From: Pseudobutyrivibrio sp. ACV-2
GTDB taxonomy: Bacteria; Bacillota; Clostridia; Lachnospirales; Lachnospiraceae
Length of the DNA: 64,000 nt
Direction of reading: 5' to 3'
NCBI RefSeq assembly: GCF_900107545.1
Contig: NZ_FNQZ01000017.1
Location: forward strand, 1 to 64,000
Part shown: positions 1-64,000 of the stretch, in pieces
Numbering within the stretch: the first letter of the stretch is position 1
How the letters are laid out: every line of letters begins with the position of its first letter
The notes under the pieces: generated by a model
Database searches by the model: none
What the model was told of the DNA's origin: nothing
What the model saw: the letters and a program-made list of their open reading frames with translations, nothing else
Made by a program: the position numbers and the translations under genes

Positions 1-1
1 G

Positions 2-2263
2 TTCTATGCTAAAATGAATCCTGATGTTGTTGCTGTTCTTGGCAACGATGCTAATGCTCTCTTTAACCACTTCTTACAATTTGGTATCAATGAAGGCAGA
101 CGCATTAATCCTTATTTCGATGTTAATGCTTACAAGAAAGCTTATCCTGATCTTGTTGCTGCTTTTGGCGATGATATTGCGGCTTACTACAATCATTTCG
201 CTAACCATGGTATCTCTGAGCACAGAACTCTTGGTGGTTTCCCTGCTGAAAAGATTGTTCCGGGCGCAGCTGTTGCTTATTCCGGCTCTTCTAGCTCTTC
301 TTCTTCCGGCGGCGGTGGTTCTTCTTCTTCTAAGCCTGCTACTAAGCCTGCTGATGAACAGGTTACTCCTACACCAGTTACCCCTGAGAAAGAGCCTGAG
401 AAAGAGCCTGAAAAGGATCCAGAGCCTACTCCTGTTCCAGAGAAAACCGCAGAGGAAAAGGCTAAGGATGCCTTAGATAACGCTGTAAAGGCTGCTGAAG
501 ATGCTGATAAGGCTTTAAAAGAAGCTAATAAAGCCTATAGTGATGCCGCAGCAGAAGTAGGTAAGCAGGATGTTGATGGAAAAAACACAACAACTGATGG
601 ATTGTTGGCTGCTGTTGTGTCTACAGATGGTACTGCATCGATAGTAGCAGGTGAAAATAAACTTACATCTAGGGCTATTGCTTCTGCAAATTCTGCTATT
701 GCTAAAGCACAAAACAATCCGACGGCATCTAATAAGCAAGATGCAATAAATGCTGCTACAGCAGCAGTACTTCAGGCAACCGACGAGTTACAAGCTGCTA
801 ATTCAAATGTTGCAGCCGCAGATAAGGCTCTTAAGGCCGCAGATAATGCCGTAAAAGCTGCACAAGCAGCGACAGTTGCAGCAGATGAAGCATTAGCTCA
901 GGCAAAAAGTGCTAAGGTTGCTGCAGATGATAAAGTTGCTGCAGTTAAAGAGCAGATTAATGCAAATCGAACTAGATTAGCATTAGCACAACAAGCAGAG
1001 ACGATTGCAAATCAGAATTTTACTAAGGTAAACGCTGAACAACAAGAAGCTGTAAAAGAAGCTTATGATGCACTTGTTGTTGCAGCTAAAGCTTTCGGTG
1101 ATGATAATAAAGTTGATAATAATGATCTTGCTGTAGCTGATAAAATTAATAATGTTGTATCCAATAGTACAAAAGATAAACTTGATATAGCTTCAGCAAA
1201 TCTAGTAGGAGAAATCGAAACAGCCCTTACCCTTGGTCAAGGAAATGGTACAATTAATGATTTGGATAGAGCTAAGAGTGCTTATACAAATGCTGCAAGC
1301 ACAGCAGAGACTTCGCTTGTAAATGCTAAGAAAGCCCTATTAGAGTTGGTTCCAGGAGCAGAGTTTAATGCTGATGGTACTGTAACAGCCGAATCAGTTA
1401 ATCGTGCAATGAGTGCCGGTGAGAATAAACTAAATTCGGATATTAAGGCTCAGTTTAAAGCTCTTAAAGATGCAATAGATGCAAAAAATAGTACAACACA
1501 AGGTACACCTTATTACGATTATGTGACTGAGTTAATCGACGATGCGCTTCAAGCTTTGGTTGATTTGGGATGCTATAAAGCCGGTCAAAACACGACTGCT
1601 TATCAAGAAGCAGAGGCTGATTTGATTAATAACGGTGCTTATATTGGTGATTCTACTAAACAAACTGCTGCATTTAATACAGCAAAAGTTGACTTTGATA
1701 AAAAATATAATGATAATCAGACTGGTATTAAAGCAGTTTACGATAATGCAGTTTCAGCTAAACAGGGTGCAGATACAAATGTAGAGAATCTTTCAAAATT
1801 AGTTGGAGCCTATGAAAAAGCTGATTTAGCAAACAAGGATGCTGAGAAGGAATATAAAGATGCTCAGACTACTTATAAGAATGTAAAAGCTTCTTCAGCA
1901 AAAGCAATTGAGGATGCACAGGAAGCGGTAGATGCTGCACATACTGAGGTAATTGTTATCCAGCAGGCGGTGACTTCATTAGAAACAACAGATACATATG
2001 ATCATGATAATGATCCATTAACACCAGCTGTTACCAAGCTTGGGGCTGCACAAGATGAGGCTGCCAAAGCTGATGCTCAATTAGGAACAGCTGAACGCTT
2101 AGTCAAAGATACAGCAGACGAAGCTGAAAAAGCTGCCGAAAATAAAGAAGCTGCAGACGAAGCAAAGGCTGCTGCTGATGAAGCAAAAGCTACAGCCGAG
2201 CAGAACCTTGAGACAGCAAATGGCCAGCAGACAACAGCAAATGGTATTGTTGTAACAAATTAA
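2..2263 (+). CDS. Large surface/secreted coiled-coil protein, 5' end outside window
   Basis: The reading frame is already open at the first base (F-Y-A-K precedes the first ATG at 14), so the true start lies upstream. Residues 1-75 hold two copies of a ~39-residue repeat of the pattern NPDxxxxxGxDxxAxxxHFxxxGIxEXR, which recurs in Lachnospiraceae surface proteins. A Ser/Gly linker (about 90-110) and a Pro/Glu/Lys linker (about 115-150) follow. The remaining ~600 residues are rich in Ala, Asp, Lys and Glu with A-xx-A-D heptad-like spacing, suggesting long helical coiled-coil stalks. There is no LPXTG motif or C-terminal membrane segment before the stop at 2261, so any anchor would have to be in the missing N-terminal part. 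Likely cell-surface structural or adhesive role (inference). No enzymatic motif seen. Confidence 0.8.
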   Translation, partial: FYAKMNPDVVAVLGNDANALFNHFLQFGINEGRRINPYFDVNAYKKAYPDLVAAFGDDIAAYYNHFANHGISEHRTLGGFPAEKIVPGAAVAYSGSSSSSSSGGGGSSSSKPATKPADEQVTPTPVTPEKEPEKEPEKDPEPTPVPEKTAEEKAKDALDNAVKAAEDADKALKEANKAYSDAAAEVGKQDVDGKNTTTDGLLAAVVSTDGTASIVAGENKLTSRAIASANSAIAKAQNNPTASNKQDAINAATAAVLQATDELQAANSNVAAADKALKAADNAVKAAQAATVAADEALAQAKSAKVAADDKVAAVKEQINANRTRLALAQQAETIANQNFTKVNAEQQEAVKEAYDALVVAAKAFGDDNKVDNNDLAVADKINNVVSNSTKDKLDIASANLVGEIETALTLGQGNGTINDLDRAKSAYTNAASTAETSLVNAKKALLELVPGAEFNADGTVTAESVNRAMSAGENKLNSDIKAQFKALKDAIDAKNSTTQGTPYYDYVTELIDDALQALVDLGCYKAGQNTTAYQEAEADLINNGAYIGDSTKQTAAFNTAKVDFDKKYNDNQTGIKAVYDNAVSAKQGADTNVENLSKLVGAYEKADLANKDAEKEYKDAQTTYKNVKASSAKAIEDAQEAVDAAHTEVIVIQQAVTSLETTDTYDHDNDPLTPAVTKLGAAQDEAAKADAQLGTAERLVKDTADEAEKAAENKEAADEAKAAADEAKATAEQNLETANGQQTTANGIVVTN

Positions 2264-2361
2264 TAATAGATTAGTGAATGATATCATAATAAAAAGTGTT
2301 ACATAGTTACTATTGTTTCGAGTCTAAAATAAAATTCGCTTAGTAGCAGGCGAACAGAATC

Positions 2362-2396
2362 GGGAGCTTTGGCGTAAGCCGGAGCTCCCTGTTTTG
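2362..2396 (+). terminator. Hairpin terminator after the surface protein gene
   Basis: A perfect 7-bp stem (gggagct/agctccc) with an inner ggc-gtaa-gcc stem is followed by tgtttt, about 100 bases after the stop codon of the surface protein. Confidence 0.65.
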
Positions 2397-2418
2397 CTAA
2401 AGTTTGAGGATGAATGTT

Positions 2419-2670
2419 ATGAAATACGAGAATATTGAACTACTCAGGTTGCGGCATGAGCTGACACAAGGGGAAGTAGCGGATGTCTTGGGATGCCATA
2501 GAGAGGTCTACCGGAGATATGAAAAAGGAACTTGAAAAATGCCTGTGAGCATGGCAATAAAGAAGGCACAGTTTGATCTGGTATCACTGGTTTACTTTTT
2601 TCCCAGAGTATGTGACAGAATAATCTGTTATCTCTGCGTTATGCTTTGTTATAAAATGTTATCCCCACGT
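2419..2670 (+). pseudogene. XRE-family HTH regulator interrupted by an in-frame stop
   Basis: From the ATG at 2419 the frame reads a typical short XRE (Cro/CI-like) helix-turn-helix: about 38 residues with LRxxHELTQGEVADVLG and EVYRRYEKGT. It hits TGA at 2533. The same frame then continues with PVSMAIKKAQFD and SLVYFFP, which match the usual end of such proteins (MPVSMAIKIAQxxxVSLDYLFG). The TGA sits where family members have Arg. A small broken DNA-binding regulator; no SD-like sequence is obvious. Confidence 0.6.
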
Positions 2671-2711
2671 TATTGATTGTGACTTTTTCAGGATAAAATA
2701 TGTGTATTGTA

Positions 2712-2757
2712 AAATGTACCAAAGAATAAGATTGATGCATCACTCGCTGGTACATTT
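2712..2757. repeat. Inverted repeat, 10-bp perfect stem
   Basis: aaatgtacca and tggtacattt face each other across a 26-base loop in the AT-rich gap behind the broken XRE gene. Possible operator or processed hairpin; no neighbour clearly uses it. Confidence 0.4.
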
Positions 2758-2784
2758 CTATTACAAAAGAATATGAATACTACT

Positions 2785-2826
2785 AAACGTCAGATTGGAA
2801 CAGTAATCCAATGCTGGCGTTTTTTA
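2785..2826 (+). terminator. Hairpin with T-run, plus strand
   Basis: An imperfect stem pairs aaacg-cag-attgga with tccaat-ctgg-cgttt, followed by tttttt. It would terminate plus-strand transcription coming through the broken XRE gene. The rest of the gap 2671-3074 shows no convincing gene. Confidence 0.5.
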
Positions 2827-3074
2827 CATTAAATCAAGCTCTAGAAAAAGAGGATGAATAATAGATTTGTATAACCACCCTCCAAAAACCCATCAAAAAG
2901 AAATTCCATCAGAAACTTTGATTCACCCAAATTTGCTTAATAACAGGTTAACAATATGTAGCTGCCTACGAGGATTCAATTCTGATTTAGAATGTGTTGT
3001 TTCCTCAGAAGACATATTATTAACAATAGATGGTACTTTTTTTGCAAGGAATAGTTACAACAATAAAATTTTTC

Positions 3075-3552
3075 CTAAATGTAATAGCTTTTTCCATGCT
3101 CCGCAATAATAATAGTGGGTACTCCTCTTCCATATTTCTCACTTATATGAAGCTGTAAAAATATTTCAGACAGTTTTTCTTTAACAGGCACAGATTCTCC
3201 AAGAAAAAATCCTTCTTTTGTCTGAGCTGACACAAGAGTTCCTCTTAATAATATTCCTATTCTATCTGAAAATACTGATATCATAGGTTCATTTCTACTA
3301 ACCTGATAATCATGAAGCACAGCATTGATAATCGCTTCACTGAATACTTTATTACTGAATAGTGGAACATCTTTTCTTTCGACCAATCTATTTGTTTCAT
3401 CAGCCTGTATTATATTTGGCACATCTCCATACTACAGTAATGTATCTAAAGTATATAAAATACAATTATTTCCAAACTATCTTTAAAATCAAACCATTCT
3501 TGTTGTTCTGGCATTGAGCACAACTCTGTTATAGTTTCTTTTAAACCCATAA
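3075..3552 (-). pseudogene. AlbA_2-type ATP-binding protein with internal deletion
   Basis: On the minus strand an ATG at 3552, preceded by ggtgag, starts a typical AlbA_2 N-terminus (LKETITELCSMPEQQEWFDF). The frame stops after about 35 codons at a TAG. A second open stretch (3422-3075) matches the C-terminal ATPase-like half of the same family: EAIINAVLHDY, VFSDRIGIL, and the ISEKYGRGVPxII motif. The central part, several hundred residues in full-length relatives, is missing, and the end after the GRG motif is also cut short. A remnant of a Schlafen/AlbA_2 regulator-like gene, not functional. Confidence 0.6.
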
Positions 3553-3621
3553 ACTCACCGGCTTTCTGTATTCTTAGAAGAGTATAGAAGATCTAGAATA
3601 GGGTTGATAGGAAATTAGAAC

Positions 3622-3648
3622 AAAAAGAGCACTACCAAATGGTAATGC
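3622..3648 (-). terminator. Minus-strand terminator
   Basis: The stem gcattacc/ggtagtgc with an attt loop is followed on the minus strand by tctttttg. It lies behind the minus-strand remnants at 3778-4093. Confidence 0.6.
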
Positions 3649-3678
3649 CCATATATTTTTATATATTTTATTGCATAG

Positions 3679-3722
3679 AAAAAGGCTCTGGGCCCTCCGT
3701 TATCCAACAGTGGGTCGAGCCT
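3679..3722 (-). terminator. Second minus-strand hairpin with T-run
   Basis: On the minus strand aggctcgaccca and its partner tgggcccagagcct form a stem followed by ttttt. It stands in tandem with the terminator at 3622-3648. Confidence 0.5.
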
Positions 3723-3777
3723 GTACTTAACTATTTAATAACATGTTTTAGGGAAAAATCAACTCTAATTTGGGAAT

Positions 3778-3918
3778 TCAAGTAATTGACCATTCTTTTA
3801 TATTACTAGGCTTAATAAACGATATATCTTTTCCCAATGAAGCAAAATAATTCGCCGTCGCGAATTCATGCTTCTCTGGTGGAATTCTTAAATTCGAAAC
3901 ATCTACTCCGCCAGCCAT
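3778..3918 (-). pseudogene. Truncated nuclease fragment (CdiA-CT / PD-(D/E)XK-like)
   Basis: An ATG at 3918 opens a 46-codon frame that overlaps the end of the XRE remnant upstream. It contains LRIPPEKHEFATANYF followed by ASLGKDISFIKPSNIK. From family memory, this resembles the opening of small PD-(D/E)XK-type nuclease domains found in CdiA C-terminal toxins and mobile elements (pattern PPEKHExxTAxYFxxLGxDVxFIxPS). The conserved core that would follow, with the PD and E-x-K residues, is absent because the frame ends in EWSIT and a stop. A 3'-truncated fragment; the family assignment is tentative. Confidence 0.45.
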
Positions 3919-4093
3919 TTTTCATCTGCTCCAGTGCAACCTTCTGAAGTTCTGGTGACAGCTGTTGCAAAATTAATAAAGCCTGATTTATTGTTTCATT
4001 TTTTTCTATTTCCCCATTCAACAAATAATCAACTATCGTTTCTAACGCTACTGCCATTCCTGCAAGCACATCTGCCAGTTTCTCCTGGCTCAT
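3866..4093 (-). pseudogene. XRE-type regulator remnant, internal deletion
   Basis: The frame starts with SQEKLADVLAG, the opening of an XRE helix-turn-helix. It jumps directly to VDYLLNGE and a tail (ETINQALLILQQLSPELQKV) that follows such domains, so the recognition helix is missing. Reading upstream of the ATG gives SEKG, as in full family members, but with no start. The tail is clearly homologous to the fragment at 5022-5204. Position and overlap suggest it once preceded the nuclease fragment at 3778-3918. Confidence 0.55.
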
Positions 4094-4205
4094 TCCCTTC
4101 TCACTTATTCCTCCTGTTGAATCTGATGTATGTCTTTGGCAAACCGGTTTGTCCTCTTGACTACCTCATAATACGTTGTAATACCTTATGGTTCGATGTA
4201 TGAAC

Positions 4206-4224
4206 CGACAACAAAAGGTTGTCG
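4206..4224. repeat. Perfect 7-bp hairpin cgacaac/gttgtcg
   Basis: cgacaac-aaaag-gttgtcg lies between the XRE remnant and the PIN gene terminator, with no T-run on either side. Role unknown. Confidence 0.35.
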
Positions 4225-4244
4225 CTATGAAAACCTTTATAAAT

Positions 4245-4275
4245 AAAAAAGCACTACTATCATGAATAGTAATGC
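4245..4275 (-). terminator. Terminator of the AbrB/PIN operon
   Basis: On the minus strand gcattactat and atagtagtgc form a stem followed by tttttt, 15 bases after the PIN gene stop. Confidence 0.7.
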
Positions 4276-4289
4276 TCTATTATATCAAT

Positions 4290-4691
4290 TTACATTTCCA
4301 AAAAAGTAGCTACGTTTATAATTCTTGGATCTTCAACCACTGCTTCTAAAAAATCCTTATCGCCCGTCAAGAATAAGTCCGCATGCGCATTTAGTGCTGC
4401 TCTAAGTATTGGTCTATCCTTAACATCTCGTATTTTTAATTCTGCTGCATTCATTTTTTTGGGAGTTTTGACAACTTTTATCGACTGTAAAGCAACATAC
4501 AAAAACGCCTCTAGTTCCACTAATCTATCTGGAAATTTTTCTTGAAACTTTCTATGAAGTTCATCAACAACATAGTCACAAGTTATAGGTTGATATGGAT
4601 AAGTTAGTGCCTTTCTCAATGCCTGAGCTACTTTTCCATTAGGAAATAACGCTGCTGAAATAAAAATGTTTGTATCGATCATCACTTTCAC
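4290..4691 (-). CDS. PIN-domain toxin (ribonuclease), toxin-antitoxin system
   Basis: A 133-residue PIN_3-type protein of the usual length. Acidic residues expected at the Mg2+ site are present: D6 in MIDTN, E44 in VVDELH, D92 in VKDRPI and D111/D113 in TGDKDF. PIN toxins of TA modules cleave RNA when freed from their antitoxin. The start overlaps the stop of the AbrB-like antitoxin gene by four bases (ATGA), so the two are translationally coupled. It looks intact, although it sits among decayed genes. Confidence 0.85.
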   Translation of the reverse strand: MKVMIDTNIFISAALFPNGKVAQALRKALTYPYQPITCDYVVDELHRKFQEKFPDRLVELEAFLYVALQSIKVVKTPKKMNAAELKIRDVKDRPILRAALNAHADLFLTGDKDFLEAVVEDPRIINVATFLEM

Positions 4692-4963
4692 TCAGCATTT
4701 TCCTCCCTCCGTGATGCAGTAATCCAGTTTGCAACATCGTCCTCAGATAATAATCCCGCCTTTGAAGCTTCACCCTTCATTTGCTCTTGGAACCTTTTTA
4801 ACGCATATACGGCCGAATTAACAACTTTAACTTCATTTCCTTCAACTATAAATGTCACCCTATCTCCAGTCTCAATACCCAACGCTGCTCTTACATTCTT
4901 AGGTATAGTGACCTGCCCTTTCGACATTACCTTTGCGTCATTTACAAATAATGTGCTTGCCAT
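4688..4963 (-). CDS. AbrB/MazE-type antitoxin
   Basis: A 91-residue protein with an N-terminal swapped-hairpin AbrB domain (residues 9-50: KVMSKGQVTIPKNVRAALGI, then GDRVTFIVEG), which binds DNA as a dimer. A C-terminal tail (55-91) probably wraps the PIN toxin. It is first in the operon, with a strong SD (aaaggaggtg) and a clear promoter upstream. A palindrome sits at the predicted transcription start, as expected for autorepression. Antitoxin assignment rests on the domain and on the coupled PIN gene. Confidence 0.85.
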   Translation of the reverse strand: MASTLFVNDAKVMSKGQVTIPKNVRAALGIETGDRVTFIVEGNEVKVVNSAVYALKRFQEQMKGEASKAGLLSEDDVANWITASRREENAE

Positions 4964-4979
4964 ATTAACACCTCCTTTA

Positions 4980-5031
4980 AAAAGTAGGGAATTCCTACTT
5001 TTATTATAACTTGATATTAGGTTACTTACAA
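4980..5031 (-). promoter_or_regulatory. Promoter and operator palindrome of the antitoxin-toxin operon
   Basis: On the minus strand TTGTAA (5031-5026), a 17-base spacer and TATAAT (5008-5003) form a sigma-A promoter. Directly downstream, at 4980-5002, lies the inverted repeat aaaagtagg-N5-cctactttt, which would cover the transcription start: a likely AbrB-family autoregulatory site. Confidence 0.7.
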
Positions 5032-5204
5032 TCTATTTTTATATTTTTTAATAGCTTTATCTGCTCTAATGCCACTTTCTGCAATTCTGGTGATAATCCT
5101 TCCATTATCTGTACCACCTGATTAATAGTCTCATACTCTTCCTTCTCTCCATTTAATAAGTAATCGATTGACAATAGCAATGCTTTTAATATTCTAGAAA
5201 ACAA
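5022..5204 (-). pseudogene. C-terminal fragment of an XRE-type regulator
   Basis: Residues after SIDYLLNGE (ETINQVVQIMEGLSPELQKV) match the tail of the remnant at 3866-4093, but the helix-turn-helix in front is missing. The fragment ends exactly at the -35 box of the antitoxin promoter. Remnant of a second, paralogous regulator. Confidence 0.5.
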
Positions 5205-5312
5205 ATATATATTTATAATAGAATATTCTAGAAATACCGTTTCTCAAATCTCAAAATTGTTGAATTTTAGGCAATTCTCACATCAAAAATTCTAGAATAA
5301 TAATTATTATTC
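5189..5312. repeat. Palindrome-rich AT segment
   Basis: Three ttctaga-type palindromes (near 5190, 5225 and 5290) and an 18-bp perfect palindrome at 5295-5312 (gaataataattattattc) lie within 125 bases. They may be operators left from the regulator whose tail lies at 5022-5204. No gene is seen in 5205-5403. Confidence 0.35.
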
Positions 5313-5403
5313 TTACTTTACATCAATATTATCATCTATAGTTAACTCTTACTTCTACCTTTTGCATTGCGATACAAGAGGGATTAAAATTTCATAACTG
5401 TTT

Positions 5404-5745
5404 CTACCAGCGATTCATATTCTTCTCAAACTTACTAGTGTAAGATTCTTTTAACTCATCGGCAGATATCCCATAGCAAAGCAAAACATCATTGTAATAC
5501 ATAAGCACATCAGCCATTTCTTCAATAAGATGATTACGCTCAGGATTGTCTATATCAGCTGCTTGAGGGCCATGCTTCTTAACTATATCAATAACCTCTC
5601 CAACTTCTCCAATCATCCAAAGTAGCTTGTTTTTACCAAATTCTGGAGAAATATGCTCCCATTTATCTTTGTACTTTTCCTGAAGTGCTTTCTGCATTTC
5701 AAGCATTTCATTTATTCCAAAATCAAACTGTCCTAAAAAACACAT
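5404..5745 (-). CDS. MazG-like nucleotide pyrophosphohydrolase
   Basis: A 113-residue all-alpha protein with the metal-binding acid pattern of the MazG/dUTPase superfamily: E47 and E50 in GEVGEV, then E75, E76 and D79 in EEMADVL. Such enzymes hydrolyse non-canonical or excess nucleoside triphosphates to monophosphates. The start is uncertain: the ATG at 5745 follows a ggggtcaggcacc sequence without a good SD, and an internal ATG (codon 14) is equally possible. It stands alone, transcribed toward the AbrB/PIN genes, with no partner that identifies the substrate. Confidence 0.75.
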   Translation of the reverse strand: MCFLGQFDFGINEMLEMQKALQEKYKDKWEHISPEFGKNKLLWMIGEVGEVIDIVKKHGPQAADIDNPERNHLIEEMADVLMYYNDVLLCYGISADELKESYTSKFEKNMNRW

Positions 5746-5754
5746 TGGTGCCTG

Positions 5755-5860
5755 ACCCCATTACGAAAATGTTACAAAATGGAATAGACATTGGTGACTG
5801 ATTCGATGTGGTCAACAAGAGCTGCAAAGCCAGTAAAAAAGGCTTTGCAGCTTATTCTTT
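5755..5860 (+). repeat. Degenerate copy of a gene tail plus terminator (copy 1)
   Basis: ttggtgactgattcgatgtg (from 5790) and the perfect 11-bp hairpin gctgcaaagcc/ggctttgcagc (5821-5851, followed by ttattcttt) recur at 6456-6527. In this copy the reading frame is broken. The two copies bracket the 53-bp repeat array. Confidence 0.6.
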
Positions 5861-5947
5861 AATTGGAAAAACGCAGTTTTTCGCAATAGGGCCACTTACG
5901 GTATCTCACTATCACATAAAACATAGAGCGAATCAAAGTAAATATTT

Positions 5948-6382
5948 TTGTGCCTTCTGAACGTAACCCTGACACGAAAAATCCCTCGATTCCACATGCT
6001 ACATGCCATCTAGAGTCAAATCCGACACGTATAATTCATTTTATCCTATTATTACGTGTCGTTAGACTATCTATTTAACACGAAAAATCCTTTCAATCCC
6101 CTTTCTACGTGCATTCTAGTTCCGATTCGGGCACGTGAATTCTATTTTTCCCTCTATCTTCGTGCTTTCTGAAGGTAACCCTGACACGAAAATTCCCTTG
6201 ATTCCACATGCTACATGCCATCTAGAGTCAAATCCGACACGTATAATTCATTTTATCCTATTATTACGTGTCATTAGCCTATCTATTTGACACGAAAAAT
6301 CCTTTCAATCCCCTTTCTACGTGCATTCTAGTTCCGATTCGGGCACGTGAATTCTATTATTCCCTCTATCTTCGTGCTTTCA
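5948..6382. repeat. Array of eight 53-bp tandem repeats (ABCD-ABCD)
   Basis: The tetranucleotide cacg occurs at 5973, 6026, 6079, 6132, 6185, 6238, 6291 and 6344, exactly every 53 bases. In most units an inverted partner cgtg (catg in units 1 and 5) follows 29 bases later. Units 1-4 differ from each other but share a loose consensus; units 5-8 repeat units 1-4 almost exactly (period 212). A half unit like the end of unit 4 precedes unit 1. No ORF explains it. Function unknown. Confidence 0.85.
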
Positions 6383-6384
6383 AT

Positions 6385-6483
6385 CTTTTTGTAACAACGG
6401 TGCCAGTAGAAATCAGAGATGAGGCAGTTAAAGAAAGAGATGCTGAAACAATGTTGGTGACTGAATCCGATGTGGTCAATTAA
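6385..6483 (+). pseudogene. 3' tail of a lost gene, 32 codons
   Basis: The frame reading VPVEIRDEAVKERDAETMLV and ending ESDVVN looks like a genuine protein end, because it is followed at once by a good terminator. The part in front is repeat array rather than protein. The same tail plus hairpin occurs degenerately at 5790-5860. Family unrecognised. Confidence 0.4.
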
Positions 6484-6484
6484 A

Positions 6485-6527
6485 GTTGCAAAGCCAGTAA
6501 AGTAAAATTAAGGCTTTGCAGCTTTTT
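6485..6527 (+). terminator. Terminator (copy 2 of the duplicated tail)
   Basis: gttgcaaagcc pairs with ggctttgcagc (6512-6522), followed by tttttag. Homologous to the hairpin at 5821-5851. Confidence 0.65.
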
Positions 6528-6589
6528 AGTTTGCGCGCCTATCACTGTTTACCGAGTACAAATTTACGCTGCCACTTATATTTCTTCAA

Positions 6590-6618
6590 TTGAAAATCAT
6601 AATATTATATTGTACAAT
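6590..6618 (+). promoter_or_regulatory. Promoter of the antisense antitoxin RNA
   Basis: TTGAAA (6590-6595), a 17-base spacer and TACAAT (6613-6618) precede a region without a protein frame that ends in a terminator at 6720. Confidence 0.6.
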
Positions 6619-6624
6619 GAAGGC

Positions 6625-6722
6625 ACAAAAAAGGTGCTACCGATAGACGGTCAGCCCTTTGGTTATTATCACTTAATGAAGAAGTAATCGAACCTTAGGC
6701 AGAGGCGATTACTTCTTTTTCT
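6625..6722 (+). ncRNA. Type I antitoxin RNA candidate (RatA-like)
   Basis: About 98 bases from a good promoter to an intrinsic terminator (gaagtaatcg/cgattacttc then ttttt, 6681-6720). It overlaps the 3' end of the convergent toxin frame (6709-6804), so the two RNAs would pair tail to tail, as in TxpA/RatA modules of Firmicutes. Ends are predicted from sequence only. Confidence 0.55.
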
Positions 6723-6804
6723 TATGGTCTTTTCCATAGCTAACTCCAATAGAAAAGCAGGTTAATCCAAATCATATAATTGCAATGAAATCACATATAC
6801 CCAT
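6709..6804 (-). pseudogene. Holin-like type I toxin peptide, frame broken by TGA
   Basis: ATG at 6804, preceded by the strong SD ggaggg, opens a 31-codon frame: MGICDFIAII, TGA (6774-6772), FGLTCFSIGV, SYGKDH and lysines, then TAA. A single hydrophobic helix with a lysine tail is typical of TxpA/BsrG-like or 'putative holin-like' toxins; the TGA replaces one residue in the helix. Upstream, ccctcctgat (6812-6821 on plus) pairs with atcaggaggg (6854-6863), so on the mRNA the SD can be sequestered by a 5' stem, as known for such toxins. The toxin appears inactivated unless the TGA is read through. Confidence 0.55.
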
Positions 6805-6811
6805 AAGCAAG

Positions 6812-6863
6812 CCCTCCTGATATCTATTTCCGGTAAACCCGGATTTTAAGGTAATCAGGAGGG
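6812..6863 (-). promoter_or_regulatory. SD-sequestering stem in the toxin leader
   Basis: A 10-bp perfect inverted repeat encloses an inner hairpin (tccgg/ccgga). On the minus-strand transcript the distal arm (the toxin SD) pairs with the upstream arm. A competing stem gaggg-tacg-ccctc overlaps the upstream arm. Confidence 0.5.
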
Positions 6864-6904
6864 TACGCCCTCACTAATTCAAGGGTCACTCTCCTACCGC
6901 TTGT

Positions 6905-6933
6905 TTTGTAATCTATAGATGTGCCTGTGTAAA
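6905..6933 (-). promoter_or_regulatory. Likely toxin promoter
   Basis: On the minus strand TTTACA (6933-6928), a 17-base spacer and TACAAA (6910-6905) lie about 100 bases upstream of the toxin ATG. Confidence 0.4.
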
Positions 6934-6961
6934 TCATACATCTTCAATGAATTATAAAATC

Positions 6962-6996
6962 AAAAAAAGAGCCCTTCGATATTGCTCAAGGGCTCT
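6962..6996 (-). terminator. Terminator of the hexuronate operon
   Basis: On the minus strand agagccctt pairs with aagggctct and is followed by seven T, 24 bases after the kdgK stop. Confidence 0.85.
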
Positions 6997-7020
6997 GAAA
7001 TATTAAAGCTTAGAATGTAA

Positions 7021-8118
7021 TTAACGCTTTACTCTGGCGCCGGCGCCGCCCATGATGGCTTCTACTTCGGCACAGGTGGCCATGGTGGTGTCGCCTGGTG
7101 TTGTCATGGCGAGGGCTCCGTGGGCTGTTCCGTACTCTACGGCCTTTGAGGCATCGCCTGTGGTCATGAGTCCGTATACAAGGCCTGATGCAAATGAATC
7201 ACCGCCGCCTACTCTATCGAGAATCTCAAGTCCCTTGTAGTCCTTGGCCTTGAAAATCTCACCATCTGCCCAGCAAAGTGCAGACCAGTCGTTGACTGTG
7301 GCAGTCTTTACTGTACGAAGAGTGGTAGCTACTACCTTGAAGTTTGGATAAACCTTTGCTGCTTCATCTATCATCTTCTTGTAGCCTTCAATGTTTAACT
7401 CCTTAAGGTTGGCATCGTTTCCTTCGATTTCAAAACCAAGGCAGGCTGTGAAGTCTTCTTCGTTTCCAATCATCACATCCACGTACTTTGCGATTTCTTT
7501 ATTTACTTCTTGAGCCTTTGCCTGACCGCCGATGGCAGACCACATTGAAGCTCTGTAGTTTAAGTCGTAGGATACGATAGTTCCATATTTTTTTGCGGTC
7601 TTGATAGCCTTTATTACGGTGTCTGCAGATGTTTCAGAAAGAGCTGCATAAATACCGCCAGTGTGGAACCATCTTACACCAAGCTCACCAAAGATATAGT
7701 CAAAATCAAAATCTTCAGCTGTGGCCTGAGAAATAGCTGTGTTTGCTCTATCCGAACAGCTAAGTGCGCCTCTAATTCCAAAGCCACGCTCAACAAAATT
7801 AATTCCGTTTCTGCACTCTCTTCCGATACCATCTGTCTTTTTCCAATTGATAAGCTTTGTGTCTACGCCACCCTGGAGGATGAAGTCTTCCACAAGATGT
7901 CCTACTTCATTATCTGCAAAGGAAGTAATGACAGCTGTATCCATGCCAAAGCATCTGCGAAGTCCACGGATTACGTTATATTCTCCGCCACCTTCCCATA
8001 CCTTAAACTCTCTGGCTGTGCGGATGCGGCCTTCGCCTGGATCAAAGCGCAGCATTACCTCACCTAAAGATACAGCATCATATTTACAATCTTTTTTGTC
8101 TCTTAAATTCAAGTTCAT
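7021..8118 (-). CDS. kdgK: 2-dehydro-3-deoxygluconokinase (KDG kinase)
   Basis: A PfkB/ribokinase-family sugar kinase that phosphorylates 2-keto-3-deoxygluconate to KDPG, the substrate of KdgA encoded at the head of the same operon. The PfkB glycine motif near the sugar site (WEGGGEYNV) and the C-terminal catalytic GGGDSFASGL are present. The ATG at 8118 was chosen because aggagagag lies just upstream; the frame is open further 5' but runs into a long inverted repeat. Length about 365 residues, slightly above the usual ~340. Last gene of the operon, separated from uxaC by a 136-bp hairpin element. Confidence 0.9.
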   Translation of the reverse strand: MNLNLRDKKDCKYDAVSLGEVMLRFDPGEGRIRTAREFKVWEGGGEYNVIRGLRRCFGMDTAVITSFADNEVGHLVEDFILQGGVDTKLINWKKTDGIGRECRNGINFVERGFGIRGALSCSDRANTAISQATAEDFDFDYIFGELGVRWFHTGGIYAALSETSADTVIKAIKTAKKYGTIVSYDLNYRASMWSAIGGQAKAQEVNKEIAKYVDVMIGNEEDFTACLGFEIEGNDANLKELNIEGYKKMIDEAAKVYPNFKVVATTLRTVKTATVNDWSALCWADGEIFKAKDYKGLEILDRVGGGDSFASGLVYGLMTTGDASKAVEYGTAHGALAMTTPGDTTMATCAEVEAIMGGAGARVKR

Positions 8119-8150
8119 TATTCTCTCTCCTAGTCCGAGTCCGCTGTCCA

Positions 8151-8286
8151 AAAGGGCCATGCTACATCTCACATGTCGCCACGCTCTCGCTCTTTCCAGA
8201 ACGTAGCCACACTAAATTCGCGCAAGCGCTCATTAAGTGTAGACGTTCTTCTATGGGCTCCATTGTGAGATGTAGCATGCCCCTTT
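8151..8286. repeat. Long intercistronic inverted repeat between uxaC and kdgK
   Basis: The arms aaaggg-ccatgctacatctcaca (8151-8173) and their near-perfect complement at 8264-8286 (one mismatch in 23) enclose an inner stem agaacgt...acact / agtgt...acgttct. In the operon mRNA this would fold into a stable stem about 30 bp long with a nested hairpin. No coding potential. Confidence 0.75.
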
Positions 8287-8308
8287 CGGGCAGCTCATCT
8301 ATATGTTG

Positions 8309-9709
8309 TTAAAAGTTGAAATAATCTACGGCGTTGGTTCCGCATATGCGTTTTACGAGTGTAGCAAGATATGCTTCGTCGTTTGGATATTCGCCGTTTT
8401 CTACCCAAGTTCCTATCTTGTTGCACAGGATGCGACGGTAGAGTTCGTGGCGTGGGAATGAAAGGAAGCTACGGGAGTCTGTGAGCATTCCAACTGATGT
8501 GGAAATAAGTCCTGTGTCGGACATAGACTCGATTTGTCTTTCCATTCCGTTTTTATGGTCGCAGAACCACCAGGCTGCACCAAGCTGCACCTTACCCTTT
8601 ATTCCTGACTCGTTGCTGCAGAAGGTTCCAGCCATAGCCGCAAGCATTTCTGTATCCTTTGGATTCAGGCAGTAAAGAATAGTCTTTGGCAACTCGTCGT
8701 TTTCATCCATTGCTGAAAGGAGTGCTGCAAGCTGTGGTGCATAGTTGAAATCGTTTAATGCATCAAAGCCTGTGTCAGGGCCAAGTGTCTTGAAGAAACG
8801 CGCTGAATTGTTTCTGATGGCGCCAATGTGCAGCTGCATTACAATGCCTCGCTTTGCGTACATACGGCCAAGTTCTGTAAGCATGTAGCCTCGGAATTTA
8901 CCTTCCTGCTCTTCTGAAAGCTTTACGCCTGCAAGACGTATCTTTAAGATTTCATCTACTTCTCTTTTGTTTGTAGGAACAAAGAACAGACTTTCAAGGC
9001 TATGATCAGAAACTCTACATCCATTTTCCATAAAGAACTCTAACCGAAGTTCAAGAGCCTTAAGCAAGGATTCTGTGTCATCGATTCTGAATTCAACAAG
9101 CATGCTTAAATCATCGATGTAATTTTTGAAGCCTTCCTTTTCAATACCCAGAGCCTTTTCTGGACGAAAGCTTGGAAGTACCTTTATTTCAAAACCATCC
9201 TCACGGATTTTTTTGTGCCACTCAAGGCTATCCTTGGGATCGTCTGTAGTACAAAGGACAGACACATTTTGCATTCTAAGGAGATTTCTAACGGAGTATT
9301 CCTTCTGTCGTAATTTTGAATTACATTCATCCCAGATTTCCTTTGCGGTGTCTGGTGTAAGAGGCATTGTAATTCCAAAATATCTTTGGAGCTCAAGGTG
9401 AGTCCAGTGATATAGAGGATTGCCAATCAAATTCTGCACAGTATCTGCCCATGCAAGAAATTTATCAAATGGAGCCCCGTCTCCAGTGATAAGCTTTTCT
9501 GAAACACCATTGGCTCTCATGGCGCGCCACTTATAGTGGTCGCCACCAAGCCAAACCTCTGCCATATTGTCGAAACACTCATCCTCATAGATTTCTCTAG
9601 GGTTTAAGTGGTTGTGAAAATCAATAATTGGCTCATCTTTAACAGATGCAAACAGTTTCTTTGCCGTATCATTATAAAGGAGGAAATCATCGTCCATAAA
9701 CTTCATCAT
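8309..9709 (-). CDS. uxaC: Glucuronate isomerase
   Basis: Uronate isomerase of the amidohydrolase superfamily: converts D-glucuronate to D-fructuronate (or galacturonate to tagaturonate), the first cytoplasmic step of hexuronate breakdown. The 466-residue length fits the family. The N-terminal DFHNHLNP carries the metal-binding HxH. The start overlaps the uxuB stop by four bases, giving translational coupling; the second or fourth Met (MMKFM) could also be used. Order uxuA-uxuB-uxaC is a usual glucuronate arrangement. Confidence 0.93.
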   Translation of the reverse strand: MMKFMDDDFLLYNDTAKKLFASVKDEPIIDFHNHLNPREIYEDECFDNMAEVWLGGDHYKWRAMRANGVSEKLITGDGAPFDKFLAWADTVQNLIGNPLYHWTHLELQRYFGITMPLTPDTAKEIWDECNSKLRQKEYSVRNLLRMQNVSVLCTTDDPKDSLEWHKKIREDGFEIKVLPSFRPEKALGIEKEGFKNYIDDLSMLVEFRIDDTESLLKALELRLEFFMENGCRVSDHSLESLFFVPTNKREVDEILKIRLAGVKLSEEQEGKFRGYMLTELGRMYAKRGIVMQLHIGAIRNNSARFFKTLGPDTGFDALNDFNYAPQLAALLSAMDENDELPKTILYCLNPKDTEMLAAMAGTFCSNESGIKGKVQLGAAWWFCDHKNGMERQIESMSDTGLISTSVGMLTDSRSFLSFPRHELYRRILCNKIGTWVENGEYPNDEAYLATLVKRICGTNAVDYFNF

Positions 9710-11202
9710 ACTGCCTCTAATTCCTTTCTGATATTACCCTGGCCCTTCATCTTTGAATATACTTCAAGGATTCTCTTGCCCATGGTGTCTTCATATAAAT
9801 CAACGCCAAATACGTCTTTACGTTTTAATACATCCTTTGCAGGAAGACCCTTCAATTCCTCAAGAAGTGGGTCTGGGCTCTGCTCAAAAGACTTACCTTC
9901 GTCATCAATTCCTTCGAGGTATCTTAAGTAACCAGCCAATACAAGTGTTACCACCTTAAGATTTTCTGTAGAAAGTGATGAGTTGCTTCTATATGCTTTG
10001 ATTGTCTCTCCGAAACGAATTGGAAGCTTCTGTGATGTATCGCAGGCAATTCGCTGTGGAGTATCTGGCATAAATGGATTCGGAAGTCGCTTTGTAAGCA
10101 CAGCATTTAAGAACTTTTCTGGAGAAAGTACCTTAGGGTCCACTACTACCTTCATTCCCTCTTCCTTACCAAGCTTTGTCACGAGCTTCTTTAAGGCCTC
10201 ATCATCCATTTCATCATGGATTGTGTCATAACCAAGGAGACATCCAAAGATGGCCAGTGCTGTGTGAAGTGGATTTAAGCATGTGCAAACCTTCATCTTT
10301 TCAGTCTTATCTACTGTCTCTCTGTCTGTAAAAATGATGCCAGCCTTTTCAAGGGCTGGGCGGCCATTAGGGAATAAATCCTCCACTACCAGGTATTCTG
10401 TCTCCTCCGCATTTACGAAGTTGGCTACATAGGTGTGCTTGCTGGTAACTATTGGCTCTGCGCCTTCAACGCCATCATCGATAAGCATCTGCTTTACTGT
10501 GTCATCTGGTCTTGGTGTGATTTTATCAATCATTGTGAGTGGAAATGCAACTAGAGATGGAGTTTCAAGATAGCTAACAAATCCTGCATCACATTTGCCC
10601 TCCTTGAACCACTCCTGTGCAAGCTCAAGCACTGCCTCTTTAAGCTTGTCTCCATTGTGTGAGCAGTTGTCCATGCTGACGATAGAAATAGGAAGGCTAC
10701 CCGCCTTGTATCTTTCTAAGATAAGACCTACTACCTTTGTCATATAAGCTCTGGTCTTATAGCCTTTTTCTGTGATTGTAAAGCTTACCATCTGAAGTGA
10801 TGGAGCTCTAAAGATTTCACGAAGTCGCTCAATTTCTTTTTCGTTATCCTCATCAAGAATGCAGGATTCTGCAATTGAACCTACTACTGTTTTTTCTACG
10901 CTTCCGTCTGCCTTTAGTGTTGCAAGGATGCTTAGGTTGTCACATGGTCTGTTGTACTTTTCGATGATTTCATAATCATAGCCTTCAGCTACAATGAGAC
11001 CTGTATCTAAAACGCCCTCATTTAAAAGCTTCTCTACCGCATTTGCCTGGAAGGCTCTGAAAATATTACCTGCACCAAAGTGAATCCATGTAGGATTTGA
11101 CTTCGTATTTGCGATAATTGTTTCTCTGTCATATTGAGGAAGCTTATAGCCTTTTTCCTCCCAAGCCTTTCTATCCTTCAATCCTTCATTTGTAAGTTTC
11201 AT
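9706..11202 (-). CDS. uxuB: Fructuronate reductase (mannitol dehydrogenase family)
   Basis: Long-chain mannitol dehydrogenase-type enzyme that reduces D-fructuronate to D-mannonate with NADH. The nucleotide-binding stretch WIHFGAGNIFRAFQ lies at about residues 38-51, and VSMDNCSHNGDKL with the later K-motif region FVNAEETEYLVVED is family-typical. 498 residues. It starts six bases after the uxuA stop and overlaps uxaC at its end, so the three genes form one translational block. UxuB is preferred to UxaB (tagaturonate reductase) because mannonate dehydratase, not altronate dehydratase, is encoded next to it. Confidence 0.88.
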   Translation of the reverse strand: MKLTNEGLKDRKAWEEKGYKLPQYDRETIIANTKSNPTWIHFGAGNIFRAFQANAVEKLLNEGVLDTGLIVAEGYDYEIIEKYNRPCDNLSILATLKADGSVEKTVVGSIAESCILDEDNEKEIERLREIFRAPSLQMVSFTITEKGYKTRAYMTKVVGLILERYKAGSLPISIVSMDNCSHNGDKLKEAVLELAQEWFKEGKCDAGFVSYLETPSLVAFPLTMIDKITPRPDDTVKQMLIDDGVEGAEPIVTSKHTYVANFVNAEETEYLVVEDLFPNGRPALEKAGIIFTDRETVDKTEKMKVCTCLNPLHTALAIFGCLLGYDTIHDEMDDEALKKLVTKLGKEEGMKVVVDPKVLSPEKFLNAVLTKRLPNPFMPDTPQRIACDTSQKLPIRFGETIKAYRSNSSLSTENLKVVTLVLAGYLRYLEGIDDEGKSFEQSPDPLLEELKGLPAKDVLKRKDVFGVDLYEDTMGKRILEVYSKMKGQGNIRKELEAV

Positions 11203-11208
11203 TTCCCA

Positions 11209-12282
11209 TTAACCCCTTTTACTATTCTTCTCGATTGCTTCCCACAATCCATTGATATATGTTGCACCAAGTGCTCTGTCATAAAGTCCGTATCCAGGCA
11301 TAGCCTTTTCACCCCAAATCATACGACCATGATCTGGGCGGATTGGACCTGTAAATCCGATATCATAAAGTGCCTTTACGATTTCATACATATCAAAGCT
11401 TCCATCGCTTGAAAGATGTGCAGCCTCCTCGAAATCTGTTGGTGTATTAAACTTAAGATTTCTTACATGTGCAAAATGAATACGTCCCTTAAGACTTCTA
11501 ATCATTGCTGGTAAATCATTTTCAAGGTTTGTTCCATATGAACCTGAGCAGAAGGTTACACCATTGTGTGGGTTATCTACCATCTTCATCATTCTCTGGA
11601 TATTCTCCTGATTTATAATGATACGTGGAAGACCAAATACAGGCCATGCTGGGTCATCTGGATGAATAGCCATGTTGATATCATATTCATCACAGACTGG
11701 CATGATTCTCTCTAAGAAATATTTGAGGTTTTCAAATAAGTCTTCATCTGTTACATCCTTGTATTCCTCAAAAAGTTCTTTAACATGAGCAAGTCTATCT
11801 GGCTCCCAACCTGGCATCACTGAACCGTTTGTATCACCTGCGATAGAGTTAAACATTTCCTCTGGAACCAACGCATCTACGGCCTCCTGTGTGTATGCAA
11901 GCACTGTAGAACCATCTGGTCTTTTTCTTGCAAGCTCTGTTCTAGTCCAGTCAAACACTGGCATGAAGTTATAGCACACAAGGTGGATGTCTTCCTCACC
12001 AAGGTTTCTCAATGTCTCAATATAGTTATCAATTAACTGATCACGGCTTGGCTTGCCAAGCTTGATATCCTCATGTACATTTACACTTTCAATACCTGCT
12101 ACCTTAAGGCCTGCTGCCTCAACCTCTGCCTTCATGGCCTTGATGCGCTCGCGGCTCCATACTTCGCCTGGCTTGGTGTCATACAATGTAGTGATTACAC
12201 CTGTTACTCCAGGGATTTGTCTAATTTGCTCCAAGGTTACGGTATCAAAATCCTTTCCGTACCATCTAAGTGTCATTTCCAT
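11209..12282 (-). CDS. uxuA: Mannonate dehydratase
   Basis: Dehydrates D-mannonate to 2-keto-3-deoxygluconate, the KdgK substrate. A TIM-barrel UxuA protein of 357 residues, starting MEMTLRWYG; this ATG (12282) has ggagg eight bases upstream, whereas the open frame further 5' begins with a TTG inside that SD. Family landmarks include NMAIHPDDPAWPVFGLPRI, TFCSGSYG and IHFAHVRNL, where metal and substrate residues lie. Preceded by a large inverted repeat that separates it from kdgA. Confidence 0.94.
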   Translation of the reverse strand: MEMTLRWYGKDFDTVTLEQIRQIPGVTGVITTLYDTKPGEVWSRERIKAMKAEVEAAGLKVAGIESVNVHEDIKLGKPSRDQLIDNYIETLRNLGEEDIHLVCYNFMPVFDWTRTELARKRPDGSTVLAYTQEAVDALVPEEMFNSIAGDTNGSVMPGWEPDRLAHVKELFEEYKDVTDEDLFENLKYFLERIMPVCDEYDINMAIHPDDPAWPVFGLPRIIINQENIQRMMKMVDNPHNGVTFCSGSYGTNLENDLPAMIRSLKGRIHFAHVRNLKFNTPTDFEEAAHLSSDGSFDMYEIVKALYDIGFTGPIRPDHGRMIWGEKAMPGYGLYDRALGATYINGLWEAIEKNSKRG

Positions 12283-12310
12283 TTTTCTATCCTCCAAAGG
12301 TTATCTCTCG

Positions 12311-12470
12311 CCTGTAAGAATACAATGTGGCAGCCTAGGTTATCTCTCGCCTGTTACGCTATCAAGCTTTATATCTCTACGGTCAGCTTAGAATGCTTCC
12401 CTTAAGAGACATAAATCTTGACAGCTACAGGCTATATGTACGCTGTGTAGCCACATTGTATTCTTACAGG
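12311..12470. repeat. Long intercistronic inverted repeat between kdgA and uxuA
   Basis: A perfect 21-bp arm (cctgtaagaatacaatgtgg plus c, 12311-12331) faces its complement at 12450-12470. Nested direct repeats are present: ggttatctctcgcctgt at ~12299 and ~12338, and acaggctat-tgtacgctgtg at ~12427 and ~12466. No ORF. Fills most of the 217-bp gap. Confidence 0.8.
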
Positions 12471-12499
12471 CTATTTGTACGCTGTGTAAATAGCAGTCT

Positions 12500-13141
12500 T
12501 TATCCACGCACTTCTCTTACGATGTCTGAAGCTTCGTGGGTTAGGGTTTTGATGGCCTCGAAGTTGCCTGACGCGATAAGGTCTCCCTTTACCATCCATG
12601 TACCACCACAGGCTACGATGCGGTTGTATTTTAAGTAGTCGCGGACGTTTTCTTTGTTGATGCCACCTGTTGGCATGAAGTGAAGCTTTGTGTATGGTGC
12701 TGAAACGGCTTTGATCATTGGAAGGCCACCGGCTGGCTCGGCTGGGAAGAACTTTACAAAATCAAGTCCAAGCTCCATTGCCTGCTCCATTTCTCCTGGT
12801 GTCTGAACACCTGGACAAACTGGATAGCCTTTTTCGATACAGTAATGTACAACAGTTGGATTGAAGCCTGGTGCAACGATGAATTTTGCTCCTGCTGCCA
12901 TAGCTCTGTCTACCTGCTCTGTTGTAAGTACTGTTCCTGCACCTACTAGCATATCAGGGAAGTCATGTGATAAAATCTTGATTACTTCCTCTGCTGCTTC
13001 TGTTCTAAATGTAACCTCAGCTGCTGGAAGACCACCATCCATAAGTGCCTGTCCAAGTGCGTGTGCATCTTTGGCGTCTTCTAAAACAACTACTGGGATT
13101 ATTCCTATTTTTTCGAATTTGTTTTTGATTTCCTCGTACAT
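12500..13141 (-). CDS. kdgA: KDPG/KHG aldolase
   Basis: Class I aldolase that splits 2-keto-3-deoxy-6-phosphogluconate into pyruvate and glyceraldehyde-3-phosphate, the last step of the pathway encoded here. 213 residues, the usual length. Family motifs: GGLPAAEVTFRT (general-base Glu), VGAGTVLT, ApGFNPTVV and DFVKFFPAE with the Schiff-base Lys near residue 131, then MPTGGIN. Strong SD gaaggagaag. First gene of the operon, with a palindromic interspersed repeat just upstream. Confidence 0.93.
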   Translation of the reverse strand: MYEEIKNKFEKIGIIPVVVLEDAKDAHALGQALMDGGLPAAEVTFRTEAAEEVIKILSHDFPDMLVGAGTVLTTEQVDRAMAAGAKFIVAPGFNPTVVHYCIEKGYPVCPGVQTPGEMEQAMELGLDFVKFFPAEPAGGLPMIKAVSAPYTKLHFMPTGGINKENVRDYLKYNRIVACGGTWMVKGDLIASGNFEAIKTLTHEASDIVREVRG

Positions 13142-13152
13142 TTTTCTTCTCC

Positions 13153-13260
13153 TTCTTCAGGTGTAGCCCTCATCAGTCAGCTGAGCGCTGACAGCTTCCC
13201 ACTCGCCGTGGTTGCAGATAACGCTAAAGCATTATCTCATCCCCACAGGGGGAAGCCTTT
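13153..13260. repeat. Interspersed hairpin repeat (copy upstream of kdgA)
   Basis: Contains the palindrome agataacgctaaagcattat (13216-13237) flanked by cctcatc and cttccc/ggggaag arms. The core is identical over about 30 bases to the element at 25083-25166. It resembles the short MITE-like hairpins that end in cttcccctcaaggggaag, found scattered in gut Firmicutes. Confidence 0.7.
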
Positions 13261-13373
13261 TGGTTTTTGGTTACCTTTTATGTGTATAAGGATACAGGCT
13301 GAGGCTATTTTTTTGTATTGTTGAGGTTGCGGGGTACATTGCAAAATTTGCTATTGTATGCTACTTTTATAAT

Positions 13374-14255
13374 ATGAAAAAGAATATAAAATCAGAATTT
13401 AGTACAAGACAATATATGCTTTCCAGGGACTTTGAGATCTATTATTACAGTGACAGCAAGCTTCCTGATGTGCACGCCCACACTCATGATTACTATGAGT
13501 TTTACTTCTTCATCGATGGTCACATCATCATGCACATCGATGGCAAAGAGTTCACTCCTACACCTGGCACACTCATTATCATCCCGCCTAAAATGAAGCA
13601 TTACGCCAGGCTTGTGGATGGTTCCATTCCGTATAGACGAATTGTTTTCTGGGTTACAAAAGCTTTCCTTGAAACTCTTTCCACCATCTCAAATGACTAT
13701 ATGTATCTGGCAGAAAAAACTAAGGATGACAGATTTTTTATCCATAAATTTACAGATATTGAGTTCAACACCATTCAGGGAAAGGTCTTTACACTTATTG
13801 ATGAGACCCACTCCAACAGGTTTGGCAAAGATGCCAAGATTCTATTATCCGTAAGTGATTTCATCCTCAGCATAAACAGAATGGTATATGAAGCTTTGAC
13901 TCCTGACGCAATTGATGAAGAATCAGATACACTTTATCAGAGCATCATCCAATACATAGAAAATCACATTGACGAATCTCTATCACTTGATATTTTGTCG
14001 GACAAGCTTCACGTCAGTAAATACCATATCTCCCATCTGTTTACGGAGACCAATGGAATGCCACTTCATAAATACATAACAAAAAAGCGCCTCGACATGT
14101 GTCGAGACGCCATTCTAAGCGGTCAGGATATTTCACTGGTTGCTGAAGCCTACGGCTTTGCAGATTATTCTGTTTTCTATCGTGCCTTTGTCAAAGAGTA
14201 CGGCAAATCACCTAAGAAATATCGTGATGAAATATTAAGAAACAATAATAGCTGA
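13374..14255 (+). CDS. AraC-family regulator, probably of the hexuronate operon
   Basis: 293 residues: N-terminal cupin sensor (HAHTHDYYEFYFFIDG, about 33-48; PGTLIIIPPKMKH, about 64-76) and C-terminal double HTH (about 190-288: SLDILSDKLHVSKYHISHLF and AEAYGFADYSVFYRAFVKEY). Divergent from kdgA across 232 bp, so it likely senses a uronate-derived sugar and controls that operon (inference from position). TATAAT lies directly against the ATG at 13374 and no SD is visible, so the transcript may be leaderless or the true start may be Met15. The 3' end overlaps the convergent aminotransferase gene by 21 bp. Confidence 0.85.
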   Translation: MKKNIKSEFSTRQYMLSRDFEIYYYSDSKLPDVHAHTHDYYEFYFFIDGHIIMHIDGKEFTPTPGTLIIIPPKMKHYARLVDGSIPYRRIVFWVTKAFLETLSTISNDYMYLAEKTKDDRFFIHKFTDIEFNTIQGKVFTLIDETHSNRFGKDAKILLSVSDFILSINRMVYEALTPDAIDEESDTLYQSIIQYIENHIDESLSLDILSDKLHVSKYHISHLFTETNGMPLHKYITKKRLDMCRDAILSGQDISLVAEAYGFADYSVFYRAFVKEYGKSPKKYRDEILRNNNS

Positions 14256-15395
14256 CTTCAGTCTGGCAAGGCCATCCTCAAGGGTGGCTTTGCTGCAGGC
14301 TACATTCATGCGCAAGAAATCCTTGCCACAATCACCATAAGCAGTGCCCGCTGAAAGATAAAGCCCTGTATCCTTGCGAATATTAGCTGCAAGCACCTTG
14401 CTGTTTATTCCAAGTGAGCTCACATCAATCCATAGTAAATATGTGGCATCTCCACGAACCACATGTAGCGCAGGGATATTTTCATCCACAAACGACTCCA
14501 CTCTTTTTCTATTTTCAAAGAGGTATTCTCTAACCTCGTCAACCCACTGTCCACCATGGTTAAAGGCAGCTACTGCTGCATGGGCAGCAAATACATTTGG
14601 CTCTGCCACCTCATCGGTGTTAATACCTCTCCATACCTTGTGACGCAGGAATTTGTTTGGCACAAAAATAGCTGCCGTCTGAATGCCAGGAATACTAAAG
14701 GTCTTGGTTGGGGCAATGCAGGTGATGCTAATATCCTTGCAGGTGTCTGAAACACTGGCAAATGGAACATAATCCTTACCAGGCTCTGTCAGGTCACAGT
14801 GAATCTCATCTGAAATGACAGTTACGCCATACTTAAATGCCAGTTCACCAACCTTTGCCAAATCCTCTTTGCTCCATATTTTGCCTACTGGATTGTGAGG
14901 ATTGCAAAGAATCATAAGGCTAGCCTGAGGATCTGACATTTTTGCCTCAAGGTCTACAAAATCCATGGAGTAAACGCCATTTTCATAATGCAATGGGCTC
15001 TCAAGTGGCTTGCAGCCGTTATTTACAATGCTATTGAAAAATATATTATATACAGGAGTCTGAATAATTACCTTTTCATTTGGAGTAGTTAGCTTACGCA
15101 CTATAGACGAGATGGCAGGTATTACACCTGTGCAAAACATCAGCCACTCTTTTTCAATTTCAAAATCGTGACGATTCTTCCACCAATTGATGTATGCCTC
15201 ATACCAGTCATCATTTACGTCTGTATATCCAAACACGCCCTCTGCCACACGCTGCTGCAACGCTTCAATGATTTCTGGTGCTGTCTGAAAATCCATATCA
15301 GCCACCCACATTGGGAGCTCGTTTTCAGCCACATCCCACTTCATTGAATCTGTGCCACGTCTGTTTACCGGTGCGTCAAAATTGTATTTGCCCAT
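14235..15395 (-). CDS. MalY/PatB-type PLP aminotransferase (cystathionine beta-lyase-like)
   Basis: A fold-type I PLP enzyme of 386 residues, the family length. PTKTFSIPG carries the Schiff-base lysine, SDEIHCDL the PLP Asp, and NPHNPVGKIW the substrate-side Asn. The start region (NRRGTDSMKWD, ELPMWVADMDF) is characteristic of the PatB/MalY group, which performs C-S beta-lyase or aminotransferase reactions. Downstream gene of a pair with the beta-helix protein at 15406 (10-bp gap). Exact substrate is not predictable. Confidence 0.88.
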   Translation of the reverse strand: MGKYNFDAPVNRRGTDSMKWDVAENELPMWVADMDFQTAPEIIEALQQRVAEGVFGYTDVNDDWYEAYINWWKNRHDFEIEKEWLMFCTGVIPAISSIVRKLTTPNEKVIIQTPVYNIFFNSIVNNGCKPLESPLHYENGVYSMDFVDLEAKMSDPQASLMILCNPHNPVGKIWSKEDLAKVGELAFKYGVTVISDEIHCDLTEPGKDYVPFASVSDTCKDISITCIAPTKTFSIPGIQTAAIFVPNKFLRHKVWRGINTDEVAEPNVFAAHAAVAAFNHGGQWVDEVREYLFENRKRVESFVDENIPALHVVRGDATYLLWIDVSSLGINSKVLAANIRKDTGLYLSAGTAYGDCGKDFLRMNVACSKATLEDGLARLKSAIIVS

Positions 15396-15405
15396 TTTAT
15401 GTCTC

Positions 15406-16293
15406 CTATTTTCTGTCTCGTCTCCACTCTACAACTTCTTCTTTTTTACCTACAGCCTGACAGGAAATAACTGTCTTGGCAGGATCAACTAAATCAGGCT
15501 CAACGATAAGTGTCTCAATTTCAGGAGCTGAGATTGTGCCGCTGATTGGATTGAATACACTGTCGATTTTTGTAGTGATTTCAGCATTTGCATTTTCCAC
15601 ATATTCAAATGCTAAGGTTGTATTAATAAGCTTGCAGTTTTTCATTGTAAGATTGTCGATGTAGCAGAAGCCCTGTAAGCTTTCGATAGTGCAATTTACA
15701 AATGTAAGGTTCTTTGAGTTCCAGCCTAAATATTCGCCACAGATGTATGAATCGTAAACTGTAACATTTTCTGTGTTCCAGAATGAGTCCTTTGAAAGAA
15801 GCACTGAATTTCTAACTGTGATATCTTTAGCACCGTCAAAGGAATAGTTGCCATCAAGCTTTAGTCCATCAACCTCGATGTTTTCAGAGTTCATAGCAAA
15901 ATAGTGACCCTTAGCTGAAACATTTTTAAGGGTAATGTTCTTGCAGTTCCAGAAGGTTTCCTCAGCATTTGTCAGCTGAACATTTTCAAGGGTAACTCCA
16001 TCACAGCGTCTAAAATTCTTTGGAGCTGTAATTAAAGAATCCTTTACCACGATATTGTTTGTATACCAAACACCTGAACGCCCCATCTCAAGCCAGTTAC
16101 AGTGCTCCACCTTGATATTGTTTGAATACCAGATTGGGTACTTGTATTTGAACTGAGAATCGTAAATCTCTATATTTTTGCTTTCCTTTAAAGGGGACTC
16201 TCCTTCATCAAAAATGGAGTCATAAATCTTTGCTCCATCCTCTGCATAAAGAGCTCGCTCACCTTTAAAAAACTGCTGTCTATATTCTTTCAT
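15406..16293 (-). CDS. DUF3737-like right-handed beta-helix protein
   Basis: A 295-residue protein made of regularly spaced turns such as NIEIYDSQF, NIKVEHCNW, NIVVKDSLI, NITLKNVSA, DITVRNSVL and NLTFVNCTI. This is a right-handed parallel beta-helix typical of DUF3737. No signal peptide, so probably cytoplasmic. Start set at the ATG at 16293 with ggaggttatt upstream; the frame is open 75 bases further 5'. Shares a transcript with the PatB-type enzyme. Biochemical function unknown. Confidence 0.8.
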   Translation of the reverse strand: MKEYRQQFFKGERALYAEDGAKIYDSIFDEGESPLKESKNIEIYDSQFKYKYPIWYSNNIKVEHCNWLEMGRSGVWYTNNIVVKDSLITAPKNFRRCDGVTLENVQLTNAEETFWNCKNITLKNVSAKGHYFAMNSENIEVDGLKLDGNYSFDGAKDITVRNSVLLSKDSFWNTENVTVYDSYICGEYLGWNSKNLTFVNCTIESLQGFCYIDNLTMKNCKLINTTLAFEYVENANAEITTKIDSVFNPISGTISAPEIETLIVEPDLVDPAKTVISCQAVGKKEEVVEWRRDRK

Positions 16294-16601
16294 AATGATA
16301 ATAACCTCCAAACAATCATCTATTGATATCTTACTCCCTGTAGGCGCAGTTCCGTCAATAGATTTCACAAATACTTCTAATAATTCCCTGGAAAATTATA
16401 GCACGATATTTCAATTTTGTAAAATCTAATTGCGTTACCCCTCTTTTTTTTGTGAATTGCATTCCTGCACAATAATTCATGATAGCAAAAGAGTTAACAT
16501 AATTTCATATATATCGTCAATTTTTTTTCATAATTGAAAACTATAATATGATTAATGTATTTTGACTTACTGTGGCCTTTTGCGTGGTTTAAAGGAATAA
16601 T

Positions 16602-18254
16602 ATGCAAAAAAATGCGATAAAAAGGATACTAATTGCATATCTGGCCATATTAGCTGCTATATGTCTATTGCAGCTGTCTTACCATGTAAATCTTCAAATC
16701 GAAAAAGTAGCTAATCATCAAACCGCCGAAAAGCTATTAACTAAGGATTGGGATTCCGTGTGGAATCATATGGATGAAAATCTAAAAGATATAACGACAC
16801 TCACAAAGGCTAGATCTCTAACCCCGGAAGATGCAGGTGAGCTTTATGAAAGGGCTGCACTAATCTATTTTAGTAAAGGGGATACTGTAAACTACTTCCA
16901 GAATCTAGGCTACGCCCTGTACTACCTCAAGCAAAGCGATGATTATGATCACACAATCAATGTATATCTGGATTTAGCCAATTTCTTTTTAAATAACTAT
17001 TCTAATGAAGAAGCAATGGCCATGTTTGAAGCTGCTCAGAAGGTGCGCCCGTTTGAAGAAATTGAAGATATCCAGGTGAAAAGTTATGCCTATAGAATGC
17101 TTGGAATAATGTCCATTTTAAAGCTGGAATATAATGACGCTGAAACCTATTTTAACAAATCTCTGAGGCTTTTAGAGGAAAGTAACAACGGCTCATTTGA
17201 GGAGCAATATACCGCCATGACGGAAATATGGCTGTCGAGGGTATACGAAGAAACAGGCCGTCTACCTAAATGCAAAGAAGTATTAGATAAATGGTCCGAC
17301 TATTTCATGTTTGAGTCAGACAAGTTCCAGAATATATATCTGAGAGACTTCATCATTCCATACTATCAGGCCAAATGCTACTATCTTTGTGCTGAAAACA
17401 TTAAAGAAAGAAATAATGCTACACCAGAGGAAAATGAAGCTAGAGCCAGAGCTGTAATAGACTATATTCATGAATTCATGACACTATGCGAGGAAAATCA
17501 TTACGAGAAAGCCGAGCTATATACACTACTTAAAATCCAAAGAGAATATCCTACCAGAAATGAAGAAATACAGACTGAGCTGTATCAGGTTGTGGATGAA
17601 CTATATTCAAATATTTACACCCAACAAAACAAAACCTACGCCTCTGTCATAAATTCTATTGTAAGCAACTCCTTGGATGAGCTAAGGGTGAGGGATAGCG
17701 AGTTTTCAAAAAATATAACCAGATTAAGACTGTTTTTATTTTCACTATTGGTAGTCAGCCTGTTCATCCTGCTTATCATTATCCTGCTTATAAACAATCG
17801 TATGGATGGCATGACAGGGCTTCTTAGCCGAAGAATTTTCGACACTGACATTAAGCGATACGCCCGCACAAACTCCGAATATGGAGTTATTATGCTTGAT
17901 ATAGACAATTTCAAAAATATCAACGACTCCTACGGCCACCCTGAGGGTGACATTGTTATCCGGCGTTTGTCTCAGCTGATATCAAAGGAGACCACCTCGG
18001 GAATCAAAGCCTACAGATATGGTGGCGAAGAATTTTCCATTATTGTAGACAAATCTGAACTTCCTTATATCGATAAGATTGCTGAGCGGATACGAAACTA
18101 TATGGAACAACAGGGTTGGGAGTTTGATCCTAATATTGTAATCACTCTAAGTATAGGTATTGCTGTAGGCATCGGCGAAAATATAGTAAAACTGGCAGAT
18201 GACAATCTGTATATCTCAAAGCAAACAGGGAAAAACAGAGTTACACATTTATAA
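16602..18254 (+). CDS. Membrane TPR-GGDEF protein, probable diguanylate cyclase
   Basis: 550 residues: N-terminal membrane segment (about 8-27), an extracytoplasmic helical region with TPR-like repeats (about 80-260), a second membrane segment (about 375-397) and a C-terminal GGDEF domain. The signature reads YGGEEF (474-478 GGEEF), which is active in many cyclases that make c-di-GMP from GTP. DIDNFKNINDSYGHPEGD carries the metal and guanine residues. The RxxD inhibitory site expected just before the signature is absent. The architecture suggests an envelope-sensing c-di-GMP source. No EAL or PilZ gene is nearby. SD aaagga. Confidence 0.87.
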   Translation: MQKNAIKRILIAYLAILAAICLLQLSYHVNLQIEKVANHQTAEKLLTKDWDSVWNHMDENLKDITTLTKARSLTPEDAGELYERAALIYFSKGDTVNYFQNLGYALYYLKQSDDYDHTINVYLDLANFFLNNYSNEEAMAMFEAAQKVRPFEEIEDIQVKSYAYRMLGIMSILKLEYNDAETYFNKSLRLLEESNNGSFEEQYTAMTEIWLSRVYEETGRLPKCKEVLDKWSDYFMFESDKFQNIYLRDFIIPYYQAKCYYLCAENIKERNNATPEENEARARAVIDYIHEFMTLCEENHYEKAELYTLLKIQREYPTRNEEIQTELYQVVDELYSNIYTQQNKTYASVINSIVSNSLDELRVRDSEFSKNITRLRLFLFSLLVVSLFILLIIILLINNRMDGMTGLLSRRIFDTDIKRYARTNSEYGVIMLDIDNFKNINDSYGHPEGDIVIRRLSQLISKETTSGIKAYRYGGEEFSIIVDKSELPYIDKIAERIRNYMEQQGWEFDPNIVITLSIGIAVGIGENIVKLADDNLYISKQTGKNRVTHL

Positions 18255-18271
18255 AAAATTTAAATATATAT

Positions 18272-18308
18272 AACAAAAGAGTGATGGGGTTCCCATCACT
18301 CTTTTGTT
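18272..18308. terminator. Bidirectional terminator
   Basis: aacaaaagagtgatggg and its perfect complement flank a gttc loop, with T-runs usable from either direction. It serves the convergent GGDEF gene and the small gene at 18325. Confidence 0.85.
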
Positions 18309-18324
18309 AGGATTTCATTATGCA

Positions 18325-18516
18325 TTATGCAATGTGTAATGACTTCTGAGCATCTGCTGGATTCATCTTGCTCACCTTGCCCTGTGACTGAATGCTAACA
18401 ACTTTCATAGTATTTCTACCAACGAACTCTGTATGAATTCCATGACTGAGTAAGTCTTCTGCTTTTCTGAATAAATCCTCTGGTCCTGTACATGTAATAA
18501 TAGTGCCAATAGCCAT
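18325..18516 (-). CDS. Small conserved-looking protein of unknown function, 63 aa
   Basis: Good SD (ggggagg) before the ATG and a shared terminator behind support a real gene. The sequence (GTIITCTGPEDLFRKAEDLL, FVGRNTMKVV) looks like a compact alpha/beta fold. No signal peptide or membrane segment; no family recognised. Monocistronic, convergent to the GGDEF gene. Confidence 0.6.
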   Translation of the reverse strand: MAIGTIITCTGPEDLFRKAEDLLSHGIHTEFVGRNTMKVVSIQSQGKVSKMNPADAQKSLHIA

Positions 18517-18923
18517 TTTCTATTCCTCCCCGGCCTATGTGTTTTTTCTGTGTCCGCCATATATATCGCCGTCGGACACGTCTATCTTAAGCCCTTCTTT
18601 TTGTTTTGTCTATGAAATAGTTGTGAACAATTTGTGAATTCTACGAAAACGTTTGAATGATGCTTATTCCAAAATAATTCAATCATTGTTGCTCATAAAA
18701 AGTCAAAATATTACACTTTATAACGATTTAAATTTTGTTCATTTAATATCATAAATTTTACAAAGGTGTCATAATGTCATATAATCAAATCGGTGAAAAT
18801 GCTGATGAAACCGCTATTTTTGTGATATTTTTACAGATTAAGTGTCATAAAGTTAGATTTGGTTCAATTTAGATTTATCATAATGATATGTTAGGTGTCA
18901 AAATGACATCTACAGGAGGACAT
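18517..18923. other. 407-bp AT-rich intergenic region with TGTCA repeats
   Basis: No gene is visible. TGTCATAATGTCA (near 18768), TGTCATAAAGTTA (near 18843) and the perfect palindrome TGTCA-AAA-TGACA (18896-18908) recur in front of the AraC gene and may be its operators. ttgtgaa is repeated near 18625-18640. No riboswitch fold was recognised. Confidence 0.4.
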
Positions 18924-19796
18924 ATGGTACAAAATATTATTTTTCCATCTAATCAAATATTCAAATATCATCTCACTGGCAAATTCAAAGCCCTTTCTAA
19001 TGAGTGGAAGCATGACTATGCCCCCTTAACTGACTATGAACTGATTATTGTCACTGAAGGAGATTTATATCTTTCTTATCAAAATAATAATTTTCATGTT
19101 AAGAAAAATGAATATCTTATCCTTCCACCTAGTGCCACCTGTAGAGATGGCTATAAGATGGCTTACTCATCCTTCTACTGGATGCACTTTGCTGTAGATT
19201 TAGGCTCTATGCCAAGTACGCTAAAACCATCCTATATGCCTAATACAGATATCACTGACTGCTTTTTAATTCCACAGACAGGTTCTCTACCCCGTCCTGA
19301 AAAGGTAATTGTACAGATGAAACAGCTACAGGATATAGTCAAAAACTCTTACCCTCAGATTTCCTTAGACACAATGACTACAAGTATATTGGCTGAGCTT
19401 TACGGACAGCTAAAGGTCATTCCCCAGCGTGGCGATAGCAGTAAATTCCGCCCAGAGCAGCAGGTATACAACGATATCTTAGACTTCATAGAAACCAATA
19501 TGGACAAAAACCTTAAAGTTCAGGATATCGCTAGTTCCTTTGGATATAATTCTAAATATCTATCCCATTTATTTTTGGGGTTGTATGGAGTTCCTTTAAA
19601 GCAATTTATATTAGATCGAAAAATAGAAACCGCAAATTTCATGCTTACCGACGATGATAAGCCTATCAAAGAAATTGCCAGCGATTTAGGATTTTCAGAT
19701 GTTCATAATTTCACCAGAGCCTACAAAAGACGTACTGGAATCACACCAACAGAATATAGAAATGCATTTTCAAAAAGGCTACTATTTCATAAATAA
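18924..19796 (+). CDS. AraC-family transcriptional regulator
   Basis: 290 residues with a cupin-like sugar-sensing N-domain (YELIIVTEGDLYLSYQNNNF, EYLILPPS, FYWMHFAVD) and a C-terminal HTH_18 pair (KVQDIASSFGYNSKYLSHLF; IKEIASDLGFSDVHNFTRAY). Start placed at the ATG at 18924, seven bases after aggagg; the open frame runs 36 bases further 5'. Convergent to the oxidoreductase gene at 19985. Likely controls sugar genes nearby, target not shown. Confidence 0.85.
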   Translation: MVQNIIFPSNQIFKYHLTGKFKALSNEWKHDYAPLTDYELIIVTEGDLYLSYQNNNFHVKKNEYLILPPSATCRDGYKMAYSSFYWMHFAVDLGSMPSTLKPSYMPNTDITDCFLIPQTGSLPRPEKVIVQMKQLQDIVKNSYPQISLDTMTTSILAELYGQLKVIPQRGDSSKFRPEQQVYNDILDFIETNMDKNLKVQDIASSFGYNSKYLSHLFLGLYGVPLKQFILDRKIETANFMLTDDDKPIKEIASDLGFSDVHNFTRAYKRRTGITPTEYRNAFSKRLLFHK

Positions 19797-19814
19797 AATT
19801 TTAGTCTTAGAGCA

Positions 19815-19850
19815 AAATAAAAATGCATCCCACTGGCAATAGGATGCATT
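19815..19850 (-). terminator. Terminator behind the oxidoreductase gene
   Basis: aatgcatcc/ggatgcatt stem followed on the minus strand by ttttatttt. Confidence 0.65.
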
Positions 19851-19893
19851 AAAAGTATTATATTAGGTTCAAAAGTATTTTTTAAGGAATTTC

Positions 19894-19917
19894 GGGAGAG
19901 CAATGGCTCGCTCTCCC
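19894..19917. terminator. Second hairpin in the convergent gap
   Basis: gggagag/ctctccc across a 10-base loop; only a weak T-rich tail follows on the plus strand. Confidence 0.4.
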
Positions 19918-19984
19918 ATTTAATATTAAGGAAAAATTTAGTGTACTGCAATAAGCAAATATGTTAATTTCGCAAATCTATTGA

Positions 19985-21271
19985 TTAAACTTCTGGAACA
20001 TAATCATCGAAGTCGTATGTGATTGTTCCAAAATCTGTCTTCTGCTCGCGGATAGCGATAGACTTAGACATCTTCTTGATTTCCTCAGCTGTTACTGAAC
20101 GGCCGAGCTCATTTGAAAGCATAACACCTTCTGAAAGGAATGCTGTCTGCATAGCGATGTATGGTGAGTCAATACGTGTCTCATCTGTAAGATCACCACG
20201 AAGGTATGAGTACCACTGAAGCTGGTTGTCATTGTACATAGCCATCTCTGGATGAAGGAGAAGCTCCTGCTGACCTGTGATATCACCGATAGCACACTCA
20301 AGCTTTGTATCAAATAAACGTCCCTTTTCATCAACACCGAAGTACTGAAGTCTTGGTAACTGTAAGTTTCCACCACCTACAATTGAGCCACCTTCAGGTA
20401 CAGCCATTGGGCCACCTGTCTGGTCAACATCTGTAAACTTAAGTCCACCAAGAGAACCTGCGATGAATGTAGAACCGATTTCATCCATGTGAATAGCCCA
20501 GTCTTCATAGATATCCATTGAAAGACCACCCTTGAAACGAGCGATTGCAACTGATAAATCTTCTACTGGTGTATGGCAATCTACTAAATCATCGATAGCC
20601 TTATCTCTCCAGTAATCGCATGTTGTTGTACCATAAACGCTCTCAAGCTCTGGCATACCCATTACATAGAGCATCTGTGCAAGGTGATAGATACCAAGGT
20701 CGAAAAGTGGTCCGTGTACACCAACCTCTGGATCTACGAAATCACGGCTGAAGAATGGCATATCATAGCCTGGACGCCCCTGACGTCTGTGTCCAACTGA
20801 ACGTGCGTGATAAATCTTACCAAGCTTTCCGTCAGCAATCATTTCCTTTGCGATACGAGTCTGTGGGTTGTAGATAGAGCTGATCTGGATAGCAAGCTTC
20901 TGACCATACTTCTTCTGTGCATCATATAAAATCTTTGCATCTGCATAGCTAGCTGACATTGGCTTCTCAGAGTAGCAAGGGAAGCCTGCTGCCATAACTG
21001 CTGTTGCAACTGATGTGTGAAGGTTGTTGTGTACACAAACTTCTACTTCATCAATATCATCTCTCTTTAACATCTCACGGAAGTCTACGTAAAGATCCTT
21101 CTCGTCGATGCCGTACTGCTTACCCCAAGCTAAAAGCTTTTCCTTGTCGATTTCAGCAGCTGCTACGACTTTGAGGTTCTCGCCTCTCTTGTTTAAGTTT
21201 TCGATAACTGTCATGTGACGGTGTGAGATCATACCACAACCGATAATAGCAATTCTTAATTCTTTTTTCAT
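19985..21271 (-). CDS. Gfo/Idh/MocA-family sugar oxidoreductase
   Basis: 428 residues with a Rossmann start (IAIIGCGMISHRH, about 6-18) for NAD(P) and the family EKP motif (YSEKPMS, catalytic Lys). The second half (MAMYNDNQLQW and following) is the alpha/beta substrate domain. Such enzymes oxidise or epimerise sugars and inositols. The TIM-barrel isomerase at 21469 lies directly upstream on the same strand, a common pairing in which the oxidoreductase makes a keto sugar. C3-oxidising members of this family also feed C-glycoside cleavage (see 38446-39777), but no link is shown here. Confidence 0.87.
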   Translation of the reverse strand: MKKELRIAIIGCGMISHRHMTVIENLNKRGENLKVVAAAEIDKEKLLAWGKQYGIDEKDLYVDFREMLKRDDIDEVEVCVHNNLHTSVATAVMAAGFPCYSEKPMSASYADAKILYDAQKKYGQKLAIQISSIYNPQTRIAKEMIADGKLGKIYHARSVGHRRQGRPGYDMPFFSRDFVDPEVGVHGPLFDLGIYHLAQMLYVMGMPELESVYGTTTCDYWRDKAIDDLVDCHTPVEDLSVAIARFKGGLSMDIYEDWAIHMDEIGSTFIAGSLGGLKFTDVDQTGGPMAVPEGGSIVGGGNLQLPRLQYFGVDEKGRLFDTKLECAIGDITGQQELLLHPEMAMYNDNQLQWYSYLRGDLTDETRIDSPYIAMQTAFLSEGVMLSNELGRSVTAEEIKKMSKSIAIREQKTDFGTITYDFDDYVPEV

Positions 21272-21290
21272 TTTGTCCTCCTGTTTATTG

Positions 21291-21439
21291 TATATGCTAC
21301 GCGGCCTCGTAGGTTTCCGTGCTCCCGCAGGCCACCTCCCATGCTCTCATTGCGGTGCAGTAGCTCCTCATTCGGCATGGGGCCCTCCTGCTCGCGCTTG
21401 CCGAGGTTGTGATGCCGCTTACTATATGTATAAAAAACT
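21291..21439. repeat. GC-rich interrupted inverted repeat between two genes
   Basis: tatatgctacgcggc...ctcg at 21291-21310 partly mirrors cgagg...gccgcttactata at 21403-21433. Imperfect, with gaps. GC content is far above the surrounding genes and no frame crosses it. Confidence 0.45.
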
Positions 21440-21468
21440 ACATTAATTCAACGCTAAAACGCTAGTTC

Positions 21469-22308
21469 CTACCAGCCAAGGATACGTAAGTATTCGCGGC
21501 TACGACGAGCGCACTCAAGTGGCTCAAGCTCGTAGTGCTCATCCTGTTCTACGATTACCCAGTTTGCGTTTGCTTCGATGGCTGCATCAAGAACTGGCTC
21601 CCAGATCATCTGGCCGAAACCTACTGGACGGAATCCGAAGTAGCCTGTGTCGCCTTCTGATTCTTCCTCTTCGATACCGATGAGCTTGTACATATTCTTA
21701 ACTTCACCCTTCTTGATATAGTCCTTAAGGTGAACTACTGGGATGCGGTTTGTATACTTCTTAACGAATTCTGGAGCTTCGCCTGTAGCAACATCACACC
21801 AGCATGTGTCAAGCTCTGACTGAAGGTTATCAGCTGGGATTGAATCGAACATTTCATCATATCCCCACTTACCATTTTCAAGCTTAACGAACTCGAAGTC
21901 ATGGTTGTGATAAAGGAATGTCATTCCTGCCTTGTGAATCTTCTCTCCAACTTCATTTAAAAGTGGAAGGAACTTCTTGAATCCCTCCGGATTTGCTGGG
22001 CGATATTCCTCAGCCATGTATGGCATTACAAGGTACTTAACTCCGATTGTAGAATAATCAGCGATAACCTTGTCGATATCGTTCATCATCTCGTCGAATG
22101 CAACGTGTGCAGAAATAGGTGTAAGGCCAACCTCCTCAAGAGTCTTTTTAACAAACTCTGGCTCTAAACCGTAAAGTCCTGCAAGCTCAACTCCGTCGTA
22201 GCCAAGCTCCTTTACCTTTGTCATAACATCTTTAAAATTTTCTGGTGTGTTCTCAAGTAAATCTCTGAGACCATAAACCTGAATTCCAACTGGAAGTGTT
22301 TTACTCAT
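21469..22308 (-). CDS. Sugar phosphate isomerase/epimerase (AP endonuclease 2-type TIM barrel)
   Basis: 279 residues of the xylose isomerase-like TIM barrel superfamily. Visible metal/active-site elements: E in GYDGVELAGLYG, H in ISAHVAF, H in FLYHNHDFEF, D in SELDTCWCD, H in VVHLKDY and E in VIVEQDEHY. Substrate unknown; IolE, IolI and hydroxypyruvate isomerases belong here. Strong SD aaaggagaag. Upstream of and co-directional with the Gfo/Idh/MocA gene. Confidence 0.85.
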   Translation of the reverse strand: MSKTLPVGIQVYGLRDLLENTPENFKDVMTKVKELGYDGVELAGLYGLEPEFVKKTLEEVGLTPISAHVAFDEMMNDIDKVIADYSTIGVKYLVMPYMAEEYRPANPEGFKKFLPLLNEVGEKIHKAGMTFLYHNHDFEFVKLENGKWGYDEMFDSIPADNLQSELDTCWCDVATGEAPEFVKKYTNRIPVVHLKDYIKKGEVKNMYKLIGIEEEESEGDTGYFGFRPVGFGQMIWEPVLDAAIEANANWVIVEQDEHYELEPLECARRSREYLRILGW

Positions 22309-22444
22309 TTTCTTCTCCTTTTCTTATATGTTAGTTTCTTGAACTTTGTTTCGCTCTTTATGCTGTTATTCTATGAAAATTTCCCACATGATACTTTGTA
22401 TTAATTTTCGTTTTCATTCTCTTAATTGCAGAATGATTTTAAGC

Positions 22445-22488
22445 GTAAAAAAAAGATGCAACAGATTTACATCATCTATTGCATCTTT
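22445..22488 (-). terminator. Terminator of the GPH-GH3-HAD operon
   Basis: aaagatgcaa/ttgcatcttt stem followed on the minus strand by nine T. The same stem sequence is used at 39957-39999. Confidence 0.8.
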
Positions 22489-22501
22489 ATTTGCTATGAA
22501 A

Positions 22502-23335
22502 TTACCTAAGATTATCCAAAAATTTATCGATAACCTTATTCTGATAGTCACCTTTATAGTTGCTATTTATAAATCTTGGGAAGGCGTTTTCTACAAGCTT
22601 AGCCCAGGACTCATTTTCAAAATTAACACATATTGGATAGTAAAGCACACCATTTGAAGCCGCTGCTTTCATATCCCCTACTGCATCACCGCACATTAAA
22701 ACATTGTTTACACGGTAACCTTTTTTAAGAAGCTCACTTATGCAATGAGCCTTGCTTCCCATATCCTGAGTGCATAAAATATCTACATGCTCAGTCAAGC
22801 CGTATCGATCCCATTCAGCCTTTACAGCCTCAGGATTTGCGCTTGAAACTACTGCCACATCACATTTTTCATGTAGCTTTTCTAATGCTTCCTTTACACC
22901 TTCAAATGGTTTGATGTCTTCCTTTGGAAGTGCCTCTATTTTTTCATTTACTCTGATGCTCCAATTCAATGCCTTTTCAAAAATAGGATTTTCAGGAATC
23001 ATTTTCTCCACTGCATTGTTGCTAAGCTCAGGCGCATGCTCTGCCCAATCCACAAGTGCCACTACACCTTCGATTGGTGTATATTTTGCATTTACTTCTG
23101 CAAGAGCTGTTGCAAGTCCTTTGAAGCGATTGATGCCTCTTGTCATGGTGTACAGGTTCACCTGATTCCAGCTATATAATATTTCATCCTGCCACTGTTT
23201 AAGGTTCCACTCCTCTATCATGCATGGACCGAAGCATTTGATGTGCTTGATGTTCATGGTGTCCATGGCACAGCCATCGGAGTCGACGCAGATTAGGAAG
23301 TCTTTGTTTTTTTTAAAATTTGTTAGAACTGACAT
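22502..23335 (-). CDS. HAD-superfamily hydrolase
   Basis: 277 residues. HAD motif I CVDSDGCAMDT (nucleophile Asp plus acid Asp replaced by Gly-Cys spacing D-S-D), motif II VAVVSSANPEAV, motif III Lys in GSKAHCI and motif IV MCGDAVGDMKAA. The large alpha-helical cap suggests a phosphoglycolate phosphatase-like subfamily acting on a sugar phosphate. The ATG at 23335 is two bases after the stop of the GH3 gene with gagg upstream, so it is the last gene of the GPH symporter-GH3-HAD operon. Confidence 0.85.
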   Translation of the reverse strand: MSVLTNFKKNKDFLICVDSDGCAMDTMNIKHIKCFGPCMIEEWNLKQWQDEILYSWNQVNLYTMTRGINRFKGLATALAEVNAKYTPIEGVVALVDWAEHAPELSNNAVEKMIPENPIFEKALNWSIRVNEKIEALPKEDIKPFEGVKEALEKLHEKCDVAVVSSANPEAVKAEWDRYGLTEHVDILCTQDMGSKAHCISELLKKGYRVNNVLMCGDAVGDMKAAASNGVLYYPICVNFENESWAKLVENAFPRFINSNYKGDYQNKVIDKFLDNLR

Positions 23336-23337
23336 AT

Positions 23338-25062
23338 TTATAACCTCGTCTCCCAACGTCCGCACCAAACCAGTTCATTGGCGCATCCTTTGAATTCTGA
23401 TTTTCCTGTAAGTTTTTCAACCAGGGCATGTAAATATTCAGGTGTGTCTGAATACGCATTTACGAATGTTTTCATCATTGGCACATCATATAAGTGATTA
23501 GTGTAATTTAATGATACAGCCACAGTTGGAACCTCATTTACAAACCAAGGATTTTGCACTGAATGAGAGGCATCATATGCAAGTCTTACATTGTTTTCCT
23601 TTGCGTAGCCCTTCATATTTATTACAAAAAGCACCAGGTCTGTATTGGCTTTGAACTCTTCACGGTTGATGTGAGCCATTACCTTAAATTTATTGAACTT
23701 GCTTGGTTGCTCGGCTTCATATTCATATATGTCCTTCGGTGATGTGACATTAAAGCCTGCCTGAGTCAGTTCCTCAATTAGCTTTGCTTTTGCTTTATCC
23801 ACACCATCCGCAAGAGATGCCGGTGCACTTTCAACAAACACCAGATAAATATTTTTCTTTTCATCAGGATTAATTGGAAGCACCTTTTGAGTATCTTTCA
23901 CCAATGTGATGCTTTCATCAGCAGCCTTGGCTGCAAGTTCATGGTGCTTTGCGCAGCCTACTATATCAAGTCCGTCCTTTTCAGGAAATGTAAAATCATT
24001 AAGTCCTACCATTGCTTTGAGTGCAAGGATTCGAAGCACTGCATCCTCAAGTCTTTCCTGTGAAATAACACCATTTTTTAGACCATCTCTAATGTACTGA
24101 ATATCCTCTGCCGGATCATTAAAGAACAGAATCATATCACAGCCTGCTGCAATCACTCCTGGAATGTAATCCTTTCGTGGCATAGATGCTGTAAGGCCCA
24201 CCATGTGAGTTGCATCAGTAATAATCAGGCCGTTAAAGCCAAGCTGCTCTCTTAATAAATCCTGAAGAAGCTCTGGCGAAAGGGTCGCAGGCTTTATCTC
24301 TGAGTCCTTAATTCCAGGACGAAGCTTTCTAGAATATGCTGGCTGGCAGATATGTCCCACCATGACGCTTGGAAGGCCTGCATCTATAAGGCTCTTATAT
24401 ACATATCCAAAGCTTTCATCCCATTCTTCCACTGATAAATCGTTGCAGCCCATCACCAGATGCTGATCTCTTTCCTCTGAACCATCACCAGGGAAATGCT
24501 TGGCTGCACAGGCAACGCCTCTTTTCATATTTTCTTCCATGTAAGCTATGGAGCGTGAAGCCACAAGCTTTGGATCATCACCGAAAGCTCTGGTGTTTAC
24601 GATGGTGTTTCTCCAATTTGAAACCACATCGCACACTGGTGCAAATACCCAGTTGCAGCCGATAGCCTTTGCTTCCTCAGCTCCAACAGCTGCCATATCA
24701 CGAACTGTTTCCTCTGTACCGCTAGCACCGCAAGCTGCACCTGATGCAATAAATGTGCCCTCACCTACAGCACCATTTCCGCCTGCCTCTGTGTTTGCAG
24801 CAATTAACACTGGAACCTTGCTGTGCTCCTGAAAATATTTATTCTGTTCATACACCTCTTCAAGTGAGCCACCTTGCCAACGAACACCACCTATGTGGTA
24901 TTCGTTCACAAGCTTCGAAAGATACTCTTCATCTCTTTTTAATGTAAGATTTACAAAGAGTTGTCCTATTTTTTCATCCTCTGAAAGAGAATTGTAGGTT
25001 TCCTGTACCCACTTGATTTGTGTTTCGTTTAAGTTGAAAGGCTTTGCCTTAAGATTTACCAT
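23338..25062 (-). CDS. GH3 beta-N-acetylhexosaminidase-like glycosidase
   Basis: 574 residues: GH3 TIM barrel (about 15-350) with KHFPGDG (K188) and the D-x-H dyad (D199, H201 in ERDQHL) typical of NagZ-type enzymes, and nucleophile D283 in GLIITDATHM. An alpha/beta second domain follows. No signal peptide, so it cleaves imported sugars. The NagZ-type dyad suggests beta-N-acetylglucosaminides. The ATG at 25062 follows agaggt. Second gene after the GPH symporter, which would import the substrate. Confidence 0.85.
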   Translation of the reverse strand: MVNLKAKPFNLNETQIKWVQETYNSLSEDEKIGQLFVNLTLKRDEEYLSKLVNEYHIGGVRWQGGSLEEVYEQNKYFQEHSKVPVLIAANTEAGGNGAVGEGTFIASGAACGASGTEETVRDMAAVGAEEAKAIGCNWVFAPVCDVVSNWRNTIVNTRAFGDDPKLVASRSIAYMEENMKRGVACAAKHFPGDGSEERDQHLVMGCNDLSVEEWDESFGYVYKSLIDAGLPSVMVGHICQPAYSRKLRPGIKDSEIKPATLSPELLQDLLREQLGFNGLIITDATHMVGLTASMPRKDYIPGVIAAGCDMILFFNDPAEDIQYIRDGLKNGVISQERLEDAVLRILALKAMVGLNDFTFPEKDGLDIVGCAKHHELAAKAADESITLVKDTQKVLPINPDEKKNIYLVFVESAPASLADGVDKAKAKLIEELTQAGFNVTSPKDIYEYEAEQPSKFNKFKVMAHINREEFKANTDLVLFVINMKGYAKENNVRLAYDASHSVQNPWFVNEVPTVAVSLNYTNHLYDVPMMKTFVNAYSDTPEYLHALVEKLTGKSEFKGCANELVWCGRWETRL

Positions 25063-25082
25063 TTCTATAACCTCTAGTAACA

Positions 25083-25166
25083 CCTCATCCGCCCCTCGCC
25101 GGGGTGGCAGATAACGCTAAAGCATTATCTCATCCCTTCGGGCACCTTCCCCTCAAGGGGAAGGCT
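25083..25166. repeat. Interspersed hairpin repeat (copy between GPH symporter and GH3)
   Basis: Carries the same core as 13153-13260, with palindrome agataacgctaaagcattat at 25109-25130, and ends in the hairpin cttcccctcaaggggaag. Lies between two operon genes. Confidence 0.75.
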
Positions 25167-25174
25167 AGAGAGTA

Positions 25175-26692
25175 TTACGCTTCCTTCTTCATTTCTTTCT
25201 TATTAGAATCAGAGTTTTTTATACTCTGTGATTCGCGCTTAATTCTTGCGATGTCCTCTGAAATGCTATCCATCATTTCCTTATTTAATGGATAAAAATG
25301 CATTGCAATGATGTTGCAGATGTATCCGATGAGTAACACACCAAACATACAGATGATACCCACTACTGCAAGTCCTTTGGTGTATGGAGTATCTGCTGTT
25401 GGAAGTGATGATGATGAGCTTACTGCTGCACATAAAACACCAACTAAAAGTGGAGCAAGTGAAGATATAAGCTTATCGATGAAGCTGAAAAGTGTTCCAA
25501 TCAAGCCTGGCACATATTTGCCGCTTCTGTAAACTTCATAATCTGTACAGTCTGCTGTCATAGGATATACCAAGCTTCCTGCAATGTTCTGGAAACCTGA
25601 GAATAATACCATCAGTACCAAAAATGCCAAGCTGAATGCATTCCATCCTGCAAATCTTCCATCACCTGGAAGTGATAATCCTGTAGGATCACCAAATACA
25701 AACAATGCGATTAATGCAACAAGTGAAATAGCTGCTGCATAGCTTGCATATGTGAAGCCCTTCATCTGTCCAAATCTTCTAGCAACAAATCCAATACCAA
25801 AGAACAGCATTATAATTCCTGGAACGATAGTATATGTACCTACCAAGCCAGCAGCTGCTGCATTTCCACAGATGATTGCATAAAGCAGAATAGATGCTGT
25901 AGCATTTCCGTTCATCTGACGTCCAAGCTTATCTGTAGATGCACTAATAACAAGCATTTGAAGCGCTCTGTTGCTTTTTAATACCTGCCAGTAATCCTTA
26001 AGCTTAATTGGCTCTTCATCTTTGCTTCCGATACCATAAAACTCAGGTCTATCCTTTTCTCTGATTGCAATGTAAGCAATGATTGTGCACACCATTGAAA
26101 GTGTCGCACCAACCTTCCACATCTCTGTGAAATATCCCATATCAAACTGATACATATGCTTGCCCAAAAGATATGTGTAAGAATAAAGTGGTGCAAGTGT
26201 AAAGAAAAGTGTTGATAAAATACCACTATAAATACCAAAGGTAGGTCTTTGCTTTTGATCATTTGTAAGACATGTCTGAGCAGATTTTGTAACTACGCAC
26301 TGGCATGTATAACCTACAATATAAACTGCATAGAACACTACAAACATAAAAAACTGTGCAACCTTTGGGAACTTAGGTGTTACAAAAAACATAAGTGCTG
26401 ACATTATCAGCATAATAATCTGTCCAATAACAAGGAATGGTCTGTTCTTTCCAAACTTGCCATTAGTCTTGTCCAGGATTACACCAATGACAGGATCTGT
26501 TGCTCCATCCCAAAGTCGCATGATTGTTGCAAGAGATGATGCAAGCACAACTCCAACGCCGACAATACCATTTAAATAGTATGAGATGAAAATCATCATC
26601 CACATGTAAGTGTTGGTTCCCACATCGTTTACTGCAAGACCGGCAATTTGCCACCATTTTGCTCTGTTAATACAGTCATTCCTTTGTTCCAT
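25175..26692 (-). CDS. GPH-family sugar:cation symporter (MFS)
   Basis: 505 residues with about twelve hydrophobic segments. The GPH signature is visible at MRLWDGATDPVIGVILDKTN (about 59-78), followed by GKNRPFLVIGQ. These symporters take up glycosides, pentosides or hexuronides with Na+ or H+. It heads the minus-strand operon with the GH3 enzyme and HAD phosphatase and has a strong SD (aaaggaggag). It is divergent from an AraC regulator (26907). The substrate is probably a short beta-glycoside (inference). Confidence 0.9.
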   Translation of the reverse strand: MEQRNDCINRAKWWQIAGLAVNDVGTNTYMWMMIFISYYLNGIVGVGVVLASSLATIMRLWDGATDPVIGVILDKTNGKFGKNRPFLVIGQIIMLIMSALMFFVTPKFPKVAQFFMFVVFYAVYIVGYTCQCVVTKSAQTCLTNDQKQRPTFGIYSGILSTLFFTLAPLYSYTYLLGKHMYQFDMGYFTEMWKVGATLSMVCTIIAYIAIREKDRPEFYGIGSKDEEPIKLKDYWQVLKSNRALQMLVISASTDKLGRQMNGNATASILLYAIICGNAAAAGLVGTYTIVPGIIMLFFGIGFVARRFGQMKGFTYASYAAAISLVALIALFVFGDPTGLSLPGDGRFAGWNAFSLAFLVLMVLFSGFQNIAGSLVYPMTADCTDYEVYRSGKYVPGLIGTLFSFIDKLISSLAPLLVGVLCAAVSSSSSLPTADTPYTKGLAVVGIICMFGVLLIGYICNIIAMHFYPLNKEMMDSISEDIARIKRESQSIKNSDSNKKEMKKEA

Positions 26693-26906
26693 TATTTTCT
26701 CCTCCTTTAGGCCACCCCCGCGTGGTCAATTGATGAAGTAATCTTATACGGAATAGTCGATTATAACAATTACTATATTTTCAATAAATCGTACTATGTT
26801 TATCTTTTCTCAAAAAATAATAATATAGTATGATATTATGTAAATATAGTTAGAATTTAATCAAGCTCGTGACTGTATAATACATACTACGAGGTACAAA
26901 GTTATC

Positions 26907-28133
26907 ATGAATTACACATATATCGATTTTACAATCTCTTTTTTCCACAAATTAAATCTTGTTACAAACGTAATTAAAATCACAGAACCTTTACCTGCTG
27001 ATTTGGACTTGGGTCTTAGACATTCAATTATAGGGGACATAAGTAGAACCCTTGCAGAAATGGATTTTTTACCTGCCGATTTTGTAGAGACTAATACTAT
27101 ATTTTTTTCTACTGACAAGTACGAATGTCACTATATTTTTCTCCCACTGCCTACTCCTGCCAGGGACAAGACTCTGGTGGCAGGTCCATACTTAACAGAA
27201 AACACTTCTATCCTAAAAACAAATGAATTATGCAAAAAGCTAAACATTCCAGACGGTCTTCACCAATTCATGCATCAATATTTTGCTACTCTGCCATGCC
27301 TGCCAGATACATCTGTAATAGAAAACTATATTGATACTGTGGGTGAAGCCCTTTATGGTTCAGGGAATTATCATATTGAATATATCCGTCAAATCACGGA
27401 TTCAGCCACGCCTTATATATCAAATATCGATACCAGCGACAATGAAGAAATGATGAAGCGAATGGAGTATAGATATAGCCTAGAGCAAAAGGTTATAGAT
27501 GCAATTTCCAGAGGAGACTTCAACAGTGCCATGAGAGCAAGCTCGGATCAGGCCCTTAGAAACATAGACAATCGTTCCTCAAGTACTTTGCGCAGCAAGA
27601 AAAACAACCTTCTAGCCTTTAACACTGTTTGTCGAAAGGGGGCAGAAAAAGGCGGTGTACATCCAATTTTTCTAGATGAAATGTCCAGACAAATGGCAAT
27701 AAAGGTAGAAAATATGATATCCACAGAACAGGACAAACTGGTTCACCGTGATATTTTGAAAAACTATTGCAATATGGTACAACAAAATTCCACATCAGGA
27801 TTTTCCCCAACCATGCAAAGAGCTTTGATACATGTGTCGCAGCATCTGTTTGATACTGACCTGACGCTGCAGTCCACTGCAGAAAGCCTTGCTCTCAATA
27901 AAACTTACCTGGCAAATTTATTCAAAAAAGAAACTTCAGGGACCTTTACGGCATACGTAAATACCCGCCGCATAAACCATGCTATTTTCCTTTTGAATAC
28001 TACAGATGCCCCTATTCAATCCATCGCAAGCGATTGTGGAATTCCTGATGTAACCTATTTCACCAGAATCTTTAAAGAGAAAAAGGGGCTGACCCCCAGC
28101 AATTACAGAAAACTTATTAAATCAAAATCATAG
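26907..28133 (+). CDS. AraC-family regulator with large N-terminal sensor
   Basis: 408 residues. The C-terminal ~100 form an AraC double HTH (LQSTAESLALNKTYLANLF; IQSIASDCGIPDVTYFTRIF). The ~290-residue N-part is not a cupin; it contains a VAGPYLTE element also found (VGPYLSE) in the regulator at 30893, suggesting the same sensor type, perhaps PocR/GAF-like. It lies between a divergent and a downstream GPH symporter gene and may control both. TATAAT occurs at 26875-26880. Confidence 0.83.
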   Translation: MNYTYIDFTISFFHKLNLVTNVIKITEPLPADLDLGLRHSIIGDISRTLAEMDFLPADFVETNTIFFSTDKYECHYIFLPLPTPARDKTLVAGPYLTENTSILKTNELCKKLNIPDGLHQFMHQYFATLPCLPDTSVIENYIDTVGEALYGSGNYHIEYIRQITDSATPYISNIDTSDNEEMMKRMEYRYSLEQKVIDAISRGDFNSAMRASSDQALRNIDNRSSSTLRSKKNNLLAFNTVCRKGAEKGGVHPIFLDEMSRQMAIKVENMISTEQDKLVHRDILKNYCNMVQQNSTSGFSPTMQRALIHVSQHLFDTDLTLQSTAESLALNKTYLANLFKKETSGTFTAYVNTRRINHAIFLLNTTDAPIQSIASDCGIPDVTYFTRIFKEKKGLTPSNYRKLIKSKS

Positions 28134-28235
28134 AAAGAAATATCGTTATGTTTAGTCATATTATTTTCTATTATAAAACTCCAGTTCTAAATATACTGAT
28201 TTCACATTAAACAAATCAATGGAGGAGAATCAGTA

Positions 28236-29693
28236 ATGAAAAAAGAACAAACTAAAGAAACCAAACTGTCCTTTCTAGAGCAATTTGGTTATTTCAGTGG
28301 TGACTTCGGGGGAAGCTTAGTCAATCTTTATATCAGTGCATTTTACGTAACCTTCTGTAACTATGTACTTGGTATCAGCCCAGCGTGGATGGCAACACTT
28401 ATCTTTGTTGCAAAAATATGGGACGCAATCAACGATCCTATGATTGGCTCATTGCCAGACCGCTTCAAGCTAGGTAAAGGCTCTGATAAATTCAAGCCTT
28501 GGGTAAAAATATTTATGGTGCCTTTAGCACTTACAGGTCTTTTATGTTTTACAGATACTACATCATTCCCAAGTGTTATCAAGCATGCATGGGTTGCAGT
28601 TTCTTACATTCTTTATGGTATGGCTTATACAGGTGTTTCAATGCCTTATGGTGCAATGGCATCTGTTATCACCGACTCACCTGTAGAGCGCACACGTCTT
28701 TCACGTGCGAGAGCTTTTGGTGGAATGGGTGTAGGTATCTTATTTATCCCTATCGTTTCACTTGCTATTTGGGATGATGCAGGAAATCCAAAGGCTAGCG
28801 GCTACTTCCTTATGGCTGTTGTAGCAGGTATCCTTTCTGTTATCTTCTATCTTTTACTTGTAAACCTTACAAAAGAGCGCATCCATCAGGATCACAGATT
28901 TGTCGGTGAAAGTGCTCCAAAATACAGCCTTGGCCATGTTGTAAAGGAAGCATTCACAAACAGAGCTCTTATCGCTGTTATGATTGCATCTATCGGAAGT
29001 ATGTTTGCAAGTGCTCAGAGCATGAACAACTACCTTTTCAAAGAGTACTATCACATGCCAAAGGCAATGGCTGCATCGTCATTCATCAACCTTCCAATGA
29101 TGTTCCTTGCATTCTTTGCAGTTCCACATCTTGCAAAATTGATTGGTAACAGAAAGCTGATTATTTATTCAGCTGCTTATAGTATAGTTGCTTTTATCAT
29201 TTTATACCTTGTGCCAATTCCAAATTGCTATGTATTCATGTTTGTAAGCTCTGTTGCAAACCTTGGACTTACAGCATTTACAATGCTTGTTTGGGCACTT
29301 GTAACAGAATCAATTGATTATCAGGAATATAAATCCGGCGAACGCTCAGATGGAACAATGTATTCAATCTATACATTCTCAAGAAAAATCGGCTCTGCTG
29401 CTGCAGCTTCTATCTCTACAGCACTTATCGGTACAGCGGGATTTGTTGCTGGCGCTGCTGAGCAGGTTCCTGCATTTGGTGAAAATATCAGAAAGCTTGT
29501 TATTTTAATGCCACTTGTTGGTGCCGTAGTAATCCTTGTAAGTATCTGGCTTGTATATCCACTTACAAAAGCAAAATCTGATGAGATGTATGAGAAATTA
29601 CATGAGATTCATGAAGCAAAAAAAGCAGATAATGTTAAATCTGATGCTGAAGAAGCAAATAACACAATTGAACTAGAGGTACAAAATGCATAA
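28236..29693 (+). CDS. GPH-family sugar:cation symporter (MFS)
   Basis: 485 residues, about twelve membrane segments, with the GPH loop IWDAINDPMIGSLPDR (about 66-81) and later SIDYQEYKSGERSDGTMYSI. Strong SD ggaggag. Second in a plus-strand series behind the AraC regulator; its stop overlaps the start of the esterase gene by eight bases. Likely imports an acylated or aromatic glycoside, given the coupled esterase (inference). Confidence 0.9.
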   Translation: MKKEQTKETKLSFLEQFGYFSGDFGGSLVNLYISAFYVTFCNYVLGISPAWMATLIFVAKIWDAINDPMIGSLPDRFKLGKGSDKFKPWVKIFMVPLALTGLLCFTDTTSFPSVIKHAWVAVSYILYGMAYTGVSMPYGAMASVITDSPVERTRLSRARAFGGMGVGILFIPIVSLAIWDDAGNPKASGYFLMAVVAGILSVIFYLLLVNLTKERIHQDHRFVGESAPKYSLGHVVKEAFTNRALIAVMIASIGSMFASAQSMNNYLFKEYYHMPKAMAASSFINLPMMFLAFFAVPHLAKLIGNRKLIIYSAAYSIVAFIILYLVPIPNCYVFMFVSSVANLGLTAFTMLVWALVTESIDYQEYKSGERSDGTMYSIYTFSRKIGSAAAASISTALIGTAGFVAGAAEQVPAFGENIRKLVILMPLVGAVVILVSIWLVYPLTKAKSDEMYEKLHEIHEAKKADNVKSDAEEANNTIELEVQNA

Positions 29694-30948
29694 ATTTACA
29701 ACTATCACTACAGACCTTGGAGAAATCCAAGGTCTTGAATTTGAAAATGGAACAAAACAATTTAGAGGAATCAGATATGCTACTGCTGAACGTTTTGCAT
29801 ATCCAATAGCAGTTGATTCATGGACAGGCACATACGATGCAACAAAATTTGGCAATGCCTGTCCACAATTCAGAACCTATGACCCAGAGGATAAAAAAGA
29901 TCCAAAGCCTTTTTATTACAAAGAGTTTCGTGAAGGGGTAGCATTTACCTACGATGAAGACTGCCTGTTCTTAAACATTTATTCACCTAAGGATGCAAAA
30001 AATGCTCCTGTTATCATTTATATTCATGGTGGGGCTTTTCAGGGTGGCTGCGGTAATGAGCTGCATATGGACGGCACCGCCTATGCAGAAAACGGCGTTA
30101 TATTTGTAACCATCAATTATCGATTGGGAGTGCTTGGATTTCTTTGTGATAGAAAGCTTACTAAAGAAGCTGGACACAGCGGAAATTATGGATTATACGA
30201 CCAGTTGGAGGCGATCAAATGGGTGCATAGCCATATAGCTTCATTCGGTGGTAACCCGGATAACATCACATTGTTTGGACAATCCGCAGGGGCTATGAGT
30301 ATACAACAGCATTGCTTTTCACCACTTACCAAGCCTTACTTTAACAAGGCTTATATGGCAAGTGGTGCTGGAATTGGCAGAGAATTTGCAAATGTTAATC
30401 CTGTTGAAGATAGCTACGATTACTTTGCAAAAATAACCGATAAACTCGGTGCTACACCTGATGAATGGAGAAAGGTTCCAGTTCAGGATTTAATAGAGAC
30501 CTTCAAAGCAAATATTGATATAAACATGATGATTCACTGCTGCCCTCATGTTGATGGAATAATCATTCCTCAAAATCCTGAAAAGTCTTTGGAAGGCAAA
30601 GCATTTGCAGATATTCCATACCTTCTCAGCACAAACTCAGAAGATATGGCACCTGAATTCTTACATGATATGAGTAAAGAATTCTGCAATGCAGTTAATG
30701 ATAATGGTGGCAAAGCCTATTATTTCTACTTCAGCAGACAGCTTCCAGGTGACACCTCTGGAGCATTCCATTCTGCTGAGCTGTGGTACACCATGGGCTC
30801 CCTCAAAAAATGCTGGCGTCCATTGACTAATGAAGATTATGTATTATCAGATAATCTTGTAAATATGATTTGTGAATTCGTAAATACGGGATCTATATCT
30901 TGTAACGCTTACGATATGCCCCAGGTGTCATTTCAAATTCAGCCTTAA
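29686..30948 (+). CDS. Type B carboxylesterase, C-terminally truncated
   Basis: Alpha/beta hydrolase of the carboxylesterase type B family. Oxyanion HGGAFQG (about 114-120), nucleophile S200 in FGQSAGA, and the His motif GAFHSAELWY near residue 365. Homologous to the N-terminal half of the fusion protein at 41500, which continues after the helix VNMICEFVNTG. Here the frame instead runs into the antisense of the neighbouring AraC gene and ends after about 20 unrelated residues. Catalytic residues remain, so activity is possible. No signal peptide. Confidence 0.8.
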   Translation: MHKFTTITTDLGEIQGLEFENGTKQFRGIRYATAERFAYPIAVDSWTGTYDATKFGNACPQFRTYDPEDKKDPKPFYYKEFREGVAFTYDEDCLFLNIYSPKDAKNAPVIIYIHGGAFQGGCGNELHMDGTAYAENGVIFVTINYRLGVLGFLCDRKLTKEAGHSGNYGLYDQLEAIKWVHSHIASFGGNPDNITLFGQSAGAMSIQQHCFSPLTKPYFNKAYMASGAGIGREFANVNPVEDSYDYFAKITDKLGATPDEWRKVPVQDLIETFKANIDINMMIHCCPHVDGIIIPQNPEKSLEGKAFADIPYLLSTNSEDMAPEFLHDMSKEFCNAVNDNGGKAYYFYFSRQLPGDTSGAFHSAELWYTMGSLKKCWRPLTNEDYVLSDNLVNMICEFVNTGSISCNAYDMPQVSFQIQP

Positions 30949-32086
30949 ATAGCTTTACAAAATAATTAGCATCAGGTATTCCTACACTGCCGCTTATCTT
31001 TTGGATTTCATCATTGGTTGAAATCAAAAGATGGGCGGCTTGTTTTAATCTAACCTGTCGCAAATATATTGCAGGTGTCATGCCTGTTTCCTTCTTAAAC
31101 TGGGAAATCATGTAGCTTTCAGTAATATTTAATTCTTCTGCAATCTCCCTTATTGAAACGTCATGCATATAATGCTGATTTATCGAGTAAATGATACTTT
31201 GAGTCAGTGCAGAGTATTTCTCATTTTTTATAATACGGATTATTTCGCAGAACTCCTTGAGCATAATCTCGCAGGCCTCTTCCATTTGCTTTTCACTCTG
31301 AGCCGCTGATATAGCCATGGACTCCTTTGTTGTTATTTTGTGAATAATAGGTGCCGGAACGCCTGCCTCATAGGCTGCTATCCTGCTCATGGCTCTATTT
31401 ACAGCAAGTCCAAATTTCTTTTCCTGAAGACCTACATTTCTGGTCCACATACCGGCCGCATTCTCTGATAATAGCTTTTTGTAGTGCAGGGTTTCCTGTA
31501 TGTTTCCCCGCTTAATTGAGTCCATGTATTCTCTTTCTGTTATATAATGTGCTTCAATATTTGCATTACTTATACGCTCTAAATCAACATCATTTGAATC
31601 TTCTACAGTATGACCTTTGTATTTGGTAAAGTGTTCTGTAAGATTTGTAATACCCAGATTTCTGGTAATGCCACGTATGATTTTATCCATTACTGCCTCT
31701 GGGATAACTGGATATTTGCCATAATAAATAAGCAGCTCATTGGCATCCATTTTTTTCTTGTCTATCTGATTGCACAGTTGAATACTCTGGCCTATAGTCA
31801 TTTCCTCTGACAGATATGGACCTACTATTATGGGTATTTCATTGTAGTAAAATAAAACAATTCTTATATGCAGTAGGTCTTCAAAATAATTCAGGTTATC
31901 ATAATGCCCCTTCTCCAAAATAAGCTTTAGGGCATCTTTAGACAACCAGGCCTGACCATCTATAGCTCTATTGTCTTCACAAAACTTTTCCACATCCTCA
32001 TCATTTTCAAATATATTTATCCCCAAATTGAAAATGTCATGTATAAGATTCATTGCAATTTGTAATTTATCAGCTTTATTTTTCAT
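30893..32086 (-). CDS. AraC-family regulator with large N-terminal sensor
   Basis: 397 residues with a C-terminal AraC HTH pair (SIREIAEELNITESYMISQF; IQKISGSVGIPDANYFVKLF) and a ~290-residue sensor containing IVGPYLSEEM, like the regulator at 26907. Its 3' end overlaps the truncated esterase gene by 56 bp, tail to tail. Downstream of and co-directional with the GH2 gene, which it may control. Confidence 0.83.
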   Translation of the reverse strand: MKNKADKLQIAMNLIHDIFNLGINIFENDEDVEKFCEDNRAIDGQAWLSKDALKLILEKGHYDNLNYFEDLLHIRIVLFYYNEIPIIVGPYLSEEMTIGQSIQLCNQIDKKKMDANELLIYYGKYPVIPEAVMDKIIRGITRNLGITNLTEHFTKYKGHTVEDSNDVDLERISNANIEAHYITEREYMDSIKRGNIQETLHYKKLLSENAAGMWTRNVGLQEKKFGLAVNRAMSRIAAYEAGVPAPIIHKITTKESMAISAAQSEKQMEEACEIMLKEFCEIIRIIKNEKYSALTQSIIYSINQHYMHDVSIREIAEELNITESYMISQFKKETGMTPAIYLRQVRLKQAAHLLISTNDEIQKISGSVGIPDANYFVKLFKAEFEMTPGAYRKRYKI

Positions 32087-32112
32087 TTCTATCCCTCAAT
32101 AAACGTCAAATA

Positions 32113-32190
32113 AAGGGGCTGATGCGTTCAGTCCCTTTTTTGATTATATAACTTCTTGTGTGCCTTTTCCTTAAGTGGCCCACAAGAAGT
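32113..32190. terminator. Two hairpins between the GH2 and AraC genes
   Basis: aaggg...ccctt with T-rich flanks on both strands (32113-32141), and acttcttgtg/cacaagaagt (32151-32160 with 32181-32190). They probably end the GH2 transcript. Confidence 0.45.
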
Positions 32191-32210
32191 CATCATATTT
32201 GGCAGCTTCA

Positions 32211-34436
32211 CTAGCCACAGCTATATTTTGTTAATTCTTCATTTAGAGCCTTTACTTCTTCCTCTGTGTAATCAGGCTTTGCCAATTCAAAAAATCTATC
32301 CAGAGTAAAAGTACCCACCATATCTCTCATGGCTTTTCCTACATCTGGCATACGCTTATCTATGGCTGAGATGGCATTGTCGCAGGCTAACAAATCATTT
32401 ATAGTAGAGCGCACTGACAGGTAGCCTTCTGGGAATAGCTCTGCTTCTTCCTTTTCATCCAAAAACCAGTTTCGCACATTTAGTCCTGGGTTTTGATCCA
32501 CATAAATATATGATTCGTCGGCTGTAGACTGTTTATTAAATACCACCTTATCTGTGCAGCCAGCAGCCTTTGCGGCAAATTCATTGTAACCATACTTAAG
32601 AGGTACATTTTCAAAAACAGCACTTCCATTACAGGTGTCAGCTTCAAGTGTAGCTGTGTCAGTAACTAAAATAACTCTAGGCTGATTAGAATAAACCTTT
32701 ACATTTATGCTATCTTTGCAGCGATTAACATATCTTTTGCTCGCAATATGAACAAATGGCTCCTTTGACCACATAGCCTTGTAGTAGTAAAAGCTATCCT
32801 TTTTTGTCTTTCTGTCAAAGGTTACAAGCCCCTTAATATTCCTATTTTTAATGTTGGCCGCCTGTCTGATTGGGCTTGTAAAATCAAACATATTCCATAC
32901 AAAGCTGCCCCAGACAAAATCACGCTCAGCCATCATAGGATAGACCGTTTCGTGATACAGAGCCTGATATTCCTCAGTGTAATCATTTACCTTTGGCTCA
33001 TCGCTATGGAACTGTGTATTCGTATCAGCACCATATTCGGAAATAGCAAGTGGCATATCAGGATTTACCTTATGGAACTCATCTAAGAATTTACCATGGT
33101 CTGCGAACTCACCATAGTACCAGCCGTAATAAATATTATAGGCAGTGACATCTGTCACCTGATTTAATGTACTATCCGGATGTACCACATTTAAGTTTGC
33201 GCAGGTTGAAAATCTGGTGTCATCAAGCTCATGAACAATGTCATTTAACACATGCATCTTTTCTGCCATATATGGAAATTCTCCGTAGATAGCTATCTCA
33301 TTTTGGATTCCCCAGAAACAGATGCTAGGATGATGCAGGTTCTGGAGTATCATCTCCTTTAGCTGAAGCTTTGCATTTTCAAAAAGGTGCTCATCCTCTG
33401 TGAGCTTTAGCATAGGAATCTCTGCCCATGTGACAAAGCCTATCTCATCGCACATGTCGTACACTTCCTGTGGATGAGGGTAGTGTGAAAGTCGAACAGC
33501 ATTGGCACCTATTTCTTTGATGAGAGACATATCCTCTTTCCAGTTTTCCATTGTGGCTGCAGAAAAAACGTCATGTGTATCCTGGTGCTTTGCCACGCCA
33601 TGAAGCTTGAGATGATTGCCGTTTAAGAAAAAGCCTTTGTCCGCATCCATGGAAATTGCTCTAAAACCGATAGACTTTTCTACCGAATCAACTTCTATTC
33701 CATCTACTACTAAAGTAGCTCTGGCTGTATACATATGAGTTTCATCTAAACCATTCCAAAGAATAGGTGCTTCAAGCTCCAATCGCTCTGTCATTTTATT
33801 GTCAGGTGCACATCCTGCTCTTACAAGCTCCTTATCACCTTCTAATATCGTATATACGATATTGATATTTTCTGACTCGCACTCATTAGCCCCAAGAGAA
33901 ATCACAGTTTGTGCCCAAAGCTTACCATCGCCATTTTCATCTACTTTAGTATTAAATATTACACCATCTGTACCAAAATAGGTTCTATCAAAGCAAGTCT
34001 CACCGGTAGAAATAAATTCCACCTTTCTATGAATACCTCCAAACACAGCAAAATCCCCAGAGATAGGTGACACCTGCAAATCCTTGTCAGTGCTAACGAG
34101 TACAGTGAGAAGATTCTCTCCTGCCTTTATAGCCTTAGAAAGTTCTACCGCGAAAATGTTGTAACCACCCTCATGCTGGCCTACAAGCTGTCCATTTAAA
34201 TAAATCTTACAGACCTTATCAACACCATAAAATTTTACAAAAGTTCTCTCCTTATCCTGCTTCGTATATACGAATTTCTTTTGATAAACTGCCTCACCAC
34301 GATAATAATCATCATCCTTGTACCAGGTGTGCGGTAAATTGATTACTTCGCCCTCTATAGCCTTTGTTATATCTATATCCTGCCAGTTGGCCTTATTAAA
34401 AACCCATTCATTATTCCAATCAAAAAAAGTTACCAT
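32211..34436 (-). CDS. GH2 glycoside hydrolase, beta-galactosidase-like
   Basis: 741 residues: jelly-roll sugar-binding domain (1-170), immunoglobulin-like domain (about 170-265), TIM barrel (about 270-570) and a ~150-residue C-terminal part. Acid/base E380 in FWGIQNEI and nucleophile E467 in ISEYGADT are in place. No signal peptide, so it hydrolyses imported oligosaccharides. The stretch RNIKGLVTFDRKTKKDSFYY after the barrel is more usual in bacterial beta-galactosidases than in beta-glucuronidases, but beta-glucuronidase cannot be excluded given the uronate genes nearby. SD gaggaggg. Confidence 0.85.
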   Translation of the reverse strand: MVTFFDWNNEWVFNKANWQDIDITKAIEGEVINLPHTWYKDDDYYRGEAVYQKKFVYTKQDKERTFVKFYGVDKVCKIYLNGQLVGQHEGGYNIFAVELSKAIKAGENLLTVLVSTDKDLQVSPISGDFAVFGGIHRKVEFISTGETCFDRTYFGTDGVIFNTKVDENGDGKLWAQTVISLGANECESENINIVYTILEGDKELVRAGCAPDNKMTERLELEAPILWNGLDETHMYTARATLVVDGIEVDSVEKSIGFRAISMDADKGFFLNGNHLKLHGVAKHQDTHDVFSAATMENWKEDMSLIKEIGANAVRLSHYPHPQEVYDMCDEIGFVTWAEIPMLKLTEDEHLFENAKLQLKEMILQNLHHPSICFWGIQNEIAIYGEFPYMAEKMHVLNDIVHELDDTRFSTCANLNVVHPDSTLNQVTDVTAYNIYYGWYYGEFADHGKFLDEFHKVNPDMPLAISEYGADTNTQFHSDEPKVNDYTEEYQALYHETVYPMMAERDFVWGSFVWNMFDFTSPIRQAANIKNRNIKGLVTFDRKTKKDSFYYYKAMWSKEPFVHIASKRYVNRCKDSINVKVYSNQPRVILVTDTATLEADTCNGSAVFENVPLKYGYNEFAAKAAGCTDKVVFNKQSTADESYIYVDQNPGLNVRNWFLDEKEEAELFPEGYLSVRSTINDLLACDNAISAIDKRMPDVGKAMRDMVGTFTLDRFFELAKPDYTEEEVKALNEELTKYSCG

Positions 34437-34540
34437 TTCGCCCTCCTCAATTAAGTCTAACGAAATGGTAACATAAATACTTTTCTATGAATAGAAATAT
34501 ATATCTCTCAACAGTAATATTTGTCACTGGTCTTTTTCAG

Positions 34541-36091
34541 CTAACCTTCCGAGCCAGCATCATAAAAGCTAATACTTTTCTTTATGTATTCCTCTATTCC
34601 ATCCTGAAGCTTTCCAGTGTCTTGTGCAAAAAGGCTCTCTGCGATCTTATTAGCTGTAGCTCTTCCCATGGCTCCAATCTGCATCATGTGAGAAAGTATC
34701 TCATTTTTATACACCACGGATATCTCTCGATTCGGTATAGACACCTCACATAACCACGTTCCATCTCCCTGAAGTTCTTTTCTAAGTGTTTTCAAATATC
34801 CTGCCACCAAAAGAAGGCTGTAGATATTAGAAGGGTCCTCGGATATGGATCTGTAAACCACGTTTTGATCAATCTTTACAATAACTCGCTCTCCTTGAAG
34901 AAGTGAAGACAGTTTTTCTGTAATATCATCAGTTGCTGTTTTCAGCACATCTTCAAGAATTTCATTTTTACCAGTGTTTACCCAGTATGCTTGAGGGAGA
35001 CATCCCTTTGAAAGATAATTAATTACAGACCATGGATTATATATTTCCTTATTTCCAAAAATATACCCATCATACCAGTCCCTCACTTCTTCCGCTTTAT
35101 CTAAAGCACCATAATATGCAAGCATTTTCTGTACTTCATTTCCAGTAAACCCAAAGAAATCATCGAACTGCTCATCCATAACAGAATTAACTGTAAGATT
35201 ATTCAACCCACTGAAAATACTTTCCTGAGCTATTCGCAAGATACCTGTCAAAAAACCATAAGATAGATAACTATTATCCTTAAAACCTCCTGAAAAGAAA
35301 TTCCGCATAAATCCAATGATTTCATCATAAAACTCTTTTGAATAACCTTCCTGAATTGGAGTATCATATTCGTCAATGATTATAATTGGAGCCTTACCAT
35401 AATGAACTGCAAGCATTTTTGAAAGTTTTTGAAGAGAGGACGACAGTTCTACTTCATCTGCTCTTCCACTCAGAATCTTATCAAAATATTCTTTCTCATA
35501 TTCTGCAAGCTTGTCACTATTCCTAAGTTCTAAGTGTCTGCCAAATTCTTCCTGTACCAGTTCAGAAATTTTTGCAAAAGTAGCATTCCAGGAATCATAC
35601 TTAACATCTTTAAATGTCAAAAAAATCACTGGATATTTTCCCTGATGCTTTCTGTACTCTTCACCACAATTCCAGATTAATTTATCAACAAAATAGCTGC
35701 TGGTATCCTCATCAGATATTTCAAAAAAAACTCGCAACATATCCATATTCAAAGTTTTCCCGAAACGTCTAGGCCTTGTAAACAAAGATACTAATGCCTT
35801 TCGATCTAAAATCTCCTTGATAAGCAGGGTTTTGTCCACATAATAGTATTCAGACTGAGCTCGTACAAAATCGGAAATTCCCACTGGAAGCGTCTTTTTC
35901 ACATCCACAGTATCTTGTTTAACATATCGTCCGCTAACAATGCGGTTATCTACAGGGTGCTTTGCGTCATCTGGAATTTGCCACTGTTTTCCTGATTTCA
36001 TAGCACCAGGAATTTTTCCTAATCTGCATAATTCCGATATTCTGCGTTCTGATATTCCCCATAATTCAGACATGTCTTTACAAGTTTTCAT
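34541..36091 (-). CDS. AAA-ATPase-like protein with HTH head, nuclease domain cut short
   Basis: 517 residues. N-terminal 45 residues form a MerR/excisionase-like HTH (WGISERRISELCRLGKIPGA, then KSGKQWQIPDDA). After a linker comes the AAA-ATPase-like domain (YYVDKTLLIKEIL; RPRRFGKTLNMDML with P-loop-like Lys; IIIIDEYDTPIQ as Walker B). Relatives end in a PD-(D/E)XK nuclease domain (PDDEXK_9) of ~150 residues; here the protein stops at FYDAGSEG before it. Such genes are abundant in Lachnospiraceae and probably mobile or defensive. The ATG at 36091 follows aaggggg. A phased operator-like array lies upstream. Confidence 0.8.
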   Translation of the reverse strand: MKTCKDMSELWGISERRISELCRLGKIPGAMKSGKQWQIPDDAKHPVDNRIVSGRYVKQDTVDVKKTLPVGISDFVRAQSEYYYVDKTLLIKEILDRKALVSLFTRPRRFGKTLNMDMLRVFFEISDEDTSSYFVDKLIWNCGEEYRKHQGKYPVIFLTFKDVKYDSWNATFAKISELVQEEFGRHLELRNSDKLAEYEKEYFDKILSGRADEVELSSSLQKLSKMLAVHYGKAPIIIIDEYDTPIQEGYSKEFYDEIIGFMRNFFSGGFKDNSYLSYGFLTGILRIAQESIFSGLNNLTVNSVMDEQFDDFFGFTGNEVQKMLAYYGALDKAEEVRDWYDGYIFGNKEIYNPWSVINYLSKGCLPQAYWVNTGKNEILEDVLKTATDDITEKLSSLLQGERVIVKIDQNVVYRSISEDPSNIYSLLLVAGYLKTLRKELQGDGTWLCEVSIPNREISVVYKNEILSHMMQIGAMGRATANKIAESLFAQDTGKLQDGIEEYIKKSISFYDAGSEG

Positions 36092-36133
36092 GCACAAAGC
36101 CCCCTTGTACTTTTTTCTTCAGTATAAATGTCA

Positions 36134-36246
36134 TTCGGAACAATGTCAATTTATTTTCGATATTATTCGGAATAATATCAATTTTTATTCGACATATTTC
36201 CGAATAATGTCAAGACAACTTGATATACTTCCGAATATAATAAAAT
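36134..36246. promoter_or_regulatory. Four phased operator-like repeats, ~32-bp period
   Basis: The palindromic core ttcggaa/ttccgaa occurs at 36134, 36166, 36198 and 36229. The first three are followed by aa-aatrtcaa and an A/T segment with ttcga-at. Spacing of 31-32 bp is three helical turns, fitting cooperative binding by the HTH of the downstream gene (autoregulation, inference). Confidence 0.7.
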
Positions 36247-36340
36247 ATTACCATTCCTATCCTCCCCAAATAAAGTCTTCCATAGGCTTCTCCTAAATCA
36301 GTCTATATTAGGGTTTTCAAGAAATGGTAACATATAAATT

Positions 36341-38308
36341 CTATTCTTTTTCAACTAACCGTCCGGTGCGATAAGCCTCTAACAAATTTTCCAACTCTCT
36401 AATTGTCTCTTTTATACTCTCCCCGTTATCAGTATCTGCAACAGTTTTTCGTCGTTCTACATGCTGCACAAGCACTGTGTCAGAATGGATGTCACTGCCT
36501 GTTTCCACTGCTTTTTCAACAGATTCGAATGGTTCGTGAGCGGCCAAAAGGAAGCCGTAGGAATTGTAGGTTAGTGTGTAGCCTGCTATGCCTGTCTTTG
36601 GCTGGTAGGCTTTTGAAAAGCCACCGTCTATTACAATAAGTCTGCCACCACATTTGATAGGAAGCTCACCCTTTTTAGCCTCCACTGGAACATGTCCATT
36701 GATGATGTGGCTTTCAGGTGAATCAAGACCAAACTCATTAAGAATCATGGTCACTGTTTCATCCTTGTCGTACCAAGTGTAATATGGATTTTTCTTTTCC
36801 ACATGGGTTTCCTTTTCAGCTATGAAATAGCGTTCAAAGGTAGCCATTTTGTCCTTGCCAAATACTGGCGAATTGGCATGACACCAGGTGTACCATAGCA
36901 TATCCATTCCACGCTGCTTTTCCACAGGGTCAATAGCATAGTAGCCCTTGCGCAAAAGCTGCTCTAATGTATCATAAAGTGCTCTACCCTTGTATTTTTT
37001 GCCGCAAAGCTCCACTTCCTTTAGCTGTCCGTTTTCATCCAGCGGCACGCATCCATGGAACAACAGATTGTTATTATAGGTCTTGTACAATCCGCCTTTA
37101 CGATATAAAAATCGCACATGCTCCTGAAGCTTTTCACAGTTTATAAAACCGTTGCGAAGCTTTTCCATTACCTCTGCCTCTTCCTCTGATAGTGCGTATG
37201 GGTCAGCAGGATTTACTGTAGGAAAATTCTTATCAAGCAGCTCATACTCCTTGCCATCTATGGTCACAACTCCTCTGGTCAAATCCATCTTATCCAAAAG
37301 CAGTCTATCTTCCATGTGCCACTCTGGATGCTTTTTTATCAGCTGACCTTCCACCTTAAACTGAATGATGGACATGGCCTTGTGCATCTTCCTGTCGGTC
37401 TCAGCATTGGCCAGGTCATATTCGCCTTCACGATAATGCAGCGCAAAGCAATCACAAGAATCCTCCTTGTAGGTATCCATAGCAAACTTGAATAAAGGTA
37501 AAAGATTAATTCCGTAGCCATCCTCTAAAATATCAAGATTGCCGTATCTGGCAGAAAACCTGAGCACTGTTGCTATGCAGGCAAGCTGTCCTGTAGCAGC
37601 TCCCATCCACACAACATCGTGATTACCCCATTGGATATCCACACTATGATAGTGCATAAGTGTATCCATGCAAATGTGTGGGCCTGGGCCTCTGTCGTAA
37701 ATATCACCAACTATATGCAGATGATCCACAACAAAACGACTGATAGCATTGGACAAAGCTATGATAAGCTCCGGTGCTTTTCCGATTCTGATTACCGTGT
37801 GAATAATCTCATTGAAGTAGGCCTCCTGGTCTCTGGAATCACGCCTTCCTGTGATAAGCTCTTCAATTACATAGGCAAAATCCTTTGGCAAAGATTTTCT
37901 CACCTTGGAACGAGTGTACTTGCTGGCTGCCGCTTTGCAGACCTGGATGAGTCTGTTAATCATCACCACATACCAGTCGTCCATTGATGTGCCCCAGGCA
38001 CTTTCCTTTATCATCCTGATACGTTGCTCAGGGTAATAAATTAGGGTGGCCAAATCCCGCTTTTCCTTTTCGGAAAGCATGTTGCCAAATTCTTCATCAA
38101 TCTTTCTTTTCACTGCACCTGAACCATTTTTCAGCACATGGGCAAACTGTTCATGCTCCCCGTGTATATCCGACAGATAATGCTCTGTGCCCTTTGGCAG
38201 ACTCAGAATTGATTGAAGATTGATGATTTCTGTAGCTGTTGACGCCACATTCGGAAACTGTTTAGACAGTATCCTTAGGTACGAATCCTGATTTTCCTTT
38301 TTCTCCAC
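36341..38308 (-). CDS. fbp: Fructose-1,6-bisphosphatase class III
   Basis: 655 residues, the usual length of the Firmicute class III enzyme, which removes the 1-phosphate of fructose-1,6-bisphosphate in gluconeogenesis. Metallophosphatase motifs: LSDIHGEHEQF (about 42-52), HIVGDIYDRGPGP (about 196-208) and WGNHDVVWMG, with a later NGHVPVEAKKGE. No operon partner; monocistronic. Its role fits growth on pyruvate/triose-yielding uronates, where hexose phosphates must be made. Confidence 0.95.
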   Translation of the reverse strand: MEKKENQDSYLRILSKQFPNVASTATEIINLQSILSLPKGTEHYLSDIHGEHEQFAHVLKNGSGAVKRKIDEEFGNMLSEKEKRDLATLIYYPEQRIRMIKESAWGTSMDDWYVVMINRLIQVCKAAASKYTRSKVRKSLPKDFAYVIEELITGRRDSRDQEAYFNEIIHTVIRIGKAPELIIALSNAISRFVVDHLHIVGDIYDRGPGPHICMDTLMHYHSVDIQWGNHDVVWMGAATGQLACIATVLRFSARYGNLDILEDGYGINLLPLFKFAMDTYKEDSCDCFALHYREGEYDLANAETDRKMHKAMSIIQFKVEGQLIKKHPEWHMEDRLLLDKMDLTRGVVTIDGKEYELLDKNFPTVNPADPYALSEEEAEVMEKLRNGFINCEKLQEHVRFLYRKGGLYKTYNNNLLFHGCVPLDENGQLKEVELCGKKYKGRALYDTLEQLLRKGYYAIDPVEKQRGMDMLWYTWCHANSPVFGKDKMATFERYFIAEKETHVEKKNPYYTWYDKDETVTMILNEFGLDSPESHIINGHVPVEAKKGELPIKCGGRLIVIDGGFSKAYQPKTGIAGYTLTYNSYGFLLAAHEPFESVEKAVETGSDIHSDTVLVQHVERRKTVADTDNGESIKETIRELENLLEAYRTGRLVEKE

Positions 38309-38400
38309 TTTTTTCCTCCCAAAAAATTCTTCCCTTAAAATTTTCTTTCAACATAACTTTACAATAGAATTTTTCAGAAAAAAAGTGTAAAAACCAATAC

Positions 38401-38429
38401 AAAAAGTGGAGAAAGGTCTTCTCCACTTT
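38401..38429 (-). terminator. Terminator behind the C-deglycosidase-like genes
   Basis: aaagtggagaa/ttctccacttt stem followed on the minus strand by tttttg, 17 bases after the stop at 38446. Confidence 0.75.
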
Positions 38430-38445
38430 CAAGCAATGGATAAAA

Positions 38446-38889
38446 TTAAACTATTAGCAGTCTTCTTTCATTTACATGATGACCAAATTCTGGCATGAAA
38501 ACCATGCTTTCCTTGTCTGGATCTAAGCCATCCTGAATGATTGGTGGCATGTAGCTTGATGTAAAACAAAAACCATATTTTAAGTCATGATAACCCTGCG
38601 CAAGTCCACCTGGCTTTTTCACCTTTAAAACTGCAGGGCATGTTGTTGCCCAATGGGTCTGAAAATCACCTGCCATCTCCTCATTTGTAAAATCTTCACC
38701 TTTGATATTCCAAATGATATCATCCTTTTCGATTTTCTCTCCATCGATATAAAGTGTACCTGGGCGAATCTGTGAAAGGAAAATTCCTCTGTAGTATGGA
38801 AGTCTCACCTTAAACTGAAAGCCTGTGACATTACCATTTTCGTCCTTTGTATTTCTGAATCCTACGGATTGAATAACCTGTTTTTCCAT
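38446..38889 (-). CDS. C-glycoside deglycosidase beta subunit-like protein (DUF6379)
   Basis: 147 residues. The pattern VTGFQFKVRLPYYRGIFLSQ, TLYIDGEKI, EDFTNEEM, a tryptophan-bearing strand and LKVKKPGGLAQGYHDLKYGF matches, from family memory, the small beta subunit of C-glycoside deglycosidases (DfgB, CarB, DgpB). It binds the TIM-barrel alpha subunit and shapes the active site that breaks the C-C bond between a 3-keto sugar and an aromatic aglycone. The alpha-like gene lies 15 bases upstream on the same strand. A homologue with another function is possible. Confidence 0.75.
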   Translation of the reverse strand: MEKQVIQSVGFRNTKDENGNVTGFQFKVRLPYYRGIFLSQIRPGTLYIDGEKIEKDDIIWNIKGEDFTNEEMAGDFQTHWATTCPAVLKVKKPGGLAQGYHDLKYGFCFTSSYMPPIIQDGLDPDKESMVFMPEFGHHVNERRLLIV

Positions 38890-38904
38890 ATGTATTTCCT
38901 CCCA

Positions 38905-39777
38905 TTAATCTCCAAGTAAGTTCTTAAGCAAAATGTGGTGTTTGCGAAGTGTCTGTCCTACTTCATAGCCATCGTCATATTTGTCTGCGCCTTCGTATTC
39001 GCTGAGCAAATATCCTTCATAGCCATTTTCAGCCATAACCTTGATGACTTCTTCGTAAGGAATAGTTGTCTCCTTGAAGTCATCACTCATGTTGATGAAC
39101 TTTGCATGGCAGCAATAAATGTATGGAAGTAATGGAATAATATCCTCTGGCTCGTTTGGAGTATAAAGTGGATCAACCCACTCGCCTTCCTTGAAGCCTG
39201 TTCTAAATACCGAAAAATCAATATTTAATCCAAAATTCTTTGTTCCTGTCTCCTTGATGAAATCCACAAAATCTGTAACAAGCTTGCCCTTAAGATTTGA
39301 TGGTGTATGAATCTCTGGGCACATCTTGATTCCGAGCTCTTCTGCAAGTGGAAGTGCTCCCTTGATGATTTCTCTCCAGTTTGTAACTGGCTCAAGTAAG
39401 TCATTGATAACAGGCATTTTGGTACGCATAACTGTAAATCCAAGTCTGTGAGCCAGTCGGATATCACGTTTAAGCATTTCTACTGATTCCTCTGTTGTGA
39501 GATCTCTGTCGCCAAGCACATGAGAATCAATCCAGTTGCCATATTCCACTGGTACGATTTCATACTTGTCACAAAGTCTCCACCAATTTTCAACCCACTC
39601 ATCTGTTGGGTATGGGTAGTTTTCAATGTGTGTGTTTGCAAGGATTTCAATACCATGTGCCCCCATGTCATGGATATCCTCAAAGCAATCTTCAAGTGTT
39701 TTTGTAAGGCCAAACTCAGCTGAGTAACTGTAGAGAGCGACGCCACGTTTTGGTCCCTTCTTGTTGTACTGATACAT
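38905..39777 (-). CDS. TIM-barrel isomerase, C-glycoside deglycosidase alpha subunit-like
   Basis: 290 residues of the sugar phosphate isomerase/epimerase (AP endonuclease 2) superfamily. Probable metal ligands: Glu in CPEIHTPS (plus its His), Asp in LNIDFSVF, His in YCCHAKF and Glu in LLSEYEG. The lengthy [12 protein letters not shown] segment and pairing with a DUF6379 gene point to the DfgA/CarC/DgpC group, which deglycosylates C-glycosides after C3 oxidation. An oxidoreductase suited to that step is not adjacent; one candidate lies at 19985. First gene of the pair, SD gaggaga. Confidence 0.75.
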
Positions 39778-39956
39778 ATTTGTTCTCCTCTCAAATATCG
39801 TGTTGTATAGTCCCTAATCACTCCAGACCACTGGCTAATATAGCTGGTCGAGCTGTTTTACATTGCTGTCGATGTATTCATTGTATGTAATTAATCTAAA
39901 TACACATTTTCAATAATTTCTCTTTATCATCTGAAATATTGCAATAAAAAATGACA

Positions 39957-39999
39957 ATAAAAAAAGATGCAACAGAAGGAAAGCCTGTGTTGCATCTTT
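39957..39999 (-). terminator. Terminator behind the HAD gene pair
   Basis: aaagatgcaaca/tgttgcatcttt stem followed on the minus strand by seven T. Nearly the same stem as at 22445. Confidence 0.75.
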
Positions 40000-40010
40000 A
40001 AATGTGTTAT

Positions 40011-40514
40011 TCACTTACGCTTTTGTAGTCGCTCTCGAATTTCTCCAGCATACTTTATTATTTTTTCTTTCCACTCCGGATCCTCTTCATCCAAGCGGTA
40101 GGCATAGTAACCATATTGCTTAGCCTGTGAACATATCACCTTTTCATCATCAATATGAAGACTTATGTGATAGTAGGGCGGCATTTTCTGTGGAAGCAAT
40201 TTCTTTTTATCTCTCTGCACCTCACGTAAATGCCTGTTTGCATTTATAATCCCATCGAAGCTCACTCCGTACAGTTTAAAATAAGTAGCTATATAATGTA
40301 CCGTTCTGTAGGATGAAGTGTACACCCACACCTCATAATCCTGATTTTGCAGTTCTTTAATAAGCTCAGGTGTCCCTAATCTCAATCTCTCTTTAAAAAA
40401 TAAATTAAAAGGAAATACAGGTGGTTTTTCTGTCTTGTGAGTCTTTGGATATACAAACAGTGCCTCATCAAGATCGAAGGATATTCTCATTTTGTCACTA
40501 ATCTTCTTTTGCAT
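40011..40514 (-). CDS. HAD-fold phosphatase-like protein
   Basis: 167 residues. HAD motif I RISFDLDEALF (D14, D16), motif II WVYTSSYRT (T66) and motif IV HIDDEKVI (DD 122-123) are present, so catalysis is plausible. PFNLFFKERLRLGTPELI closely parallels PFNRIYTERIRKGIPALF in the upstream gene, so the two HAD domains are paralogues. The frame overlaps the upstream gene by 17 bp; an internal ATG (40490, codon 9) would place it 8 bp after that stop instead. Substrate unknown. Confidence 0.75.
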   Translation of the reverse strand: MQKKISDKMRISFDLDEALFVYPKTHKTEKPPVFPFNLFFKERLRLGTPELIKELQNQDYEVWVYTSSYRTVHYIATYFKLYGVSFDGIINANRHLREVQRDKKKLLPQKMPPYYHISLHIDDEKVICSQAKQYGYYAYRLDEEDPEWKEKIIKYAGEIRERLQKRK

Positions 40515-41370
40515 CTTTTCCCATTTCCCCTATTATATTCTTGATTGTGGTTGACCAATTTGCATCCTCCAAATCAAACGCTTTTGACACCTTGGCTGTT
40601 CTATCTACCCAATACAATTTGTCATTATAGATGTGTAGTGTAAGTTCGTATTTATTGTGAAACATATCATCGATGCTTTTTGCCACAGCTGGATTAAGCT
40701 TTGGTATTCTTTTATCTCCGGTAATTACACCTGTTATTTCAGCATGATAAAGCTTGAACAGATTTTTCATATATTCAAGAGAGTGTAGTCGCTCAGTAAA
40801 CAACCATATATCGTAGCCTTCACTTGCAAAAAAATGAAAAAGTGCAGGAATCCCCTTTCTTATTCTCTCTGTGTAAATCCTGTTAAATGGAAATAACAAT
40901 TCATTTTCCATTTCACCAGACTCTCTAAAAATCACCTGATCAAAATCAAAAAGAACCCTCTTATTGTGAACAGATGCTTTCAACAATCGCTCCACGTCCT
41001 CCTGGCTGGTCAAATTAACAACCTTTACCGGCACATATTTCCTGCCAAGCTTGTAGTATGCAGCCCACCTATGATGACCATTTAGAATCATGTAGCCATT
41101 AGGATGAATCTTCTCCACTATGATTGAATTCATAGCGGAATCAGTCTGCACAAAGCCCCCACCATTTCCGATTCGATATATGTAATCTGAAATTATAGAA
41201 TAGTTAGGTCCCACATTAGGCTTACAAAATTCATCATTTGGATTAGGATGTACTTTCGCAATAGGCACTCTTCTAATTATAGCTCGCTCAAATATGTTTG
41301 CCTTCACTGGGAAAGATAGACTATTATATTTTTCCACTTCCTCTGCTAGTTTTTTTTCAAAATCAGCCAT
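40498..41370 (-). CDS. ParB/Srx-like domain fused to HAD-fold domain
   Basis: 290 residues with two parts. Residues about 30-130 form a ParB/sulfiredoxin-like domain with the NGHHRWAAYYKLG motif (97-109); this fold binds nucleotides in ParB CTPases, Srx and SbnI-type kinases. Residues about 135-280 form a HAD domain: VLFDFDQVIF (D142, D144), IWLFTERLH (T192), Lys in GDKRIPK and HIYNDKLYW. The second motif IV acid is Asn-Asp, so activity is uncertain. Upstream of and coupled to a paralogous stand-alone HAD gene. Domain combination not familiar to me. Confidence 0.7.
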   Translation of the reverse strand: MADFEKKLAEEVEKYNSLSFPVKANIFERAIIRRVPIAKVHPNPNDEFCKPNVGPNYSIISDYIYRIGNGGGFVQTDSAMNSIIVEKIHPNGYMILNGHHRWAAYYKLGRKYVPVKVVNLTSQEDVERLLKASVHNKRVLFDFDQVIFRESGEMENELLFPFNRIYTERIRKGIPALFHFFASEGYDIWLFTERLHSLEYMKNLFKLYHAEITGVITGDKRIPKLNPAVAKSIDDMFHNKYELTLHIYNDKLYWVDRTAKVSKAFDLEDANWSTTIKNIIGEMGKDAKED

Positions 41371-41499
41371 TTCTTTTTCCTTTATTTGTATAAATCTTCT
41401 TTTCTATTTTACCCTTTAATAGAGGATAAAGAAATCGATTTTTGCTGAAGTGATGATTTCATTTTTATTAGGATTATTTTTGTCTTCTTATAGTTGCCT

Positions 41500-44271
41500 T
41501 TATTCGTGTAGTAATTCTATTGTCGAAAGCTGAGTATTTCCATTTCCTTTGAATCGTAAATAAAGGGCTGAGACTCCGTCCTCTGGTTGGAACTTGCCTT
41601 CATATTCGGTCCAAACATTTGCAAAATCTATTTCCACCTTTCCAAGGACTTCACCGTCAATTGATTTTAGCACCTCAAAGGTTCCAGCACCGTACCCACG
41701 GGTCTTAATTCTGATTCCTTTAACACCCTTGAAATCAAAATACTTGAAGCCGATTACAGTTGTATCTGTAATGTCCTTAATATAGCTATCCTCATGACCT
41801 GATGTGCCGTACTCCTGCACGATTCTTGGGTTAGTCTGCTCCACATATATTCCTGTCTTATCGTTGAAAATGTTGCAGGCGATATATGATGGATATTCTC
41901 CAATATCTGAAAGTGGGCCATCGTTTAAACCACAGGAAGTGATCTCCACCTGAGGGATGCTGCCATCAGCATTGAAATGAATCTTTTCTGCGCAGCCCTG
42001 TCTTGAAAGCCAGGTTCCATTAGTGTGTCTATGATAAAAGATATACCAATCATCACCAATCTGAACTATGCTTCCGTGATTGTTTGCCCCTGGGCAGGTT
42101 GGCATATCCGCAGGCTTATAGCTATCAATATGTAAATCAGAGTTGCTTACAATCACACCGCCATATGTAAATGGGCCAGCTGGTGATTTTGATGTTGCAT
42201 AGCAAAGCTCGTGCATCACCTCTGATGAATAGATGAAATAATAGGTGTCATCATGTTTTCTGATAGATGGTGCTTCAAAGAATGCATGTCCCTCAAAGCC
42301 TGTGCCTGCGCTATAGCAATTGCCTGGAGCGATAATCTCAGGAGCCTTTTTGATGGTCAACATATCAGGGCCAAGCACTGTAAACTGAGCGCCTGTTCTG
42401 CTCTTATCCCCCTGTCCACAGAAGCCTGTGTAGAGATATGTTTCATCCCCTTCTGTAAGTACCCCTGGGTCAAACTGTGGCTCGTCACCTTCTCTTTCAC
42501 CAAGTCTATTACCATCTTCATAATGAACATAGCCATAGAATGTGTATGGGCCTGCCGGTGTATCGCTGACTGCAACAGATACCACACTTACCTTATCCAA
42601 AACGTAGAACAGATAGTATCTTCCATCTGATCCTACTGTAACGTCCGGCGCATAAAGACACATATGGCCATCTTCATTGAGTGGGTCGTCAGTCTTTTTA
42701 TAAATCACACCTTCATAGTGCCAGTTTCCCAAATCATCAACTGGTGCTGACCAGCACACATAATCTCCCAAGCAGAAGGCTGCACCATTATACAAATCAT
42801 GAGAACCATATACATACACTCTGTCACCAAACACGTAAGGCTCTCCATCAGGAATGTATTCCCAGTTTGGAAGATATGGATTTACAGCCTGCTTTCTGGT
42901 GTTTTGACGAATACCACCTTCTCTTCTGGCCTTTGCCCCCTGACTTAAAAACTCCATTTCATCTTTTTTATCAAGGCTAAATGGCTCCCATTTCGGAAGG
43001 GTATTTCTATCACGTCCTGTTCCGTTTGGATTTGCTGTCTTTATGAAATTGGCAAAATAATCACACATCTGTCTAGCCAAATCATAATGTCTGCCCTCAT
43101 ATGGGCGGTGGCACTTGCCCAGACTCTCGAAAAAGAACCACAGATCTACTGAATGGAAATTGCCTGGATAATCCACTCCATCTCCTGGAATATCTGTATC
43201 AAATCGATAATAATAAAGCTTTCTTGTAGGGTTCTTTTTCAAAGCATCATTAAATGCACTCTTAACTGAATGCTCCACCATATTGATTTTATCCACTAAA
43301 AATTCATCTGATGTGTTTCCTGCGATAACTGGAACATCAGCACAATCACCATTCACAAAACGCTCGACAGGGTCACTCTTGCAGAATACCCCATCCATGA
43401 TAGGAAACATTCTAGGATGATTCTGAACAAATCTGTTATAGCCATTAAAAATTTCATCAGCAGATAAAGCTCTTGCTTCTGCCAAGGTCTTAACACCCAA
43501 TGATGCAAAAAATTCTTCTCCTAGTTTTTCTGCATCTTTAAGACTCAGTGGTCTAAAAATATCTACATCAGGATTAGGCATACGGATGATACCGCTTAGA
43601 ATAACAGCCCCCTTAACGATATCCCTGTTGTCCTCACAAACCAGCTGATTCATTGTGCTGGCACCACCGGCAGACTGACCTGCAATCACAATCTGATCTG
43701 GGTCTCCACCAAATGCTGCAATGTTTCTATATACCCAGTGAAGGCCTGCCTTTTGGTCTAAAAGTCCAAAATTTCCTGGAGCATCAGGGGCTTCCTTTGT
43801 GATATCAGGATGAGCCAGATATCCAAAGCAGTTCAGTCGATAATTCACACTGACAACAACCACACCTCTTCTGGCAAGTCTCTCTCCGTCAAATTCCATC
43901 TCTGCTGTGTATCCCCACTGGAAGGCTCCTCCGAAAAACCATACCAATACAGGAAGCTTTTCATCCTTTGCTTTTGCAGGGGTCCACACATTTAAATACA
44001 GGCAGTCCTCGCTGTCTTCAAGCCCTGTGTCCACATGCCATTCTCTGTCATACAGACCATCGCCACCCTGAGGAACATCCTGCATGGAAAGTGGGCCAAA
44101 CTGAAAGCACTCCCTTACCCCTTCCCAATCCTCTGCTGGCTGTGGCGCACGAAATCTGTTCTCCCCAACAGGTGGAGCAGCAAAAGGAATCTTTTTATAT
44201 ACTGTCACTCGCGGGTCAGTTCCTGGCAAGCCACGAACTGCACCATTTTCTACTACTGTCTCTCTAAGCAT
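41500..44271 (-). CDS. Carboxylesterase-GH43 fusion with CBM6-like tail
   Basis: 923 residues. About 1-450: carboxylesterase type B with nucleophile S200 (AGQSAGG), a WFFGGAFQ oxyanion loop and GNFHSVDLW. About 465-790: GH43 five-blade propeller with base Asp in YIPDGEPYVF, APDVTVGSDGRYYLFY (pKa Asp) and acid Glu in FFEAPSIRK. About 800-923: beta-sandwich resembling CBM6. No signal peptide, so it works in the cytoplasm on imported acylated or feruloylated xylo-/arabino-oligosaccharides (inference). Both catalytic sets look complete. Monocistronic; no transporter adjacent. Confidence 0.85.
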   Translation of the reverse strand: MLRETVVENGAVRGLPGTDPRVTVYKKIPFAAPPVGENRFRAPQPAEDWEGVRECFQFGPLSMQDVPQGGDGLYDREWHVDTGLEDSEDCLYLNVWTPAKAKDEKLPVLVWFFGGAFQWGYTAEMEFDGERLARRGVVVVSVNYRLNCFGYLAHPDITKEAPDAPGNFGLLDQKAGLHWVYRNIAAFGGDPDQIVIAGQSAGGASTMNQLVCEDNRDIVKGAVILSGIIRMPNPDVDIFRPLSLKDAEKLGEEFFASLGVKTLAEARALSADEIFNGYNRFVQNHPRMFPIMDGVFCKSDPVERFVNGDCADVPVIAGNTSDEFLVDKINMVEHSVKSAFNDALKKNPTRKLYYYRFDTDIPGDGVDYPGNFHSVDLWFFFESLGKCHRPYEGRHYDLARQMCDYFANFIKTANPNGTGRDRNTLPKWEPFSLDKKDEMEFLSQGAKARREGGIRQNTRKQAVNPYLPNWEYIPDGEPYVFGDRVYVYGSHDLYNGAAFCLGDYVCWSAPVDDLGNWHYEGVIYKKTDDPLNEDGHMCLYAPDVTVGSDGRYYLFYVLDKVSVVSVAVSDTPAGPYTFYGYVHYEDGNRLGEREGDEPQFDPGVLTEGDETYLYTGFCGQGDKSRTGAQFTVLGPDMLTIKKAPEIIAPGNCYSAGTGFEGHAFFEAPSIRKHDDTYYFIYSSEVMHELCYATSKSPAGPFTYGGVIVSNSDLHIDSYKPADMPTCPGANNHGSIVQIGDDWYIFYHRHTNGTWLSRQGCAEKIHFNADGSIPQVEITSCGLNDGPLSDIGEYPSYIACNIFNDKTGIYVEQTNPRIVQEYGTSGHEDSYIKDITDTTVIGFKYFDFKGVKGIRIKTRGYGAGTFEVLKSIDGEVLGKVEIDFANVWTEYEGKFQPEDGVSALYLRFKGNGNTQLSTIELLHE

Positions 44272-44391
44272 TACATTATTCTCCTTATACCTTCCCTATT
44301 ATTTCATGTTATGTACTCATTATAAGTATCAAAGGAAAAATTTAGGGTGGGCAAACAATAGGTTTTTCCGGTCAAATTAAAGAATTCTTCT

Positions 44392-44429
44392 CATAAAAAA
44401 AGATTGATTACCACCTGGATAATCAATCT
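44392..44429 (-). terminator. Terminator of the OPT-PqqD operon
   Basis: agattgatta/taatcaatct stem followed on the minus strand by eight T, just after the PqqD-like gene. Confidence 0.85.
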
Positions 44430-44436
44430 CTAAAAA

Positions 44437-44775
44437 TTACTTTATTTGACTTATGAAGCCAACCTGGCTGAGCTGTTTCATGTAAACACTTAATCGCTCA
44501 TAAAGTGGCTCTGCTTCTTCTCCAAAATTTTCATGAACAAGCTGACCGATTTCATATACATCTCGCTTGCCATCGATTGTTTGGAAAATAAAACTGCCCA
44601 TACCTTCTAGTGTGATTTTAGACACCTTAGGCTTTTTGAAAAACTTTTGGGCTATTCTGTTTGTAAATCCTTTATTCTCCATTTCGACGATGACCTCGCC
44701 GGACTCATTACAAGTCCAAGTGAGGTCATCATTTACTTTGAAGACATAGTCTAAAAAGTTGTCTTTATTTTTCAT
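44437..44775 (-). CDS. PqqD-family protein coupled to an OPT transporter
   Basis: 112 residues from the ATG at 44775, which has aggaaagaag in front and lies 11 bases inside the OPT gene. The second half (GSFIFQTIDGKRDVYEIGQL, then a helix and QVGFI) is the winged-helix PqqD fold (PF05402), which in RiPP pathways binds leader peptides. No precursor peptide or radical SAM gene is seen nearby. The tight coupling suggests it serves the transporter, perhaps as a substrate-recognition element (inference). Confidence 0.7.
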   Translation of the reverse strand: MKNKDNFLDYVFKVNDDLTWTCNESGEVIVEMENKGFTNRIAQKFFKKPKVSKITLEGMGSFIFQTIDGKRDVYEIGQLVHENFGEEAEPLYERLSVYMKQLSQVGFISQIK

Positions 44776-46645
44776 TCTTCTTTCCTGTTGCTGCTTTATA
44801 TACAGCAAAAGCAACTAAAACAATAAGAATAAGTGCTGGCACATTACCTGTAGGAATTACTGAGCTTAAGTTAATCTTGTCTGTAATGCCTGCTACTGTA
44901 AGGATAGCAAGAAGTACACCTATGATACCCTCACCAGCAATAAGTCCTGAACAGAAGAGAATACCCTTTCCTGACTCATCCTTCTGCTCACCAAACTTGA
45001 AATCAGCATACTTGCGGATAAGACCACCAATCATGATTGTAGCTGAAAGCTCAAGTGGAAGGTAAAGACCAATTGAAACAGGAAGTGCTGCTACACCAAG
45101 GATCTCGATTGTGATTGAGATGAACGCACCGATGAAAATAAGTGCCCATGGAAGATTTCCATTCATAACACCTTCGATAATCATCTTCATCATTGTAGCC
45201 TGTGGAGCTGCAAGCATGTCTGAACCAAATCCATAAGCTGAATCAAGAAGAACCATAACACCACCGATTGCAAGAGCTGCTGCAACAGTACCAAGGATTT
45301 CACCAATCTGCTGCTTCTTTGGTGTTGCACCAAGGATATAACCTGTCTTTAAATCCTGTGAAGTATCACCTGCCATACAAGCTGCGATACAAATGATAGA
45401 ACCGATTGCGATGGCACCCTGCATTCCGTGAACGCCTGTGTCACCAATAACCTTAAGGCAGATTGTTGCGATAAGGATTGTAGCGATTGTCATACCAGAA
45501 ACTGGGTTGTTTGAGCTACCTACAAGACCAACCATACGTGAACTTACAGCACTGAAGAAGAAACCGAAGATAACGATGATGATGGCACCAAGAAGTGTAA
45601 CAGGCACTGCTGGTACAAGCCAGATAGCAAGGATAAGAACTACAATACCACCAAGAACAATACGGATGTCCATATCAAGTGCTGTACGCTCTGTAGATGT
45701 AGAACCTGCTGTCTTGATGCTCTTGATTGAATCTACGAATGTTCTAACGATAAGTGGAAGTGTCTTAATAAGTGAAATGATACCAGCTGCTGCAACGGCA
45801 CCTGCACCAATGTACTTGATGTAGTTTGACCAGATTGCTGCTGCACCTGCAGATGCATAAAGTTCTGCAACTGAAACGCTTGCTGGGTACATAACGATGT
45901 CGCCACCAAATGTAACGATAGCTGGAATAAGTACGAACCATCCAAGGATACCACCTGCAAACATATATGCAGAAATACGTGGTCCACAGATATAACCAAC
46001 TGATACAAGTGCTGGGTAAACCTCAGCAGAAAACTCTGTCTTAAGTGCTTCAATCTTTAAAGTGAACACTGACTGAATAGCGCAAAGTCCATCAACAACG
46101 AACTTTATAACAGCACCGATTCCCATACCAATGAATACAGATTTTGCAGAAGAACCACCTTCCTCACCTGCAAGAAGAACCTCAGCACAAGCTGTTCCTT
46201 CTGGATATGGAAGCACACCGTGCTCCTGTACAATAAGTGCACTACGAAGTGGAACCATGAAGAATACACCAAGAAGTCCACCGAAGAGGGCGATTACTGT
46301 GATGGTAATAAGCGAAGGTGTTTCCATAACGCCTTCCTTTGCCCAGATGAAAAGTGCTGGCATGGTGAAGATAGCACCTGCGGCAAGTGACTCACCTGCA
46401 GAGCCTACTGTCTGTACCATGTTGCTTTCAAGGATTGAATCCCTTTTCATAATAACTCGGATAACAGCCATTGAAATAACTGCTGCTGGAATAGAAGCAG
46501 AAACAGTCATACCAACTCTAAGTCCAAGATATGCATTAGCAGCGCCAAAGATTACTGCAAGGAGAAGACCCATGATAATAGATGTAGGAGTCATCTCAGG
46601 AGTAACCTTGTCCGCTGGAACATAAGGTTTAAATTGCTTTTCCAT
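44765..46645 (-). CDS. OPT-family oligopeptide transporter
   Basis: 626 residues, about 14-16 hydrophobic segments. YLGLRVGMTVSASIPAAVIS, NMVQTVGSAGESLAAG, PYPEGTACAEVL and GDTSQDLKTGYILGATP are landmarks of the bacterial OPT family (secondary uptake of small peptides or related metal chelates). Start set at the ATG at 46645 with aaaggag six bases upstream. The stop overlaps the PqqD-like gene. A long inverted repeat lies in the gap upstream. Confidence 0.93.
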   Translation of the reverse strand: MEKQFKPYVPADKVTPEMTPTSIIMGLLLAVIFGAANAYLGLRVGMTVSASIPAAVISMAVIRVIMKRDSILESNMVQTVGSAGESLAAGAIFTMPALFIWAKEGVMETPSLITITVIALFGGLLGVFFMVPLRSALIVQEHGVLPYPEGTACAEVLLAGEEGGSSAKSVFIGMGIGAVIKFVVDGLCAIQSVFTLKIEALKTEFSAEVYPALVSVGYICGPRISAYMFAGGILGWFVLIPAIVTFGGDIVMYPASVSVAELYASAGAAAIWSNYIKYIGAGAVAAAGIISLIKTLPLIVRTFVDSIKSIKTAGSTSTERTALDMDIRIVLGGIVVLILAIWLVPAVPVTLLGAIIIVIFGFFFSAVSSRMVGLVGSSNNPVSGMTIATILIATICLKVIGDTGVHGMQGAIAIGSIICIAACMAGDTSQDLKTGYILGATPKKQQIGEILGTVAAALAIGGVMVLLDSAYGFGSDMLAAPQATMMKMIIEGVMNGNLPWALIFIGAFISITIEILGVAALPVSIGLYLPLELSATIMIGGLIRKYADFKFGEQKDESGKGILFCSGLIAGEGIIGVLLAILTVAGITDKINLSSVIPTGNVPALILIVLVAFAVYKAATGKKNEK

Positions 46646-46755
46646 ATTATTTATCTCCTTTACTAACTTTAAACCGAATGTTTCTATTATATACACACTT
46701 TAAAGTGTTTGCAATTTGATGTGTTAAAGCGCTAAAGTGGCAACTCCATGTAGGA

Positions 46756-46888
46756 GAACAATGCTCGTTTTGATGTTGAAAAGGCGTTTGAATATATCTA
46801 AGTATTTTCAATATCGGTCAAGCCTATACTCATTGAAAATACTAAGATATATTTCAAACGCCTTTAGCCTAGTCTATGTACATTGTTC
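46756..46888. repeat. Long inverted repeat between fprA and the OPT gene
   Basis: Arms aaggcgtttgaatatatcta (from 46781, 32 bases) and 46832-46864 pair almost perfectly around a 19-base loop. Outer arms gaacaatg (46756) and cattgttc (46881) extend the stem. No T-run or ORF. Confidence 0.75.
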
Positions 46889-46909
46889 CTCGTAAGGACT
46901 TTTATACTT

Positions 46910-48064
46910 CTATAAATTTTTTACCAGCTCATCCATTACAGCTTCGCTGTCACTGTTAAGAGTAGACTTAATAGATACCACTGGCTCAACGAACTCCATG
47001 TTTTTCATTGGCTCTAAAATGGCTTTCATGCATTTAGCTGCCTGTGGTGCCCAGGTACCGTTTTCTACAAAGCCAACCTTACGGTTCTGATAGGTCTTTG
47101 CTGCAAGATGATGAAGGAAATCATCCATTGGTGAGAAAAGATTTCCATCGTAGGTTGCGGCACAGCAAATCATTTTATCAAAGCGGAATGCCTGTGCTAC
47201 GGCCTCAGAGATTGGCTCACGACACACATCCATAAGTAGTGTCTTGTGACCTGCCTGCTCAAGCTTTTCCTGAAGCTTAAGAGCTGCTTTTTTGGTGTTA
47301 CCATGGATGGAAGCTACAGCGATAAATACGCCCTCTTCTTCAGGCTTGTAGCTACTCCAGGTGTTATAAAGATCGATATAATAGCCTAAATTTTCTGTGA
47401 GGATTGGACCATGAAGTGGGCAGATTGTCTGAATATCAAGAGCTGCTGCCTTTTTCAACAATCCTTGTACAGATGCACCATACTTACCCACAATATTAAG
47501 ATAATATCTACGGGCTTCATCAATCCATGGTTCATCTACATCAAGTGCACCAAATTTACCAAAGCCATCTGCTGCAAAAAGTACTTTTTCTGTACTTTCA
47601 TATGAAACCATTACCTCTGGCCAGTGAACCATTGGCGCCATTGCAAATGTAAGTGTGTGTGTTCCAAGCTCAAGTGTATCACCTTCTGCAACCACATGCT
47701 TTCGTGATTCAAAAAGAGCTGACTCCATAAACTGCCCCATCATAGTAAATGTCTTGACGTTACCTACTACAGTTGTGTCAGGATATTTCTCCAGGAAGGT
47801 CTTAATAGAACCGGAATGATCTGGCTCCATGTGATGTACCACCAAATAGTCAGGTGTCTTGCCAGCAAGCTCTTTTTCAAGATTTGAAAGCCACTCGTCT
47901 GTTACTCGTGGATCTGCGGTATCCATAACGGCAATTTTATCATCCATAATTACGTATGAATTATAAGAAACTCCGTTAGGCACTGGATACTGACTTTCAA
48001 ATAAATCAATAGTTTTGTCATTACAACCAATATACTTTATTGCATCGGAAAAATTAACGCTCAT
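46910..48064 (-). CDS. FprA-type flavodiiron protein
   Basis: 384 residues: metallo-beta-lactamase-like diiron domain (1-250) and flavodoxin domain (about 255-384). Iron ligands H-x-E-x-DH appear in VVHHMEPDHSGS, with MVHWPE, the bridging Asp in AADGFGKFGALD and PLHGPIL. The FMN phosphate loop is ASIHGNTKKAA. Such proteins reduce O2 to water or NO to N2O, protecting strict anaerobes. No rubredoxin is fused or adjacent. Monocistronic. Confidence 0.93.
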   Translation of the reverse strand: MSVNFSDAIKYIGCNDKTIDLFESQYPVPNGVSYNSYVIMDDKIAVMDTADPRVTDEWLSNLEKELAGKTPDYLVVHHMEPDHSGSIKTFLEKYPDTTVVGNVKTFTMMGQFMESALFESRKHVVAEGDTLELGTHTLTFAMAPMVHWPEVMVSYESTEKVLFAADGFGKFGALDVDEPWIDEARRYYLNIVGKYGASVQGLLKKAAALDIQTICPLHGPILTENLGYYIDLYNTWSSYKPEEEGVFIAVASIHGNTKKAALKLQEKLEQAGHKTLLMDVCREPISEAVAQAFRFDKMICCAATYDGNLFSPMDDFLHHLAAKTYQNRKVGFVENGTWAPQAAKCMKAILEPMKNMEFVEPVVSIKSTLNSDSEAVMDELVKNL

Positions 48065-48131
48065 GATTTCCCTCCTCCTATTCTATATCACAATATTACC
48101 AAAAATCTTAATCTGTGAATAGTTCCTTAAG

Positions 48132-48169
48132 AAAAAAATAGACCCTCTGGTTTCCCAAAGGATCTATTT
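48132..48169 (-). terminator. Terminator of the secreted repeat protein gene
   Basis: aaatagatcctttggg and its near complement form a 15-bp stem followed on the minus strand by seven T. Confidence 0.75.
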
Positions 48170-48237
48170 TCTATTCTAATGTCGCATTATTAAATAGTTT
48201 TAGCCAGTGACTCTTCAAAATGAATTTTCCATCAGCC

Positions 48238-50640
48238 CTATTTTCTAGGCATATCCCTTTTAACTATTATCTTAACTATATCACTCAGGATTTCCCCAAA
48301 GGTTGCAGTTCTTACTGTGGTACCAGTATCTTCTGTTTTTCTTGCCTCCTCACGCAACTTTATATCTGTAATCTGCGCTTTTTCCATATCTACATAAATT
48401 GAACCGACTGTAGTATTGGCATATGATAAGAACTCTTTACCTGAGGCTTCAATTCTCTTTCCTTCCATAACATAGGTGTGCTTAGTTGTTAAATAGTCAA
48501 TACCTTCATTCTTTGCATCGTATAATACCTTAAGAATTAAGTCTCTTCTAGTTGAGAGGGGAGCGTTTTTATATACGTTATATTTAGCACACTGATTTAA
48601 GATAATATCTGCTTTTCCTTGTAATTCTGCAACATCAGCATAATATTCTCTCAACTGTTCATCATCGTAGATATTCTGCTTCTGTTCCTGTTTTGGAGTA
48701 GTCTCCTGGTCATCAGATTGTCCAGAATCTGAATTCTTACCGTACGCTTTCATAAAGGCATCCATAATCTCTTTATTAGTATATTTGCCATTATTTCCGC
48801 TTCCGTCACCACCTAGTGCCTTGTCTACCATAGGAATCATTTCAGCACCAAGCTGTCCAACCTCTTCAGGTGTAAGATTCTTTGTTATCTTTGAAACATC
48901 GCCACCTAATGCCTTACCAAATACAGCATCAAGCCCCTTATCTACACCGCGATCAATAGCCTTATCTAATGCACCTTTTGCCTTATCTAAAACATAATCC
49001 CACGCTGGACTACTCTCATCTTTCTTACCCTCAGACTTTGAAGAATTGCCATTCTCAGACGCTGGAGTTCCGCAAACCTTATTATATGACTTTGTAAAGG
49101 CATCCATTAGCTCTTTATAACTAAACTTACCATTATTTCCGCTTCCATCGCCACCTAGAGCCTTGTCCACTATTGAAACCATTGATCCGCCAAATTTACC
49201 TAAATCACCAGATGTAAGATTTTTAGCTGCTGTCATAAGATCTCCGCCTAGAACTTTATCAAAAAGATAATCTATGCCCTTATCGACACCTTTATCAATA
49301 GCCTTATCAATTCCCTTATCTAATGCGCCTTTTGCCTTATCTAAAACATAATCCCATATTGGATTAGTTCCAAAACCAATTTTGTCTAGTGGTGGAAGAT
49401 CTTCGTCTTTCTTATCTTCTGTCTTTGTTTCTTCTGGAATCTTATCTTCTTTTATTATCTCATGGCGAGTTTCAACTACTTCAGGTAAGTCGTGCTTTTG
49501 TTCGTCTATCTTAGTCTCCTCTGTTTTAGACTCCTCTGTTTTAGATTCCTGTTTTGTTTCTTCTTTAGACTCTTCCTTCTTTGTTTCCTCGACCTTTGTC
49601 TCTTCAGCCTTTGTCTCTTCCTGCTTTGTTTCTTCGGCCTTTGTCTCTTCCTTCTTTGTTCCTTCAGCCTTTGTCTCTTCCTTCTTTGTCTCTTCCTGCT
49701 TTGCTCCCTCGGCCTTTGTCTCTTCCTTCTTTGTTTCTTCCTGCTTTGCTTCCTCGTCCTTTGTCTCTTCCTTCTTTGTTTCTTCCTGCTTTGCTTCCTC
49801 GGCCTTTGTCTCTTCCTTCTTTGTTTCCTCAGCCTTTGTCTCTTTCTTCTTTGTTTCCTCAGCCTTTGTCTCTTCCTTCTTGTTTCCTACTACCTTAGCT
49901 TCATTATCATTTTGAGCATCAGATCTTGAATCACTTACCTTATCAGGAACCTCTGGCTGTGGTTCCTCTTTTTTGTCATCATAACCTGGAACAGGTGCTG
50001 GCTGTGGTTTTGTGTTATTAATCTTATCTATTGTAGCCTTCTTAGATCTATCACCAATGATTATTGACTTTGCTTCATTTCTTGCATTCTGCTCAGCATT
50101 CTTTCTGGCAGTGCTTGTGATTTCATCCATCATCTCTTCTGCCTTAGGATTCTGCTGATTTCCATCGGTACCATAATAATTAATAACTACGTTATTGTTG
50201 TTTGTAATCTGCTGATTATTATTTGTGATAGTCTGATTGTTATTAATAACTTGATTATTATTTGTAACCTGGTTATTATTTATTGTCTGCTGATTATTGT
50301 TTGTTACCCGGTTATTATTGGTAACCTGATTGTTATTTGTTACCTGATTATTATTGGTAACCTGATTGTTATTTGTCGTCTGCTGATTGTTATTTGTTGT
50401 CTGGTTATTATTGGTAACCTGATTGTTGTTGGTTACCTGATTATTATTTGTTGTCAGTGTATTGTTACTATTTGTTGAAACATTTGTTACTGCGCAGCAC
50501 ACATTCTCATTTGAAACTTCAACCACCTGATTTGGTGTATCAACCTCACATGCCAATGCTACTGTTGATGCACTAGACATCATTACTATTGCTGCTAAAC
50601 CACCTGCTAATAATCTTACTTTGTTCATTCTTGTTTTCAT
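48238..50640 (-). CDS. Secreted protein with N-N-N-Q repeats, K/E repeats and a duplicated module
   Basis: 800 residues. Signal peptide 1-30 (basic start, hydrophobic core, ALA before C31). Residues 61-152 are ~16 copies of a 6-7 residue unit QVTNNN. Residues 253-378 are repeats of KEETKAEE. Two ~90-residue modules follow (429-521 and 547-634), each with WDYVLDKAKGALDK, a D-K-G-x-D helix, and GGDGSGNNGK then KELMDAF or KEIMDAF, recalling a calcium loop. Residues ~655-800 form a separate alpha/beta domain. No LPXTG or membrane tail. Likely extracellular or wall-associated; function unknown. SD ggagga. Confidence 0.82.
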   Translation of the reverse strand: MKTRMNKVRLLAGGLAAIVMMSSASTVALACEVDTPNQVVEVSNENVCCAVTNVSTNSNNTLTTNNNQVTNNNQVTNNNQTTNNNQQTTNNNQVTNNNQVTNNNQVTNNNRVTNNNQQTINNNQVTNNNQVINNNQTITNNNQQITNNNNVVINYYGTDGNQQNPKAEEMMDEITSTARKNAEQNARNEAKSIIIGDRSKKATIDKINNTKPQPAPVPGYDDKKEEPQPEVPDKVSDSRSDAQNDNEAKVVGNKKEETKAEETKKKETKAEETKKEETKAEEAKQEETKKEETKDEEAKQEETKKEETKAEGAKQEETKKEETKAEGTKKEETKAEETKQEETKAEETKVEETKKEESKEETKQESKTEESKTEETKIDEQKHDLPEVVETRHEIIKEDKIPEETKTEDKKDEDLPPLDKIGFGTNPIWDYVLDKAKGALDKGIDKAIDKGVDKGIDYLFDKVLGGDLMTAAKNLTSGDLGKFGGSMVSIVDKALGGDGSGNNGKFSYKELMDAFTKSYNKVCGTPASENGNSSKSEGKKDESSPAWDYVLDKAKGALDKAIDRGVDKGLDAVFGKALGGDVSKITKNLTPEEVGQLGAEMIPMVDKALGGDGSGNNGKYTNKEIMDAFMKAYGKNSDSGQSDDQETTPKQEQKQNIYDDEQLREYYADVAELQGKADIILNQCAKYNVYKNAPLSTRRDLILKVLYDAKNEGIDYLTTKHTYVMEGKRIEASGKEFLSYANTTVGSIYVDMEKAQITDIKLREEARKTEDTGTTVRTATFGEILSDIVKIIVKRDMPRK
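49507..49884 (-). repeat. DNA tandem repeats encoding K/E-rich segment
   Basis: Variants of a 24-30 base unit encoding EETKKEETKAEE recur without interruption inside the secreted protein gene. Copy number is expected to vary between strains. Confidence 0.75.
50185..50460 (-). repeat. DNA tandem repeats encoding N-N-N-Q segment
   Basis: An 18-base unit (aataataatcaggttacc and variants, with occasional 21-base units) is repeated about 15 times. Synonymous changes (aac/aat) are spread through the array, so it is old rather than a recent slippage product. Confidence 0.75.
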
Positions 50641-50773
50641 ACAATCTGTTCCTCCAATTTCAATTTTTTCTATGTTTTGTTGGTTTGTTATCTTTTTGAT
50701 GAGGCAATCATAGCAGTAGTATTATCACAAAAATATCACACGATATAATCTTTTTTCAGTTTTCTTTTGTAAT

Positions 50774-50807
50774 GACCAAAAAACCTCTGTAAATTCATAC
50801 AGAGGTT
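50774..50807 (-). terminator. Hairpin with T-run
   Basis: aacctctgta/tacagaggtt stem; on the minus strand six T follow. Stands behind the stronger hairpin at 50834. Confidence 0.6.
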
Positions 50808-50833
50808 ATAATTTTAGTGTGTAATTATTTATA

Positions 50834-50866
50834 CAAAAAAAGCCCCTCGACATAATGTCGAAGGGC
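50834..50866 (-). terminator. Terminator of the small gene at 50875
   Basis: gcccttcgacat/atgtcgaggggc stem followed on the minus strand by seven T. Confidence 0.8.
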
Positions 50867-50874
50867 ATACAAAA

Positions 50875-51078
50875 CTATTTACCTGCGAGTCTGGTTACGA
50901 TTGAATCGAGGGTATCACGAGGCACTGTGCCGTCACGATACAGTTGATTGATAGTGCTGTCACTTCCAAGAAGCGCTGTAGCATCAAGCCATGTACCTTT
51001 TTGGAATTCTTCATCAAATACAGCAAATATTTTTCTGTTTTTTAAAAGCTGTGATAGCGGGTATTCTCTGTAATCCAT
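50875..51078 (-). CDS. Small protein of unknown function, 67 aa
   Basis: The ATG at 51078 has aggtgag seven bases upstream and a terminator follows the stop, supporting a real gene. Sequence DYREYPLSQLLKNRKIFAVF, then FQKGTWLDATALL and DGTVPRDTLDSIVTRL, looks helical and soluble. No family recognised. Lies downstream of efp on the same strand with a gap of ~90 bp. Confidence 0.6.
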   Translation of the reverse strand: MDYREYPLSQLLKNRKIFAVFDEEFQKGTWLDATALLGSDSTINQLYRDGTVPRDTLDSIVTRLAGK

Positions 51079-51166
51079 AACATAACTCACCTGTTAATCC
51101 TATTCAGCTCTCATTCGCAGGACGATATAATCTACATCTGCCAATAAGAGTTCTCCCTAAATAGAA

Positions 51167-51724
51167 TTAAACTCTTGAAAGGTACTCTCCTGTTCTAGTA
51201 TCAATCTTGATTGTTTCACCGTTCTCAACGAAAAGAGGAACGTAAACAACTGCGCCTGTCTCAACAGTAGCTGGCTTTGTAGCGCCTGTAGCTGTATCAC
51301 CCTTGAAACCTGGCTCTGTATCTGTAATCTGAAGCTCTACGAACATTGGAGGCTCAACTGAGAAAATTGAACCATTGTGTGAAAGCATCTTTACGATTTC
51401 GTTTTCCTTAACGAACTTAAGAGCATCACCAATCTGATCTGCTGTAAGAGCTACCTGATCGTATGTCTCAACATCCATGAAGTTGTAAAGCTCACCGTCG
51501 TTGTAAAGGTACTGCATATCCTTACGATCGATACGAGCTGCTGGGAACTTTTCTGTAGGACGGAAAGATGTTTCTGTAACACCGCCACCCTTGATATCCT
51601 TAAGCTTTGTACGAACGAAAGCTGCGCCCTTACCTGGCTTTACGTGCTGGAACTCGATAACCTGATAAACCTTATTGTCCATCTCGATTGTCATACCGTT
51701 TCTAAAATCACCGGCTGTAATCAT
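51167..51724 (-). CDS. efp: Translation elongation factor P
   Basis: 185 residues, exactly the usual EF-P length, from the ATG at 51724 with aaaggagg in front. KOW-like first domain with the conserved loop [14 protein letters not shown] (Lys at the tip, about residue 32), then two OB domains ending in [16 protein letters not shown]. Relieves ribosome stalling at polyproline stretches. Monocistronic. Confidence 0.97.
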
Positions 51725-51884
51725 TATAAAATCCTCCTTTAAATGCACACCCTACGTGCCTTTTGACCATGTTCACTGGCTTATAGCCACAATTGTATAC
51801 AGTATTTTACTTCAAAATTCCAATTTTTTCAAGAAGTTTCTGCCCATATAACTATTTTCCTCTTGACAAAATGGTACAAAACCT

Positions 51885-52334
51885 TTACTTAAGAGGATTT
51901 CCAAAAATCATATTACTATTGTGATAGCGACGGTCACTTGTAACATCTTCTCCGAACCATTCTGGAGCCACAAAAGCATCTGCAGCCTCTACCGACTCAA
52001 ACTCAACCTCTGCCATAATCAAATCTTTCATATGACCATCAAAAACATCCAGCTCTATAGTGTGACCTTCAAATGGAATCATATATCTGCGTTTTGTGAT
52101 AGGATATCCATCGATTTTTTCCAAAAGATGCTCATAGGCTTCTTTTGTCAGCGCTGCCTCGATTTCCTCCCTAGCCATGAGCCCGCTGCCCTTGTAGGTA
52201 AGAATATATTTATCATTTTTCTTTCGTATTCTCACAACCGGGCTGGTGGATAAATAACCTTGCTCAATATCCACGTATTCATATTTAGATAAATCCGGCA
52301 ATTCCTTTACCAGAAATTTTCTTTCGATTTCCAT
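51885..52334 (-). CDS. CYTH-domain protein (inorganic triphosphatase-like)
   Basis: 149 residues starting with the CYTH signature EIERKFLV (ExExK), then RIRKKNDKYILTYKG, REEIEAALT and ELDVFDGHMKDLIMAEVEFE, which supply the basic and acidic residues of the triphosphate tunnel. Members hydrolyse inorganic triphosphate or thiamine triphosphate or act as CyaB-like cyclases; the triphosphatase is most common in bacteria. Last gene of ispE-gntR-DUF1934-CYTH (12-bp gap). Confidence 0.9.
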   Translation of the reverse strand: MEIERKFLVKELPDLSKYEYVDIEQGYLSTSPVVRIRKKNDKYILTYKGSGLMAREEIEAALTKEAYEHLLEKIDGYPITKRRYMIPFEGHTIELDVFDGHMKDLIMAEVEFESVEAADAFVAPEWFGEDVTSDRRYHNSNMIFGNPLK

Positions 52335-52346
52335 AGAACTCCTTTA

Positions 52347-52757
52347 TTAAAACTGTAATACTATTTCCATTTTGGTCTCGATAGGATTTGGACCGGTGAT
52401 AATGTCATAATCAATTATCAGCTTCAGGCCATTTTTCTGCTCAACCACCTCGTAGCGTCTAGTGAACACCTGAAGGTTAATCATACCAAAAGGGGTGTTG
52501 TATTCGTTGGTGGTTTGCTTTCCTGGCATAAGCTCAAGCTTTGAACGAAGAGCTCCCTTTTGAGTCATAAAAAGGCTTCGTCTATCAAAAGTAATCAAAC
52601 AGTCTATCTGGCCGTCCTCTGAATCTCTGGAGTAGGACACATATCTGCGATCGTCTCTTTCCATAAAAGTGCCACTATACTGGTCCATTATATGTTCCTG
52701 CTCTCCACCCATATTCTGGATGGAATTCAGGTTTACTTTGCATTTTTGTCCTGCCAT
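52347..52757 (-). CDS. DUF1934 beta-barrel protein
   Basis: 136 residues with alternating strands: MDQYSGTFMERDDRRYVSYS, LITFDRRSLFMTQKG and NEYNTPFGMINLQVFTRRYE. This matches the lipocalin-like DUF1934/YwiB family of Firmicutes. Function unknown. Between the GntR and CYTH genes in one transcript; SD aggggac. Confidence 0.85.
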   Translation of the reverse strand: MAGQKCKVNLNSIQNMGGEQEHIMDQYSGTFMERDDRRYVSYSRDSEDGQIDCLITFDRRSLFMTQKGALRSKLELMPGKQTTNEYNTPFGMINLQVFTRRYEVVEQKNGLKLIIDYDIITGPNPIETKMEIVLQF

Positions 52758-52777
52758 AAATAGTCCCCTGTTAAGTT

Positions 52778-53452
52778 TTATTTTTGTTCTCTGATAACTT
52801 CCCTGACTGCATTTATCTGATTTGAAAGATGTGTATGCATAATATTTTGCAGGAAGTTTGTGTCTCGTCTGTCGAAGCCCTCGATTATTGATTTGTGCTC
52901 CTCGATGAGCTGTGAATATACTGAAGGATTTTTAACGTATTCGTATCTGTAGCGATACATTTGCTCTCTAGCTGAATTGATGATAGCTTCAAGCTTTGGA
53001 TTGGCAGCTGCTGCATAAATCACATCATGGAAGGCTTCATCTGCTTCAACGATTTTGCGCACATCATCTGTGCGTGTAGCAGCTTCAAAGGCTTGCATTG
53101 CTTCCTTTAATTCAACGAACTGCTCATCTGTCATACGTTTGCAGGCACAGGCTACAGCAAGTGCATCCAAGGCATCTCGAACCTCAAGAACATCCTGCAA
53201 ATCCTTTTCTGTCATTTTGGCTACCTGCGCTCCCTTGCGTGGAATTGTTACTGCAAGACCCTCCTGCTCAAGCATTCTGATAGCTTCTCTGATAGGCGTT
53301 CTGCTGACACCAAGCTTTGTGGCAAGGTGCATTTCCATAAGTCTCTCCCCCGGCTTAAGCTCGCCCTTTAAGATAGCTTCACGAAGAGTGTTAAATACAA
53401 CATCTCTAAGTGGCAAATAATCGTCCATTTGAAGGGTAAGATTTTCTGTCAT
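52778..53452 (-). CDS. GntR-family regulator (FadR/FCD subfamily)
   Basis: 224 residues: N-terminal winged helix (10-75: LREAILKGELKPGERLMEMH, GVSRTPIREAIRMLEQEGL) and C-terminal all-helical FCD ligand domain with metal residues in ADEAFHDVIY, HKSIIEG and MHTHLSNQ. Regulates carboxylate or sugar-acid metabolism in most cases. It follows ispE by 16 bp in an otherwise housekeeping operon, so its target is not evident. Confidence 0.88.
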   Translation of the reverse strand: MTENLTLQMDDYLPLRDVVFNTLREAILKGELKPGERLMEMHLATKLGVSRTPIREAIRMLEQEGLAVTIPRKGAQVAKMTEKDLQDVLEVRDALDALAVACACKRMTDEQFVELKEAMQAFEAATRTDDVRKIVEADEAFHDVIYAAAANPKLEAIINSAREQMYRYRYEYVKNPSVYSQLIEEHKSIIEGFDRRDTNFLQNIMHTHLSNQINAVREVIREQK

Positions 53453-53468
53453 TATATATTCTCCTTTT

Positions 53469-54350
53469 CTAACGGTTGTTTACCGTGTTAAACAGTGTTG
53501 TAAGGTAAAGTTGTTTTACCATTCCGCTGGCTGTAAGGGCTTCCTTAGCCTTTCGGGCCGTCTTATTATCTTCGAAGAAGCCAAACACTGTAGGACCACT
53601 TCCGCTCATCATTGCTCCAACCGCCCCATTATCCAACATATTTTGTTTGATGTCGGAAATGATTGGATGCATAGGTATAGTAACCTCCTCCAATACATTT
53701 CCCATGTGTGAGCATAATGCGTGTAAGTCCTTTGATTTTATGTCTGTGATAAGCTGATCTATGTCAGGATGTGTCACAGTATCAAAACGAGAATCTAAGG
53801 CCTCGTAAACCTGCTTTGTTGAAACTGAAATGCCAGGCTTTGCTATAAGCACCGGACATTTAATCATTGGAGGAAGAGGGCTTAACACCTCTCCTATTCC
53901 TTCTGCTAAGGCTGTGCCTCTCATAACACAGTAAGGCACGTCGGCACCTAGCTTTACCCCTCGATCCATCAAGTCTTTTCTTGAAAGACCAAGGTTAAAA
54001 AGTTTATTAACTGCAAATAAAACTGCCGCTCCATCAGTAGAGCCACCAGCCATACCAGCAGCAACAGGAATGTGCTTTTCAAGGTTGATTTCCACACCCT
54101 GCTTAATATCAAACTCATTTATCAACAATTTGGCTGCTTTAATGCACAGATTATCATCATCCAACGGAAGGAATCTAAGATTTGTCTTCATAGAAATAGA
54201 GCCATCATCTGTTTTGCTGATGGTGAGCTTATCGAAAAGATTGACTGTCTGCATAATCATGCGGACCTCGTGATACCCGTCCTCTCTGATACCTGTAACA
54301 TCAAGACCGATGTTGATTTTTGCTAATGCTTTTACATCAATACTATCCAT
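53469..54350 (-). CDS. ispE: 4-diphosphocytidyl-2-C-methyl-D-erythritol kinase
   Basis: 293 residues, GHMP kinase family. KALAKINIGLDVTGIREDGYHEV at the start, the ATP loop PVAAGMAGGSTDGAAVLFA (about 95-113) and GAMMSGSGPTVFG near the C-terminus are diagnostic. Phosphorylates CDP-methylerythritol in the MEP isoprenoid pathway, which also supplies undecaprenyl-PP handled by UppP encoded nearby. First gene of its operon; SD weak. Confidence 0.95.
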   Translation of the reverse strand: MDSIDVKALAKINIGLDVTGIREDGYHEVRMIMQTVNLFDKLTISKTDDGSISMKTNLRFLPLDDDNLCIKAAKLLINEFDIKQGVEINLEKHIPVAAGMAGGSTDGAAVLFAVNKLFNLGLSRKDLMDRGVKLGADVPYCVMRGTALAEGIGEVLSPLPPMIKCPVLIAKPGISVSTKQVYEALDSRFDTVTHPDIDQLITDIKSKDLHALCSHMGNVLEEVTIPMHPIISDIKQNMLDNGAVGAMMSGSGPTVFGFFEDNKTARKAKEALTASGMVKQLYLTTLFNTVNNR

Positions 54351-54549
54351 AACTAATATTGCACTTTCTTGTACTTTGTATTCAATCTTTATAAATTATA
54401 ACAATCAAATCGTATTATTACAACCAGTTTGTATTAAAATAAATACAATCTAGTGGTAATTTTTTCTCAAGTAGTTTCCGATAATAGGATTAGGAAAAGG
54501 ATTTCCATGAGGTTTTTAATATAGACCAATGTAACAAGGAGGTTTTCAT

Positions 54550-55218
54550 ATGGATGTTAATATTTTAAGTAGTGTTACTTCTAACATTTCTAGCACATAT
54601 TCCCCAAAAACTGAGCCTGAAAAAGAAACTAAAGAAGCAGAAGCCCCTGAGGCTGCAAGAGCTGAAGATAAAGCCACAAAGTTTTCCGATACTGCCGCTG
54701 TATATGAAAAATCAAATGAGGAGGCTCCTAAAAAAACTGAAAGATTTTCAAAGGGTGACCGCACTGCTATTGTTGAGCAGTTAAAGGCTGAGCAGGAAAA
54801 AATGACTAACAATCTGTTAGAAATCGTAAAGAAAACTATCGCCGGTCAGGGAAGCACATTTGCAATCGCATCCCAGGATGACATGTGGAAATTCCTGGCG
54901 GAAGGAAAATTCACAGCTGATGCTGATACCATCGCAAAAGCTAAAGAAGATATTTCTGAAGATGGATATTGGGGCGTAGAAAAGACCTCTGAGAGAATAC
55001 TCGAATTTGCAAAAGCTTTAACTGGAGACGACCCGGAACAGGCCGACAAAATGCTTGCTGCATTTAAAAAGGGATATGAACAGGCCACTGGAACCTGGGG
55101 AAAGAAGCTTCCAGATATTTCCTCTAAGACCTACGATGCAGTAGTAGAAAAATTCGATGCATGGAAAAATGGTGAGAAAACAGTAGATACCGATGAAGTA
55201 GTTAAAACTGAAGGATAA
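54550..55218 (+). CDS. Soluble acidic protein, DUF5610-like, unknown function
   Basis: 222 residues: N-terminal 60 are disordered and Glu/Lys/Ala-rich after MDVNILSSVTSNIS; residues 60-100 form a helix. Residues 130-205 (EDGYWGVEKTSERILEFA, then GTWGKKLPDISSKTYDAVV and KFDAWKNG) resemble DUF5610-type domains. No signal peptide or membrane segment. Single plus-strand gene between minus-strand neighbours, SD aaggagg, own bidirectional terminator. The N-terminus recalls flagellar or motility-associated small proteins but no such genes are near. Confidence 0.7.
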   Translation: MDVNILSSVTSNISSTYSPKTEPEKETKEAEAPEAARAEDKATKFSDTAAVYEKSNEEAPKKTERFSKGDRTAIVEQLKAEQEKMTNNLLEIVKKTIAGQGSTFAIASQDDMWKFLAEGKFTADADTIAKAKEDISEDGYWGVEKTSERILEFAKALTGDDPEQADKMLAAFKKGYEQATGTWGKKLPDISSKTYDAVVEKFDAWKNGEKTVDTDEVVKTEG

Positions 55219-55223
55219 ATAAT

Positions 55224-55266
55224 AAAATCCCTTGATTATGGCTTGTAACCTTAATCAAGGGATTTT
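55224..55266. terminator. Bidirectional terminator
   Basis: A perfect 15-bp stem aaaatcccttgatta/taatcaagggatttt with A and T tracts built into its ends, between the convergent genes at 54550 and 55280. Confidence 0.9.
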
Positions 55267-55279
55267 TATTTGTCTTATC

Positions 55280-56137
55280 TTATCCAATTATTCCTACAAA
55301 TCCACAAACGAGTACGATGATTCCAAGTACAATTCTGTACCATCCAAATACTTTGAAATCATGCTTTCTGATGTAATCCATAAGGAATTTAATTACAAAC
55401 ATTGAAACTGCAAATGCAACTACCATGCCTACGATGAGTATTGCTGCTTCCATTGCTGTAAAACTAAATCCAAACTTTAAAATCTTGAGTAAGCTGGCTC
55501 CCAGCATAACTGGAATTGCAAGGTAGAAGGTGTATTCCGCTGCAACTGTACGGGCAACACCGATTATAAGTGCACCTACGATTGTAGCTCCTGAGCGGGA
55601 TGTTCCTGGGAAAATGGCTGCGATAAGCTGGAACATACCAATTAAAAATGCTGTCATATAGCTAATGTCTGCAACTGTATTTATCTTTGAATTTTTGCCT
55701 GAATGCTTTGTCTCAACCACGATGAAAGCAATACCAAAAACGATAAGTGCAATAGCCACGCAGGTTGGGTTATAGAAAAGTGCTTCAAACAAATCATCCC
55801 AAAGCAGACCTACAATTGCCGCTGGTACACATGACACCAAAATATGGAACCAAAGAACAAATATATCTTTTTTTATCCATGCACCAATACCTTTATTGCT
55901 CAAAGGTGCCGCATTATCTTTCTTGCCAAATAGCCAAATCTTATTCCAGAAAATGATTACTACCGCAAGGATAGCTCCCAATTGAATTACTACCTGGAAC
56001 ATGCTGTAAAATTCTTCAGATACATCAAGCTTTACAAACTGATCCAATAGAATCATGTGACCTGTACTGCTTATTGGAAGCCATTCTGTTATGCCTTCCA
56101 CGATACCAAATAAAACCGCTTTTATAATCTCTAACAT
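55280..56137 (-). CDS. uppP: Undecaprenyl-diphosphatase (BacA)
   Basis: 285 residues, eight membrane segments. IVEGITEWLPISSTGHMIL (about 13-31) and FPGTSRSGATI (about 168-178) carry the catalytic Glu, Ser and Arg residues of the BacA family. Recycles the undecaprenyl-PP carrier for cell wall synthesis and confers bacitracin tolerance. SD aaggagg. An inverted repeat of ~83 bp lies directly upstream. Confidence 0.96.
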   Translation of the reverse strand: MLEIIKAVLFGIVEGITEWLPISSTGHMILLDQFVKLDVSEEFYSMFQVVIQLGAILAVVIIFWNKIWLFGKKDNAAPLSNKGIGAWIKKDIFVLWFHILVSCVPAAIVGLLWDDLFEALFYNPTCVAIALIVFGIAFIVVETKHSGKNSKINTVADISYMTAFLIGMFQLIAAIFPGTSRSGATIVGALIIGVARTVAAEYTFYLAIPVMLGASLLKILKFGFSFTAMEAAILIVGMVVAFAVSMFVIKFLMDYIRKHDFKVFGWYRIVLGIIVLVCGFVGIIG

Positions 56138-56190
56138 ATTTCCTCCTTTTGTCTATGCCCTTGTGTTTTTTTACCTTTAGGTTTTGGCTC

Positions 56191-56273
56191 GCTGGTTACG
56201 GCTACAAACCATGGACCTCTACGCCTCTCTTAGATGTTCGGCTTAAGAGGTCCATGTTTTGTAGCCTACCAGC
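56191..56273. repeat. Long inverted repeat upstream of uppP
   Basis: Arms 56191-56220 (gctggttacggctacaaacc and on) and 56246-56273 pair over about 28 of 30 positions around a 25-base loop. No T-run. Confidence 0.75.
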
Positions 56274-56295
56274 TATTTATAATCTTTTACGGGCA

Positions 56296-56329
56296 TAAAA
56301 AAACACTGTCGAAAAATACGACAGTGTTT
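56296..56329 (-). terminator. Terminator of the RelQ-type gene
   Basis: aaacactgtcg/cgacagtgttt stem followed on the minus strand by seven T. Confidence 0.85.
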
Positions 56330-56360
56330 ATGATAACATATTCGATTTATGAGCGAAACC

Positions 56361-57065
56361 TTAAACAGTATTTCCTTCGACAACTCTTTCCTGCCATCCG
56401 TTAACTACGGTACGGTTTTCACGCTCTCGCTCTGCTTCTTCTAGTTTGGTACGCATGATGGCGTCGTTTAGTTGAAGCATCTTTGTGTCCATCATCGAAA
56501 CGATTTCTGAACATTCTCTAAGATCTCTACTGATGTAATCAGGTGCATTACCCTCAAACTTGTAGTAAATCTTGTGCTCAAGGCTGGCCCAGAAGTCCAT
56601 TCCAATGGTTCTAATCTGGATTTCAACCTTTGTATCTACTGTCTTGTCTGACAAATAGATAGGAATAGTTACTAGCATATGATAGCTCTTATAACCGGAT
56701 TCCTTTGGATTTTTGATGTAGTCCTTGATGGAAACTACAGTGACATCTGTCTGGCGACCAATCATTTCTGCTATCTGATAAATATCTGATGTGAATGAAC
56801 ATACAATACGTACACCAGCTATATCATTACAGTGTTCAATCATGCTAGGGATTGAAACCTCGTAACCATTTTTCTTGAGTTTTTTGACAATGCTCTCCGG
56901 AGTCTTTACTCTGGTCTTTATATATTCGATTGGATTATATTGATGTACCTGCTGGAATTCATCGTTAAGAATTTCAACTTTGGTACGAAACTTTTTGATG
57001 GCTGACTCATAAAGCAGCATGACAGTATTCCAGGAATTGACGCCGTCATCCGGAAACATACTCAT
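56361..57065 (-). CDS. GTP pyrophosphokinase, RelQ/YjbM-type small alarmone synthetase
   Basis: About 234 residues. The synthetase domain shows SIVKKLKKNGYEVS, MIEHCNDIAGVRIVCSF, the G-loop NPKESGYKSYHML and VEIQIRTIGMDFWASLEHKI. No HD hydrolase domain, no TGS/ACT: a stand-alone (p)ppGpp synthetase. ggaggtgat lies 12 bases before the ATG at 57065; a TTG two codons earlier has better spacing and may be the start. C-terminal helix is long and charged. Confidence 0.9.
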   Translation of the reverse strand: MSMFPDDGVNSWNTVMLLYESAIKKFRTKVEILNDEFQQVHQYNPIEYIKTRVKTPESIVKKLKKNGYEVSIPSMIEHCNDIAGVRIVCSFTSDIYQIAEMIGRQTDVTVVSIKDYIKNPKESGYKSYHMLVTIPIYLSDKTVDTKVEIQIRTIGMDFWASLEHKIYYKFEGNAPDYISRDLRECSEIVSMMDTKMLQLNDAIMRTKLEEAERERENRTVVNGWQERVVEGNTV

Positions 57066-57158
57066 GTCCAAATGGATCACCTCCCCGTTTATTTTCTTCA
57101 AATATATAATATCATAAATTTGAGGAAAATTTTATTAACTCTTTATTAAATATCAGCA

Positions 57159-57422
57159 TTAATCCTCATCCAACACATGTATTTCAAGGTAGTCGAATGG
57201 AATCTCATCCACAAAATTATCCTGAGTAAATCTAGCCTTTCCGTGACGCTTAAATTCACGTATGGTGGAATCTAGCCAGACTGGTTTACTGGTGTCAAAC
57301 TCATAGCAGGCCTTGTCTACCGCATTAAAAATCTTGTGGGTACGAGTCTCATCTGAGTCATCCTCAACTACGAGGTCGTGAAGGAGATGGTTGTCCTTCC
57401 ATGATTTAAACCATATTTTCAT
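57159..57422 (-). CDS. Small acidic protein of unknown function
   Basis: 87 residues, start overlapping the stop of the SpoU-type gene by four bases (ATGA), which supports a real coupled gene. KIWFKSWKDNHLLHDLVVED and FDYLEIHVLDED suggest a beta-rich fold. Family not recognised. Last gene of the pfkA-spoU unit. Confidence 0.7.
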   Translation of the reverse strand: MKIWFKSWKDNHLLHDLVVEDDSDETRTHKIFNAVDKACYEFDTSKPVWLDSTIREFKRHGKARFTQDNFVDEIPFDYLEIHVLDED

Positions 57423-58231
57423 TGGAATCTCCTTTGGCGTTGTGTTTCGTACATCAATATGCTGGCTGCCACTGATGCATTAAGAGACTCCAGTTGCCCC
57501 TCCATTGGTATCTTCAAGTATGAGGAAGCGTGACTTGCCATCTCATCGGTAAGTCCATTACCTTCGTTGCCTATCATAAATGCAGTAGGACCAGTATAGT
57601 CAAACTCGTCGTGGAATTTCTTTCCCTTTAAGTGAGCTGCATAGACATGAACTCCATGGTCTGCTTTTAATTTTTCAATGGTATCACCCAAATCGGAAAC
57701 AATGATATGAGGCACCCTAAAAATGCTTCCCATGGTAGAGCGCACTACCTTTGGAGAATAAATATCTACAGTAGTGGTGTTCATTATGATACCGGTGGCT
57801 CCTGCTCCTTCTGCTGTACGAATGATGGTGCCCATGTTTCCGGGATCCTGAAGTGACTCCATGATAACAATATGTGCAGGTCGATTAGCTGAAACACCTA
57901 GCACATCCGAAAGAGTGAAATCCTGCATTTTAACCAAGGCAAGCACTCCCTGGGGAGTGACAGTATCACTCATAGAATTGAATACGGATTTCGCTACCTC
58001 TTCAATGTTTGCAGATGGAGCCTTTGAATTGATGTCGGCTATGAATGCCTGTCCATCTGAAGTGCCGCCAAAGCCCTCCACATAATAAACTGCATGCAAA
58101 AGCTGCGCTGGAACCTCAGCTACAGCACGAATCCCCTCAACCACAAAAAGCCTTTGAGCTTTACGCTCTCTGGCTTTTTTGTTAAGTGCTATGATGTTTT
58201 TTATTTGATTATTCTGTGTACTTGTAATCAT
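57419..58231 (-). CDS. TrmH/SpoU-family RNA 2'-O-methyltransferase
   Basis: 270 residues: N-terminal substrate-binding domain (about 1-100, KARERKAQRLFVVEGIRAV) and C-terminal SPOUT domain with the three motifs ESLQDPGNMGTIIRTAEGAG, FMIGNEGNGLTDEM and LKIPMEGQLESLNASVAASI. Uses AdoMet to methylate rRNA or tRNA ribose. Overlaps the 3' end of pfkA by 23 bp, same strand. Confidence 0.92.
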   Translation of the reverse strand: MITSTQNNQIKNIIALNKKARERKAQRLFVVEGIRAVAEVPAQLLHAVYYVEGFGGTSDGQAFIADINSKAPSANIEEVAKSVFNSMSDTVTPQGVLALVKMQDFTLSDVLGVSANRPAHIVIMESLQDPGNMGTIIRTAEGAGATGIIMNTTTVDIYSPKVVRSTMGSIFRVPHIIVSDLGDTIEKLKADHGVHVYAAHLKGKKFHDEFDYTGPTAFMIGNEGNGLTDEMASHASSYLKIPMEGQLESLNASVAASILMYETQRQRRFQ

Positions 58232-59201
58232 TGTTCAACGAATTGCAAATCTGGTACTGGTATTCATCAACATCCTTGTGCATAGCAAGTGCCTCGTCGA
58301 TATCGAAATCAACGAACTCACCGTGTCTATAACCAACAACGCGGTTTGTCTTGCCCTCGCAAAGAAGGTCAACTGCCATAGCACCCATTGTAGATGCATA
58401 TACACGGTCCTTACATGTAGGTGAACCACCACGCTGCATGTGACCAAGAATAGTAGCACGTGTCTCAATACCTGTAGCTGCCTCGATACGCTTTGCCATA
58501 GATGTTGAGTGTCCGATACCCTCAGCGTTGATGATGATGTGGTGCTGCTTGCCCTTCTTACGGCCTTCGATGATGTGATTTACAAGCTTCTGCTCATCAT
58601 AATCATATCTCTCTGGAAGTAAAACGTCCTCAGCACCGTTTGCGATACCACACCAAAGAGCGATGTAACCTGCTCCACGCCCCATAACCTCGATGATAGA
58701 GCAACGCTCATGTGATGTAGATGTATCACGAACCTTATCGATAGCTTCCATAGCTGTGTTAACAGCTGTATCGAAACCGATTGTATATTCTGTACAAGCA
58801 ATATCAAGATCGATAGTACCTGGAAGTCCGATAGTGTTGATTCCGAATTTAGAAATCTTCTGAGCTCCCATGAAAGAACCGTCACCACCGATAACTACGA
58901 GTCCATCGATACCTGCTTCTCTAGCCTTCATAGCTGCCTTCTCCTGATATTCAGGATTGAGCATCTCTAAACAACGTGCAGTCTGAAGAATAGTTCCACC
59001 ACGTTGAATTGTTTCTGAAACGCTGTGTGCGTTCATATCTATAATTTCACCAGCAAGAAGTCCTGCATAACCTCTTCTGATACCTTTAACTGTCTTACCT
59101 CTAGCGATAGCCTGACGAACAACAGCACGAATAGCTGCGTTCATACCAGGTGCGTCACCACCTGAGGTAAGGACACCAATAGTCTTAACCTGATCTGCCA
59201 T
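58209..59201 (-). CDS. pfkA: ATP-dependent 6-phosphofructokinase
   Basis: 330 residues. TSGGDAPGMNAAIRA at the N-terminus; VIGGDGSFMGA has Gly after GGD, as in ATP- rather than PPi-dependent enzymes. GTIDLDIACTEYTIGFDTA holds the catalytic Asp (the usual GTIDND reads GTIDLD here), and EVMGRGAGYIA follows. Phosphorylates fructose-6-phosphate, opposing Fbp encoded at 36341. Downstream of dnaE with a 112-bp gap. Confidence 0.96.
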   Translation of the reverse strand: MADQVKTIGVLTSGGDAPGMNAAIRAVVRQAIARGKTVKGIRRGYAGLLAGEIIDMNAHSVSETIQRGGTILQTARCLEMLNPEYQEKAAMKAREAGIDGLVVIGGDGSFMGAQKISKFGINTIGLPGTIDLDIACTEYTIGFDTAVNTAMEAIDKVRDTSTSHERCSIIEVMGRGAGYIALWCGIANGAEDVLLPERYDYDEQKLVNHIIEGRKKGKQHHIIINAEGIGHSTSMAKRIEAATGIETRATILGHMQRGGSPTCKDRVYASTMGAMAVDLLCEGKTNRVVGYRHGEFVDFDIDEALAMHKDVDEYQYQICNSLNNDYKYTE

Positions 59202-59313
59202 TTAAAAATTCCTCCTAATTGTATCCCTCTTCAAACAATCCGCATATATTTTAGCCTCTTTTGGCAACGTTTTCAATAGATAATATGCACTAACTGTGTA
59301 CTTTGTTAAAATT

Positions 59314-62300
59314 TTATCGTTTTCTTGTTGCAAACTCCATTTTTTTGTCCAAAACCTTTACATTTTCATTACCAAACTTGGAATATAACTGCTCAAGATT
59401 ATCTTTTGAAGCGCTAATAGTAAAGTTAGGCCCCATTCTTTTCACAGCCTTTCCTTCTTTGAGGAATATGACAATGCCATCATTACCATCCATATCATGT
59501 AATGTATCTAAAAGTTGCTTTTCCTTGGCTTCGTATTCTGCCTTGTTGGTAAACTGTATCCATACTTCACGACCACAATCATCAAAAGCTTTAACGTCAT
59601 CGCACATAATGATTGCTTCTCGCTCTCCATCATTTTGAACACGGCCTTTAACAAAGACCTTGTTACCCTCTACAAGCAATGGACGAACTCGTTCGTAGGT
59701 TTTGGCAAAGGCAAGTATCTTTACCGACCCCGTTAAATCCTCTAGGGTTATGTTGCCATAGGCGTTTCCCTTTGCAGAATATTTAAGTACTGCTTCTGCA
59801 ATGATTCCACCTACCACAACCTCCTGGCCATCTTTCACAGTGGCAGACTTTTCTTCTGACATATCATCAAATGCTGCTTCGTCTGAATCCTCGGAGGCAA
59901 CGGTAAACTCAATAGCGTGGGCAGTAACATTCTTTTTAAGTAATGTAATAAATTCATCAAGAGGATGACCGCTTACATATATGCCCATAAGCTCTTTTTC
60001 AAATCCAAGTAACATCTCCCTTGGGAATTCTTCTACCTTTGGAAGACTGATCTTTAGTGCTTCCTTTTGCTCATCATCAAAAAAATCCAATAAAGACATT
60101 TGGCCTTCGATTGAGTTCTTTTTTGATTTGTTTATTGAGTCCATGATTTCTTCATAGACCATACATTTCTGGCGACGATTGCCATCTAAAGAATCAAGGG
60201 CACCTGCCTTAATCAGATTTTCTACTGTACGTTTATTGGCATCGTATTTGAGCACTCTTTCAATGAAGTCCTCCAAATCCTTGTAGAGCCCATTTATTCT
60301 TCTATCCTCGATAATGCCGGCGATGGTGTTGCTACCCACAGATTTGATAGCAGACAGACCGTATCGGATTTTGCCATTGTCCACAGCAAAATCTGCTTCT
60401 CCATAATTAACATCTGGTGGTAGTAGCTCTATTCCTGATTCGCGGCAGGTGGCGATATATTCTGCGATTTTCGTACTGCTGTTAAGAACGGATGTCATGA
60501 GGGCAGCCATAAATTCAAGCGGATAATACTTTTTCAAATATGCAGTCTGTACAGCTACATACGAATAGGCTGCTGCATGAGACTTGTTAAATCCATACAA
60601 AGCAAATGGCATCAATTGATCAAATAACCATTCTGCATCCTGGTTGGAAATACCATTTTTCTCGTAGCACCCCTGCACAAAAGCAGGTCTTTCCGCTGCC
60701 AGCTTATCCACCTTTTTCTTACTCATCATTCGTCTGACATTGTCGGCGCGCCCCATGGTGTAGCCAGCGCAGGTAGTCATGATTTGCATAACCTGTTCCT
60801 GATAAACAGGGAAACCATAGGTATCATCAAGCACTTCTTTAAGAAGTGGGAATTTCTGAATGAATGGAGACTCTTTACCTGTGTTCTTGGACTCGATAAT
60901 CTGTGGTATAAAGTCCATTGGACCTGGACGATATACGGCATTGGCCAAAATCAAATCTCCGATTTGAGTTGGATTAAGCTGCTTAAGCAGATTTTTCATG
61001 CCGCCTGACTCAAACTGGAATACTCCATCTGTTTTACCTGCTGCGAAAAGCTCCATAGCCCCTTTGTCGTTGTAGTCTATTTTGTGAAGGTCGATTTTAA
61101 TGCCGTGGTTTTTCTCAACCTGCTTTAGTGTGTCATTGATAACAGTAAGGTTTCGAAGGCCAAGGAAATCCATTTTTAGAAGACCAATGGCCTCAATTAC
61201 TTCTTTTTCGTATTGGGTGATAATGACATCGCCTTTGCCCAAGGCAAGCGGCATGTATTCATCGGTAGGTTTGCCTGAGATAACAACACCTGCTGCATGT
61301 ACACCTGTGTTACGAGGAAGTCCCTCTAATGATTTACAGATGTCTAAAAGCTTTTTAATCTCGTCATCTGACTCATACATAGCCTTCAGCTCGCCGCTGT
61401 GCTCTAAGGCTGTCTCAATTGTGACCTTTTTACCATTTGGCAAAACATCTGGTATAAGCTTTTTGATGCTATTAGTATATGGAATAGGAAGTCCCATTAC
61501 ACGACCCACATCTTGCACAACGCTCTTTGGCTTAAGTGTACCAAATGTAACAATCTGGGTTACGCAATCGTCACCGTATTTGCGACGGACGTATTCAATA
61601 ACCTCCTCGCGGCCTTCAGGGTCGAAGTCGGTATCTATATCGGGCATGGATACACGCTCCGGATTAAGGAAACGCTCAAATACCAGATTGTATTTCATTG
61701 GGTCTATATCTGTGATGCCTGTAGTGTAACTGATGAGTGAGCCTGCGGCAGAGCCTCTACCTGGACCAACAGGGATATTATGAGTGCGGGCATAGTTGAT
61801 GAAATCCCATACGATAAGGAAATATTCCACATAGCCCATTTCCCTGATGGTGTTAAGCTCGTAGTTCAGTCGGTCCTCATAAAGGTGAGCATCAGCCCCG
61901 TAGCGTTCCTTCAAACCATCAAAGCAAAGCTTGTTCAGGTAAGTCCAGGTATCGTAGCCTTCTGGAACATCAAATGGTGGAAGACCTGCCACATGATATT
62001 TGATTTCCACATTACATCTGTCAGCTATTTCCTGTGTGCGATACACTGCTTCCTTGGCATAAGGGAATAGCTCTAGCATTTCTTCTTCGGATTTTACGTA
62101 GAATTCCTCTGTGGCAAAGCGCATTCTATCTACATCATCTAGTTTTGCGCCAGTCTGGATGCAAAGCAAAACGTCATGACTATATGCATCTTCTTTATCG
62201 GTGTAATGGCAGTCGTTTGTGGCTACAAGAGGAATACCTGTTTCTTTTGAGAGACGCATCAGCCCCTGATTAACATTTTTCTGTTCTTCGATGCCATGGT

Positions 62301-62829
62301 CCTGCATCTCAAGGAAGTAATTTTCAGCGCCAAATAAATCACGGTATTTGCATGCTACAGATTTGGCCTCGTCATACTGACCTCTGTCTAAGGCTCTGGC
62401 AACCTCTCCAGCAAGGCAGGCAGAAAGACATATCAGTCCCTCGTGATATTTCTCTAATGTGGCAAAATCAACACGAGGTTTATAATAGAAGCCATCCACA
62501 TATCCTATAGAAACAATTTTCATAAGGTTGTGGTAGCCCAAGTCATTTTCTGCAAGCAAAATAAGGTGATAGTATCTATCCTCACCCTTTACCTGCTCTC
62601 TATCAAAACGTGAACCTGGTGCCACATAAACCTCGCAACCGATTACAGGCTTTAAGCCCTGAGCCATGCATTCGTCATAAAATTTAGTGACGCCGTACAT
62701 ATTGCCATGGTCTGTGATGGCAGCAGCGGTCATGCCCATGTCTAAGCATTTTTTAACGTAGGATTTTATTTTATTGGAACCATCCAGAAGTGAATATTCT
62801 GTATGGGTGTGAAGATGTACAAAACTCAT
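59314..62829 (-). CDS. dnaE: DNA polymerase III alpha subunit
   Basis: 1171 residues, DnaE1/DnaE3-type. PHP domain at the N-terminus (FVHLHTHTEYSLLDG), polymerase core with GPGRGSAAGS and the catalytic PDIDTDFDPEGREEV, tandem HhH (TGVHAAGVV region, DGVFQFESGGM), then a C-terminal OB fold (VVVGGIIAEAVLKYSAKGN). No exonuclease domain, so it is not PolC. Chromosomal replication. Confidence 0.97.
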   Translation of the reverse strand: MSFVHLHTHTEYSLLDGSNKIKSYVKKCLDMGMTAAAITDHGNMYGVTKFYDECMAQGLKPVIGCEVYVAPGSRFDREQVKGEDRYYHLILLAENDLGYHNLMKIVSIGYVDGFYYKPRVDFATLEKYHEGLICLSACLAGEVARALDRGQYDEAKSVACKYRDLFGAENYFLEMQDHGIEEQKNVNQGLMRLSKETGIPLVATNDCHYTDKEDAYSHDVLLCIQTGAKLDDVDRMRFATEEFYVKSEEEMLELFPYAKEAVYRTQEIADRCNVEIKYHVAGLPPFDVPEGYDTWTYLNKLCFDGLKERYGADAHLYEDRLNYELNTIREMGYVEYFLIVWDFINYARTHNIPVGPGRGSAAGSLISYTTGITDIDPMKYNLVFERFLNPERVSMPDIDTDFDPEGREEVIEYVRRKYGDDCVTQIVTFGTLKPKSVVQDVGRVMGLPIPYTNSIKKLIPDVLPNGKKVTIETALEHSGELKAMYESDDEIKKLLDICKSLEGLPRNTGVHAAGVVISGKPTDEYMPLALGKGDVIITQYEKEVIEAIGLLKMDFLGLRNLTVINDTLKQVEKNHGIKIDLHKIDYNDKGAMELFAAGKTDGVFQFESGGMKNLLKQLNPTQIGDLILANAVYRPGPMDFIPQIIESKNTGKESPFIQKFPLLKEVLDDTYGFPVYQEQVMQIMTTCAGYTMGRADNVRRMMSKKKVDKLAAERPAFVQGCYEKNGISNQDAEWLFDQLMPFALYGFNKSHAAAYSYVAVQTAYLKKYYPLEFMAALMTSVLNSSTKIAEYIATCRESGIELLPPDVNYGEADFAVDNGKIRYGLSAIKSVGSNTIAGIIEDRRINGLYKDLEDFIERVLKYDANKRTVENLIKAGALDSLDGNRRQKCMVYEEIMDSINKSKKNSIEGQMSLLDFFDDEQKEALKISLPKVEEFPREMLLGFEKELMGIYVSGHPLDEFITLLKKNVTAHAIEFTVASEDSDEAAFDDMSEEKSATVKDGQEVVVGGIIAEAVLKYSAKGNAYGNITLEDLTGSVKILAFAKTYERVRPLLVEGNKVFVKGRVQNDGEREAIIMCDDVKAFDDCGREVWIQFTNKAEYEAKEKQLLDTLHDMDGNDGIVIFLKEGKAVKRMGPNFTISASKDNLEQLYSKFGNENVKVLDKKMEFATRKR

Positions 62830-62949
62830 AACATTCTCTCTTTCAAATAAATCACTACCACTATTTTATAGTGGAGGTGGGCAAATCACAATGTTTTTCG
62901 GTAGAAATAGGGGACGGTTAGTAAAAATCTAGTAGTTTTTACTATCGTC

Positions 62950-63438
62950 TTATGAATTAAACGCACTATTCTCCGCAGATGGGCGATAATCTATTCGTGT
63001 AATCTGCTCATAGAGGACATGGCTTCTAGCTCCACCCATAGTGAAGCATTTGTAACCATCTATATCAAAAACATATCCTCTCTTTAAAAGTAAAACTGAT
63101 GGCCTAATTTCTTTCACAACTCCACCATGCCATTCCTTGTCAGGGTATGTGCGAAGTCTGTCATAATTCTCATGATTGCCAGTAACAAAAAGAGTCGTGA
63201 AATTTTTCTTCTCCAACTCATCAAGAAGCATCTTTTCACTAATTGGCTCTTTCGACCAATCGAAATCTTTGCCTAATATTTCCTTATAATTTTTCTTATG
63301 ATAATTTGAATCCCAGACACCACCAAAATCTCCAAGGATAATTACATAATCATCCTTTGTAAGCTCCCTTTGTTCTGGGAATATATCTTTATCAAACCGT
63401 GCAAAATCACGATGAGTATCACCTGTGAGATATATCAT
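62950..63438 (-). CDS. Metallophosphoesterase, apparently 3'-truncated
   Basis: 162 residues. Calcineurin-like motifs: YLTGDTHRDF, ILGDFGGVW, VTGNHENYDRL and FTMGGARSH. Relatives are ~220-250 residues and continue after GGARSH with another metal/His region; here the frame ends soon after in SAENSAFNS. A short hairpin (agtaaaaa/tttttact, 62920-62941) and ggggacgg follow, perhaps the site of a deletion or insertion. SD ggaggat. Confidence 0.7.
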   Translation of the reverse strand: MIYLTGDTHRDFARFDKDIFPEQRELTKDDYVIILGDFGGVWDSNYHKKNYKEILGKDFDWSKEPISEKMLLDELEKKNFTTLFVTGNHENYDRLRTYPDKEWHGGVVKEIRPSVLLLKRGYVFDIDGYKCFTMGGARSHVLYEQITRIDYRPSAENSAFNS

Positions 63439-63467
63439 TTTAACTATCCTCCATACTATTAATGGTA

Positions 63468-63506
63468 TAAAAAAGGATAATCAAACCCAAATAAATTTGA
63501 TTATCC
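63468..63506 (-). terminator. Terminator behind the Rpn-like gene
   Basis: ggataatcaaa/tttgattatcc perfect 11-bp stem followed on the minus strand by six T. Confidence 0.8.
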
Positions 63507-63559
63507 GCCAAGATTATCTAGTATATGCTATAAATCAGACAATAATGATACCTACATTG

Positions 63560-64000
63560 TCACATCAATGCTTTATATCTATTTCTATCTTCATCATTTA
63601 TTCCTAGCAAATTACATGCTTCATCAAAATCCTTGTTCATATTATCCATGAGATTTTTAATTGCGTTAGTTAGAGCCAAATCACCTTCTGCTCTTCCCTC
63701 TGCTATTCCTTCATTCTTTATTTCCAATACAGCTTTACACATATTATAGTCACCTTCCTTTTGTTTCTTAGGTAATTTAATACTTGCGAAATCACTCATC
63801 AACTCTGCTGTTTCTCGACTAATATGTTGAAATCTATTATCAGATGATACAAGTTCTTTCATACCCGCACCGTCATTCCTCATGTTTAACAGGGCAAATA
63901 ATAATCTAAGTTCTGTTTTAAAGTTTGGAATAGTTTTTAAATCAATTATAGATAATAAATTGATATTGTAATCATTAATATATTTATCTAGCTTAAAATC
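63560..64000 (-). CDS. Rpn/PD-(D/E)XK family transposase-like protein, C-terminal part
   Basis: The frame is open to the window edge (it reads DFKLDKYINDY, then TELRLLFALLNMRND before the first internal ATG at 63883), so the N-terminal nuclease domain lies outside. The visible 146 residues include ISRETAELMS, MCKAVLEIKNEGIAEGRAEG and a last helix pair, typical of the C-terminus of Rpn (recombination-promoting nuclease) proteins common in Lachnospiraceae. Confidence 0.7.
   Translation of the reverse strand, partial: DFKLDKYINDYNINLLSIIDLKTIPNFKTELRLLFALLNMRNDGAGMKELVSSDNRFQHISRETAELMSDFASIKLPKKQKEGDYNMCKAVLEIKNEGIAEGRAEGDLALTNAIKNLMDNMNKDFDEACNLLGINDEDRNRYKALM

Follow-up and report, generated by a model that had tools for sequence, protein, structure and literature searches.

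C-glycosidic flavonoids, whose sugar is attached through a very stable carbon-carbon bond, occur widely in plant food and are not readily attacked by ordinary glycosidases. The closest described system to the locus analysed here is EuCGD, the crystallised DfgA-DfgB complex of Eubacterium cellulosolvens (PDB 7bvs, 7dre and 7exb), a C6-specific, lid-free alpha4-beta4 heterooctamer. As described in PMC8563793, an alpha-subunit loop (M121-N133) replaces in EuCGD the lid domain carried by the alpha subunits of PuCGD/DgpBC (7bvr) and AgCGD2 (7dnm), whose deposited chains are 337 and 354 aa long; PuCGD, unlike the EuCGD type, is C8-specific. The same paper reports EuCGD to be active on C6-glycosylated compounds (3-5) and inactive on C8 compounds (1-2), and its docking model places L128 of the alpha subunit and P115 of the beta subunit among the residues clashing with C8-linked orientin.

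The dfgAB pair and its active site

The window, i.e. the whole stretch of 64,000 nucleotides of Pseudobutyrivibrio sp. ACV-2 DNA that was analysed, carries at 38446-39777 an intact DfgA-DfgB pair (Table 1), which judged from its sequence is a DfgAB orthologue and a C-glycoside deglycosidase (CGD). The preliminary description had placed a 147-residue protein and a TIM-barrel protein 15 bp apart and likened their make-up to that of DfgA/DfgB. Both open reading frames were recovered on the minus strand with that spacing (38890-38904), and the likeness could be narrowed specifically to DfgAB, the nearest solved structures being 7bvs_A for DfgA (E 5.6e-194) and 7bvs_B for DfgB (E 4.6e-88). Both frames are intact and preceded by ribosome-binding-like sequences, and tblastn comparison with the EuCGD chains gave 271/290 identical positions (93.4%) in the alpha subunit and 125/147 (85.0%) in the beta subunit, i.e. 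19 and 22 substitutions, respectively. The profile check that had been proposed for the beta subunit, a search with Pfam CGDB (PF19906), returned DfgB at 125 bits (cut-off 27.6; E 1.4e-36), and DfgA matched AP_endonuc_2 (PF01261; E 2.8e-19). Chance resemblance is ruled out by these profile and structure-chain E values together with the kept residues described below, and a sugar isomerase of other function by the CGDB and AP_endonuc_2 matches, the EuCGD chain matches and the same residues. Compared with another genome of the genus (G406), DfgA is identical at 279 of 290 positions at a DNA identity of 85%, which indicates purifying selection.

Table 1. Coordinates of dfg genes and neighbouring features in the window and, for dfgE, elsewhere in the same genome (G000)
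Feature	Position	Strand	Description
dfgA	38905-39777	minus	290 aa TIM barrel, C-glycoside deglycosidase alpha subunit by sequence, with Mn2+ site residues; first gene of the pair
dfgB	38446-38889	minus	147 aa, beta subunit; expected to complete the aglycone pocket
dfgC orthologue	21469-22308	minus	279 aa OGE-like TIM barrel; candidate O-glucoside beta-eliminase
dfgD orthologue	19985-21271	minus	428 aa Gfo/Idh/MocA oxidoreductase; candidate glucoside C3 oxidant
dfgE orthologue	G000:C26, L095:7286-8356		On another contig of the window genome
Structured, dispersed RNA-like element	21294-21419	minus	About 126 nt, GC-rich, in the dfgC-dfgD gap; not part of the enzyme system
fbp (FBPase_2)	36341-38308	minus	Neighbour; no sign of a link to dfgAB
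Terminator-like hairpin after dfgB, before fbp	38402-38430	minus	13-pair stem, T-rich tail; folding z -5.6
Terminator-like hairpin upstream of dfgA, at the end of the preceding gene	39963-39999	minus	-16.8 kcal/mol, z -6.7, T run

The metal site anticipated in the alpha subunit is present at the level of its residues: DfgA has the published Mn2+ ligands (PMC8563793) at E155, D187, H224, K226 and E260 and the catalytic H157 with its helper E262, all identical to EuCGD. DfgA aligns with EuCGD without gaps over 290 aa and lacks a lid insertion, and the two pocket loops each differ from EuCGD at a single residue, namely 132 in the alpha loop 121-133, where L128 is kept, and 131 in the beta loop 110-139, where P115 is kept. 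The pair combines the features that define a CGD, a CGDB beta subunit adjoining a xylose-isomerase-like TIM-barrel alpha subunit with a metal set of two Glu, Asp, His and Lys and a catalytic His/Glu, with those of the EuCGD subtype, no lid and long alpha and beta loops bearing L128 and P115. DfgA also shares the fold class of PuCGD and AgCGD2, and PuCGD residues E141/H143, H263/K265 and E299/E301 align to DfgA E155/H157, H224/K226 and E260/E262 (numbered along the alignment). The window pair resembles EuCGD in its lengths over the aligned part (290 and 147 aa), its metal-site and catalytic residues, its two pocket loops and its lid-free form; it differs in standing outside a dfgABCDE cluster, with dfgCD 16 kb off and dfgE on another contig.

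Given the overall identity to EuCGD, the unchanged metal and catalytic residues and the one-residue loop changes, the best reading of the window DfgAB is a putative 6-C-glucosyl-flavone deglycosidase. The kept loops with L128 and P115 suggest that it would share the specificity of EuCGD for 6-C-glucosyl flavones, and mangiferin may be added to the candidate substrates because PMC12101588 states that its deglycosylation is mediated by DfgAB. The substrate had previously been called open; the solved relative now points to a class, C6-glycosylated flavones, with mangiferin added on the statement of the later paper.

Partner genes and their dispersal

The preliminary description had also set the pair outside any flavonoid-type system and regarded its partner as wholly open. 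Neither view fits the genome as a whole, in which dfgC, dfgD, dfgE, a transporter and an AraC-type regulator are found at two other places, dfgD and dfgE both supplying candidate partners. All five dfgABCDE genes are present but not contiguous (dfgA-dfgB at 38.4-39.8 kb, dfgC-dfgD at 20.0-22.3 kb and dfgE on contig C26), a scatter over three places that accounts for the solitary position of dfgAB. A PF01408 profile search of the whole genome found the gene at 19985 to be the only Gfo/Idh/MocA match on the window contig; its product, DfgD, matches DgpA (7xr9) at E 1.3e-25, and DfgE matches 9m37, deposited as a DgpA2-isoorientin complex, at E 2.4e-128. Alongside dfgE, locus L095 carries genes for a 473-aa MFS_2 sugar transporter, for an AraC-type regulator of 806 aa and for a second CGD pair, whose subunits measure 351 and 130 aa and whose alpha subunit is of the longer type seen in PuCGD and AgCGD2.

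Two reference loci carry these genes in single runs. In L007, a MAG named Eubacterium sp. whose DfgA and DfgB are identical to the EuCGD chains at 290/290 and 146/147 positions, the order is dfgA-dfgB-dfgC-dfgD-dfgE-MFS, which, from the gene order and the solved chains, we read as the published dfgABCDE order. In Pseudobutyrivibrio sp. MD2005 (L003, on contig 17 of G404) one run comprises the second CGD, dfgA, dfgB, dfgC, dfgD, the regulator, dfgE and the transporter; 12 genes of this contiguous cluster map to genes of the window genome at 73-99% protein identity, where they lie at three separate places. The window DfgC is identical at 275/279 positions to the product of the gene 3' of dfgAB in MD2005 (L003/L138), at 278/279 to G406 and at 238/276 to L007, and DfgE at 345/356 to MD2005 and 256/355 to L007. 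DfgD is identical at 392/425 positions (92%) to L007, 410/427 to G421 and 367/428 to G406. By DNA, the nearest relatives of dfgC among the genomes compared are in G406 and G404 and those of dfgD in G399 and G421, a discordance which suggests recombination between the two genes.

The isolation of the pair at its own site, as first described, was confirmed: FBPase_2 lies on one side, a 167-aa protein without a family above cut-off on the other, and terminator-like hairpins on both, so that dfgAB looks like its own two-gene transcript. The upstream hairpin was found by eye and by folding and is absent from the terminator scan output. At E 1e-150, 10 of the 29 genus genomes have fbp; none of the seven fetched fbp neighbourhoods carries dfgAB, and we reject a functional link between dfgAB and fbp. 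These seven regions contained neither an exact empty site for dfgAB nor a conserved fbp-dfgAB pairing. Of the window genes that were mapped, G420 has OPT, its 125-aa neighbour and the 923-aa gene nearby, G399 has, some 7 kb away, a relative of the 59314 gene, and the other five share fbp alone. A pairwise 24-base comparison of the regions upstream of dfgA and dfgE revealed no convincing common operator, and an operator common to dfgA, dfgC, dfgD, dfgE, the second CGD, the regulator, the transporter and the 707-aa gene was likewise rejected as no pair was convincing. The best pair (dfgA/dfgC, 20/24; shuffle maximum 17) was the T-run arm of terminator-like hairpins, and the test was a weak one, each pair being set against just 8 mononucleotide shuffles of a single partner.

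Across 29 genomes of the genus (cut-offs E 1e-60 for dfgA and 1e-80 for dfgE and dfgD), dfgA occurs in 5, dfgE in 11 and dfgD in 8. All five dfgA genomes have both dfgD and dfgE, compared to six with dfgE and three with dfgD among the 24 lacking dfgA. Drawn at random, five genomes would all belong to the dfgE set with a probability of 462/118755 (~0.004) and all to the dfgD set with a probability of 56/118755 (~0.0005), both figures ignoring kinship and counting the window genome as one of the five. The three-place split recurs in one of the four other dfgA-bearing genus genomes, G406, where dfgAB lies at a contig end and the 18-19 kb stretches around dfgCD and around dfgE are without dfgAB. 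The dfg genes are contiguous in G403 and G404, and in G421 dfgABCD and dfgE lie on two short contigs that each end inside a copy of the regulator gene, and hence probably form one run as in G404.

Beyond the genus, 8 of 397 genomes drawn from the family, the window genome among them, match the EuCGD alpha subunit at E 1e-60. A wider set of 80 of the 97 loci found includes both MAGs and isolates, largely Lachnospiraceae and other Clostridia by record titles, and has dfgB directly after dfgA in 77 loci, with the other three ending at a contig edge. Where at least 8.5 kb was available on both sides (38 loci), a DfgD/DfgE-like gene was found within 10 kb in 25 and in none of the other 13, at a filter of 25% identity or more that other Gfo/Idh/MocA genes could escape. 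Comparable dispersal is on record: Faecalicatena has single DfgA genes (PMC8398226), DfgAB and DfgCDE are scattered in one species (PMC12101588), and in Catenibacillus dgpA genes lie apart from dgpBC (PMC11170127). The split arrangement is therefore not new in kind. The solitary pair is either a piece displaced from a known cluster or one that was added to a cluster elsewhere.

Oxidant, mechanism and competing explanations

We consider it probable that the pair encodes a functional DfgAB (EuCGD-type) C-glycoside deglycosidase whose oxidant acts in trans, with the dfg genes in three places. The comparisons above show sequence identity, kept residues and where the partner genes lie; the activity, the substrate, the partnership in trans and any time and direction of the split are inferred. 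In the proposed mechanism, a Gfo/Idh/MocA enzyme would act on a 6-C-glucosyl flavone (isovitexin, homoorientin), or on a related compound, e.g. mangiferin, and oxidise its glucose at C3''. This oxidant would most likely be the DfgE orthologue on C26, encoded alongside the MFS sugar transporter, the AraC-type regulator and the second CGD pair; DfgD at 19985 could take its place or act as a second oxidant. Mn2+ would be bound in DfgA by E155, D187, H224, K226 and E260; H157, supported by E262, would act as the base taking the C2'' proton, and DfgB would complete the pocket that holds the aglycone. Beta-elimination would then break the C-C bond and release the aglycone and the sugar product.

Which oxidant feeds DfgAB can be approached from published biochemistry and from gene distribution. 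In the E. cellulosolvens work, 3''-oxo-homoorientin was made with DfgE (PMC8563793), and DfgCD is reported as active on O-glucosides without C-deglycosylation (PMC11170127). The suggestion that the enzyme at 19985 supplies the 3-keto intermediate stands in so far as this gene is a dfgD orthologue, 92% identical to that of L007, but by this published biochemistry DfgE on contig C26 is the likelier first oxidant. For the first 50 of the 80 loci, a genome-wide search at E 1e-60 placed both DfgD and DfgE in 18 genomes, DfgE alone in 12, DfgD alone in 11 and neither in 9; this tally includes possibly incomplete MAGs and counts as present the sole DfgE matches of four genomes (41-43% identical), the sole DfgD match of another (46%), one DfgD match in two pieces and one with an internal stop. 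Since 20 of the 50 are without a DfgE match at this threshold, DfgE is not a universal partner of dfgA, and the nine with neither enzyme imply still other oxidants or missing sequence.

One alternative is accordingly that DfgD, and not DfgE, oxidises for DfgAB, so that a single C3 oxidase serves both DfgC and DfgAB. Besides the DfgD-only genomes, dfgC-dfgD lies directly 5' of dfgA in four loci (L012, L023, L024 and L025, by record title from three Butyrivibrio sp. and one Lachnospiraceae bacterium) in whose genomes there was no DfgE match at E 1e-60, which together make DfgD a serious alternative partner, and in the window genome DfgD and dfgAB are on the same contig. Against this stand the preparation of 3''-oxo-homoorientin with DfgE, the O-glucoside activity reported for DfgCD without C-deglycosylation and the 12 genomes with DfgE but no DfgD, and overall we view this assignment as somewhat unlikely.

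Two further alternatives concern the pair itself. DfgAB may have drifted to another substrate, either another C-glycoside or 3-keto O-glucosides, and for this reason have left its cluster; its position apart from the cluster and the report that PuCGE also cleaves 3-keto O-glucosides (PMC10628242) would be consistent with such a change. We find this quite improbable, given that the two pocket loops are almost unchanged, that the catalytic residues are kept, and that the DfgA proteins of the clustered relatives G403, G404 and G421 are 94-96% identical to that of the window. Separation from transporter, regulator and oxidant could instead mark a stranded and decaying remnant, as could a sigma-70 promoter scan in which the four sites found did not exceed the shuffle mean of 5.0. 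Intact frames, conserved residues, ribosome-binding-like sequences before both genes, a dfgA protein far more conserved than its DNA and the presence of the same split in G406 all argue against decay, which we regard as very improbable. A functional DfgAB supplied in trans is the reading that we retain.

The product of dfgC points to a second elimination activity. By phmmer, DfgC matches AtOGE (8BVK) at E 3.9e-29, and AtOGE E39, H66, H132, H134, E161, D163, H189 and E233 align to the same residues in DfgC (numbered along the alignment). PMC10628242 names AtOGE residues for two metal positions and for catalysis, with His132, Asp163, His189 and Glu233 as a metal set and His134 as catalytic, and DfgC has the AtOGE-like residue set. 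Unlike AtOGE, DfgC is a Clostridia protein paired with the Gfo/Idh/MocA enzyme DfgD and not with GlycDH. We propose that DfgD would oxidise C3 of an O-glucoside and DfgC eliminate the aglycone, as an O-counterpart of DfgE and DfgAB; as an AtOGE-like enzyme, DfgC would thereby yield 2-hydroxy-3-keto-glucal from 3-keto O-glucosides. DfgC is mentioned nowhere in the main text of PMC10628242, and among the listed titles and abstract starts of a literature search none linked DfgC to O-glycoside elimination. The newer points here are modest ones, namely the AtOGE residue set in DfgC and the occurrence of DfgD without DfgE in 11 of 50 dfgA-bearing genomes. An O-glycoside beta-eliminase activity of DfgC, if real, would explain why DfgCD is reported to deglycosylate O-glucosides.

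Associated loci and wider meaning

The gap between dfgC and dfgD contains a structured element that may deserve more attention than the dfgAB finding itself. Among its eight copies in this genome, 13 of 32 predicted pairs show changes on both sides (0/500 shuffles), the structure being predicted from the same alignment that was used for this count; the closing helix varies between copies, yet is paired in 90% of cells. Fitting 30 matches to the element model gave 16 both-side-changed pairs (0/500 shuffles), with further pair types unexceptional (45/500). The model has 16 matches in the window genome and matches 27 of 29 genus genomes at E 1e-4, with 1-45 matches each. Rfam returned no match at gathering score in the window and none at E up to 5 in 21200-21520. 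Of the 30 matches, 25 were examined, and in 18 of these, judged by crude ORF calls, the element lies between two same-strand ORFs. Five or more of the 25 apparently represent a single site found in different genomes. The element is likely an RNA acting within operons.

Several other loci were noted in passing. Around dfgE (L095, G000:C26:56500-76000), the second CGD pair lies within 7286-17841; its alpha subunit (L095:11136-12191, 351 aa) is closest to 8qvc, and 5' of the pair are genes for a FAD_binding_2 protein, a NADH_4Fe-4S/Fer4 protein and a 707-aa Fer2/Fer4/Pyr_redox protein, which may serve the keto-sugar or the aglycone as an electron-transfer branch. This set is kept in G408, G417 and G405, all without dfgA. 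The 806-aa regulator (L095:8566-10986) joins a cupin/AraC HTH part to a GH39-like domain, of which the glycosidase-like part may act as a sensor; in 30 of 80 loci a relative of the regulator (at least 25% identity) lies no more than 10 kb from dfgA. In the window, 19985-30948 encodes dfgD, dfgC, a HAD hydrolase, GH3, MFS_2, an AraC regulator, a second MFS_2 and a carboxylesterase, in an order kept in G406, and is likely an O-glucoside utilisation locus.

Closer to dfgAB, the neighbouring 167-aa and 290-aa proteins at 40011-41370 have no family above cut-off, and in P. ruminis SIG312 (L002) their homologues (66% and 41%) adjoin the full dfg cluster. A 923-aa protein at 41500-44271 combines a carboxylesterase and a GH43 domain in a single chain, and an 800-aa protein at 48238-50640 has no Pfam match at E 0.001 and no NCBIfam match at 0.01. 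A uronate catabolism run at 7021-13141 comprises a PfkB kinase, UxaC, a mannitol dehydrogenase family protein, UxuA and KDPG aldolase, and homologues of its first four genes adjoin, in L058, a dfgAB pair without a DfgD/DfgE-like gene within 10 kb. The PfkB ORF is 383 aa long in the window and 365 aa in L058, and its 3' end contains a GC-rich island (7011-7111; up to 66% in 100 bases), possibly another inserted repeat.

Taken together, the dfg genes of this genome could be viewed as modules, with DfgD and DfgE providing a partly interchangeable pool of 3-keto intermediates to DfgAB for 6-C-glucosides, to the longer-type second CGD for other C-glucosides and to the OGE-type DfgC for O-glucosides within one cell, a possibility that we advance tentatively. 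If the keto intermediate can be supplied in trans, modules would be free to move, which would account for dfgAB being found both alone and in clusters. Two questions become directly testable, whether DfgD feeds DfgAB and whether DfgC is an O-glycoside beta-eliminase. Close EuCGD-type pairs are present in many MAGs and isolates, and as a neighbourhood search would leave the window genome without a partner for its pair, CGD systems should not be sought by gene neighbourhood alone.
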